Of a DNA stretch of 40,230 bases, positions 1-40,230 are shown piece by piece. Under the pieces are notes generated by a model. It searched no databases, was not told the origin of the DNA, and saw nothing but the letters and a program-made list of their open reading frames with translations. The translations under genes and the position numbers were made by a program. This stretch comes from Nitrospirales bacterium (GTDB lineage Bacteria; Nitrospirota; Nitrospiria; Nitrospirales; UBA8639). The stretch's first letter is position 1. Every line of letters begins with the position of its first letter. Where the stretch lies: NCBI GenBank assembly GCA_029261275.1, contig JAJDBR010000097.1, positions 1-40,230 on the forward strand, in the 5' to 3' direction.

Positions 1-126
1 GAAATTACCGCTCAGTGGATGACGATCTACAATGAGCAACGGCCTCACGCTTCTCTCCAGCACACAGCACCCTGTATATATGCACACTCACCGCCTCAAA
101 ACTCTATTTATGAACTGTCCGCTTGA
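1..126 (+). pseudogene. IS3-type transposase OrfB, C-terminal remnant
   Basis: Frame 1 is open from the first base of the window to a TGA at 124-126. Its first codons carry the sequence YNEQRPHASL, which is typical of the end of the integrase (DDE) domain of IS3-family OrfB transposases. After about codon 24 the similarity to that family stops and the remaining codons look like read-through into unrelated DNA. The last part overlaps the 3' end of the minus-strand gene that follows, so this is probably an old insertion relic whose end lies close to that gene. Everything upstream is outside the window, so an intact element cannot be excluded. Confidence 0.65.
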
Positions 127-1066
127 CGGGGAAGCTTACATTTAGGCCGGAGATAAACACGACCCGTTTCTCCTGATAGCCTTTGGCATGCACCAGGGTC
201 CGATAGGTGCGATCAAACTCGACTTGCGTGTTGGCTTGGGCCGCCGTTAACAGCGGAAATTTTGAGGAAACGATCCAGGGCATAGGCGAGATGAGATTTT
301 CTTCGAGAAGCCCATGGGTTTCCGGATCCCCAGAAAGGTGCCGCTTAAACCCGAACAGTTCGGGGAGCAGCTTCGCCTCAATCTTGTGACGCCCCGTGCC
401 AGGCCACGCCGCATCTCCCAGCAGCTCACGAAATTCTGGTGAGGCCACATAACATTTAGACGTGCTGTAGGACTTGCGTGGGCGGAACTCCCCGTGGGTT
501 CCCACTTTGACGAGTTTGTCCAGGTAAAGAAACAAGCCTTCTTTCATGTCTTCATTCAAGATTTGATTGTCAATGGTGACCAACAGGTCTTTGTCCTGAC
601 GATGGAGAAAGATATTTTCCTTGGCAAAGGCATACTGTTGTAAGTACCACTTAAGCACACTGTCGATCTTCCCGCAGGAAGGCGTCGTCTCGAAATGCTC
701 CGTATGACTCCGATGGTAGTGTCCGAAAGAGGCGTCTTCCGGATCGTACCCCACATGACTGGCATGAATAATCAACAGATCCTTCCCATGGTCCGCATGC
801 GGACCATGCCGATCAGTGGCGACAATCCCACCAACTCTTCCATGATTAAACGGAAAGGCTCCGAAATGTTTGGCAAGCAGAATGCTGGGATACCCTTGGG
901 TTTCATCCGAACAAAAGGCGCGGGAGGGTAAGATTTTTCCAGGCTCAAAGCCTAATGATCGACAAAAGTTATACAGGCGCGCGACAAAACAATTGTAGGG
1001 AAACGTGGCACCCTCGAGAATAAAGTCTTCTAAAGCACCTTTGATATCAATATTCGCGGAATACAT
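104..1066 (-). CDS. LCIB / beta-carbonic-anhydrase-like protein (tentative)
   Basis: A soluble protein of 320 residues without signal peptide or membrane segment. I see an order of motifs like that of the LCIB/LCIC proteins, which have a beta-carbonic-anhydrase fold: CSDE at residues 52-55, where the family has a zinc cysteine next to an Asp; GRVGG at 76-80; HASHVGYD at 101-108 in the position of the family PHI-x-ID segment; and SCGK at 130-133 in the position of the second zinc cysteine. C52, H101 or H104 and C131 could therefore be zinc ligands. The Arg that normally sits beside the first Cys is Ser here, so activity is uncertain. The C-terminal 170 residues match nothing I recognise. It stands alone on its strand, with an IS relic touching its 3' end, so the last residues may have been altered. 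A role in CO2/bicarbonate handling would suit an autotroph but is inference. Confidence 0.5.
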   Translation of the reverse strand: MYSANIDIKGALEDFILEGATFPYNCFVARLYNFCRSLGFEPGKILPSRAFCSDETQGYPSILLAKHFGAFPFNHGRVGGIVATDRHGPHADHGKDLLIIHASHVGYDPEDASFGHYHRSHTEHFETTPSCGKIDSVLKWYLQQYAFAKENIFLHRQDKDLLVTIDNQILNEDMKEGLFLYLDKLVKVGTHGEFRPRKSYSTSKCYVASPEFRELLGDAAWPGTGRHKIEAKLLPELFGFKRHLSGDPETHGLLEENLISPMPWIVSSKFPLLTAAQANTQVEFDRTYRTLVHAKGYQEKRVVFISGLNVSFPVKRTVHK

Positions 1067-1366
1067 AGGGTCGATTCGCCCTTCTCACACCAGTGTGGTT
1101 TTTGGGTTTGTAGAATGAGCCTGCCTGCCTAACCCATTAATAACGCTATTGAGGAATCAGGCGCTATCCTGATAGGAAGACGGGATATCTAGGACGGTGG
1201 GCCTCACATGAGAAAACCCATTGTATACACGGATCTTGGAAACAATCTCTGATTTCCGAGGAAGCCCGATGAAGAGGAAAAGACCAATGACCAAAATAGC
1301 ACGCTAATTGACTCAACAGATTATGGTCAAAATGATCAGCAGGCAGACAACAAAATGAAAGCTTCA
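1067..1366. other. intergenic stretch without a convincing gene
   Basis: I see no coding region with a ribosome-binding site here. A 67-codon minus-strand reading frame at 1164-1367 has no recognisable motif and an unlikely composition. The stretch should contain the promoter of the minus-strand LCIB-like gene near its left edge, but no clear -35/-10 pair stands out. Confidence 0.4.
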
Positions 1367-1579
1367 CTATCTCAAAATAATTGAGTCGGGTGAGAGGTGA
1401 ACTGCTGAGGAAGGCCGAATAAGCGTTCGTTGTTCGGTGGAAGAAGAAACAGGTTGTTTTTCGCGAAGCCCGGCTAGATATGTCGTAAACGTAGCTGATT
1501 GTTCTCTGGTGAGATATAAATTCAACAGAACCATAACCACAATGAGACCGATGATGATTAAATCAAAAATAGGATTCAT
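1367..1579 (-). CDS. small single-pass membrane protein
   Basis: Seventy codons starting at an ATG at 1579. The frame is open ten codons further upstream, but this ATG is preceded by AAGGTGG at four-base spacing, which decides the start. Residues 5-24 form one hydrophobic helix (LIIIGLIVVMVLLNLYL), followed by a polar cytoplasmic or periplasmic tail of about 45 residues with no motif I recognise. The function is unknown. Its ribosome-binding site is buried in a perfect hairpin (1584-1613), which suggests translational control. It lies between the LCIB-like gene and a small zinc-ribbon gene, neither in an obvious operon with it. Confidence 0.5.
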   Translation of the reverse strand: MNPIFDLIIIGLIVVMVLLNLYLTREQSATFTTYLAGLREKQPVSSSTEQRTLIRPSSAVHLSPDSIILR

Positions 1580-1583
1580 AATC

Positions 1584-1613
1584 CACCTTGCCGTCATGAA
1601 GAAAGGCAAGGTG
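1584..1613 (-). promoter_or_regulatory. hairpin covering a ribosome-binding site
   Basis: A perfect 9-bp inverted repeat, CACCTTGCC at 1584-1592 and GGCAAGGTG at 1605-1613, with a 12-base loop. On the minus-strand transcript the 3' arm contains AAGGTG, the Shine-Dalgarno sequence of the small membrane protein that starts at 1579. If the hairpin forms in the mRNA it would block ribosome entry, as in RNA thermometers or protein- or sRNA-controlled leaders. There is no U-run after it, so it is not a typical terminator. Confidence 0.45.
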
Positions 1614-2054
1614 TGTTCCTTTGCCCTCGTAGGCCACTAGCATCATTCCAGGCTCCCCAAGACGTTGAGAAATAAACCGTTTTTCTATAACGCTATTCTC
1701 TTTCGAGCGATTGGATTATCGGGGTTCCTTTGGGCTGTGCGATATCGCTCTGTAAGGATGGTGTAAGATTGCACGGTTGTGGAAGGTGCGGAATTTTACC
1801 GGATGGGTAAAAGTTTGAACGCGCGGTTTCCTCTGGCTTAACCTCAAGGCTTGCACGCTCTTCAAAGGATTCTCCGGTACTCCGATTCTTCATTCCCTAT
1901 GGGGCAGAATCAATGGTACAGCCACCACCCTGCTGCCATTCATTAAACTTGCGTTTAGAACAGCCCAAAACACATCATTTTCTTTCATTCCCTCAGAAGG
2001 AAGCGTAAAATCATCTCCACTTACGTTATTCCAATAGGGCGGAGTACCCATTTC
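1614..2054. other. intergenic stretch without a convincing gene
   Basis: A 66-codon minus-strand frame at 1693-1893 is the longest candidate. It has no good ribosome-binding site and no recognisable domain, so I do not call it. The right end presumably holds the promoter of the small zinc-ribbon gene at 2055. Confidence 0.35.
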
Positions 2055-2252
2055 ATGACTTCAGACGAGGCCGGTCGTCTACAAGACGCATGGAGAACAA
2101 AACATGGTGGTAAAGCCTGCCACCATAACCGTGTCGTCGATCATCTCATCACATCAAATGGGCAGACCACAGGGAAGTTGGCCTGCAAAGAATGTGGCGC
2201 TATCTTCCCAGATTTACTCAAATCGCTGCCAGACGTATCTCCTCCATCCTAA
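2055..2252 (+). CDS. small zinc-ribbon-like protein
   Basis: A 65-residue protein with a knuckle CKECG at about residues 44-48 and a Cys-His-His at residues 22-24, spaced like the two halves of a small zinc ribbon. A GGCGGAG stretch lies about 13 bases before the ATG, a rather long but usable spacing. The middle part (VVDHLITSNGQTTGKLACKECG) reads like a compact domain and is not a shadow of another gene, because neither strand has an overlapping known gene. The function is unknown, and nucleic-acid or protein binding is the usual guess for such ribbons. Its neighbours do not help. Confidence 0.55.
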   Translation: MTSDEAGRLQDAWRTKHGGKACHHNRVVDHLITSNGQTTGKLACKECGAIFPDLLKSLPDVSPPS

Positions 2253-2541
2253 CCACGCCTTCCTCAAGGAGAATACTATCGTTTTCCCAGCCGATTAAAA
2301 AAATGGTCAATACTTCCTTATTCGTAATACTGTGGTCTCCACTGTTTGTCGTGAAATTCCCCATAGTCCTTCAAAAGACGTGATGCGTCATACAACGTTT
2401 TTTCCCATCAACTTTTCAAGATACCCGGTTAAGCCTTTTTGGGGCCGAATCATCAGAAAAAGATTTGTGCAGAGGGAAGAGCGAAAAGAAGAAGGTGAAA
2501 ATCGGCGTGATCTGATTGCCGACGAAGACCAGTTTCGAGAG

Positions 2542-3369
2542 TTAAAAGGAAGGGCCGTCCTCAGCTTGGCCGGTCATCGGAACAAATCGCACCGGCAACA
2601 ATTGGGTTTTTTGATAGCCCTCTTCGGTTCGTCGAATCAAGACAAGATTTTGAGAATGCTCCCCCACTGGAAGAATGAGACGCCCCCCAACACTTAACTG
2701 CTCTAAGAGCGGTTCAGGAATATGGTCTGGTGCTGCCGTTAAGATAACCGCATTAAACGGGCGTTCTTCCGGCCAGCCTTGATAGCCATCGCCAGCTCGC
2801 ACGACAACCTGGTTATAGCCTAATTTGGCTAATATCTTAGTAGCCCGTGCTGCCAGTAGTTCCACAATTTCAATTGTAAACACGTCCGCACCTAACTCGG
2901 CGAGGATTGCAGCCTGATACCCGGAACCAGTCCCAATTTCCAAGACTTTTTCACCCGGTTGTAACTTCAGCGCTTCGGTCATAAATGCCACAATAAAAGG
3001 TTGAGAGATTGTTTGCTCAAATCCAATGGGGAGCGGAAAATTTCCATAGGCATCTTCCGAATCCTGCTCAGGAATAAACAGATGCCGAGGAACCTTTCTC
3101 ATCGCGGCAATCACAGCTAGATCGGTAATTCCATCAACCACAATTTGAGTCTCCACCATCCAATCCCTTTCACCTTGTCGTGAAGGATCGTTGGGGTTAT
3201 TCATTGCTGATGGTCTCACCTCTAATGCCCCCATCCAGAATAAAATTGAACAACACACAACCAAGAAAACCCATCTGCTGTCCATCGCATACTTCATTTT
3301 TGGATATCGTAGGTATGATTGTCCACCTGCTCTCCACGCTCCTCCTACCCAGTCATGCAACAAACCCAC
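2542..3369 (-). CDS. pcm: protein-L-isoaspartate O-methyltransferase, membrane-anchored or exported
   Basis: SAM-dependent enzyme that methylates isoaspartyl residues in ageing proteins so that they can be repaired. The PCMT hallmarks are present: the QTISQPFIVAFM segment at residues 119-130 and the SAM motif VLEIGTGSG at 142-150. The catalytic domain of about 210 residues has the usual length. Unusually, residues 33-47 form a hydrophobic stretch (VFLVVCCSILFWMGA) ahead of it, so the protein is probably a periplasmic or anchored form. The given start is a GTG with GAAGG six bases upstream. An ATG 24 codons further in (MKYAMD) would place the hydrophobic segment right at the N terminus as a signal peptide, but it has no ribosome-binding site. 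It is the last gene of the ackA-xfp-pcm run, 86 bp after xfp, which suggests a protein-repair role in starvation. Confidence 0.88.
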   Translation of the reverse strand: MGLLHDWVGGAWRAGGQSYLRYPKMKYAMDSRWVFLVVCCSILFWMGALEVRPSAMNNPNDPSRQGERDWMVETQIVVDGITDLAVIAAMRKVPRHLFIPEQDSEDAYGNFPLPIGFEQTISQPFIVAFMTEALKLQPGEKVLEIGTGSGYQAAILAELGADVFTIEIVELLAARATKILAKLGYNQVVVRAGDGYQGWPEERPFNAVILTAAPDHIPEPLLEQLSVGGRLILPVGEHSQNLVLIRRTEEGYQKTQLLPVRFVPMTGQAEDGPSF

Positions 3370-3455
3370 TACTTACCTTCAGGCCATACCAGGCCTCAAT
3401 AATTTGGGGCCAAGGAAAGTATCTAGTTTCAGTTTGTGGCATAGACCTCATCTCT

Positions 3456-5822
3456 TTACCTGTCAGGCCACTTCCAGTTGCGGATTTCCGGCATATCATC
3501 ACCATGAATTCTGATATAGGTCTTATGATCGATCCATTTATCGCGAATCGTTTGCTTGGCATAGGCGGCCAGATGTTCTAACTGTGGCACACGATCCATC
3601 ACATCCGCCACAAGATGAAACCGATCCAGATCATTGAGCACTACCATGTCAAAGGGCGTCGTGGTAGTCCCTTCTTCTTTATACCCCCGGACATGGAGAT
3701 TCTTATGGTTAGTTCGGCGATAAGTTAATCGATGAATCAACCACGGATATCCATGAAAGGCAAAAATGATCGGCTTATCCGTCGTGAACAGCGTATCAAA
3801 CTCCTGATCTGAAAGGCCGTGGGGATGCTCGTTCTGCGGTTGCAGCTTCATTAAGTTCACGACATTCACCACACGAATTTTCAAATCGGGCGCTTGGGTT
3901 CGGAGGAGATCCACTGCAGCGAGGGTCTCCAACGTTGGCGCATCTCCGGCACAAGCCATCACCACATCCGGCTCCCTCCCTTTATCGTTACTGGCCCATT
4001 CCCAAATACCAATTCCGGCGATGCAATGCTTGATAGCCGCATCCATATTCAAATACTGCAACCCTGGCTGCTTGCCTGCCACAATCACATTTACCAAGTT
4101 CCGACTACGCAGACATGTATCAGCAATGAACAATAAACTATTCGCATCGGGCGGCAAATAAATACGAATGACTTCAGCTTTTTTGTTGGCTACATGGTCG
4201 ATAAACCCCGGATCTTGGTGAGAAAAGCCATTGTGATCTTGCCGCCAGACATGGGAGGTCAACAAATAGTTCAAAGACGCAATGGGTCGGCGCCAGGGAA
4301 TGCCCTCTCGTGTCACCTTGAGCCATTTTGCATGTTGGTTGAACATCGAATCGATAAGATGAATGAATGCCTCGTAGCAGGAGAAAAACCCGTGGCGTCC
4401 AGTCAGAAGATATCCTTCCAGCCAACCCTGGCAGGTATGTTCACTCAACATTTCAAATACACGGCCGTCAGTTGAAAGATAGTCATCTTCCGGAAGAGTC
4501 TCGGCCACCCATCGACGCTTTGTCACTTCAAACAATGCGCTCAATCGGTTCGATGCCGTTTCGTCAGGTCCAAATACCAGAAAATTCCGGTTATCCATAT
4601 TGTCTTTCATCACATCTCGAAGAAACTGCCCCATCACCCGCGTGGCCTCGGCCATGACCGTGCCCGGCTTGGGAACATCCACTGCATAATCTTGAAAGGC
4701 CGGCATCTTCAATTCTTTCAAGAGCAGTCCTCCATTGGCATGAGGATTGACCCCCATCCGTCTGATTCCCTTGGGAGCCAGCGCAGCCAACCGTGGAATG
4801 AGCTTTCCCTGCGCATCGAAGACCTCTTCCGGTTGATAACTTTTCAGCCAATCTTCCAAGAGCTTGAGATGTTTCTTATTGGTCGACATATCGGAAAAGG
4901 GGACTTGGTGCGATCGCCAGGAATCTTCCGTCTTTTTACCATCCACCTCTTTAGGACCCGTCCAGCCCTTCGGGGAGCGCAAAATAATCATGGGCCACCG
5001 AGGACGGGTGACATCCCCTGTGTTTCGTGCATGGTGTTGAATGGATTGGATCTCACTGATCACATCATCTAAGGTTTTGGCCATCAGTCGATGCATCGTT
5101 TCCGGGTCGGACCCTTCTACAAAATGGGGTTGATAGCCGTACCCCAAAAACAAGTTATTCAATTCCTCATGACTGATGCGGGCGAGCACGGTGGGATTCG
5201 CTATTTTGTACCCATTCAAATGCAGGATGGGAAGAACGGCACCGTCGATTGCCGGATTCAGAAATTTATTGGAATGCCAGGCTGTCGCCAACGGCCCGGT
5301 TTCCGCCTCTCCATCACCCACCACACACGCTACAATTAAATCGGGGTTATCCAGCGCTGCCCCAAACGCATGGGCGACCGAATACCCAAGTTCCCCGCCT
5401 TCATGAATCGATCCGGGGGTTTCAGGTGCAACATGACTCGGAATGCCCCCTGGAAACGAAAATTGTTTAAACAGTTTTCTGATCCCTTCCGCATCTTGAG
5501 AAATGTTGGGATAGACTTCGCTATAGCTTCCTTCCAGATAGGTGTTCGCCACAAGGCCTGGCCCACCATGTCCGGGACCTGCAATGTAGAGCATGTTCAG
5601 ATCATGACTCTTAATGAGACGATTCAAGTGGGCGTAGATAAAGTTCAACCCTGGAGTCGTCCCCCAATGCCCCAACAAACGCCGCTTCACATGCTCAAGC
5701 GTGAGCGGCTTCGTTAACAACGGATTATCGAGTAAGTAGATTTGCCCGACAGACAAATAATTTGCCGCACGCCAGTAGGCATCGATATTAGCCAGTGCCT
5801 CTTCAGTTATACTCGTCGGCAT
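3456..5822 (-). CDS. xfp: xylulose-5-phosphate/fructose-6-phosphate phosphoketolase
   Basis: Thiamine-diphosphate enzyme that splits xylulose-5-P (or fructose-6-P) with phosphate into acetyl-phosphate and glyceraldehyde-3-P (or erythrose-4-P). At 788 residues it has the family length. Family signatures include GPGHGGPG at residues 82-89, [19 protein letters not shown] at 130-148, the ThDP/Mg motif GDGEAETGP at 169-177, and the later segments [11 protein letters not shown] and [19 protein letters not shown] strong Shine-Dalgarno (AGGAGACG) precedes the ATG. It follows ackA by 69 bp on the same strand, so acetyl-phosphate produced here can be converted directly to acetate and ATP. The pair forms a short pathway from Calvin-cycle or pentose-phosphate sugars to ATP without respiration. 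In an autotroph it would most likely be used to ferment stored carbon, which is inference. Confidence 0.96.
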
Positions 5823-5891
5823 ATGCGTCTCCTGTTCCGAACGAGAAAAAATGATACCCGTAAAAAAAACAAATAGGAAGAGGATCTCGTT

Positions 5892-7139
5892 CTATGGAGT
5901 CGACGGCTCAAGACAACTGAACGTTTCATGTGCAATAAGAGTTTCCTCATCTGTCGCCACAACATACGCGGCAATGGATGACTCGTCGTCACTAATTTTT
6001 TTTGCTTCCCCTGGGCTTAAATTGATGGCTTGCTCATTACAAACGGAGTCTATGTGCAATCCACACCACTCCATGCCAACGCACACCTGTGCCCGTATCT
6101 CAGGTGAATGTTGCCCTATTCCCCCGCCAAACACGATGGCGTCCGCGCCATGTAACACAGCCAGATACGCTCCAAGGTACTGTTGAATGCGATAGCAAAA
6201 CATGTCGATGGCCAATTGCGCCTGTGTATGGTGCTCCTCTTTTGCTGCCTGAAGCAAAATTTCCATGTGGGAGGAGCGTCCCGATACTCCTAAGAGACCG
6301 GATTGTTCATTCAGAATTTTCTCAACTTCCTCCACGTTCATGGCATGGTGTTTCATAAGGTGCAAAACCACGGCGGGATCCACATTCCCAGACCGGGTTC
6401 CCATCACCAACCCTTCCATTGGCGTAAATCCCATCGATGTCTCAACAGACTGTCCTTGAGCAATCGCAGCCATAGAACAGCCATTGCCTAATTGAAGTGT
6501 GATGAGTCGTGATTGGTGAAGCGGCTGCCCAGTCACACGAGTGTAGCCTGCCGCCAACGACGCATGGGCGATGCCATGGAACCCATATCGTCGGATGCCT
6601 GTTATCTTTACTAACTCCCACGGTAAGGCATAGGTTCGAGCATGCTCCCGAAGTGTGGTATGAAACGCCGTATCGAACACCGCGACCATTGGCACCGCCG
6701 GACCCAAGACTTGTTGTAAAGTGCGAATGCCCGCCACCCCGAAAGGATTATGGAGAGGGGCCAAGTCGTTCAGTTGTTCAATCTGGTGAAGTACCTTCTC
6801 CTCAAGGCGCACCGCTTGGGTGAAAACTTCTCCTCCATGCACAATCCGATGCCCAACAGCTTCAATGTCTTTCCAATAAGCATCGGTTTGTTGAGAATCT
6901 TGTAACATGTCACACATCCAATGAATCGCACGTCCGAAATCCGTAATTTGGCGTGAGAACGTACGAATCACACCCTGGTCGTCGATCAGCACGCATGGAG
7001 ACTCTCCCTCAATCACGGAGATTTTCCCACGGAGCAATGTATGACCATCCCCTTGTTCTTCATTGTGACGAGAACAAGCCATATCATGCACTGAAAATTT
7101 CAGAGATGAGCCTCCACAATTGACGACTAATATCCTCAT
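5892..7139 (-). CDS. ackA: acetate kinase
   Basis: Catalyses acetyl-phosphate + ADP to acetate + ATP, or the reverse. The ASKHA-fold signatures are in order: VNCGGSSLKF at the N terminus, VAVFDTAFHTTL, RRYGFHGIAHAS, QLGNGCSMAAI, MGTRSGNVDP and the C-terminal ATDEETLIA. The length of 415 residues is normal for the family. The usual GTSH after the RYGFHG motif is GIAH here, a change seen in divergent members. The start ATG has GGTGA seven bases upstream. It is the first gene of the run ackA-xfp-pcm. No phosphotransacetylase gene lies nearby, which fits a direct supply of acetyl-phosphate from the phosphoketolase. Confidence 0.95.
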   Translation of the reverse strand: MRILVVNCGGSSLKFSVHDMACSRHNEEQGDGHTLLRGKISVIEGESPCVLIDDQGVIRTFSRQITDFGRAIHWMCDMLQDSQQTDAYWKDIEAVGHRIVHGGEVFTQAVRLEEKVLHQIEQLNDLAPLHNPFGVAGIRTLQQVLGPAVPMVAVFDTAFHTTLREHARTYALPWELVKITGIRRYGFHGIAHASLAAGYTRVTGQPLHQSRLITLQLGNGCSMAAIAQGQSVETSMGFTPMEGLVMGTRSGNVDPAVVLHLMKHHAMNVEEVEKILNEQSGLLGVSGRSSHMEILLQAAKEEHHTQAQLAIDMFCYRIQQYLGAYLAVLHGADAIVFGGGIGQHSPEIRAQVCVGMEWCGLHIDSVCNEQAINLSPGEAKKISDDESSIAAYVVATDEETLIAHETFSCLEPSTP

Positions 7140-7217
7140 TTTTTCACCGTGTCGACTCTAGCAAGGTCTTTAGATGAAAAACGGCATCCTCCTAAAGAAC
7201 CATATGGATAAAAATAT

Positions 7218-7231
7218 TTGATTCCAACCAA
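7218..7231. promoter_or_regulatory. possible FNR/CRP-type site upstream of ackA
   Basis: The sequence TTGAT-TCCA-ACCAA differs by one base from the FNR consensus TTGAT-N4-ATCAA and lies about 80 bp before the ackA start. An FNR-type activator would fit an anaerobic role for the phosphoketolase operon. A single near-match is weak evidence and no clear -10 box could be assigned. Confidence 0.25.
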
Positions 7232-7320
7232 GCCCACGCGGTGGCCCTCAATTTGAATATAGATGGATCTGTGAATTACGGAGAGTAAATATTCTCCCCC
7301 TTTTATTTTCTTCAATTTGA

Positions 7321-7776
7321 TTAATGTTCGCTCTCTGCCTCTGAAGCAGAAGGCACACTGGCTGCCCAGGCGCGCAGGACCACACGATCAGAATCTGAAA
7401 GCCTCGCTTCAGGATGAAGGGGAAGGTAAAACCATGGGGGCATTTCCCCTTCGTCTACCTCTTCCCAAATTTCCTTGATGATTTTGTCACGTTTCTTTTG
7501 ACTATACCGATTCCATGTCGAGAAGTTGAGCTCTTCTCAACCTTCTCCCACATCCCAGGCTAAGAGCCACGAAACCGGAGCCACCCGGCTATAACTCGGC
7601 CAGATCGTTTCATGTGAATGACAATCATAACAGGCACGTTTCAGAATCGTTTTCACCTCTGGCGATGCCAGGATTTCTTCTTCCACGGGGGGATTACTTC
7701 TGTTAACAGGGATGAACTGAATCCCTGCCAATACAAGTACCGCGATAAACACCATCTTTATCAGGGGACTTTTCAT
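7321..7776 (-). pseudogene. exported haem-binding domain protein interrupted by an in-frame TGA
   Basis: The frame from ATG 7776 to TAA 7321 is 152 codons and is continuous apart from a single TGA at 7537-7539. The N terminus has an uncleaved-type signal anchor (residues 6-24). It is followed by a c-type haem motif, CYDCH at about residues 49-53, and the segment VAPVSWLLAWDVGEG. After the TGA the same frame continues with EELNFSTWNRY, then EMPPWFYLPLHPEARLSD, which is the second half of the same small haem-binding domain (Pfam haem_bd type). In relatives the residue at the stop is Arg (EGR-x-LNFS), so one C-to-T change (CGA to TGA) explains it. Either the gene is recently inactivated, the stop is read through, or it is a base error. 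The N-terminal fragment alone still carries the CxxCH. Confidence 0.75.
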
Positions 7777-7806
7777 AGTGGCATACTTCTTTCGTGCAGG
7801 TTGAAT

Positions 7807-7989
7807 CTAGCTTTGGTTTTTGACCAGAACGTGCTGATATTCTTTCACCAATTCAGCGCCCTTCCAATTGTTCAACAGAGCAAGCTCCATGCCCTTCACA
7901 AATGTTCTCTTATGAATGCCTCTAGGAGAACAATCACCATCCCTTAGCACCCCATGAATTAAAACCAGGGAAAAAGCGAGTTTCTTCAT
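7807..7989 (-). CDS. hypothetical short protein with possible signal peptide
   Basis: Sixty codons beginning at an ATG with GGAG four bases upstream. The frame is open about 30 codons further but without a better start. The first 15 residues (MKKLAFSLVLIHGVL) could be a signal peptide, followed by a basic region with no motif I recognise. It lies 30 bp upstream of the interrupted haem-protein gene on the same strand and might be a leader gene or a degenerate fragment. Low confidence that it is expressed. Confidence 0.25.
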   Translation of the reverse strand: MKKLAFSLVLIHGVLRDGDCSPRGIHKRTFVKGMELALLNNWKGAELVKEYQHVLVKNQS

Positions 7990-8173
7990 TCGACTCCAGC
8001 TTTCAATGGGGCAGATCCCTTCATCTGTTCTGGAAAAATGGGGAATTAAGGAACAGCCCCTCATCTCGAGAAATCCCATGTACGTGAAAACATAAGACTT
8101 CCTGAGGCCGTTGTTTGTGGCACAACTCTTGAGTTATTTCTGCAATACCACACCCATTCATGAGCCGATTCAC

Positions 8174-8566
8174 ATGCTTCTCATTGCCACAGTCGATCCA
8201 ATCCTACGAAGTCATTTACGACAACGGCTGACGGAAAAGGGAGATTCCTTTCAGATACTCGAAGAAGGAGAAAATATTGTGGATTCGGTTTTTTGCCATC
8301 AACCTTCTCTTGTGATTTTGGATTTGTATTTAACCCATCCCAGTGGGCTTGCCATTTTGAGACAACTCCGGGCCGAAGGATATGCTGGCCAAGTGGTAGT
8401 ATTAGGTGGACAATCCTCTCAATCCTTAGCCCCAGAAGCCACCCGGTTGGGAGCCCTGCAAATTGTGGGACGCCCGTTTTCTGCCAATCAAGTCCTCGGA
8501 GCCGCGCGCGTGGCCAAGGAAAGGCTTGCTATTGACCGTGAACGGCTTGCCCGAAATGGAATATAG
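8174..8566 (+). CDS. atypical response-regulator receiver domain protein
   Basis: A stand-alone receiver domain of 130 residues. Strand beta-3 ends in VILDLYL, giving the phospho-acceptor Asp at residue 50. The active site is not canonical: the acidic pair near the N terminus is reduced to one Asp (TVDP), the Thr/Ser after beta-4 is Gly (VVVLGG), and the conserved Lys before Pro is Arg (GRPF). It may therefore be phosphorylated poorly or act as a phosphate-independent switch. The ATG before LLIATVDP is chosen because the domain begins there; an upstream in-frame start at 8111 would add 21 residues without domain character. It lies 10 bp before a DUF2892 gene and is probably co-transcribed with it. 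Confidence 0.75.
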   Translation: MLLIATVDPILRSHLRQRLTEKGDSFQILEEGENIVDSVFCHQPSLVILDLYLTHPSGLAILRQLRAEGYAGQVVVLGGQSSQSLAPEATRLGALQIVGRPFSANQVLGAARVAKERLAIDRERLARNGI

Positions 8567-8576
8567 GAGGTGCACA

Positions 8577-8855
8577 ATGAAGACCTGTCGCAATCTTGGA
8601 CATCATGAACGAATGATTCGCATCGCTATGGGGCTTGTTTTCCTCGCCTTATCTGGCTTTGCCATCTTGCCAGAGTGGGGGGATTTGTTGCTCATGATCG
8701 TGGGCCTTATTGCGCTGTTAACCGGCATCATCGGCTACTGCCCAGCCTGGCACGCTGTGGGCATCAACACCTGCAAAGTCGATCACCATCATTCTGCCTC
8801 AAATCCAAAAGAAGGACATCAGGAGCACAGCAATCCGTCTATTCACCAATCGTAA
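8577..8855 (+). CDS. DUF2892 family inner-membrane protein
   Basis: Ninety-two residues beginning with the family sequence CRNLGHHERMIRIAMG. They continue with two hydrophobic helices (about residues 13-31 and 36-53) and the conserved ending GYCPAWHAVGINTC. The tail is His-rich. The start is fixed by a near-perfect ribosome-binding site (AGGAGGTG, five bases before ATG), ten bases after the receiver gene. DUF2892 proteins often accompany rhodanese or sulfur and stress genes. The biochemical role is unknown. The conserved cysteines and the His-rich tail could bind metal, which is inference. Confidence 0.8.
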   Translation: MKTCRNLGHHERMIRIAMGLVFLALSGFAILPEWGDLLLMIVGLIALLTGIIGYCPAWHAVGINTCKVDHHHSASNPKEGHQEHSNPSIHQS

Positions 8856-8921
8856 AGGGATAAAACCTTGTGGCAGAGAAATAATTTCATTTTGGTGTGA
8901 ACTCGGCTTAGAGTGATCTAG

Positions 8922-9275
8922 TTAGTGGGAGGAGTCTTCTTTATGCACCGTTTCAGAGATATCCATTAAAAATCCTCCCGCATCCCTCAACACCAATCCA
9001 CCATGTTCCTCGAAACTGAATTCCAACGAATCCAGAAGAATCGTTACTGACAATTGATAAACAATCAAGTTGCCTGAGATTAGAGAAATGATCTTTGTAC
9101 GGAGATCAGGCTTTTTCTTGATGTTTCCAGTAAACATATCTTTGGCAAAAGTATAGCCTTTCACTTTTGCCACACCATTTTCATAGATCTGGACCTCCCC
9201 CACAAAAAATCGTGGAGCATCTTTCTCAAACAACCGACGATGAACGATTAAGAGTTTCTCTCCCTGTTCGAGCAT
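8922..9275 (-). CDS. conserved-looking hypothetical protein
   Basis: A 117-residue soluble protein with a strong Shine-Dalgarno (GAGGAGG) before the chosen ATG, 18 codons inside a longer open frame. The sequence alternates beta-like stretches (KLLIVHRRLF, RFFVGEVQIYENGVAKVKGYTF, GNLIVYQLSVTILLD, GGLVLRD) with few helices, so a small all-beta fold is likely. I do not recognise the family. Genes of this look, with 'mRNA-like' beta content and no cofactor motif, are often regulators or ligand binders. It is followed on the same strand, upstream, by the CBS-domain gene with 93 bp between them, so co-transcription is possible. Confidence 0.6.
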   Translation of the reverse strand: MLEQGEKLLIVHRRLFEKDAPRFFVGEVQIYENGVAKVKGYTFAKDMFTGNIKKKPDLRTKIISLISGNLIVYQLSVTILLDSLEFSFEEHGGLVLRDAGGFLMDISETVHKEDSSH

Positions 9276-9368
9276 AGTTCCTCCTCTTCCATGAAATAGT
9301 TTACCTAGTCTATTTTCTACATATCGCATAGGGTTTTCACTTGAGCGATCGCGATGCGACAGATAGGC

Positions 9369-10007
9369 TTAAACCCATTGTTCAAAATGGGGGTGCGAAA
9401 CGATGACACGCAAAATATCGCTGCGAGTGATGATGCCCAATAATTCCTTGTCTTGTGAAACCACGGGAATAGCACCAATGCGTTCCTCCAACAACACTCG
9501 CGCAATAGCCAATATCGTCGCGTCGGGGTCCGCCACGAGCACGGGATGGCTGACAAGATTTTCAATAGTTACCTTCTCCAGGTAGGCTGACCCTGTAATC
9601 CCAGCCAAAGCTGATTCGACTGCACCACGCGAGAGATCTCGATCAGACAAAATCCCGACGAGCGCCCCATTCTTTGACCAAATCGGAATATGCCGAAACC
9701 GCTTGCTCTTCACCATCTCCCAAGCTTCTGCCAGCGAAGCCGAGATAGGAAGGGAACTAACTGGTGAGGCCATAATGTCTCGAGCCACCAGAGTGGAAGG
9801 CGTAGCTGGTGATAAAGCCAGAACCTTTTCATAGAAACGGGCTTGGAAAGATGAAGAGTTTTGGGTGGATGGCTGATCAGGTGGCTGATTTTCATGTCCA
9901 ACTGGTTCGATGACAGACACCTTGGATATCTTAAGCACTTTCCGCGCTCGGAAGAAACCTGTCACATAGGGCGCCTGTGAACCACCTACCTCGAAGACGG
10001 TAAACAT
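9369..10007 (-). CDS. protein with two CBS domains
   Basis: A 212-residue protein with a low-complexity N-terminal third and a Bateman module. The first CBS domain spans roughly residues 72-130 (DIMASPVSSLPISASLAEAW ... GILSDRDL). The second spans 145-205 (VTIENLVSHPVLVADPDATI ... GIITRSDIL). Such pairs bind adenine nucleotides (AMP, ATP, SAM) and report energy charge. No catalytic domain is attached, so it probably acts on a partner protein. The ribosome-binding site AGGGAGGG precedes the ATG. Its company of universal stress proteins and the ackA-xfp operon fits energy sensing, which is inference. Confidence 0.88.
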   Translation of the reverse strand: MFTVFEVGGSQAPYVTGFFRARKVLKISKVSVIEPVGHENQPPDQPSTQNSSSFQARFYEKVLALSPATPSTLVARDIMASPVSSLPISASLAEAWEMVKSKRFRHIPIWSKNGALVGILSDRDLSRGAVESALAGITGSAYLEKVTIENLVSHPVLVADPDATILAIARVLLEERIGAIPVVSQDKELLGIITRSDILRVIVSHPHFEQWV

Positions 10008-10324
10008 CGCATCCCTCCCTTAGTGAAAAGAATATTTCTTAGAAAAGGGGTCTGCTAAAGTGCCGAATAACGACTGAACGGGTTCCCTGTTCCAATAATG
10101 TCTTCTTGGCTTTGTCATCCTGAACGTTCATTGCACCATTCATTGTCAGGCAAGATCACGCACAAATAGCTTTCAATCTACGGTCTTATGACAATACATT
10201 TTACCATACAAAAATCGCTGAGAGTCTCAATCTCATCAACATGTTCCTTAAGAAGCATCTTGGGTATTACCCAAACCGATCGACTATCTATACAATAAGA
10301 AATTCTCGAATTCCTTTGTGCGGC
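10008..10324. other. divergent intergenic region
   Basis: It lies between the minus-strand CBS gene and the plus-strand DUF2238 gene, so it should hold both promoters. I found no -24/-12 pair, no convincing inverted repeat and no RNA gene. The upstream in-frame start of the DUF2238 gene at 10241 lies inside it but lacks family-like sequence. Confidence 0.4.
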
Positions 10325-11050
10325 ATGACTCATTCTCATAAACAGTATGTTTTCATTTTGGCAGCGCTGTTTTTGGCAGAATGGATCATATTGGCTATTA
10401 ACCCACTCCATCGGAATGACTGGGTTCTGGAAAATGTTCTGGTATTTCTTGTCGTCCCAATTCTTGCTAGCACCTACAAGCGGTTTCCCTTCTCAAACGT
10501 TTCCTACACAGTACTTTGCATCTTTGGCTGTTTGCACGTGATCGGCGCACATTACACCTATGCCGCCGTTCCTTATGACTCCTGGTGGGACTCGTTGTTT
10601 GGCTACTCCCTAAACGATCTCCTAGATTGGGAACGCAATAATTTTGACCGCATCGTCCACTTTTCTTATGGTTTGTTGCTGGCGTATCCGATTCGAGAAG
10701 TGTACTTACGAATTGCCGGCGTACAGGGATTTTGGGGTTATGCCTTGCCCCTGAGCTTCATCATGTCGACCTCGATGATCTTTGAGCTCATAGAATGGGG
10801 AGCCGCAACAATCTTTGGCGGTGACTTAGGAATGGCGTACCTTGGGACTCAGGGCGATGTATGGGATGCCCATAAGGACATGGCGTTGGCGAGCTTGGGA
10901 GCTTTGCTGACGATGTTCTTCACCGCCTTCTTGAACATCTATCTTCAGCGAGACTTTGCCCGAGAATGGGCAGAAAGCCTTCGTATCAAGCATCCTACAC
11001 CATTAGGAGAAGAGGAAATCGGGCGACTATGGGAACAGCGTCGGAAGTGA
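10325..11050 (+). CDS. DUF2238 (YjdF-like) integral membrane protein
   Basis: A 241-residue protein with about six hydrophobic helices. The sequence NDLLDWERNNFDRIVHFSYGLLLAYP, followed later by FELIEWG and GTQGDVWDAHKDM, is the signature of the DUF2238 family. The charged residues in and next to the helices (D, R, E and H) are well kept, suggesting an ion- or metal-handling function, which has not been established for the family. The ATG at 10325 is chosen because family similarity begins there; the frame is open a further 28 codons. It is a single gene. Confidence 0.82.
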   Translation: MTHSHKQYVFILAALFLAEWIILAINPLHRNDWVLENVLVFLVVPILASTYKRFPFSNVSYTVLCIFGCLHVIGAHYTYAAVPYDSWWDSLFGYSLNDLLDWERNNFDRIVHFSYGLLLAYPIREVYLRIAGVQGFWGYALPLSFIMSTSMIFELIEWGAATIFGGDLGMAYLGTQGDVWDAHKDMALASLGALLTMFFTAFLNIYLQRDFAREWAESLRIKHPTPLGEEEIGRLWEQRRK

Positions 11051-11482
11051 GACACAAGCCAATAGTTTTCTAAGCTTCCTCTTCATACACGATACCCAAA
11101 TCGCTCAATCAAAGAGCTTGAACGCGTTACTCTTCCAGACCTCCGTCTCATATCACCCATGGAAATAGGACGTTCCATCAAAGCCTTAATGATTGAATGG
11201 CGTGATGGAATGAGCCCTCCGGTATTCTTTACCGCAGCCGCCCTCAATAGTGCCCTCATCCTGTTTGCCGGGCTCTGGACGAATATGTGATTTTCCAGCC
11301 TTGTTTACAGAATTAACGGGTGCTGCAATGGGCAGAAACCAGGTTTTTCCGTATTTGGGGAACTCATGGAACGAATGGATCATCAAGGCCATTCTGGGTA
11401 TTTCGAATATTTAACCCATGCTCTCGCCATGGCGGGAAAAAACATTTAGTCTGCCACGAAATGAAAACAACGCTAAGAATTC
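11051..11482. other. degenerate or non-coding stretch
   Basis: No intact gene. On the minus strand, 11300-11480 follows the truncated cytochrome gene and may contain its decayed 3' half in shifted frames: short pieces such as PAMARAW resemble the C-terminal Met-ligand area of small cytochromes. This is only suggestive. Plus-strand frames here have no ribosome-binding site or domain. Confidence 0.3.
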
Positions 11483-11731
11483 TCAAACCTTTTCCGTCAC
11501 CTTTTGAATTGTAGAAGCCGTCAGATCCGCAACAGGTGCATTAAAATGAGTATACCCATCGCCCTTACCATCTGGACTATGGCAAACAATGTAATGTTCC
11601 AGACAAAGAGCTTTTCCTTTGTTGGAAGGCCCCGCGTCCGCAAGAGCCAATACAGGGAATACGACCTCCAACAAAGCAAGGACCATGGATACGCACAAAA
11701 GACGGTTTAATTTCAACTCCCCTAGAAACAA
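11483..11731 (-). pseudogene. small cytochrome c gene, truncated and with a damaged haem motif
   Basis: Eighty-two codons encode a signal peptide (LLCVSMVLALLEVVFPVLALADA) and the first half of a class I cytochrome c: GKALCLEHYIVCHSPDGKGDG, then VADLTASTIQKVTEK. In intact relatives the haem motif reads C-x-x-C-H; here the first Cys of YIVCH is Tyr (TAC), one base away from TGC. The frame then stops before the region carrying the distal Met ligand. Both the damaged motif and the early stop indicate a dead gene. The only possible start codons are TTG. Periplasmic electron transfer would have been its role. Confidence 0.65.
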
Positions 11732-11815
11732 GACTAGATTTCAACTACACCTCTTTCATCGTTCAACGGAGGAACCGTGTGAATCATCACAATCCCTCAT
11801 TCACCCCTGACTCCT

Positions 11816-13135
11816 TTACTTTCGCTGGCAGGGTGTTGGCGCCTTCATCCCCTCTGGGAGACGAGTCCGAACATCCACACACGTCTCATTTAATTGTTCT
11901 TGAGAAAAGCCATGGGCATACCGTATGGCCACTCCCTGCAATCCCGTACCTCGAAAAGATGCCTTCGTCACATTGGCTCCGCGCACGTCTGCTCGATAAA
12001 GTTTCGCTTTATCCAGGATCGCTTCTTGTAAGTTGGTTTTGAACATGATCGCAAATTCTAATGAAGCCTCTGAAAGATTGGCTTCCACCAAGTTAGCCCA
12101 AGACAAATCTGCGCGTTCTAGATTGGAATGTTGTAAATTGGCCTTTGATAAAAAAGCTTCATCCATTTCTGCCCGCACAAGATTACTTTCTCGTAAATCA
12201 GCCCCTAATAAATCCGCTTCCTGAAAATTGGCCCCTGCACAATTGGCCTTGTAAAGATTGGCATGATAGAGCACCGCCCGTTCTAGCATAGCCTCCCGAA
12301 GATCGGCTTGTTCGAATATGGCCTCATTGAGATTGGCCGCTCCTAAATCGGCTCCAGACAAATCAGCCGAACGAAAATCGGCTTCTTGTAAGTTGGCGCG
12401 GTTCAGATCTGCCTCGATCAATTTCGCATGGGAAAACAAGGTCCGGTGGAGATTCGCTTCTCGCAAATCCGCACGCACCAGGCTGGCTTCTTCACCATTG
12501 ACCATTTCTAAATCGGCGCCCACCAAATAGGCTTCTTCCAAATCAGCTCCATGTAAAATACTTAAATTTAATTTGGCCTCAGCCAAATTCGCCTCTCGAA
12601 AATCCACTCCGGCAAAATTGGCGTAACTCAAATGGGCTTTTCGAAGATTGGCCAGACGAAACTGCGCACCGGACGCGTTGGCTCCCCGCAAATCTGCGGC
12701 ATAGAGTGAAGCTTGGTTCAAATTGGCTTTGTGAAAATTCGCCTGAACTAAAGTCGCCGCCGTAAAATCGGCCCGAGAAAGGTTGGCTCCCTGAAAATTT
12801 GCGCCACTCAGATCTAGCTCGCGAAAGTCAGTCCCGGATAACTCCGCGCCACACAAATTAGCAGGCTTGCCGCTGGAATCGGGATAATGCTGAAGCCATT
12901 TGGCATGTTCCACCAAAATCGCCACGAGGGCTTCTTCGCTCACGGAACGGCCAGCATACTTCCCAGTACAACCCTGCGCCTCAGCCATGGAAGGCGCTTC
13001 CTGTTGAACATGATCCGCATAAACACGGGGAACCACCCACAGAACACCCAACACGATAACGGCCATTAGTCCAAGACTCGGCCCTTTCACAAATACCTGT
13101 CGGCTACCTCGATTTTCTACCAAGTTCAACCTCAC
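11816..13135 (-). CDS. exported pentapeptide-repeat protein
   Basis: A 439-residue protein with a hydrophobic signal or anchor segment (about residues 22-40), then a linker. From about residue 92 to 410 it has a nearly unbroken run of A(D/N)LxxA pentapeptides, roughly sixty repeats. These fold into a right-handed quadrilateral beta-helix rod about 15 coils long. A Cys-containing C-terminal cap follows (ETCVDVRTR). Cytoplasmic members can mimic DNA, but the export signal makes a periplasmic structural or binding role more likely. The given start is a GTG whose Shine-Dalgarno is too close; a TTG two codons later has better spacing (AGGA, seven bases). It is followed upstream by a USP gene on the same strand, 22 bp away, suggesting co-transcription. 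Confidence 0.85.
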   Translation of the reverse strand: MRLNLVENRGSRQVFVKGPSLGLMAVIVLGVLWVVPRVYADHVQQEAPSMAEAQGCTGKYAGRSVSEEALVAILVEHAKWLQHYPDSSGKPANLCGAELSGTDFRELDLSGANFQGANLSRADFTAATLVQANFHKANLNQASLYAADLRGANASGAQFRLANLRKAHLSYANFAGVDFREANLAEAKLNLSILHGADLEEAYLVGADLEMVNGEEASLVRADLREANLHRTLFSHAKLIEADLNRANLQEADFRSADLSGADLGAANLNEAIFEQADLREAMLERAVLYHANLYKANCAGANFQEADLLGADLRESNLVRAEMDEAFLSKANLQHSNLERADLSWANLVEANLSEASLEFAIMFKTNLQEAILDKAKLYRADVRGANVTKASFRGTGLQGVAIRYAHGFSQEQLNETCVDVRTRLPEGMKAPTPCQRK

Positions 13136-13157
13136 TTCCTTTTGAACGAATATGTGA

Positions 13158-14060
13158 CTACCGTATCACCAACACGGACACCGGCGAATAGGTGCTCACC
13201 CACTCAGAAACACTCCCCAGCATAAACCGTTCAATCCCTGAAAGGCCCTTAGAGCCGACACAGACTAATTGGGTCTTCAGACGTTGGGCCGCCTCAACAA
13301 TGTGCACTGGAGGATTTCCCTCTAGAAATTCCGTATCTATCTGAAAACCTGCCTTGAGAAATTTATTCCGGGAATCAGCCAATAGCACCTTGGTCTGTTT
13401 TCGAACCGGTGCCATCAGTGCTTTGGCTTGTCTCTTCCCCAACACTTCCAAACCCAAGTCCGTTAATTTTTCCGGAACCACTGAGATCGCATGCAGCGCG
13501 ATCTCAGCAGGATCTAGCCAGGCTGTCATTTTTCTTATGGCCCGCTTTGTCGCCTTAGACCCATCCAACGCGACTAACACAGAAAAGGGCGCCGCTAACT
13601 GCCCTTTCACCATGAAGACAGAACAGGGCGCATGGGTGACGACCTTTCTCGAAACACTCCCTAATAAATATCCCGGAACGTCACTCATCCCTCTAGAACC
13701 AACTGCAATACAATCAGCATTCATCTTCTCACTTATTTGCAGAATGGCATCCGAGACATCTCCTTTCAGCACCAGAGTTTTCAGAGAAGCCAACCGACTC
13801 GTTCCCGCTTGATTCAACACGAATTTAATTCGTTCGGCATGCCCATGTAACAGTTTATGACTTGCTTGAGTCATCTTTGCAGACAGATCGGACAAGGAAA
13901 CGGCTTGACGTTCCTTGGGAATCCGGCCTTTTCCAATGTGTCCGCCAGGCAATACATGTAAGAGAACAATCTTTTTGACTCTGTTCCGAAAGACGGTTCC
14001 CACACTCTGAACTAACAGACGGGAACAATCAGATCCATCGACAGGACAAAGAATTTTCAT
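13158..14060 (-). CDS. tandem universal stress protein (UspA family)
   Basis: About 300 residues made of two UspA domains. Each ends in the nucleotide-binding signature G-x2-G-x9-G-S: GSRGMSDVPGYLLGS in the first and GSKGLSGIERFMLGS in the second, so both can bind ATP. The ATG at 14060 is preceded by GGGGAG with ten-base spacing; a TTG two codons upstream is an alternative. The gene ends 22 bp before the pentapeptide-repeat gene. Tandem USPs are typically induced by starvation or low oxygen. No -24/-12 promoter is evident in the 285 bp upstream. Confidence 0.92.
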   Translation of the reverse strand: MKILCPVDGSDCSRLLVQSVGTVFRNRVKKIVLLHVLPGGHIGKGRIPKERQAVSLSDLSAKMTQASHKLLHGHAERIKFVLNQAGTSRLASLKTLVLKGDVSDAILQISEKMNADCIAVGSRGMSDVPGYLLGSVSRKVVTHAPCSVFMVKGQLAAPFSVLVALDGSKATKRAIRKMTAWLDPAEIALHAISVVPEKLTDLGLEVLGKRQAKALMAPVRKQTKVLLADSRNKFLKAGFQIDTEFLEGNPPVHIVEAAQRLKTQLVCVGSKGLSGIERFMLGSVSEWVSTYSPVSVLVIR

Positions 14061-14351
14061 GTTCAACGAACTCCCCTTGAATGAATAATTCCCTCGAAAA
14101 ATCCCTAAGGTCTAGTTATCGTATTTTCTTTTTACGCACGAATCTTGCCAAGTATGGACTTTATGTACCTTTCCTTTCCCCTATAATAAACCAAAATAGT
14201 CTTTCCTTATTCTGTATTCCAGGGAACTTTCATTTTTGTGCCCTTTTTTGGACCTATCGACATTCAAGCAAGTGTCGCGATTTACCACTTCCTGCCTAAT
14301 CACCGAATCAGATTTTCAATTTTGCCCTGTCAATAATATTTTTGAGTGACT

Positions 14352-15524
14352 ATGGAAATTGTTCCAGAAATATTAATCATGCTAGGCCTGCTTTTTCTTC
14401 TCGGCCTCTTAACGGATTTGCTCGGACGCCACACGCCGTTACCCAGAGTCACGTTATCACTTCTAGCTGGCTTTGCCATTGGGCCTTCAGGGCTGGATGT
14501 TCTCCCCGACTTTCAAGAAGACTGGTTTCCAGTCATCACAGATATCGCCTTATCCATGGTGGGGTTTTTGTTGGGACATACCCTGACCATCACGTCACTG
14601 CAACAACGTGGAAAATGTGTGTTATGGATTTCTCTTGGTGCCGTCATTGGGACAGCTCTGACCGTCTTCATTGGACTCATGCTCTTGGGCATCAGACCGG
14701 AAGTTTCGCTCATCCTCGCTGGAATAGCCCTGGCAACCGATCCAGCGGCCACGATCGACGTGATTCGCCAAACTCGTTCAAAAGGAGAATTTTCGAAAAT
14801 ACTGGAAAGTGTCGTCGCCATCGATGACGCCTGGGGGCTCATCATTTTTAGTTTTTTGTTGGCCTTCGCTCAAGCCATCTCTGGCAATGGAGATGGGATG
14901 CACACCCTCTTATTAGGAGGCTATGAAATTGGTGGTGCCATTCTCTTAGGCTTGGTGCTGGGACTTCCCATGGCCTACATCACTGGACGTCTCAAACCCG
15001 GGGAACCGACGCAAGCTGAAGCCTTAGGCATTGTCCTGCTTTGTGGTGGACTTGCCGAATGGTTGCACGTGTCATTCATTTTGGCTGGGATGATCTTAGG
15101 TGCAACGGTCGCCAATTTGGCCACACATCATCGTCGTCCATTCACCGCTATCGAGGGAATTGAATGGCCCTTCATGATTCTCTTTTTTATCTTAGCCGGA
15201 GCCTCGCTCGACATGCAGGCATTGCAAGCCACCAGTCTCCTTGGCATAGCCTATATTCTATTGCGGCTCTTAGGACGAATAGTTGGGGCATGGGGAGGGG
15301 GAGCCATCTGTGGCGCGAATCCTATCCTGCAACGGTGGATGGGCATGGCACTTTGGCCTCAAGCTGGAGTAGCATTGGGTATGGCGCTCCTCGCCAGTCA
15401 ACATTTCCCAGCGTTAAAGAATGTGATTTTGCCAATTACCATTGGCTCCACCATTATTTTTGAATTATTTGGACCATTGATGACTCGTACCGCCCTCATA
15501 AAGGCAGGCGAAGCACAACTCTAA
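14352..15524 (+). CDS. CPA2-type sodium(potassium)/proton antiporter
   Basis: A membrane protein of 390 residues with about twelve hydrophobic helices and no soluble C-terminal TrkA domain. The segment ATDPAATIDVI, followed 27 residues later by AIDDAWG, matches the discontinuous-helix and ion-binding Asp-Asp region of the monovalent cation:proton antiporter-2 family. It would exchange Na+ or K+ for protons at the inner membrane. The ATG is chosen; a GTG two codons upstream is equally possible and neither has a strong ribosome-binding site. The CDF metal exporter gene follows 49 bp later on the same strand, giving a small ion-homeostasis operon. Confidence 0.87.
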   Translation: MEIVPEILIMLGLLFLLGLLTDLLGRHTPLPRVTLSLLAGFAIGPSGLDVLPDFQEDWFPVITDIALSMVGFLLGHTLTITSLQQRGKCVLWISLGAVIGTALTVFIGLMLLGIRPEVSLILAGIALATDPAATIDVIRQTRSKGEFSKILESVVAIDDAWGLIIFSFLLAFAQAISGNGDGMHTLLLGGYEIGGAILLGLVLGLPMAYITGRLKPGEPTQAEALGIVLLCGGLAEWLHVSFILAGMILGATVANLATHHRRPFTAIEGIEWPFMILFFILAGASLDMQALQATSLLGIAYILLRLLGRIVGAWGGGAICGANPILQRWMGMALWPQAGVALGMALLASQHFPALKNVILPITIGSTIIFELFGPLMTRTALIKAGEAQL

Positions 15525-15573
15525 TGCGGTATGCTGACACTTCAAGAACGGCAAACCCGCTTTGTTACCCTAG

Positions 15574-16500
15574 ATGGCAGACCCCGCTTCCCTTGACGAG
15601 CCCTCAGACAACTTCACCTTTGCTCCCTTCAAAATCGCAATGACACGTCTTCAAGATATTCGCCGTATTTTACTGAGAGTGCTTTTGCTGAATATACTCG
15701 TGGCCACCGCGAAATGGGTCTATGGAGTTATAACCCAATCGCTGGGCATGCAAGCCGACGGGCTGCATTCCTTTTTTGATGGCCTGTCCAATGTTGTGGG
15801 CTTATTAGGACTCTGGTTAGCCTCACCGCAGCCTGATACCAACCATCCCTATGGGCACAAAAAGTTTGAAACGTTGGCTGCCGGAGCCATTGGCGGGTTT
15901 CTCGTTATGACCTGTCTCTACCTCCTCTGGAAAGCCCACCGATCATGGACAATGGACGTACACCCTGAGGTCACCACGATCAGTTTTATGATTATGTTCA
16001 TCACCTTGGCCATCAATATTTTTGTCACGAAATGGGAACGACAAAAAGGGAAGGAGTTGAAAAGTGATATTCTGACGGCTGATTCGTATCACACGGCCAG
16101 TGATGTCCTCACATCGTTGTCAGTCCTAGCCGGACTCATCGCCATTCAAGCTGGCTACCCGTTAATCGATCCATTGGTGGCCGTTTTTATTGCGGGCGTC
16201 ATCGCTTGGACGGCGATCATCGTACTCAAAGACGTGTTGTCCTCCCTAACTGATCGGATACGGATAGACCCACAAGACATTCGAACAGCCGTCATCACCA
16301 TTCCTGGCATTTTAGATTGTCACGAAATCCGAACTCGTGGGTTAACAAATCATGTGTTCGTGGACCTCTCCATTCATGTGGAACCCACATGGTCTGTCGA
16401 ACAAGCCCATGTTCTCGCCACCGAGGTGGAAGCGTTCCTGCTCACACATTTTGATTCGGTTGAGGATGTCGTGGTCCATATCGAACCGGAAGGCCACTGA
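15574..16500 (+). CDS. cation diffusion facilitator (CDF) metal transporter
   Basis: A 308-residue inner-membrane exporter of divalent metals (Zn, Fe, Co or Mn) driven by protons. There are six hydrophobic helices. The metal site is formed by QADGLHSFFD in helix 2 and TADSYHTASD in helix 5, both with the HxxxD arrangement. YGHKKFE after helix 2 is another family mark. A cytoplasmic ferredoxin-like domain of about 80 residues closes the protein (DCHEIRTRGL ... VEDVVVHIEPEGH), as usual for the family. The exact metal cannot be read from the sequence. It is probably co-transcribed with the antiporter. Confidence 0.92.
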   Translation: MADPASLDEPSDNFTFAPFKIAMTRLQDIRRILLRVLLLNILVATAKWVYGVITQSLGMQADGLHSFFDGLSNVVGLLGLWLASPQPDTNHPYGHKKFETLAAGAIGGFLVMTCLYLLWKAHRSWTMDVHPEVTTISFMIMFITLAINIFVTKWERQKGKELKSDILTADSYHTASDVLTSLSVLAGLIAIQAGYPLIDPLVAVFIAGVIAWTAIIVLKDVLSSLTDRIRIDPQDIRTAVITIPGILDCHEIRTRGLTNHVFVDLSIHVEPTWSVEQAHVLATEVEAFLLTHFDSVEDVVVHIEPEGH

Positions 16501-16526
16501 ACTCTCTGACGGACCCCGCCAATGAA

Positions 16527-17741
16527 CTACGCGGAATGCACTGGGAGGGAAATTGTAAACGTCGTGCCCTGATTGGGAATGCTGTTCACGCGAATGGTCC
16601 CGTTGTGTTCCTGAATAATGCCATGAACTACCGTTAAGCCCAAACCCGTACCCTCTCCAACTGCTTTCGTCGTGAAGAAGGGATCGAAAATTTTCGATTG
16701 GTGTTCTTCAGATATTCCCATTCCTGTATCTTGCACGCCGAGTTCGACCATATCTCCTTTGGGGCCAAGCTTGAGAGTCAGCGTGCCGCCTCCAGGCATG
16801 GCTTGGCAGGAATTCAACACCAAATTCAAGAGCACCTGACTGATGTGATCAGGATCCGCCAACACGAGCGGAAGATCTGGCACATAATCTTTGACAACAT
16901 GAATACCGTGGTTTTTGAATTTCTCCAACAACATATCTAGGACACCTCCAATCACCCCAACCAAATCAACTCCACGTTGTTCAGATGGGCGTTTCCGAGC
17001 AAAGCTTAACAGTTGATTCATGATTTTCGTGATGCGCTCTACCTGTGTCACAATGGTTTCCAAGCCTCGCTTCACCGATGCATCCGTGGCCTTGCGCATT
17101 AATAATTCGGCTCGACCCAAAATCACATTCATCGGTGTCCCAATTTCATGGGCCATGCCGGATGCTAACGTCCCCAGTTCAGCCAACCGTTCGGTTTTTC
17201 GTAACTGGGCTTCCAAGGCTCGCTGCTTGCCCATATCGTCCACTCGTTGGGAGATATCCCGAAGAATCACGGTCATCCATCGTCTCCCTGATCGTTCAAC
17301 CAAAGAAATCGACGCTTCCAACGGAAATGACTCCCCGGTATATCGCACCCCAGAAATCTCCCGATACCTTCCCATTCGACGGTAGGTCTCTCCGCTTTCG
17401 GCAAACCGCTGAAGATGCTCGCAATGAGCAGCCCTCATGGATTTTGGAATAAATTGATCCAGCGGTTGCCCAAGCACGTCGAAAGCTGAACATTGAAAAA
17501 TCTCCTCGGCGGCGGCATTAAAAAGTACGATGTTGTGCTCATCATCAACCGTAATAATCCCGTCCATCGCTGAGTGGATGATGCTGGCCAATTGTCGCTC
17601 CAAGACATCCAACCCTTCTTCTGTGACGTGGTGCCTCGCTTGCAGGGCGCGCAACTCGGCATTCTCTTGCCGAAGCAATTGGAGTTCCTGCTCTAGGTCA
17701 GGATGTGAGGAAGAGGACTCTTTTTCCATAATTTTTTTCAT
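16527..17741 (-). CDS. soluble PAS-domain sensor histidine kinase
   Basis: A 404-residue kinase without membrane segments. A coiled coil (residues 14-50) leads into one PAS domain (about 51-165, IIHSAMDGIITVDDEHNIVLF ...). Then follow the dimerisation helix with the phosphorylated His in MAHEIGTPMN (H198), the N box (NLVLN, 306-310), the G1 box DTGMG (338-342) and the G2 box GEGTGLGL (362-369). It is therefore complete and NtrB-like. The PAS domain must sense an intracellular signal, and no haem- or flavin-binding residue can be named with certainty. It lies 86 bp downstream of the sigma-54 activator gene on the same strand and is its obvious partner. Confidence 0.95.
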   Translation of the reverse strand: MKKIMEKESSSSHPDLEQELQLLRQENAELRALQARHHVTEEGLDVLERQLASIIHSAMDGIITVDDEHNIVLFNAAAEEIFQCSAFDVLGQPLDQFIPKSMRAAHCEHLQRFAESGETYRRMGRYREISGVRYTGESFPLEASISLVERSGRRWMTVILRDISQRVDDMGKQRALEAQLRKTERLAELGTLASGMAHEIGTPMNVILGRAELLMRKATDASVKRGLETIVTQVERITKIMNQLLSFARKRPSEQRGVDLVGVIGGVLDMLLEKFKNHGIHVVKDYVPDLPLVLADPDHISQVLLNLVLNSCQAMPGGGTLTLKLGPKGDMVELGVQDTGMGISEEHQSKIFDPFFTTKAVGEGTGLGLTVVHGIIQEHNGTIRVNSIPNQGTTFTISLPVHSA

Positions 17742-17827
17742 GCAGCGTGAAGGCTAGGGCGAGAGGCAAAAATCGGGAAGGAAAAAGAACTTCTTCTTCT
17801 TACTCCTTACCCCTTAGACTTCACGCC

Positions 17828-19219
17828 TTACGGTTTACTTTTCTCTTGCTCCTGATGCCCTTCCTCCATTTCGGCAAGCTTCCGGTACAGGGTCTTTCGA
17901 TCAATACCCAGCACCTGGGCCGTTTGATATTTATTCCCACCCAATTTTCCCAATACCCGACGGATGTAGGACTGTTCCACTTGGGCCAGGGGAAGGGTCT
18001 GTTCGACAGCATCTTCAATGAATTGTCCCTCCCCTTGAATATTTTGAATGTTGAACGGCAAATCCTCCAAAGAGACTTTCTGCCCCGGCGTTAAGGTGGC
18101 CGCACGCTCCACAATATTTTCTAATTCCCGCACATTACCAGGCCATGGGTAATCGATCAGTCGAGCCAGAGCAGAATCCGCAATCCCCTCGACGTGCTTC
18201 TGCTGAGCCGTCACACTTTTTTGTAACAGACCGTGGACCAGCAAGGGAATATCTTCTTTTCGCTCCCGTAGAGGGGGAAGGCGTATTTCAATCACATTCA
18301 ATCGATAATACAAATCTTCTCGAAAGCGTTTCGCTTTGACTTCTTCCGCTAACATCACGTTTGTGGCGGCAATCAAGCGAACATTCACCGACGTCGACTT
18401 CGTGGCCCCGACACGCCGAATTTCTCGCTCCTGTACCGCCCGTAATAACTTAGCCTGTAGCATCATGGGCAATTCGCTGATCTCATCCAAGAATAACGTC
18501 CCATCATGCGCCTCCTCAAATAAGCCGCGCTTGTCCGATTTTGCATCCGTAAAGGACCCACGCACATGCCCAAAAAGCTCACTTTCCAATAACAGTTCGG
18601 GAATGGCAGCGCAGTTTACGGGAACAAACGGTTTCGATTTCCGTTGGCTATTAAAGTGAATCGCTTTGGCCACGAGTTCTTTTCCCGTCCCGCTCTCCCC
18701 GGTCACTAAGATATTCGTCTGCGAATCAGCCACTCGGCGAATGAGATTAAAAATTTCTCGCATAGGCTTGCTTGTGCCCAGGATTTGATCAAAGGCAAAT
18801 TCCCGATTGACCACTTGACGTAATTGCCGAACTTCCAGTCGAAGTAGAGCTTCTCTCATCGCCTTTTGCACCGTCACCAACAGCTCATCCGTTTTTATTG
18901 GCTTGGTGAGATAATCAAACGCCCCGTGTTTCATCGCCTCTACCGCCGATTCCACGGTGCCAAATCCCGTCATCATGATTAAATTCGATTCTGGGTACTT
19001 TTGTACTACCTGTGCCAATAATCCAAAACCATCCATCCCTTTCATCCGCAAATCGGTGACGACCACCGGGAATTTTTCAGATTCCATACAAGTCATCGCC
19101 TCTTGCCCATCTGCGGCCACGACAACCCGATAGTGGTCTTCTTCTAACGTGTCCTGTAACAATTGCCGCATTTCCGGTTCATCATCAACCACTAAGACGG
19201 AAGAAGGGTCTTGTGTCAT
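17828..19219 (-). CDS. NtrC-family sigma-54-dependent response regulator
   Basis: 463 residues in three parts. The receiver domain has acidic D12-D13, phospho-acceptor D56, T84 and K106, all intact. The AAA+ domain has Walker A GESGTGKE at 174-181, Walker B FLDE near 233-236, and the sigma-54-contact loop reading GSFTDA at 211-216 instead of GAFTGA. The Fis-type helix-turn-helix is at about 427-450 (NKYQTAQVLGIDRKTLYRKL). The two changes in the GAFTGA loop occur in natural family members. The gene is transcribed away from a USP gene that has a clear -24/-12 promoter, and two dyads lie between them. The activator most likely controls that promoter and the similar one at 20729, so it may be the master switch of the hydrogenase region. 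The target assignment is inference. Confidence 0.96.
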   Translation of the reverse strand: MTQDPSSVLVVDDEPEMRQLLQDTLEEDHYRVVVAADGQEAMTCMESEKFPVVVTDLRMKGMDGFGLLAQVVQKYPESNLIMMTGFGTVESAVEAMKHGAFDYLTKPIKTDELLVTVQKAMREALLRLEVRQLRQVVNREFAFDQILGTSKPMREIFNLIRRVADSQTNILVTGESGTGKELVAKAIHFNSQRKSKPFVPVNCAAIPELLLESELFGHVRGSFTDAKSDKRGLFEEAHDGTLFLDEISELPMMLQAKLLRAVQEREIRRVGATKSTSVNVRLIAATNVMLAEEVKAKRFREDLYYRLNVIEIRLPPLRERKEDIPLLVHGLLQKSVTAQQKHVEGIADSALARLIDYPWPGNVRELENIVERAATLTPGQKVSLEDLPFNIQNIQGEGQFIEDAVEQTLPLAQVEQSYIRRVLGKLGGNKYQTAQVLGIDRKTLYRKLAEMEEGHQEQEKSKP

Positions 19220-19406
19220 AGAAAAATTCCTTGTTTCATGGGGGTGATTCGTTCACAATTGACTTACTCAAATGACAAACCCTTTGGCCATATTATAAAG
19301 GAAGGCATCTTTAACCTTAGGCCATGCATATTCTCCAGCCATATTCCTCAGAAATTCTCTGCCATATTTTCTATTCCCACTCATCTGTAGAATTTTGCGC
19401 CAATTG

Positions 19407-19432
19407 GCAAATTTCTATCTGTGGAAATTTGC
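19407..19432. promoter_or_regulatory. dyad, candidate activator-binding site 1
   Basis: A perfect inverted repeat GCAAATTT-N10-AAATTTGC. It overlaps at its left end a 10-bp palindrome GCCAATTGGC (19399-19408). It is 161-186 bp upstream of the -24 element at 19593, a usual distance for an NtrC-type enhancer, and 190 bp from the start of the activator gene itself. Confidence 0.4.
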
Positions 19433-19493
19433 ACCACCTTATGGAAGTTATGATACTCGGTGGTCATACCCATCATGACTGGACGAATCAATC

Positions 19494-19513
19494 ATAATCA
19501 ATCTTGTGATTAT
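19494..19513. promoter_or_regulatory. dyad, candidate activator-binding site 2
   Basis: A perfect inverted repeat ATAATCA-N6-TGATTAT, 80-99 bp upstream of the -24 element. Half-sites related to ATCA also recur as a direct repeat just before it (19485-19500). The compact dyad shape fits a Fis-type dimer better than the wider dyad at 19407. Confidence 0.4.
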
Positions 19514-19592
19514 TTCCCATTTGGGGATGGATAGAAGGATTTCCCGATGTTTTTTGTCCCCAGGGGCACCACGAAAAAAAATTCCTTTGCGG

Positions 19593-19608
19593 TGGCACTT
19601 CTCTTGCT
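19593..19608 (+). promoter_or_regulatory. sigma-54 (-24/-12) promoter of the USP gene at 19661
   Basis: TGGCAC-TTCTC-TTGCT matches the sigma-54 consensus TGGCAC-N5-TTGCW at every defined position, with exactly ten bases between the GG and GC doublets. Transcription would start near 19620, giving a leader of about 40 bases. The divergent neighbouring gene is a sigma-54 activator, which strongly supports the assignment. Confidence 0.75.
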
Positions 19609-19660
19609 GAAAGAAAATTATACTATGTCGTGTCCCATTTAGCCTGGAAAGGATATGTAA

Positions 19661-20524
19661 ATGAAAATTATGGTTGCGATTGATGGCTCAACCTCTTCCG
19701 GACATGCAATTCAAGCTCTTGCACATCTTGCGCCTCCTGAAGAATTCGTCCTTGTCCACGCCATCAATATTCCCGATATCAATTACGCCCTGATTTCACA
19801 AGACCTTCGCGCTGAAGTTCAGGCCGATATGGAGGCCAAATTACGCAAGGAAGGGGAAGGTATTCTTACGCAAGCGAAGAAAGCGCTCCCTTCTGATTTT
19901 CCCCAGGTCCAAGAGATTCATCAAATTGGCCATCCCGTGGATGTGATTCTTGAATCCGCTCGTTCCTCGAAATCTCATCTCATTATTTTGGGAGCCAGAG
20001 GCCTTAGCTCCTTTAAAGAACTGGTATTAGGTAGCACTTCCCATCGAGTCCTCATGCATGCCCCGTGTTCGACCATGATCATCAAATCCCCCGTTCCCCG
20101 CTTAAAAAAGATCCTCCTACCAATTGAGGGAGAAGAAGACATTTCTGTTGCCTTACAATTTCTAGATCTCCAACCTTTTCGAGATACCGTAGACATTGAC
20201 GTCCTCACGGTCTGGCCTCAACCCCAACTCGCATGGCCCATAACCTTAGGACAATCAAAACTTCTCGAAATGAAGGCCATTGAAGAAGCACAGGCCCACA
20301 TGAAATCGGTGACCGACAGACTCACTCGGATGAACTACTCCTCTCAGGCCAAAGTAGGAATGGGCGACCCAGCCTTTGCCATTCTCGAACAAGCCAAGGC
20401 CTCTCAAGCAGACATCATCCTCATGGGCACACATGGCCGAGGAGGGCTAGCCAGGTTTTTAATAGGAAGCGTGTCGAATTCTGTCCTCCATCAGGCTGAC
20501 TGCCCCGTTTTTATTGTTAAGTAG
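19661..20524 (+). CDS. tandem universal stress protein (UspA family)
   Basis: A 287-residue protein of two UspA domains. The ATP-binding signatures GARGLSSFKELVLGS (first half) and GTHGRGGLARFLIGS (second half) are both complete. The start ATG is preceded by AAGGA at a slightly long spacing. The gene is the first target downstream of the -24/-12 promoter at 19593 and is divergent from the NtrC-type activator gene. It probably supports survival at low energy, perhaps by binding ATP; the exact biochemical role of such proteins is not settled. Confidence 0.93.
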   Translation: MKIMVAIDGSTSSGHAIQALAHLAPPEEFVLVHAINIPDINYALISQDLRAEVQADMEAKLRKEGEGILTQAKKALPSDFPQVQEIHQIGHPVDVILESARSSKSHLIILGARGLSSFKELVLGSTSHRVLMHAPCSTMIIKSPVPRLKKILLPIEGEEDISVALQFLDLQPFRDTVDIDVLTVWPQPQLAWPITLGQSKLLEMKAIEEAQAHMKSVTDRLTRMNYSSQAKVGMGDPAFAILEQAKASQADIILMGTHGRGGLARFLIGSVSNSVLHQADCPVFIVK

Positions 20525-20584
20525 ATGAGCACCCCCAATCTCCCCTACCCCCTTTTCCCCCTATTTTTCACTCCCTACCCCGCA

Positions 20585-20611
20585 CTCCGCACTTCTCACT
20601 TCATTGCGGAG
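20585..20611 (+). terminator. weak hairpin after a USP gene
   Basis: Inverted repeat CTCCGCA-N13-TGCGGAG, 60 bp after the USP stop codon. There is no run of T after it, so intrinsic termination would be inefficient. It may instead be a 3'-end stabilising structure. Confidence 0.25.
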
Positions 20612-20728
20612 ATCTGCTACAGCTCACATTTCGTCGTCCACAGAACTCCACTTTCAAGAATCTTCGAACTAGCTGTGCTCCTGAAGAATTTTACTTAAAA
20701 TCCTTTGTGGGCTGGGGTTCTCTCTTCT

Positions 20729-20744
20729 TGGCATATCCATTGCT
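20729..20744 (+). promoter_or_regulatory. sigma-54 (-24/-12) promoter before the cupredoxin gene
   Basis: TGGCAT-ATCCA-TTGCT. The GG and GC doublets are ten bases apart and only the sixth base differs from TGGCAC. Transcription would start near 20756, about 53 bases before the cupredoxin start. The genes cupredoxin, USP and the hydrogenase operon follow on the same strand with no terminator visible, so this may be the promoter of the whole hydrogenase run. Confidence 0.68.
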
Positions 20745-20808
20745 TTCTCAATTCATAATGTCGAGAACTACCACTGCCACAGGATTGAAAGAAAGGGAGG
20801 ATTGATCT

Positions 20809-21234
20809 ATGCAATTCGATTGGCAACGCAGGATTCAAAGAATAGGGATTGCCACGCTCGGGATTCTTTTGGTTGGAGGAGCACTGCTTTCCAATGCCCA
20901 ATCACAACAGGAAGTGAATGTGACCATTGAAGGCTATAAGTTTCAAACCTCCCAAATGCCTCTTCAACTGCATGCCGACACCATTATCCGTGTGAGAAAT
21001 TTGGACAATGTACGGCATGACTTTGGATCCCAAATGTTTTTGAATATCCTGACGCATGTGGAGAGTCATGGTGTTGTCACCTACGGGAAGGGAGTCGAAG
21101 GCGCGTACGTAGACCCAGGGAAGGAAGTTTCCTTCCGGTTAACGCTTGATCAAATTGGTCGTTTCCAATTTCAATGCTCCATTCATCCAGACATGAAAGG
21201 CGAGATCTTGCTACTCATTGTTGATGCTGTATAG
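20809..21234 (+). CDS. exported cupredoxin (plastocyanin-like copper protein)
   Basis: A 141-residue protein with a signal or anchor segment (residues 11-30) and one cupredoxin domain. The type 1 copper ligands can be assigned: H70 in the segment NVRHDF, then C123, H126 and M129 in QCSIHPDMKG (C-x2-H-x2-M). It should carry electrons, or act as a copper sensor or carrier, in the periplasm. A good ribosome-binding site (GGGAGG) precedes the ATG. It is followed 53 bp later by a USP gene and preceded by a -24/-12 promoter, so it is the first gene of the sigma-54-controlled run that reaches the hydrogenase. Confidence 0.88.
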   Translation: MQFDWQRRIQRIGIATLGILLVGGALLSNAQSQQEVNVTIEGYKFQTSQMPLQLHADTIIRVRNLDNVRHDFGSQMFLNILTHVESHGVVTYGKGVEGAYVDPGKEVSFRLTLDQIGRFQFQCSIHPDMKGEILLLIVDAV

Positions 21235-21287
21235 AGAAGCAACAGGAGAAAGGGAATAGAAACAACTGAAAACCAGAAGGAGTCAAT

Positions 21288-22262
21288 ATGAATAACATTG
21301 TGACACATATTCTCTTCGCCACAGATTTTTCTCCCTGCTCGGCCCCGGCTTTTCGGTACGCAGTGGAATGGGCCAAAGTATTTAATGCTCGATTGACCCT
21401 GTTTCATGGGCTCTCACTTCAACCGGGATTAGATATTGATGCGGGTATTGCCCAACGCTATTTGGATGAGCAACGCAACGTGGCGGAGGAACATTTAAAG
21501 CACCTCCTTGGTGAAGCGACACAACATGTCCCCCAGGCTGCGATAGAAATGCGAACCGGCCTGGCCTCTGCGCAAATTTGTGACGTGACCCGAGAGCACA
21601 GCGCCGATTTGATTATTACCGGCACGCATGGATGGACGGGCTTCAATCGTGTCGTTTTTGGAAGCATCGCTGAGCGAGTCATTCAACGAGCTCCATGTCC
21701 TGTCTTATCGATTCCAGATCGAAGCCCTGAAGAAACCGCAGATCTGCATACCCTGACCATACAACCACGACACATCGTCTTGCCCATAGATTTCTCCGAT
21801 TGTTCCATGGATGCCTACGAATATGGGGTTCAAGTGGCCAAATGGTTTGATGCCTCATTGACCTTAGTGTATGCCATTGAACCGCTGTCCTATAGTTTAG
21901 ACTTTTCCTTGACACACCCACTGGAAGACAAAGCCACCAGGGAAAAAGTTGAACAACGGTTACAAAAACTAACCGCCGTGCTGATCGACCAAGGCCTCAC
22001 CGCGCGATATGAGTTAGTCGATCAACCCTCAATGGAAGCCATTTTGAAAGCCGGAGCCTCGCAGGAAGCTGATTTGCTCGTCATGGGTACGCATGGGCGA
22101 AAAGGACTGCCTCGACTCATCTTAGGCAGCACCACGGCCAAAGTCCTTCAGCACAGCCCCTACCCCATCCTCACCGTCAAAAGTCCAAAATTTGAGGGAG
22201 GACATCACCCAACCACGAAAAGTGAAGGGGCTTCGGCCTCTGCGGTATCAGCAACGACGTGA
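21288..22262 (+). CDS. tandem universal stress protein (UspA family)
   Basis: A 324-residue, two-domain USP, somewhat longer than the other three because of an extended linker and a Ser/Ala-rich tail. The signatures GTHGWTGFNRVVFGS and GTHGRKGLPRLILGS are complete in both halves. AGAAGGAG lies just before the ATG. It sits between the cupredoxin and the hydrogenase beta-subunit gene, which starts 131 bp later on the same strand without an obvious promoter or terminator between them. Co-expression of a USP with a hydrogenase suggests use during energy limitation. Confidence 0.93.
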   Translation: MNNIVTHILFATDFSPCSAPAFRYAVEWAKVFNARLTLFHGLSLQPGLDIDAGIAQRYLDEQRNVAEEHLKHLLGEATQHVPQAAIEMRTGLASAQICDVTREHSADLIITGTHGWTGFNRVVFGSIAERVIQRAPCPVLSIPDRSPEETADLHTLTIQPRHIVLPIDFSDCSMDAYEYGVQVAKWFDASLTLVYAIEPLSYSLDFSLTHPLEDKATREKVEQRLQKLTAVLIDQGLTARYELVDQPSMEAILKAGASQEADLLVMGTHGRKGLPRLILGSTTAKVLQHSPYPILTVKSPKFEGGHHPTTKSEGASASAVSATT

Positions 22263-22393
22263 GGACATGACGAAGCAGAGCTTTTCAGGCTTGTCAGGAA
22301 ACCAAGAGTCTTGAAAAGGAAACCCAATGACAGAGAGCGCCAACTCACAAAAAAACTGATCAGCGTTTGCCCTTTCCGCAGGGCGCCCATCGG

Positions 22394-23536
22394 ATGACAC
22401 TAACAAATATGCCAATGGGTTCAGATTCCTCCCAAACACCCCCTGCACAATTATTGCGCCGGGAGGACTTCCCTCAACTTCTTCACGCCCTCAAGAAGTT
22501 GGGCTACCAAACTTTAGGGCCAGTCGTCTCTCAGGGAGCTATTCAATGGAAAGAAATCGCCACACCTGAAGATTTTCCCATCGGGTGGAAGGATCGGCAA
22601 GAACCCGGAAGCTATAGACTTGTGCCCGATCCCAGCCCCCGTTTTTTCAACATTGTCCATGGCCCCGAATCACTCAAACCCCTGACCTTTGCTCCACGAG
22701 AAACCTTGCTAGTTCTTGATCGTCAAGACCACACGTTTTCAGCTAAAGAGATTCAGCCTGATACCACACCGACCGCTGTATTGGGAGTACGGGCCTGCGA
22801 TCTCGCAGGTCTAGGCATTCAAGATCAAATTTTCCTGCATGGCACTTATCCCGATCCGTACTATCAACAACGACGGGAAAGCCTATTTTTGATCGCAGTC
22901 AATTGCACCAAAGCCCATTCAACCTGCTTTTGCGCGTCAATGGAAACAGGCCCAAAAGCACAGCAAGGAATTGATTTGAGCTTAACGGAAGCTGATGAAG
23001 ACTTTCTGATTGAAGCAGGCAGTGCCAAGGGGCTGAAAGTCTTGAAGCAATTAACGTGCGCCATCGCATCTGCAGAACGAATCAAGGAAGATGAAGAACG
23101 GATGGCAGCCTGTGCCGCAAGCCAGACCCGCAGTTTGACCAAACCCAATTTACCAGCTGCCTTGTATGAAGCCCACGATCATCCGCGTTGGGATCAAGTG
23201 GCAGCCCGCTGTTTATCTTGTACCAATTGTACAATGGTCTGTCCCACGTGCTTTTGCCACGGCGTAGAAGAGACACCCTCACTAAACTTCCAACAATCCG
23301 AACATACCCGAGTGTGGGATTCCTGTTTCACGCCCGATCATGGCTATATCCATGGGAAAAATTTCCGGCCCACCACCAAAGACCGTTATCGTATGTGGCT
23401 CACGCATAAACTCGCCTCATGGATCGATCAGTTCGGCACATCCGGATGTGTCGGCTGCGGCCGCTGCATCACTTGGTGCCCAGTCGGCATCGACCTCACC
23501 GAAGAAGTCCACTCTCTCTGCAAGTCAACCCAATAG
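22394..23536 (+). CDS. hydB: group 3b-type [NiFe]-hydrogenase, iron-sulfur beta subunit
   Basis: A 380-residue electron-transfer subunit resembling HydB of the NADP-linked (sulf)hydrogenases. Cysteine motifs appear in order: CTKAHSTCFC in the middle, then the ferredoxin-type cluster motifs CLSCTNCTMVCP and CVGCGRCITWCP near the C terminus, each suited to a [4Fe-4S] cluster. It passes electrons between the gamma subunit and the delta subunit. The chosen ATG is nine codons inside a longer frame that begins with TTG; neither has a strong ribosome-binding site. The gamma-subunit gene starts 17 bp after its stop. In related proteins the subunit may also reduce sulfur, which the sequence alone cannot show. 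Confidence 0.93.
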   Translation: MTLTNMPMGSDSSQTPPAQLLRREDFPQLLHALKKLGYQTLGPVVSQGAIQWKEIATPEDFPIGWKDRQEPGSYRLVPDPSPRFFNIVHGPESLKPLTFAPRETLLVLDRQDHTFSAKEIQPDTTPTAVLGVRACDLAGLGIQDQIFLHGTYPDPYYQQRRESLFLIAVNCTKAHSTCFCASMETGPKAQQGIDLSLTEADEDFLIEAGSAKGLKVLKQLTCAIASAERIKEDEERMAACAASQTRSLTKPNLPAALYEAHDHPRWDQVAARCLSCTNCTMVCPTCFCHGVEETPSLNFQQSEHTRVWDSCFTPDHGYIHGKNFRPTTKDRYRMWLTHKLASWIDQFGTSGCVGCGRCITWCPVGIDLTEEVHSLCKSTQ

Positions 23537-23553
23537 CTTCCCAATAAACTAGG

Positions 23554-24390
23554 ATGACTCACAATCCTTACCTCATTCATCCAGCCACGATTGTGGAGCG
23601 GAAACAAGAGTCGCCTGATATTGTGACCTATCGGCTGCAACTCACTGATGCTGACCAGCAGAATGCCTTCCAGTTCGAGGCAGGACAATTCAATATGCTC
23701 TATGTGTTTGGTGTGGGGGAAGTCGCGATTTCCATCGTGTCTGATCCGGGCAAACCTGGATTCCTGGACAATACGATTCGAATTGTCGGTCGCGTGACTC
23801 AGGTTTTAGGCAATATGAAAGTCGGTGAGACCCTCGGCATTCGTGGGCCTTTCGGACAGGGATGGCCGATGGAGCAAGCCAAAGGGAAAGATATTTTGAT
23901 CGTTTCCGGGGGGTTGGGCTGCGCCCCTGTGGTTGGCGCCATCGAATACATATTCCGGAGGCGAGAGGAGTATGGCTCACTCACCATTCTCCATGGGGTG
24001 AAGACCCCGCATGACTTACTGTATCGCGAGCGCTACGATACATGGCGCCATCAACCTAATACAAAGGTCCTGCTCACCAGCGACGAACCTGGCAAGACTT
24101 GGCATAGTCATGTGGGCGTCGTCACGGAACTTTTTGACGACCTTCAATTGGAACCTGACAATACTCTGGTCATGATGTGTGGGCCAGAAATTATGATGCG
24201 CGTCGCCTGCAATATGTTGACGCATAAAGGTTTGCGTCCTGATTCGATGTATGTCTCGCTCGAACGGCATATGGAATGTGGCATCGGGCTGTGTGGCTAT
24301 TGTCAGTTGGGGCCGTTCTTCCTCTGCAAAGATGGGCCAGTGATGCGGTTGGACCGAGTGATGCCATTTATGGGGAAAGTCGGGGTGTGA
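23554..24390 (+). CDS. hydG: hydrogenase gamma subunit, FAD/NAD(P)H reductase
   Basis: A 278-residue flavin and pyridine-nucleotide reductase of the ferredoxin-NADP reductase superfamily, like HydG of sulfhydrogenases and PyrK/DHOD-B. The N-terminal beta-barrel binds FAD, the segment ILIVSGGLGCAPV begins the NAD(P) domain, and the C-terminal cysteines in MECGIGLCGYCQLGPFFLC bind a [2Fe-2S] cluster. It exchanges electrons with NAD(P)H. It follows the beta subunit by 17 bp. The gap to the next subunit, delta, is unusually long (89 bp) and contains a hairpin. Confidence 0.94.
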   Translation: MTHNPYLIHPATIVERKQESPDIVTYRLQLTDADQQNAFQFEAGQFNMLYVFGVGEVAISIVSDPGKPGFLDNTIRIVGRVTQVLGNMKVGETLGIRGPFGQGWPMEQAKGKDILIVSGGLGCAPVVGAIEYIFRRREEYGSLTILHGVKTPHDLLYRERYDTWRHQPNTKVLLTSDEPGKTWHSHVGVVTELFDDLQLEPDNTLVMMCGPEIMMRVACNMLTHKGLRPDSMYVSLERHMECGIGLCGYCQLGPFFLCKDGPVMRLDRVMPFMGKVGV

Positions 24391-24420
24391 GACGAACACA
24401 ATTTCTACCTCCCCTAAACC

Positions 24421-24437
24421 CCTCCTTACAAAGGAGG
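24421..24437. repeat. hairpin between gamma and delta hydrogenase genes
   Basis: Perfect inverted repeat CCTCCTT-ACA-AAGGAGG inside a C-rich/G-rich stretch. It resembles the short dispersed repeats seen in many genomes (CTCCTTACAAAGGAGG type). It contains a perfect Shine-Dalgarno-like AAGGAGG but no long gene follows it directly; a three-codon frame (ATG TGC AAC TAA) begins at 24453. It could adjust the ratio of delta and alpha to beta and gamma subunits by processing or partial termination. Confidence 0.45.
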
Positions 24438-24479
24438 AGAACTAATAAGATAATGTGCAACTAATAAAGATTACATCTT

Positions 24480-25313
24480 ATGGTTGAAACACACATTTCT
24501 CCAAACAGAAAACAGCCGCGGGTGGCGGTAGTGAAATTTGCATCCTGTGATGGGTGCCAACTGAGTATTTTGAATTTGGAAGACGATCTTCTCGCATTGG
24601 GAGCGGCCATCGACATCGCATACTTCCCTGAAGCATCCAGCAATATGCAGGAAGGCCCATATGATATTGCGTTCGTAGAAGGTTCGATTACCTGTCCAGA
24701 GGATTTACCCCGCATTCTTGAATTGCGCCAACAGACCACAACGCTGATTACGATTGGAGCCTGTGCTACATCTGGCGGCATCCAAGCCCTCCGGAATTGG
24801 TCGGACATCGCAGCTTTTAAACAAATGGTGTACCCTAACCCTGAATATATCCAGAGTTTGAGTACGTCGACTCCCATCTCTGAACATGTCACGGTGAACT
24901 TTGAACTCTGGGGCTGTCCAATCGACAAGCAGCAACTCCTGCGAGTCATTACCGATTTACTGCAAGAGGTGAAGCCACGTATACCCATACACAGTGTGTG
25001 TTTAGACTGTAAACGGCAAGGCCATGTCTGCGTGTTGGTCGCCAAAGGCCTTCCCTGCCTTGGACCGGTAACTCGCACGGGCTGTGGCGCCATTTGCCCG
25101 AGCATGGGCCGGGATTGTTATGGATGCTTTGGTCCGGCGGAACATGATTCGGTTCATCCACCTGGTGTGCCTCCGAATACAACATCTCTAGCCAACCAGT
25201 TTCATCAGCATTTGCAACTCATCCCCGTGGAGATGGTTCGCCGATTTCGAGGCATTAACGGATCGGTTCAGTCGTTCAGCAAGGAAAGCCATGCCTGGGA
25301 ACCCAAAAAATAG
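24480..25313 (+). CDS. hydD: [NiFe]-hydrogenase small (delta) subunit
   Basis: A 277-residue small subunit. The proximal [4Fe-4S] ligands are C23 and C26 (CDGC), C95 in GACATSGG, and C146 (GCP). Eight further cysteines between 164 and 206 (CLDC, C174, C183, CGAIC, CYGC) can hold the medial and distal clusters. There is no Tat signal, so the enzyme is cytoplasmic. The ATG at 24480 has no ribosome-binding site, and an in-frame stop lies just upstream, so translation may be coupled to or regulated by the hairpin before it. The last 23 bases overlap the large-subunit gene. Confidence 0.95.
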   Translation: MVETHISPNRKQPRVAVVKFASCDGCQLSILNLEDDLLALGAAIDIAYFPEASSNMQEGPYDIAFVEGSITCPEDLPRILELRQQTTTLITIGACATSGGIQALRNWSDIAAFKQMVYPNPEYIQSLSTSTPISEHVTVNFELWGCPIDKQQLLRVITDLLQEVKPRIPIHSVCLDCKRQGHVCVLVAKGLPCLGPVTRTGCGAICPSMGRDCYGCFGPAEHDSVHPPGVPPNTTSLANQFHQHLQLIPVEMVRRFRGINGSVQSFSKESHAWEPKK

Positions 25314-26595
25314 CAGAACAATTAAGATCGACATGATGGCCCGCGTGGAGGGCGAAGGTGCGCTCAATGTGACCGTCAAAGATGAGCAGGTTCAAGATGT
25401 GCAACTTCGTATTTTTGAACCGCCACGATTCTTTGAAGCCTTTCTCCAAGGCCGCCATGTGGACGAAGTCCCCGATATTGTCGCACGTATTTGCGGCATC
25501 TGCCCTGTGGCCTATCAGATGAGCGCCGTGCATGCGTTGGAACCGATTTTCGGCGTGGAGATCCCACCAGCCATTCGCGATCTTCGTCGATTGCTCTATT
25601 GCGGGGAATGGATCGAAAGCCATGTCCTACACATCTATATGCTTCAGGCCCCGGACTTTTTGGGATTCGCCAGCGGTCTCGACATGGCGCGCGTCCATCC
25701 TGATCTTGTCAAGCAAGGACTGCGGCTCAAGAAGGCCGGCAATCACTTAATAACCTTGCTGGGTGGGCGTTCTGTTCATCCTGTATCCGTGAAGATCGGA
25801 GGATTTTCTCAAGTACCCACCAAGGATCAGTTGCAGGGGCTGAAAGACCAATTGCTTTGGGCGAGAGATGCGGCCGTGAAAACCCTTCAATGGGTGACCG
25901 GCTTTGCGTTTGAAGACCCGGAACAGGACTATACCTTCTTGTCACTTCGTGGGCCTTCGGAATACCCCATGAATACCGGCCAGCTAGTCACCAATGAAGG
26001 CCATCATCTGAATGTGCCAGAATTTGAAGAGCATTTCCATGAAGAACAAGTGCCGTACTCCACTGCCCTGCATTGTACCTTTCAGGGAAAGTCTTATTTG
26101 ACAGGGCCCCTGGCTCGCCTGGCTCTGAACCATGATCAACTCTCGCCCTTCACCAAAGAAATCTTTGCAGAAACAGGTTTTTCTCTTCCTTGTACGCGAG
26201 CGTCTATGGGCATCGTCGCCAGATCGGTGGAAGTGCTCTATGCCTTTGATGAAGCCCTTCGCATCATTAAAGAATACGAACCACCCCCATCTCCATCGGT
26301 CCCCGTGATTATTAAAGCTGGCACCGGCTTCGCCGCCACCGAAGCACCACGTGGGGTCTTGTATCACCGCTTCCACGTCAACGATGACGGAACCATTCAT
26401 GTGGCGAAAATCGTCCCGCCTACCTCTCAAAATCAGCGACGGATCGAAGACGATTTGCGAAACATGCTTCCAAACTTTTTGCATCTGAACGATACCGAAG
26501 CAGCCGCCAAGTGCGAACAACATATCCGAAGTTATGACCCGTGCATCTCTTGCGCCACGCACTTTTTAAAATTTACAAGAGAAGAGGTTTCCTGA
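25291..26595 (+). CDS. hydA: [NiFe]-hydrogenase large (alpha) catalytic subunit, group 3b type
   Basis: A 434-residue catalytic subunit. The nickel-iron site ligands are C68 and C71 in RICGICPVAYQ and C418 and C421 in DPCISCATH. The form RICGICP-x-A-Y and the four-gene order beta, gamma, delta, alpha point to the bidirectional NAD(P)-linked group 3b. Maturation requires removal of the tail after H424, which is only ten residues long (FLKFTREEVS), shorter than in most relatives. A good ribosome-binding site (AAGGA) lies inside the end of the small-subunit gene. The enzyme can oxidise H2 or release it from NAD(P)H under excess reductant. Confidence 0.95.
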   Translation: MPGNPKNSRTIKIDMMARVEGEGALNVTVKDEQVQDVQLRIFEPPRFFEAFLQGRHVDEVPDIVARICGICPVAYQMSAVHALEPIFGVEIPPAIRDLRRLLYCGEWIESHVLHIYMLQAPDFLGFASGLDMARVHPDLVKQGLRLKKAGNHLITLLGGRSVHPVSVKIGGFSQVPTKDQLQGLKDQLLWARDAAVKTLQWVTGFAFEDPEQDYTFLSLRGPSEYPMNTGQLVTNEGHHLNVPEFEEHFHEEQVPYSTALHCTFQGKSYLTGPLARLALNHDQLSPFTKEIFAETGFSLPCTRASMGIVARSVEVLYAFDEALRIIKEYEPPPSPSVPVIIKAGTGFAATEAPRGVLYHRFHVNDDGTIHVAKIVPPTSQNQRRIEDDLRNMLPNFLHLNDTEAAAKCEQHIRSYDPCISCATHFLKFTREEVS

Positions 26596-26598
26596 CCG

Positions 26599-27078
26599 AT
26601 GGTCAATATGAAAATTATCGGATTGGGGAACCCTTTTATGGGGGATGATGCCGTTGGCGTGTTAGTGGCCCGTCAACTTCACGTATATTCGTCTGCTCAC
26701 GTTTCCATTCTTGAAGGTGGGTTAGCGGGTCTCAATTTACTTCAGGATATGGAAGGAACAGATACGCTCATTCTCATTGATGCGGTTCATAGCCACGCCA
26801 AAGCCGGGACGATTGTTCGTTTCACCCTCCCACAAGATCTTGAGAAGATTGGAAAGCTGGCTTGGGGCACATCGGCTTCTTCTACCCATTCTTTTGGTCT
26901 GGCAGAAGCACTCACTCTGGCGCATACACTGAAAGCCTTACCTACACACGTCATCCTCTTTGGCATCGAGTTGGGGCATCTTCAAAAAGGACAGCCATTA
27001 TCACCCCCGGTAGCCAAGGCCATGACAAGCGTGGTCAATCGGATTTCCGCTGAAGAATTGAGCGTGTCCAATGCATGA
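26599..27078 (+). CDS. hydrogenase maturation endopeptidase
   Basis: A 159-residue HybD/HycI-like protease. It begins MKIIGLGNPFMGDDAVG, the family sequence that includes the nickel-site Asp, and has further signatures LILIDAVHS and THSFGLAEAL (with a His that could complete the nickel-recognition site). It cuts the C-terminal tail from the large subunit after nickel insertion. It starts three bases after the alpha-subunit stop and overlaps hypA by 8 bp, so the order is fully operon-like. An internal ATG three codons in is an alternative start. Confidence 0.9.
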   Translation: MVNMKIIGLGNPFMGDDAVGVLVARQLHVYSSAHVSILEGGLAGLNLLQDMEGTDTLILIDAVHSHAKAGTIVRFTLPQDLEKIGKLAWGTSASSTHSFGLAEALTLAHTLKALPTHVILFGIELGHLQKGQPLSPPVAKAMTSVVNRISAEELSVSNA

Positions 27079-27433
27079 ACTGCAATTACTGAAGGAGGTC
27101 GTGAGGCAAGTCGAGGAACGGTGCCAGACTCGACCAGGAAACAGCCTATCCCTCATCCGACTAGAAATTGATAGCCACTCCCATTTGGCCAGTCATACGG
27201 CAGAAGAATTACAAGCCACCTTTCATTTCGCAGCTCAGGGCACTCCCGTCGATTCCGCTGATTTGGACATTCATATTCGGGTTTCGACCGGGTCATGCCT
27301 ATCCTGCGAAGCAGTCTTTGATCGTGCTCCCGAGACCTACGGCTGCCCTCACTGTTTTTCAGGAGATATTGCGTGGGAAGATCACCCTGAACTGATCATT
27401 ACCGACATTGAATTCGTGGAGAGCCCACCATGA
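27071..27433 (+). CDS. hypA: hydrogenase nickel-incorporation protein HypA
   Basis: A 120-residue nickel metallochaperone. The N terminus MHE provides the nickel-binding His2. The zinc ribbon has C76-x2-C79 and C92-x2-C95. Length and layout match HypA/HybF. It delivers nickel to the large subunit, usually together with the GTPase HypB, but no hypB gene lies in the window. It overlaps the protease gene upstream and the hypF gene downstream (4 bp, ATGA), so translation is coupled. Confidence 0.93.
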   Translation: MHELQLLKEVVRQVEERCQTRPGNSLSLIRLEIDSHSHLASHTAEELQATFHFAAQGTPVDSADLDIHIRVSTGSCLSCEAVFDRAPETYGCPHCFSGDIAWEDHPELIITDIEFVESPP

Positions 27434-29823
27434 CCTCTGCCGTTCAAGCACAAATTGGATCTAAGCAGCGCGAGCGGATTCAACTGACGATTCGTGGAAC
27501 GGTTCAAGGCATTGGCTTCCGCCCCTTTGTATTTCGTTTGGCTCAAGACTTATCGCTCGGCGGGTGGATCGCGAATACCCCGCAGGGAACGTTGCTTGAA
27601 TTGGAAGGGACCCAAAAGAACCTTCACGCTTTTCAGAAACGGATCACGGCCGAACTTCCTCTGACCGGAAACATCCAGGCCATGACGTCAACCCACATTC
27701 CCGTCATTGGCCAACCGACTTTTTTTATTCATCCCAGCCAAGGGGATGATCAGACGCAATCAGTTATTTCACCAGACCTCGCGACCTGTGAAGGCTGCCT
27801 TCAAGACATGAAGAACCCACAGTCACGCCGGTATCGCTATCCATTCACCACCTGTACCCAATGCGGGCCACGATTCAGTATTGCGCTTCGCCTGCCATAC
27901 GATCGTCTCAACACGACGATGCATCAGTTCCTCTTCTGCGATGAGTGCCAACGGGAATATGATGATCCTTCTGACCGCCGGTTCCATGCGGAAACGATCG
28001 TCTGTCCTTCATGTGGGCCGCAGGTTGAATTATGGAATCACGGAGGGAACCTCCTGGCCCACCGAGAACAGGCCCTTCACGCCGCCTCCAGTATTATAAA
28101 ACAGGGCCAGATACTGGCCGTAAAAGGGTTGGGAGGATTTCAACTATGGGTGAATGCTAAATCATCAGAAGCCGTTCAACGCTTACGCCAACGCAAGATT
28201 CGGCCAACCAAACCATTGGCGGTACTCTTTCATTCCCTGGCATCCGTCGAACAACATTGCTTGGTCTCTACAGATGAGGCTACCCTTTTAACCTCCCCTG
28301 CTGCCCCTATCGTATTAGTCAAAAAAAGAAACACATCCACCTTGGCAGGGGAGGTTTCACCCAATAATCCCCATGTAGGCGCCATGCTTCCCCATACACC
28401 TCTCCATCATCTTTTGATGAATGAGCTCCTCATTCCAGTCATCGCCACGAGTGGGAACCGATCCGAAGAACCCCTCGTCATTGATGAACAGGATGCAGTA
28501 CATCGGCTTCACGGTATTACCGATGCCTTTCTGGTGCATAATCGCCCCATCGTGAGACCCGTTGATGATTCAGTGGTTCAAGTCGTCAACGACAAATGTG
28601 TGATGCGTCGTCGCGCACGCGGGTATGTGCCTACCCCCCTAGCGGTGAAACCAGGTTTTGGCGCTGATCACAGGCTGCCTCAAATCTTGGCTGTCGGCGG
28701 CCACCTCAAAAATACGGTGGCCGTGACCACTGGCGATCAGATTATCGTCAGTCAACACATCGGAGATCTTTCGACTCCTGAAGCCTCAGCTCAATTTGAA
28801 CGAACCATTGCTGATCTGCTGACCTTGTTTCACCTCACACCTCAAGCCATTGCCTGCGACAGCCATCCGGACTATCGCTCATCAAGATTTGCCCATCAGT
28901 TTGGGAAGCAGCACAACATTCCTGTCATGCCAATCCAGCATCACCATGCCCACATCGCCGCATGCCAAGCTGAACATGGATTACAAGGCCCTGTCCTTGG
29001 CGTGGCTTGGGATGGAGCAGGATTTGGGTTAGACGAAACGATGTGGGGCGGAGAGTTTCTTCTTTGCCATGATGCCAAGCTCACACGCCTTGCTCATGTG
29101 AGACCGTTCCGTCTACCGGGTGGAGAGGTGTGCATGCGAAAACCACGTCGGGTAGCACTGGCCTTACTGTATGAGGTTTTCGGTGAGGTCGTGTTTGAAT
29201 GGCATCTTCCGCCACTTCAATCTTTAGGACCAAATATGACACGGTCTTTAGTTGCCGTATTGGACAAAAATGTCAATTGTCCGATCACGACCAGTATCGG
29301 TCGGCTCTTTGATGGGGTGAGTGCGTTATTAGGTCTCTCACAAGTCGTAAGCTTTGAAGGTGAAGCGGCCATGGCTCTTGAATGTTTAGCAGAAAGCGAA
29401 ATGGAGAAAACTCATCCTCAGCCCTATCGCCTTCCCTTAGAGCTTCAGTCAGAATCGGAAGGGCCCTTGGTGGCCGATTGGCGACCATTGATCTCTACCA
29501 TCGTCCGGGACATCTCAGAACAAAAAAGCCCGGCAGCGATAGCATTGAGATTCCATCAGGCACTCGCCATGTTGATAGCTGACGTTGCAGAGCGCGTTCA
29601 GTGCCCTCAGATCGTTCTCTCAGGAGGCGTCTTCCAAAATGCACTACTCCTCAAGCTTTCCGAATCCGAACTCACGAAACGGGGGTTCTCAGTTTATTTT
29701 TCCCAGAAGTTCCCTTGCAACGATGGAGGTCTTGCCTTAGGCCAAGCTATTACCTCTATTACTTCCTTGAATCGGAAAACAGATGATATCGGTAATAAGC
29801 CAACATCTACCATTAATTTTTAA
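27430..29823 (+). CDS. hypF: carbamoyltransferase HypF
   Basis: A 797-residue enzyme that makes the thiocarbamoyl group which becomes the cyanide ligands of the active-site iron. It has all four parts: an acylphosphatase-like domain (residues 10-95, TVQGIGFRPF), two zinc fingers (CEGC/CTQC and CDEC/CPSC), a YrdC-like domain (about 200-390), and a Kae1-like carbamoyltransferase domain with HHHAHIAA and SGGVFQNALLL. It is of full length and no key motif is lost. A hypothetical gene with a HEPN-like motif starts 31 bp after its stop and separates it from hypC. Confidence 0.95.
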   Translation: MTSAVQAQIGSKQRERIQLTIRGTVQGIGFRPFVFRLAQDLSLGGWIANTPQGTLLELEGTQKNLHAFQKRITAELPLTGNIQAMTSTHIPVIGQPTFFIHPSQGDDQTQSVISPDLATCEGCLQDMKNPQSRRYRYPFTTCTQCGPRFSIALRLPYDRLNTTMHQFLFCDECQREYDDPSDRRFHAETIVCPSCGPQVELWNHGGNLLAHREQALHAASSIIKQGQILAVKGLGGFQLWVNAKSSEAVQRLRQRKIRPTKPLAVLFHSLASVEQHCLVSTDEATLLTSPAAPIVLVKKRNTSTLAGEVSPNNPHVGAMLPHTPLHHLLMNELLIPVIATSGNRSEEPLVIDEQDAVHRLHGITDAFLVHNRPIVRPVDDSVVQVVNDKCVMRRRARGYVPTPLAVKPGFGADHRLPQILAVGGHLKNTVAVTTGDQIIVSQHIGDLSTPEASAQFERTIADLLTLFHLTPQAIACDSHPDYRSSRFAHQFGKQHNIPVMPIQHHHAHIAACQAEHGLQGPVLGVAWDGAGFGLDETMWGGEFLLCHDAKLTRLAHVRPFRLPGGEVCMRKPRRVALALLYEVFGEVVFEWHLPPLQSLGPNMTRSLVAVLDKNVNCPITTSIGRLFDGVSALLGLSQVVSFEGEAAMALECLAESEMEKTHPQPYRLPLELQSESEGPLVADWRPLISTIVRDISEQKSPAAIALRFHQALAMLIADVAERVQCPQIVLSGGVFQNALLLKLSESELTKRGFSVYFSQKFPCNDGGLALGQAITSITSLNRKTDDIGNKPTSTINF

Positions 29824-29854
29824 TACTCTTAAGGAACCTTTTAGGAGAAATTCC

Positions 29855-30499
29855 TTGGAATTGGTCCATCTGGTAGAGTCAGCCCGATATCACAAAAGCA
29901 ATTTAATTCATCTAGGCCTAGGGAATGGTCATGCACCATCTGACTTTAACCCAGGGATTGACTGTCCGAATGAAGAAAGAGATCGTTATTGGCAAGTTAT
30001 GGGGATGACCATGGAATTTGAAAGTTTCCTTTTTTCAGGGAAACGCTTTTTAGATGGTGCGTGGCTGTTTTTTCGCCCTAACCTAAAGCAGGAATTGCCC
30101 AAAGTTGATTCCTTAGGTGGCTTTGTGAACGAGTTCAAACAAAACAATAGTTTTTCCAAACTTCCTTATCTAAGTTTTTTGGTTGATTCCTGGCATTCTT
30201 GGGGGAAAGATTTAAGCGACCTTAGAAATTACACTGAACATGAATCACCATTAGGTGGGACAGGGTTTGGGTTTACGCTGCATCAGGAAAATCAGCAGAT
30301 TCACACGTTATGTCTTCCTGAAACTATTTTTGATAAAGATGGGAAAAGAATTCCAAAGAAACGTTTGTCTTATACTAGCAACAAAACAGCTGCCGATTAT
30401 GTAAATTCCCAAATACTCAACATCGATACTACTTTCATTCAACTAATTAATTTTTTCAACGAATCAATTGAAATAATTGGGAAGAAACCTGCGGGCTAA
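29855..30499 (+). CDS. HEPN-like hypothetical protein inserted in the hyp operon
   Basis: A 214-residue soluble protein not belonging to the hydrogenase machinery. I take a TTG at 29855 as start because AGGAG stands eight bases before it; an ATG at 29783 would overlap the end of hypF by 41 bp without a ribosome-binding site. The motif RNYTEH (R124 to H129) has the R-x4-H form typical of HEPN-type RNA-binding and RNase domains. It sits in a helical context (WHSWGKDLSDLRNYTEH), which resembles Cthe_2314-like HEPN proteins. The codon usage looks richer in A and T than in the neighbouring hyp genes, suggesting later arrival. It has no visible antitoxin partner and may be co-expressed with the hyp genes. 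Confidence 0.6.
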   Translation: MELVHLVESARYHKSNLIHLGLGNGHAPSDFNPGIDCPNEERDRYWQVMGMTMEFESFLFSGKRFLDGAWLFFRPNLKQELPKVDSLGGFVNEFKQNNSFSKLPYLSFLVDSWHSWGKDLSDLRNYTEHESPLGGTGFGFTLHQENQQIHTLCLPETIFDKDGKRIPKKRLSYTSNKTAADYVNSQILNIDTTFIQLINFFNESIEIIGKKPAG

Positions 30500-30544
30500 A
30501 ATTAGAGACCCTCGCCACATTTCTACCGTCATAGGCAGAAAAAT

Positions 30545-30769
30545 ATGTGTCTTGCCGTTCCTGGACAAATTCAACGCATTGCAGATGATGAACTCCGCAC
30601 AGGAACGGTTTCGTTTGCTGGAGTGACGAAAGAGGTGTGTTTGGCGTTGGTTCCAGAGGCTTCAATTGGCGATTACGTGATCGTTCATGTGGGCTTTGCT
30701 ATCAGCAAAGTGGATGAGCAAGCGGCTAAAGAATCGTTAGCGTTGATTGAACAACTGCGTTCTGGTTAA
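30545..30769 (+). CDS. hypC: hydrogenase assembly chaperone HypC
   Basis: A 74-residue protein beginning MCLAVPGQI, whose Cys2 binds the iron centre and HypD and which holds the large subunit open for insertion of the Fe(CN)2CO group. Its small OB-fold length is typical. There is no strong ribosome-binding site. It is followed 20 bp later by hypD. Confidence 0.95.
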   Translation: MCLAVPGQIQRIADDELRTGTVSFAGVTKEVCLALVPEASIGDYVIVHVGFAISKVDEQAAKESLALIEQLRSG

Positions 30770-30789
30770 AACAATGAGAGTCCTTCTTC

Positions 30790-31902
30790 ATGAAATACGT
30801 GGATGAATTCAGAGACCCGAAAGCGGTGGAAGCGCTTTCCAGGGAAATCCATCACATCACTCACCATCCCTGGACCATTATGGAAGTCTGCGGCGGCCAA
30901 ACCCATTCCATCGTCCGGTATGGGCTGGATCGGCTGTTGCCCCCCGAGATCACTCTGATCCATGGCCCGGGCTGTCCGGTTTGTGTCACTCCCATTGAAT
31001 TGATTGACACGGCTTGCGAACTTGCGAAGCTTCCCGATGTCATTTTGTGTTCATTCGGAGACATGCTCCGTGTGCCAGGAACCCATGAGGACCTACTCAA
31101 GGTCAAAGCCCAAGGAGGAGATGTTCGCATCGTCTATTCTCCTCTCGACGCCGTCGCCATCGCCCAAGCGAATCCCTCGCACCAGATCGTCATCTTTGCG
31201 GTGGGCTTTGAAACCACAGCCCCGGCTCAGGCCATGGCCATTCTTCAGGCGCAACGAATGGAGCTTCATAATTTTTTCGTCCTTGTGGCTCATGTGCTCG
31301 TCCCTCCTGCCATGGAAGCGCTGCTTTCTTCGCCTGAAAATCGCATACAGGGATTTCTTGCCGCTGGACATGTGTGCACAATAATGGGCTATGACATATA
31401 CCAACCCATCAGCAAAAAGTTTCAGGTACCCATTGTGGTGACCGGATTTGAGCCAGTAGATATTCTGGAAGGTGTGAAGATGGTCGTGCACCAATTGGAG
31501 GAAGGACGCTCTGTCGTGGAAAATCAATATGCTCGATCGGTGCGCCTGGCAGGAAATCTGGATGCGCAAAAAGTTATTGATGAGGTCTTTGAACCCTCTT
31601 CGCGCATTTGGCGAGGAATTGGGAATATCCCCAAAAGCGGCCTCCAACTTCGTCCGGCCTTTGCCCAATTTGATGCTCTCCAACACTTCCACAATCGCAT
31701 TCACCTGACTGACTCCACCACCTCCCCATCATCCGAATGTCAAAGCGGTCGCATTCTTCAAGGCCTTATGAAACCTGCAGACTGCCACGCATTTGGGACT
31801 CGATGTACACCAGATCATCCCCTTGGTGCCCCCATGGTGTCGAGTGAAGGGGCTTGCGCGGCGTATTTTCAGTACCGTCCTTCAAAGGTTGCTCAACTGT
31901 AA
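30790..31902 (+). CDS. hypD: hydrogenase maturation protein HypD
   Basis: A 370-residue [4Fe-4S] protein on which, with HypC, the Fe(CN)2CO group is assembled. The signatures are [20 protein letters not shown] with the conserved Cys, [15 protein letters not shown] and FEPVDILEG. The C-terminal cysteines ([26 protein letters not shown]) bind the cluster. Length and motif order are normal. It lies 3 bp before hypE. Confidence 0.96.
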
Positions 31903-31905
31903 TTC

Positions 31906-32973
31906 ATGTCTCAGAATTATTCCCTCGAACCTCAATGTCCCTTACCGCTCGCGTCGGATGACACCATTCGCCTCGCCCATGGCGGCGGTGGACGTCTCAT
32001 GCAACAACTGATTCATGAAATTTTCCTGAAGGCTTTTTCCAATTCATATTTGAACGCGTTACAAGATAGTGCCGTCCTGCCTGCCCAGGATGGTCGCTTG
32101 GCTATGACAACCGATTCCTATGTGGTCCAACCACTCTTTTTCCCAGGGGGCGACATTGGTAGCCTGGCGGTGCATGGCACGATCAATGACCTTGCCATGA
32201 TGGGAGCGAGCCCACGTTACCTGAGTGCCGGATTTATTCTGGAAGAGGGATTACCGATTGCTACCCTCAAACAGGTCGTATCGTCTATGGCAAAGACTGC
32301 ACAGGATTGTGGAGTTCACATTGTTTGTGGCGACACGAAAGTTGTGGATCGGGGGAAAGGCGACCAGATTTTCATTAATACCACGGGCCTTGGTGTGATT
32401 CCTTCATCAGTCGATATCGGCCCACATCGTCTGACCCCTGGGGATCGGATCATCGTCAGCGGAGACTTGGGCGCACATGGCATGGCCGTGTTAAGCCAGC
32501 GCGAAGGATTAGAATTTTCAGGGGACTTGCGTAGCGATTCCGCACCACTCCATCACGTCGTGACCGACTTGCTTCAGCAAGACATCTCGATTCATTGCAT
32601 GAGAGATTTAACTCGCGGGGGGCTCGCCAGCGCCCTCAATGAACTCGCCACAGCTGTTCAGCGCCCTATGACCATTGAAGAACCACGAATACCGATAAGT
32701 GAACCGGTCCGTGGCGCCTGTGAAATACTCGGGCTGGATCCGCTCTATGTGGCGAATGAAGGGCGATTCGCGATATTTCTTCCACACGAGCACGTGGATG
32801 AGGCACTTTCTATTCTACATCGACATGCCGTTTCACAAGAAGCCACGGATATCGGAGAAATTGGAGTGACTGAATCAACACCACCTCAGGCACTCGTCAC
32901 ACTTCAAACCCAATATGGCACTCACAGGATTCTCGACCTTCTTTCAGGAGAACAACTCCCAAGAATTTGCTAA
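31906..32973 (+). CDS. hypE: hydrogenase maturation protein HypE
   Basis: A 355-residue PurM-like ATPase that dehydrates the thiocarbamoyl group received from HypF to a cyanide. It has the opening GGGGRLMQQLI, the segment NDLAMMGASP, and it ends in PRIC, the C-terminal Cys that carries the group. It is the last gene of the hydrogenase run. A potassium-channel-like gene follows 58 bp later, on the same strand. Confidence 0.96.
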   Translation: MSQNYSLEPQCPLPLASDDTIRLAHGGGGRLMQQLIHEIFLKAFSNSYLNALQDSAVLPAQDGRLAMTTDSYVVQPLFFPGGDIGSLAVHGTINDLAMMGASPRYLSAGFILEEGLPIATLKQVVSSMAKTAQDCGVHIVCGDTKVVDRGKGDQIFINTTGLGVIPSSVDIGPHRLTPGDRIIVSGDLGAHGMAVLSQREGLEFSGDLRSDSAPLHHVVTDLLQQDISIHCMRDLTRGGLASALNELATAVQRPMTIEEPRIPISEPVRGACEILGLDPLYVANEGRFAIFLPHEHVDEALSILHRHAVSQEATDIGEIGVTESTPPQALVTLQTQYGTHRILDLLSGEQLPRIC

Positions 32974-33031
32974 TATTTAAGAAATTTTCTATCGTTGGAT
33001 CAAGTACGCCTCCCACAATTTCACAACATCC

Positions 33032-33466
33032 ATGTTCATTACTCTCCTTGTGACCGCCTTCTTAGTTGCGTTAGCTGTTCTCATCCACTTTGAGGCACTT
33101 CGTTGGTTAACAGACTTTATGCTCTCTCCTCACAGCCGCTTCCGCCTGGCTCTATTGATCTGTATGTTCGGAGCCATAATCGCTCATGTGATCGAAATAT
33201 GGGTCTTTGGATTAGGGTATTATTATTTAACCAAGTCAGGTCAATTCGGTTCGCTGGAGGGTGGCTTTACCCATACCCTGTCTGAATGTGGATACTACTC
33301 CTTTGTGACGTATACCACGTTGGGATTTGGGGACCTGATTCCCAAAGGGCACATTCGATTTCTGACAGGCATGGAAGCCTTAACCGGACTTCTCCTCATC
33401 ACCTGGACCGCCTCATTTATGTATATTCAGATGAAACGAGGGTGGAAAACGAATTCCTCATCTTAA
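33032..33466 (+). CDS. two-TM ion channel (Ion_trans_2-like)
   Basis: A 144-residue membrane protein with helices at about residues 5-22, 33-60 and 108-128. Between the last two lies the pore segment TYTTLGFGD, which resembles the K+ selectivity filter TVGYGD. It would give potassium-type conductance in a small pore-loop subunit without a regulatory domain. The ATG has no strong ribosome-binding site. Its position immediately after hypE may mean co-transcription with the hydrogenase genes, perhaps to balance membrane potential; this is inference. Confidence 0.8.
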   Translation: MFITLLVTAFLVALAVLIHFEALRWLTDFMLSPHSRFRLALLICMFGAIIAHVIEIWVFGLGYYYLTKSGQFGSLEGGFTHTLSECGYYSFVTYTTLGFGDLIPKGHIRFLTGMEALTGLLLITWTASFMYIQMKRGWKTNSSS

Positions 33467-33559
33467 CCAGGGCGGACAGCCATTATTAATTTTGTCATCT
33501 CCGCCAGTCGATAGCGAGGAGCTGTCACTCTTTTGTCATACCTACGCGTTTGTGAGCTT

Positions 33560-33583
33560 GCCCCTGCGGTTATTGGCAGGGGC
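33560..33583. repeat. strong GC-rich hairpin
   Basis: Perfect inverted repeat GCCCCTGC-N8-GCAGGGGC, which can be extended by several more pairs. No T-run follows. It lies between a plus-strand gene and minus-strand genes and may act as a weak bidirectional terminator or a palindromic repeat unit. Confidence 0.5.
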
Positions 33584-33612
33584 AGGTATTCATGAGAACA
33601 AGCCTAAGATAG

Positions 33613-33637
33613 ATTCCCGCTAACAGCAAGCGGGAAT
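33613..33637. repeat. REP-like palindromic element
   Basis: ATTCCCGCT-N7-AGCGGGAAT, a 9-bp perfect stem. Its sequence matches the common dispersed form GATTCCCGC...GCGGGAATGAC found between genes in many bacteria. It stands 30 bp after the previous hairpin. Confidence 0.5.
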
Positions 33638-33674
33638 GACAGCGATAAAGGTAGATTCCTGATCCAAAGATCCT

Positions 33675-33767
33675 TTAATGACAAGGGTCTGTACACCAAA
33701 GGAAAAGATAGAAAAAGACCACCACTCCCAGAGCAATCGCACCAAAGAGATACCATTTCGCGTTCAT
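33675..33767 (-). CDS. very small membrane protein
   Basis: Thirty codons from ATG 33767 to TAA 33675. One hydrophobic helix (YLFGAIALGVVVFFYLFLW) is followed by CTDPCH, a short Cys-His tail that could bind metal or haem. A GAGG lies eleven bases before the ATG. It is downstream of the USP gene on the same strand (94 bp), so both could be in one transcript. Such small anchors accompany oxidases and stress proteins, but no role can be assigned. Confidence 0.4.
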   Translation of the reverse strand: MNAKWYLFGAIALGVVVFFYLFLWCTDPCH

Positions 33768-33861
33768 GAAATTTCCAACCTCTTGGTTTGTTCTGAAATT
33801 CCTCTACCTGACCCACTATTACTGAAGGTGGCTCAATCACACATTTTCTACGGCTTCGGTC

Positions 33862-34728
33862 TTATTCCCGGACTAATAAGATCGAACAGTCCGTATGATG
33901 GACGACCGAATGTGAAACACTCCCTAAGAAAAACCGGCTCACCCCTGATTGACTCTGCGGTCGCATGACTAAAAGATCGGGCTTGGTCTTTTTGACCTCT
34001 TCGCCAATCTTGACCGAAGTGGCTCCTTCGATAGCCAGCCCTTTGGCTTGATGCCCCAGCCGCTCCAACTCTATGCACAGCACCTGTGTAAACTTCTCAG
34101 CATAGCTGACCATTTCTTTGCGAAATTCTTGTGGGATCATCGCCCCCACGGGCCACACCGGATCAACCAAAGGCAACACATGAAGGACCGTAACCGAGCA
34201 AGGTTCTCGAAACGGATTTTTTTTGAAAAAGCTCAGGATCGCCTCCGAATCTTCCTGCCCGTCAATAGGAATGACCAAGTTCTTGATGCTCCGAACGGGT
34301 TGTTTAACCAGAAGAGTCGAGCAAGGAGCATGCGTCATCACCCGATGTGAGACACTTCCAAAGATCTGTTCTCGAATACGTCCTAATCCGCGGGCACCCA
34401 TGACGACCAAGTCGATTTTTTCTTCTTGAGCCGTTTTCAAGATTGATTCGGCCGGAGTGCCCATCTCCAATTGTTTTGACACGGACCCTGGGTGCAGAGG
34501 CAACAGTGACACGGCTTGATCCAAAACCCGCTCCCCTTCTTCCTTCATCGCCTTTTCCACTGTCATAGCTAAATCTTTCGCGACATTGGCCCCCATGGCT
34601 GGATACGGAATACCTGGGACATCGACCACATGCAGCACTTTTAAACTTTCGGCTGTGGTGAGGGCTTCTAACACACGTGTGGCATCCAACGATTGATCCG
34701 ATCCATCTACCGCCAACAGATATTTCAT
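33862..34728 (-). CDS. tandem universal stress protein, second nucleotide site degenerate
   Basis: A 288-residue, two-domain USP. The first domain keeps the ATP signature GARGLGRIREQIFGS. In the second the two glycines of the first half are lost (MRPQSQSGVSRFFLGS), so that half is unlikely to bind ATP well. GGGAG precedes the ATG. It is the fourth tandem USP in the window and shows the highest resemblance to the one at 19661. A -24/-12-like sequence stands about 200 bp upstream. Confidence 0.92.
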   Translation of the reverse strand: MKYLLAVDGSDQSLDATRVLEALTTAESLKVLHVVDVPGIPYPAMGANVAKDLAMTVEKAMKEEGERVLDQAVSLLPLHPGSVSKQLEMGTPAESILKTAQEEKIDLVVMGARGLGRIREQIFGSVSHRVMTHAPCSTLLVKQPVRSIKNLVIPIDGQEDSEAILSFFKKNPFREPCSVTVLHVLPLVDPVWPVGAMIPQEFRKEMVSYAEKFTQVLCIELERLGHQAKGLAIEGATSVKIGEEVKKTKPDLLVMRPQSQSGVSRFFLGSVSHSVVHHTDCSILLVRE

Positions 34729-34783
34729 GGCTTGTCTCCCTTCGTGATTCGCTATGAGCTGAATCTTTTTCCCTATCTAATTT

Positions 34784-34800
34784 CCTTGATCATTTCAAGG
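34784..34800. promoter_or_regulatory. short dyad upstream of the fourth USP gene
   Basis: CCTTGA-TCATT-TCAAGG, a perfect 6-bp inverted repeat, 56-72 bp before the USP start. The spacing is one base shorter than in the FNR consensus (TTGAT-N4-ATCAA), so it may be an operator for another dimeric regulator. Confidence 0.3.
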
Positions 34801-34922
34801 CCATCGGAAGGACATTCTTCCACATGGATGCCACATCCTTTGCAATGTTTAGGAGAAATTTCATACCGGTCATCAAAACCTCGTGGACTAACCCAACTTT
34901 TTTGGGTCTTCAATAGAGATTT

Positions 34923-34938
34923 GGCAAGAGATATGCCT
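34923..34938 (-). promoter_or_regulatory. weaker -24/-12 promoter-like site of the fourth USP gene
   Basis: On the minus strand AGGCAT-ATCTC-TTGCC, with the GG and GC doublets ten bases apart. Three positions differ from the full consensus. The expected start would be near 34911, leaving a leader of about 180 bases, longer than usual. Confidence 0.35.
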
Positions 34939-35257
34939 TTCCCCTAATGAACAGGAATTCTCAAGGAAAATTTGAAGAAATGTCTGAAAAGAAAGGCCTT
35001 CATCAAAAAAAGGCGAAGATGGTGGGGAAGTGTGCGACAGTCTCGAGGATAAGAAGTGCGGACAATTGCCTCAACGCAATCCTTAAGCGCTGGACGTTCT
35101 AAGCTTGTACATGCTCGTAATTTGAGAAATTGGTAGACCGACGATTTTATTGACGGGGAGGTGGGGGGGGGGACTGGAAATTGGGCTCAGAAATTCCTTA
35201 GAATCCTTATTTATTTAATTGATACAGGTTTTTTTCGCTTTACCAAAGGATTGATCC
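34939..35257. other. intergenic stretch with a G-run
   Basis: No convincing gene. A 40-codon plus-strand frame starts at 34980 (MSEKKGLHQKK...) but has only a poor ribosome-binding site and no domain. A run of ten G lies at 35162-35171, 86 bp before the next gene; such runs can vary in length. No -24/-12 site was found before the gene at 35258. Confidence 0.35.
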
Positions 35258-36226
35258 ATGAGATTCGCGTTTGGGTTTTTCACCATTGCACTGGCTATCA
35301 GCTTTGTTTCGCCAGTATTGGCCTATACAGAAAACACCGTTTCGAACGGTGGCACCATTACCGGCAAGGTGACCTTGGCGGGGAAAGAACCCCCGGCATT
35401 GGCGTACAGCCTCATTACCAATCCCGACACAGATTTTTGTGGGCGAATATCGACAGGAACAGGGTGGCGTCTGGTGGATGAATTTCAAGTGTCGCCGGAT
35501 GGAGGACTCCAAAATACGGTGGTCTTTCTTGAGGGAATTTCTCAAGGCAAACCTTTCACCGAAAAAGGTCCCGTCAAAGTCACAGTGGAGGATTGCCTCT
35601 TTGCTCCCTGGGTCTCAGTTGTGAAAAACCAACAACCACTCCACATCGTGAATATGGATCCCATTATTCATGATGTACAAATTTATGAAACAGCGCCCTT
35701 CGGCTCAAAAGTGATGCTTCATCGCCCACTTCGGCTGAATCCATTCCATCCTAAGAATCGAATTAAGGATCATGAACACAAACCTGGAGAGGCGATGCTC
35801 GACACGGTTCAGTTCTCCCAGGGTCGTAGGATTTTATACTTGGAATGCGGCTTTCATACGTACATGCAAAGCTGGGGCGTCAGAGTAGACAACCCGTACT
35901 ACGCCATTACTGATGCGGAGGGGAATTTCACTCTTCCCGATGTTCCGGAAGGTGTCTATTCCCTCGTGGCCTGGCATGCGGGTATGGGAGGATTTTTAAG
36001 TATGGAAGTGGCGGTCCTCGCCAACGAAACGGCAAAAACCAAAATAGAGTTTCAGGATCCAATAGATCGGCGCATGGCCCATAATACGATGTCTCCCAAT
36101 TATCGATATGGGACCGAGGTCCTGGAAAAAGAGGGGGCCGTCTATGACATCCAAACAACCCATGAAACCCAAGACATTCATCACCCTCAGCATGGAGGGT
36201 CCCCTGCCCCACATTCAAGCCATTAA
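35258..36226 (+). CDS. exported protein with a cupredoxin-like copper site and carboxypeptidase-regulatory-like domain
   Basis: A 322-residue secreted protein: signal peptide (residues 1-22), a first beta-domain, and a region where the ligands of a type 1 copper site can be named: H138 (IIHDVQ), C187, H190 and M193 (LECGFHTYM, C-x2-H-x2-M). This is the same spacing as in the small cupredoxin at 20809. A carboxypeptidase regulatory-like beta-sandwich follows (about 205-265, TDAEGNFTLPDVPEGVYSL). The C-terminal tail is His-rich (HETQDIHHPQHGGSP...). It is probably a periplasmic copper-binding or electron-transfer protein. It is a single gene, with no operon partner visible. Confidence 0.7.
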   Translation: MRFAFGFFTIALAISFVSPVLAYTENTVSNGGTITGKVTLAGKEPPALAYSLITNPDTDFCGRISTGTGWRLVDEFQVSPDGGLQNTVVFLEGISQGKPFTEKGPVKVTVEDCLFAPWVSVVKNQQPLHIVNMDPIIHDVQIYETAPFGSKVMLHRPLRLNPFHPKNRIKDHEHKPGEAMLDTVQFSQGRRILYLECGFHTYMQSWGVRVDNPYYAITDAEGNFTLPDVPEGVYSLVAWHAGMGGFLSMEVAVLANETAKTKIEFQDPIDRRMAHNTMSPNYRYGTEVLEKEGAVYDIQTTHETQDIHHPQHGGSPAPHSSH

Positions 36227-36233
36227 TTGTTCA

Positions 36234-36293
36234 CGTCTCAGTCATGATCGAATCAATTGTCGGGAATGATTCTTCCCACATTGGCTTGAGACG
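36234..36293 (+). terminator. nested inverted repeat after the copper-protein gene
   Basis: An outer 7-bp repeat CGTCTCA / TGAGACG encloses a second repeat GAATCA / TGATTC and the overlapping alternative GGGAA / TTCCC. It starts eight bases after the stop codon. There is no T-run. It is in the right place for a structured transcript end or mRNA stabiliser. Confidence 0.35.
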
Positions 36294-36407
36294 AATGAGG
36301 AAGCAAGCAGGAAAATTCTTTGCCGTACGGGCGCCAGCAACATCAGCTAATGAAGCCAACTCCAGGGATCAGGGTACACGCCACAGAGCGCATGAAATTG
36401 GAAGTGT

Positions 36408-38234
36408 TTACTGAGGAATGGGTTCGTCTTCCTTGGGAGTGAGAAAAGCCTGTAGTTCATCGCCCGTCATGACTTCTGCAGAAAGTAATTGCTGTGCGGC
36501 AGTCAACAGCACAGGATGCAACTTCGCCAGCAAAGCCTGAACGCGCTGCCCTTGCTCATCAATTAACCGCCGGACTTCTGAGTCAATTTCTTGTGCAGTT
36601 TTCTCGGAATAGGATGTACCAGAATTTGATTCAGCTGAGGACATAAAGGTTGGTTTTACTGATTGATCCAAAGCGACCGTCCCTAATTTCTCGCTCATGC
36701 CATAATCTTTGACCATTCGCTTAGCAATGCTTGTGGCCTTCTGTAAGTCATCAGCAGCGCCAGTCGACGCTTCGCCAAAGACCAACTCTTCCGCCGCTCG
36801 CCCACCCAACAGCACGGCAATCCGATTTTCTAATTCTGTCCGAGTCAATAAATACCGATCTTCAGTGGGCAATTGAAGGGTATAGCCCAAGGCCGCAATG
36901 CCACGCGGAATGATGGAAATTTTATGAACTGGATCGGAACCGGGTAACGATATCGCAATCAACGCATGTCCGACTTCATGATGGGCGACCCGCCGACGTT
37001 CCTCTTGACTCAGCACTCGATTCTTCCTTTCCAACCCCGCAATGACGCGTTCGACCGCTTCTTGAAAATCCTGCTGCTCTACAGTCTCTCGCCCACGACG
37101 AATGGCCAGCAGTGCGGCTTCATTAACAACATTTGCCAAGTCGGCCCCAACCATCCCTGGTGTCATGGCCGCAATGCTTTCTAATTCCACTTCAGGCGAC
37201 AGCTTGATGGATTGTGCATGAATGGCCAAAATCGCCGCTCGTCCTATCCGATCAGGACGGTCAACCAAAATTTGCCGATCAAATCGTCCGGCACGAAGCA
37301 AGGCTTGATCTAAAATTTCTGGTCGATTCGTCGCTGCCAATATAATCACGCCAACACGAGGATCGAACCCATCCATTTCAACCAAGAGTTGATTCAGGGT
37401 TTGCTCTCGTTCCTCATGCACCATCGGCCCTGATCCTCTAGCCTTTCCTATCGCATCAAGCTCATCGATAAAAATAATACAAGGCGCCTTCGCTTGGGCT
37501 TGTTCAAATAAATCACGGACACGGGCCGCCCCAACTCCCACAAACATTTCGACAAACTCGGACCCACTAATGGAGAAAAACGGGACACCCGCTTCTCCGG
37601 CAATGGCCTTCGCGAGCAAGGTTTTTCCTGTACCCGGAGGCCCGACCAGCAGGACCCCTTTGGGAATCTTTCCCCCAATTCGCGTATATTTTTCCGGTGT
37701 GCGTAAAAATTCTACGACCTCTAACAACTCCTCCGTGGCTTCATCGACCCCGGCCACATCTTTCATACGCGTAGGGATATCCTTGTCCATATACACCTTG
37801 GCTTTGGATTTCCCAATACGCATAAATCCGCCCCCAGCTCCCTGCCCAAGTTTTCGCAAGAGCCAGAACCAAATCCCAGCAAAGATTAAAATCGGCACAA
37901 CCCAGGAGGCCACGTCTTTCCACAAAGTACTGATGACCACCCCCGCAAATTCCACTTGTTTTTCCTCGAGTAGTCGAACCAAATCTGGATCGTCTACCCG
38001 CACCGTTTGAAACCACTGGGTACTCTCCCCATCACGATCCTGTTTTAACTTGCCATGAATGATCGTGTCCGTAATGGAGACTTCTGCCACCTTATCGCCT
38101 TGAACCCAAGCCTTAAATTGGCTATAGGGGACTTCATCCATATGCTGCGATGCTACATAGACTTCTTGAAGAATAATTAAGGCCCAAAATGCGATAATGA
38201 AATACCATAGAGAAACTCGATGTTTTTTCTCCAT
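36408..38234 (-). CDS. ftsH: ATP-dependent membrane metalloprotease FtsH
   Basis: A 608-residue complete FtsH. Two membrane helices (residues 8-28 and 109-127) flank a small periplasmic domain. The AAA+ ATPase has Walker A GPPGTGKT (198-205), Walker B IIFIDE (253-258) and the arginine fingers at 317 and 320. The zinc protease motif is HEVGH (419-423). Some usually fixed positions differ ([14 protein letters not shown] in place of DVLDPALLRPGRFD), so this may be an accessory copy like those found in stress islands rather than the housekeeping one. A good ribosome-binding site precedes the ATG. It removes damaged membrane proteins. Confidence 0.95.
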
Positions 38235-38278
38235 ACACCTTCTCCCGGTCGTCTAAGGGCCCAAACTCTACTCGGTTC

Positions 38279-38294
38279 TGCTATTACTGTACCC
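38279..38294 (-). promoter_or_regulatory. faint -24/-12-like site upstream of ftsH
   Basis: On the minus strand GGGTAC-AGTAA-TAGCA. The doublet spacing is right but three consensus positions are changed. The distance to the ftsH start (about 45 bp) would suit a promoter. Very weak by itself. Confidence 0.2.
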
Positions 38295-38474
38295 AGAAAT
38301 ACGGAAATCGTCCATAAATGCGTATTCCTAAACCCTCGAATAAGGGATCTTTATTGAAGAGGGCACTCTTTATTTTCTCAGGATCGTGTATCAAGAGTTG
38401 AAAAGACCAAGGAAGTTTTGTCAGGGTAGGATATCTTCCTGGAAGTTACACACGAAACCCATTCCCTACTATAC

Positions 38475-39896
38475 GTGAATAATCTTCAAGATCTTCAAAA
38501 CATCTGGTGGCTGTTAGCTTGCGCCTTTATAAGTGCAACTCTGGCCTGGGTCTTATGTTCTCTCATTTATCGAAGCCGGAAGCTAGAAGCGCTCCAGACC
38601 GTCCAAGCCCAACTCGCCGGGAGTAAGGTCCAATCGGAAGACCTCCAAAATCAGTTGTCGTCCCTGCATCAAGAGTACGACGATCTTCGCAGGGAATTTC
38701 GTCTCATGGAAGTTGCGAAAGTTTCGGCAGAGACTAAATTAATGGATACCCAACAACACTTCGAATCTCAACGAGCCATGTTGGACGAGGCCAAGCTCAC
38801 CTTATCAGACACGTTCCGCTCCTTGGCCTCCGAAGCCTTGGCCGGCAATAATCAGGGATTCCTGGCATTAGCCGAAGAAAAATTCAAAGCGCTCAAAGAC
38901 GAAACGGCTATCGAACTGAATCATCGCCACACTTCCCTAGAAGCTTTAATGAGCCCACTCTCCGAATCCCTGCGTACCTATCAAAAAGAAACCAAAGATT
39001 TAGAAGATAAGCGGCTTCGTGAATTCAGTTCGGTGAGCGAACAATTGAAACATTTGGCTACCGCTCAGTCGACCCTCCAAACCGAAACCTCCAAGCTTGT
39101 GAATGCCTTGCGCTCTCCTCACGTACGAGGCCGATGGGGTGAAATTGCCTTGCGTAAGACAGCAGAATTAGCGGGGATGTCAGCGTATTGTGATTTTCAC
39201 GAACAGCAAAGTGTGGCAACAGAAACAGGTCGCTTGCGTCCTGATATGATCGTCAAACTTCCCGCCGGGCGAGAGGTGGTCGTAGATTCAAAAGTGCCAC
39301 TGATCGCCTTTTTAGAAAGCTTGGAAGCCACCACTGATGCATCTCGTGACGCCGCATTACAACGGCACGCAGACCACATCAAAACGCATATTCGTCAGCT
39401 CGCCTCAAAAGAATATTGGGATCAATTTCCAGCAGGACCAGAATTTGTCGTGTTGTTCATTCCCAACGATTCTTTTTTGGCCGCGGCGGCGGAACAGGAC
39501 CCATCACTCATTGAGTCCGCGTTAACACAGAAAGTTGTCATTGCCACACCCACCACCTTCATCGCATTGTTGCGAGCCATTGCTTATGGTTGGCGACAAG
39601 AACAGGTGACGGAAGGAGCACAACGGATTAGCCTCTTAGGCCAAGAATTGGCTGAGCGAATGGGCACCATGGCCGAGCATTTTTCCAGAGTGGGACAAAC
39701 CTTAGGCCGTGCAGTTGAGTCATACAATGCGACTGTGGCTTCATTAGAAAATCGTATTTTGCCGTCAGCTCGAAAATTTCAACAACTCGGCGTCAATCCA
39801 CGAAAAGACATACCTGACTTACAGCCAATTGAACAGAATCCAAGAACGCCATCCGGCTTCCCCCTCTCTGTTGAAGATCAACCTCCTCATCTCTGA
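38475..39896 (+). CDS. rmuC: DNA recombination protein RmuC
   Basis: A 473-residue protein with an N-terminal membrane anchor (residues 12-33), a long coiled coil (about 35-140) and the RmuC nuclease-like domain (about 150-440) with LRSPHVRGRWGEIALR, PDMIVKLPAGREVVVDSKVPL and EFVVLFIPNDSFLAAA. RmuC limits rearrangements between inverted repeats, probably by cutting DNA structures. The GTG start is used. It diverges from ftsH. The family is usually chromosomal and broadly distributed, so it gives no special hint of function here. Confidence 0.94.
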   Translation: MNNLQDLQNIWWLLACAFISATLAWVLCSLIYRSRKLEALQTVQAQLAGSKVQSEDLQNQLSSLHQEYDDLRREFRLMEVAKVSAETKLMDTQQHFESQRAMLDEAKLTLSDTFRSLASEALAGNNQGFLALAEEKFKALKDETAIELNHRHTSLEALMSPLSESLRTYQKETKDLEDKRLREFSSVSEQLKHLATAQSTLQTETSKLVNALRSPHVRGRWGEIALRKTAELAGMSAYCDFHEQQSVATETGRLRPDMIVKLPAGREVVVDSKVPLIAFLESLEATTDASRDAALQRHADHIKTHIRQLASKEYWDQFPAGPEFVVLFIPNDSFLAAAAEQDPSLIESALTQKVVIATPTTFIALLRAIAYGWRQEQVTEGAQRISLLGQELAERMGTMAEHFSRVGQTLGRAVESYNATVASLENRILPSARKFQQLGVNPRKDIPDLQPIEQNPRTPSGFPLSVEDQPPHL

Positions 39897-40097
39897 ATGG
39901 AGGATTTCATAGAGCAAAGCGGATGTTTCCCCAAAAGGGCTGGTCGCGATCCCCAACAATGTAGTTACCCGATTCTTGTGTAGAACACGGTCTTGACCAT
40001 TTTAAAAATTGCGCTATTCTTAAGTAGACTCCACTATTTCTAGACACATGTCTCAAAAGGCTTATGACGGGGCATAAGGAAAGGAGGGCAAAAACTA

Positions 40098-40230
40098 ATG
40101 AATACTATCCCAACCATACTTAGAAAATGTTCACCCTTTCAGATTGATATCTACCAAATCAGTAGGAAACATATAGGCCGCTTGTTTGCGGTTTTCTTTT
40201 TCGGCATCAGCTTTTTATTTGGTGTCTTCC
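40098..40230 (+). CDS. start of a membrane protein, cut by the window edge
   Basis: Forty-four codons from ATG 40098 to the end, with no stop. GGAGGG lies eleven bases upstream. A basic stretch (ISRKHIGRLF) leads into a hydrophobic helix (AVFFFGISFLFGVF). It may be the N terminus of a transmembrane sensor or transporter, but too little is visible to name it. Confidence 0.6.
   Translation, partial: MNTIPTILRKCSPFQIDIYQISRKHIGRLFAVFFFGISFLFGVF

Follow-up and report, generated by a model that had tools for sequence, protein, structure and literature searches.

HoxA and HupR are NtrC-type response regulators that act at sigma-54 promoters before [NiFe] hydrogenase genes. These systems serve uptake or NAD-reducing hydrogenases, and H2 is sensed via a regulatory hydrogenase together with HoxJ/HupT. 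The locus described here, in a 40,230-nt stretch of DNA (contig JAJDBR010000097.1; hereafter the window) from a nitrite-oxidising relative of Nitrospira, resembles them in having an NtrC-type response regulator and a predicted sigma-54 promoter before hydrogenase genes, but differs in that the enzyme is of group 3b and the operon begins with stress genes. A search of the genome (~90% complete) for another full-length [NiFe] large subunit, as expected of a HoxA/HupR-type regulatory hydrogenase, found none: hydA alone matched PF00374 at both ends, and the other two matches span positions 1-69 only.

Group 3b [NiFe] (sulf)hydrogenases occur in Nitrospira and other nitrifiers (PMC12342949, PMC8115632, PMC7784846), where they are common and of uncharacterised function (PMC12342949). 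Proteomics of N. marina at low O2 found universal stress proteins (USPs) and the group 3b hydrogenase raised; USPs are found next to clusters that increase under these conditions, and the authors suggest that USPs regulate their neighbours (PMC8115632). The parts of these three papers drawn on here describe no promoter, regulator or cupredoxin/USP/Hsp20 operon for the nitrifier enzyme. In a neighbourhood survey of [NiFe] hydrogenases (PMC12727194), the tables list Sigma54_activat and Usp families, in separate rows in the portion consulted; the text contains neither 'group 3b' nor a Nitrospira term, and no such operon or promoter was seen in it. Like the nitrifier enzymes as presented in those parts, the window has hydB-hydG-hydD-hydA and maturation genes, the cytoplasmic NAD(P)-linked type (Table 1).

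Results

Table 1. Features of the window around the cupredoxin-hydrogenase gene run.
Feature	Position	Strand	Evidence
PAS sensor histidine kinase, 404 aa, candidate partner kinase	16527..17741	-	Pfam PAS, HisKA, HATPase_c
NtrC-type sigma-54 activator with receiver domain, candidate for both promoters	17828..19219	-	Response_reg, Sigma54_activat, HTH_8
Operator-like dyad, USP1 promoter, copy 1	19383..19402 (core 19386-19402)	+	20-nt direct repeat; PWM rank 4 in window
Operator-like dyad, USP1 promoter, copy 2	19417..19436 (core 19420-19436)	+	PWM rank 1 in 40-kb window
Sigma-54-type -24/-12 element of USP1, TGGCACTTCTCTTGCT	19593..19608	+	11/11 consensus
Universal stress protein USP1	19661..20524	+	Pfam Usp
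Operator-like dyad, cupredoxin promoter, 124 nt 5' of -24 element	20605..20621	+	PWM rank 2 in window
Sigma-54-type -24/-12 element of operon, TGGCATATCCATTGCT	20729..20744	+	11/11 consensus; conserved in relatives
Cupredoxin (cup), with CSIHPDM copper-ligand-like motif	20809..21234	+	Cupredoxin_1; motif
Universal stress protein USP2, two Usp stretches	21288..22262	+	Domain search
Scar of lost 449-aa gene (orf449)	22263..22393	+	Homology to orf449 3' end of L031 and L114
hydB, group 3b hydrogenase beta subunit	22394..23536	+	Fer4_22; ShyB/HydB-like match below cut-off
hydG, FAD/NAD gamma subunit	23554..24390	+	Domain searches
hydD, delta (small) subunit	24480..25313	+	Domain searches
hydA, [NiFe] large subunit with RICGIC and DPCISC	25291..26595	+	Domain searches, motifs
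Hydrogenase maturation protease	26599..27078	+	TIGR00072 above cut-off
hypA	27071..27433	+	Domain search
hypF	27430..29823	+	Domain search
238-aa ORF, no family match	29783..30499	+	Absent from equivalent place in L113, L031, L114
hypC	30545..30769	+	HupF_HypC
hypD	30790..31902	+	Domain search
hypE	31906..32973	+	Domain search
Ion-channel gene, probable last gene of unit	33032..33466	+	Ion_trans_2; 3' of hypE in L031 and in L237 of G007
Weak terminator-like stem-loop 3' of ion-channel gene	33510..33526	+	Scan; such sites no commoner than in shuffles

The motif TGGCAT-ATCCA-TTGCT, read in the original prediction as a sigma-54 promoter, ends 64 nt before the cup ATG. It matched the sigma-54 -24/-12 consensus at 11/11 scored positions, with GG-N10-GC at -24/-12 within TGGCAY-N5-TTGCW. 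Strict 11/11 sites occurred twice in the window, once before cup and once before USP1, whereas shuffles averaged 0.11. The genome carries one rpoN (a single PF04552 match, E 1.3e-58) and contains TGGCAYRNNNNTTGCW 14 times, the reversed pattern 0 times. Loose consensus counting, allowing as many as 3 mismatches to TGGCACGNNNNTTGCW, gave 64 matches in the window vs. 58 expected; since this is chance level, strict scoring, shuffles and footprints were used instead. Two of the 14 TGGCAYRNNNNTTGCW matches (L135 and L140) lie ahead of genes that, judged by eye, resemble flagellar ones.

Footprints across six close loci showed 13 of the 16 columns at 20729-20744 to be invariant, the top score among 255 windows, held jointly with the window shifted by one. 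Upstream of cup in these loci the two most conserved blocks were the -24/-12 element and then an operator-like dyad, and the same two blocks were the most conserved before hsp20 in 12 further genomes (the hsp20 clade). An equivalent sigma-54 site was present in 26/28 family loci, upstream of the first gene by 72-92 nt, or by 161 nt in one case; none was found within 450 nt in the other two (G023 and G021), nor in any of the 5 loci of another family. The USP1 element was the most conserved 16-nt window across 5 loci. An earlier idea, that some relatives carry cup-USP2 without a sigma-54 site, was wrong: the site stands before hsp20, a gene lost in the window's clade. A conserved sigma-54-type promoter at 20729-20744 is thus a well supported prediction.

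The plus strand carries every gene from cupredoxin to hypE, as predicted, with gaps of -41 to 131 nt. The run also includes hypC, which had not been listed before, and probably extends one gene beyond hypE, to the ion-channel gene (gap 58 nt). All four subunits (hydB, hydG, hydD, hydA) and both large-subunit CxxC motifs are present, in agreement with group 3b; the NCBIfam sulfhydrogenase models match below their cut-offs. The cupredoxin, whose PDB matches are weak, is probably exported, judging by eye from its N-terminus.

A sigma-70 promoter or a strong terminator between USP2 and hydB (22262-22394) had been named as evidence against a common transcript; neither was seen on either strand. The fold of 22263-22410 was no better than that of shuffles (z 0.76; 161/200 shuffles folded at least as well). 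The site scan over 18000-34000 is a weak instrument, since its counts were at or below shuffle level (promoter-like 8 vs. 17.7, terminator-like 16 vs. 16.4). The hydB start may instead lie at 22409 or 22415, and relatives start near 22415. In L031 and L032 an open reading frame, orf449, bridges USP2 and hydB, overlapping the USP2 stop by 4 nt and ending 14 nt and 8 nt, respectively, before hydB. Homology shows the gap before hydB in the window to be the scar of this lost gene.

Gene order in relatives bears on how far the transcript would reach. In 17/28 family loci hydB lies 3' of USP2 or orf449 on the same strand, and 6 of these continue to hydA, G024 among them without cup there. Six genomes (G001, G003, G009, G013, G016 and G018) have hydB and hydG 3.0-7.1 kb apart, partly with opposite-strand genes between them, and in G002, G019 and G027 the 8.6, 3.8 and 5.1 kb, respectively, that could be inspected 3' of hydB contained no hydG; the hydG-hydD-hydA part can therefore live without this promoter. 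On this evidence the sigma-54 promoter might drive cupredoxin-USP2(-hydB) alone, with hydG-hydD-hydA-hyp under a promoter of their own, as apparently in relatives with a separate hydG. Five of the split genomes (G003, G016, G009, G013 and G018) indeed have a sigma-54-like TGGCTTTG-type site (10/11) ~190-400 nt before hydG, but no such dyad accompanies these sites at its usual spacing. In the window the 17 nt between hydB and hydG leave little room for such a promoter outside hydB, and the -10 half of a sigma-70-like match just before hydD (24425-24454) is conserved in neither L113 nor L114; that match comes from a scan with fewer matches than shuffles. We therefore regard a separate hydG promoter in the window as rather unlikely. 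With 6 contiguous loci against 6 split ones and 3 without hydG nearby, read-through to hypE is likely in the window, and as a general rule across relatives it does not appear to hold. A fusion of two sigma-54 units in the window's clade was considered and dropped, since the more distant G025, G031 and G024 are already contiguous; for the same reason the split looks like a later insertion. Of the predicted sigma-54 control over cupredoxin, USP and the whole hydrogenase run, the conserved promoter stands, and read-through over the run is consistent with the data rather than established.

The 17-bp dyad lies 114-137 bp 5' of the sigma-54 site in 26/26 family loci that have the site. As a predicted operator it was scored as agreeing with an NtrC-type enhancer position some 80-200 nt upstream; in the window the distances are 124 nt for cup and 173 and 207 nt for USP1. 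The USP1 promoter, divergent from the NtrC-type gene, carries the dyad twice, as a 20-nt direct repeat at 34-nt spacing, and the cup promoter has a single recognisable copy. A dyad PWM built solely from operon promoters of other genomes, its seed chosen by eye, placed all three copies among its four best matches in the window (Table 1); the third-best match (38075) falls inside ftsH. At the strictest setting, 2 pairs of sigma-54 site and dyad were observed vs. 0 in 200 shuffles. Genome-wide the strict dyad pattern was weakly enriched (own genome 4 vs. 1 reversed; five genomes 21 vs. 7), and over the five genomes little was found outside the locus.

The neighbouring activator has receiver, AAA+ and HTH domains. 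Its orthologue was present in 8/8 genomes searched (69-89% identical in the 7/7 others), lies at loci beside USP1, and has an intact frame in 13/13 loci checked; TGAs once thought to interrupt the regulator of G018 and G009 lie outside the frame, and both frames are intact at 457 aa. Its loop reads GSFTDA; the textbook sigma-54 activator motif is GAFTGA. Since the cup and USP1 promoters have the dyad in common, one activator, most likely the neighbouring gene product, probably serves both, and the proposed tie to the local NtrC-type system gains support from this shared operator-like sequence. The genome holds 22 Sigma54_activat matches, 18 of them strong, so an activator other than the neighbour could act at a real sigma-54 promoter; we consider this improbable, given that the dyad recurs at USP1, whose promoter diverges from the neighbouring activator gene, and that the neighbourhood with this activator's orthologue is constant in relatives. 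Least credible is a chance -24/-12 match with a sigma-70 or other promoter driving the genes: although the loose pattern occurs at chance level, the element is conserved above everything else in the region in two clades, recurs at similar distances in 26/28 family loci and has 14 exact genome matches vs. 0 reversed, which makes this reading very hard to sustain.

The PAS domain of the adjacent kinase had the haem PAS domains of FixL and DosP as its closest PDB matches, FixL best (E 1.7e-14). Eleven orthologues are longer (520-713 aa) than the window's protein. The haem-ligand (proximal) histidine position, by FixL numbering, is kept in 12/12 aligned kinases, counting the window's own; of the 16 loci entered, 4 had no frame that satisfied the motif filter. 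The same histidine also occurs in other PAS domains of G007, one far closer to FixL, in a control that took 30/57 PAS_9 matches as loci. Because several PAS domains score about as well as the local one, the role of the latter as a putative haem sensor stays a lead. FixL acts through FixJ and not through an NtrC-type protein, whereas the window kinase adjoins an NtrC-type gene.

Discussion

We think it likely that the genes form a stress-and-hydrogenase operon under the sigma-54 promoter and the neighbouring activator, with a signal from the PAS kinase and a transcript through the hyp genes. The sequence itself shows the sites with their spacing and conservation, the order of the genes and the lost-gene scar; binding, activator identity, signal and read-through to the end are what we infer. 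RNA polymerase with RpoN would bind at the -24/-12 element. Once phosphorylated, the NtrC-type activator (most likely the product of 17828-19219) would bind the cup dyad and the tandem dyads at the divergent USP1 promoter, opening both promoters by DNA looping. From cupredoxin and USP2 the transcript would continue across hydB-hydG-hydD-hydA, the protease gene and hypA-F-C-D-E, with the ion-channel gene as its probable last member. The adjacent PAS kinase would probably pass the signal on to the activator, and our best guess for this signal is low O2 or a linked redox/energy state. A more tentative extension, about which we are doubtful, is an O2 relay from a FixL-like haem-PAS kinase through the NtrC-type regulator to sigma-54, which would induce a low-oxygen survival unit (USPs, Hsp20, a periplasmic copper protein and the group 3b hydrogenase); the enzyme would then be a hypoxia/redox-stress valve and not an H2-induced energy enzyme.

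The conserved promoter, operator-like dyad and neighbouring regulator would place the window's group 3b hydrogenase in a stress regulon, and the operon reading would connect this enzyme, whose role is poorly understood, with stress or low oxygen. Unlike the suggestion that USPs regulate their neighbours in N. marina, the window sequence suggests a shared sigma-54/NtrC switch, which could explain why USPs and hydrogenase rise together at low O2 in that species (PMC8115632). The dyad is also a handle for finding further regulon members. The ack-xfp genes, neither of which was seen in the G007 stretch examined, are a further candidate for a sigma-54 site with a dyad.

Gene order in the window

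The closest named relatives of the window's hydrogenase are Nitrospirae, Nitrospirota, Nitrospiria and Nitrospira sp. records, and the genome is Nitrospira-like. The large subunit contains RICGIC and DPCISC, and the cupredoxin CSIHPDM. Intergenic gaps from the cupredoxin gene (cup) to hypE ranged from -41 to 131 nt. The 238-aa ORF belongs to no known family. It overlaps hypF at the latter's end and is absent at that place in loci L113, L031 and L114.

Features of the window and their positions
Feature	Position	Strand
Sigma-54-like site, 10/11	7879-7894	-
Dyad upstream of that site	8007-8023	-
PAS histidine kinase	16527-17741	-
NtrC-type response regulator	17828-19219	-
USP1 dyad, lower-scoring copy	19386	
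USP1 dyad, higher-scoring copy	19420	
Sigma-54-type site, 11/11	19593	
cup dyad	20605-20621	
Sigma-54-type -24/-12 element before cup, 11/11	20729-20744	+
USP1, cupredoxin, USP2, hydB, hydG, hydD, hydA, maturation protease, hypA, hypF, 238-aa ORF, hypC, hypD, hypE, ion-channel gene (in order)		+
238-aa ORF	29783-30499	+
Dyad-like site inside ftsH	38075	

A conserved sigma-54-type promoter

Loose matching (up to three mismatches) returned 64 matches against 58 expected, which is chance level. Strict matching returned only the two 11/11 sites, where shuffled sequence gave a mean of 0.11. The string TGGCAYRNNNNTTGCW occurs 14 times in the window's own genome and its reversed pattern not once. TGGCAYRYCCATTGCT has 28 copies, in 23 of the 59 genomes searched, 18 of them at this locus by our own count; reversed, it was absent from all 59.

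Upstream of cup in six distinct close loci, 20% of all columns were invariant, as compared with 13/16 at the element, which ranked top of 255 windows (tied with the one shifted by a single position). The runner-up outside the element was an operator-like 17-bp dyad 124 nt upstream (11/16). The same order, element first and dyad second, was found in a second clade of 12 genomes (14/16 and 12/16) and at the USP1 promoter in five loci (13/16, and 10/16 for the first dyad copy).

We then looked in 33 loci with a cup/hsp20 gene for a site scoring 10/11 or better no more than 450 nt from the first gene; 28 of these loci, from 27 genomes and one named record, are of the window's family. The site was present in 26 of these 28, at 11/11 in 24 and at 10/11 in two, and lay 72-92 nt from the first gene start, except in genome G020 (161 nt). 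Genomes G023 and G021 had no qualifying site within 450 nt; G021 has an 11/11 site farther upstream, past a CBS-like gene. In another family the site was found in none of five loci, with about 1.4 kb of upstream sequence covered. Strict matches, footprints and family tally together argue that the sigma-54 promoter originally predicted before the cupredoxin gene is genuine and conserved.

Three of 14 other-lineage hydrogenase loci examined (L038, L044, L214) carry [A/G]GGCATTGCTCTTGCT, a 10/11 match, 188-537 nt before hydB and on its strand; among the three, only L214 has a dyad score >13.

A shared dyad and the neighbouring regulator

The dyad lies 114-137 nt upstream of the site in all 26 family loci having the site, with scores that are partly circular, since nine seed sites had been chosen by eye among these same promoters (each genome's own seed was left out). 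Both window strands were ranked with a position weight matrix from nine sites of other genomes, none of them a USP1 site. The three promoter dyads scored 17.3, 17.1 and 14.2 against a best of 11.1 on the reversed window. One USP1 copy ranked first, the cup dyad second, the site inside ftsH third (15.1), and the other USP1 copy fourth. The two copies at USP1 are a direct repeat of 20 nt at 34-nt spacing, and the spacing is seen again at many promoters of both types. An 11/11 site was paired with a dyad twice, as against never in 200 shuffles. Genome-wide, a strict version of the dyad pattern, too narrow to catch the cup dyad of the window itself, was only weakly enriched (4 vs 1 reversed in the own genome, 21 vs 7 in five genomes), and the regulon may therefore be small.

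Elsewhere in the window, a 10/11 site that has its own dyad 129 nt upstream shares the strand of the genes for acetate kinase and phosphoketolase, yet sits 740 nt ahead of the former. In L223 (1501-1565, own genome) a strong dyad and an opposite-strand 10/11 site precede a cytochrome c gene (Pfam), and L224 (711-777, genome G007) has the same arrangement before a look-alike gene; in both the dyad sits, unusually, between site and gene.

An orthologue of the NtrC-type neighbour was found in 8/8 genomes searched (69-89% identical; next-best paralogue at most 49%), adjoining USP1 in each, and its frame was intact in 13/13 loci checked, including G018 and G009, where the TGAs listed for the gene fall outside the frame. 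With the dyad common to both promoters, this gives good support to the proposed tie to the local NtrC-type system. Since the genome encodes 18 strong sigma-54 activators, we infer rather than observe that the neighbour is the activator. Its loop reads GSFTDA, not the textbook GAFTGA.

Among the best 25 of 90 NCBIfam families, the kinase reached no cut-off. The best PDB matches of its PAS domain were FixL and DosP. At what we take, by FixL numbering, to be the haem-histidine position, all 12 aligned kinases have His (16 loci were given; four yielded none), and three (window, L113, L120) have Arg at the position of R220. Other PAS domains of G007 also have the histidine, one of them much nearer FixL (103.6 vs 57.2 bits), which leaves haem O2 sensing as no more than a lead. 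At 404 aa the window kinase is shorter than its counterparts in 11 relatives (520-713 aa), and relative to L113 it lacks about 250 aa of PAS-containing internal sequence.

Protein data from N. marina lend independent support to low O2 as the signal: at about 5.6 uM O2, the abundance of four USPs and of the group 3b hydrogenase was raised, though that of the hydrogenase was still low, in the portion of the paper covered (PMC8115632). USPs are proposed there as regulators, and the term sigma-54 is absent from the main text.

Relation to known systems

In the way it works the unit would resemble the known sigma-54 systems that control hydrogenases, but we do not assign it to HoxA/HupR because no regulatory hydrogenase was found in the genome. 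In literature on sigma-54, NtrC or RpoN with group 3b hydrogenase, Nitrospira or nitrite-oxidizing bacteria, mostly outside subscription journals and covered in part, we found no description of such a promoter. The portions covered place sigma-54 regulators beside nxr genes (PMC6606698, PMC7522533), tie sigma-54 to flagella (PMC5767232), count its domains (PMC12542776), or treat group 3b hydrogenase with a single, unconnected sigma-54 mention (PMC7285500). Tables of a [NiFe]-hydrogenase neighbourhood survey, as far as covered, include Sigma54_activat and Usp families (PMC12727194); neighbours of these kinds are therefore no novelty in themselves.

Extent of the unit

Of the 28 family loci, 17 carry hydB downstream on the same strand. 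After it, hydG, hydD and hydA are contiguous in six (window, G007, L031, G025, G031, and G024, which has no cup at this place), and 3.0-7.1 kb, partly with opposite-strand genes, separate hydB from hydG in another six (G001, G003, G009, G013, G016, G018). In three more (G002, G019, G027) no hydG was found in the 8.6, 3.8 and 5.1 kb of sequence available beyond hydB, and in G015 and G017 the contig ends at hydB. Among the 11 remaining loci, the contig ends before hydB in five (G004, G008, G010, G011, G012), no hydB was found in the stretch seen in five (G020, G021, G023, G028, G033), and G030 has hydB in pieces. All split genomes except G001 have a 10/11 sigma-54-like site before hydG, without the dyad.

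Contiguous in some loci and split in others, the link between this promoter and hydGDA seems to be ancestral, though it can be broken. We consider it probable, from sequence, that the promoter drives a stress-and-hydrogenase operon under the adjacent NtrC-type activator, with read-through past the hyp genes. That it drives only cupredoxin and USP2, perhaps with hydB, while hydG-hydD-hydA-hyp have their own promoter, seems unlikely to us; that no hydG was found in the stretches beyond hydB in G002, G019 and G027 counts toward it. Control of the whole hydrogenase run, as originally proposed, is likely in this lineage though unproven, with the 17-nt hydB-hydG gap and the six contiguous loci in its favour and the six split loci against it.

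In G027 (L120; 91% complete) hydB is kept in the operon, whereas a search at E 1e-60 gave no hydA; there hydB may function without the hydrogenase. An encapsulated-ferritin-like (EncFtn-like) gene follows hydB directly on the other strand in L124 (12620-12907) and L121, and in three more of the split genomes it lies somewhere between hydB and hydG.

Operon history

In the second clade and more distant family members the element precedes hsp20, after which cup, USP2, a 449-aa gene and hydB usually come. By this comparison hsp20 has been lost in the window's clade, which brought the old promoter directly up to cup. The 449-aa gene is missing as well from the window and G007, and the 131-nt USP2-hydB gap is its scar. 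In L031 and L032 this gene overlaps the USP2 stop by 4 nt, and its own end falls 14 and 8 nt short of the hydB ATG, an arrangement in favour of a single transcript reaching into hydB. Its product matched no Pfam family above cut-off, with only a sub-threshold C-terminal Xre/MbcA/ParS match. It is a conserved operon gene, found in many relatives with USP2 on one side and hydB on the other (L031 4760-6109; L032 1653-3002).
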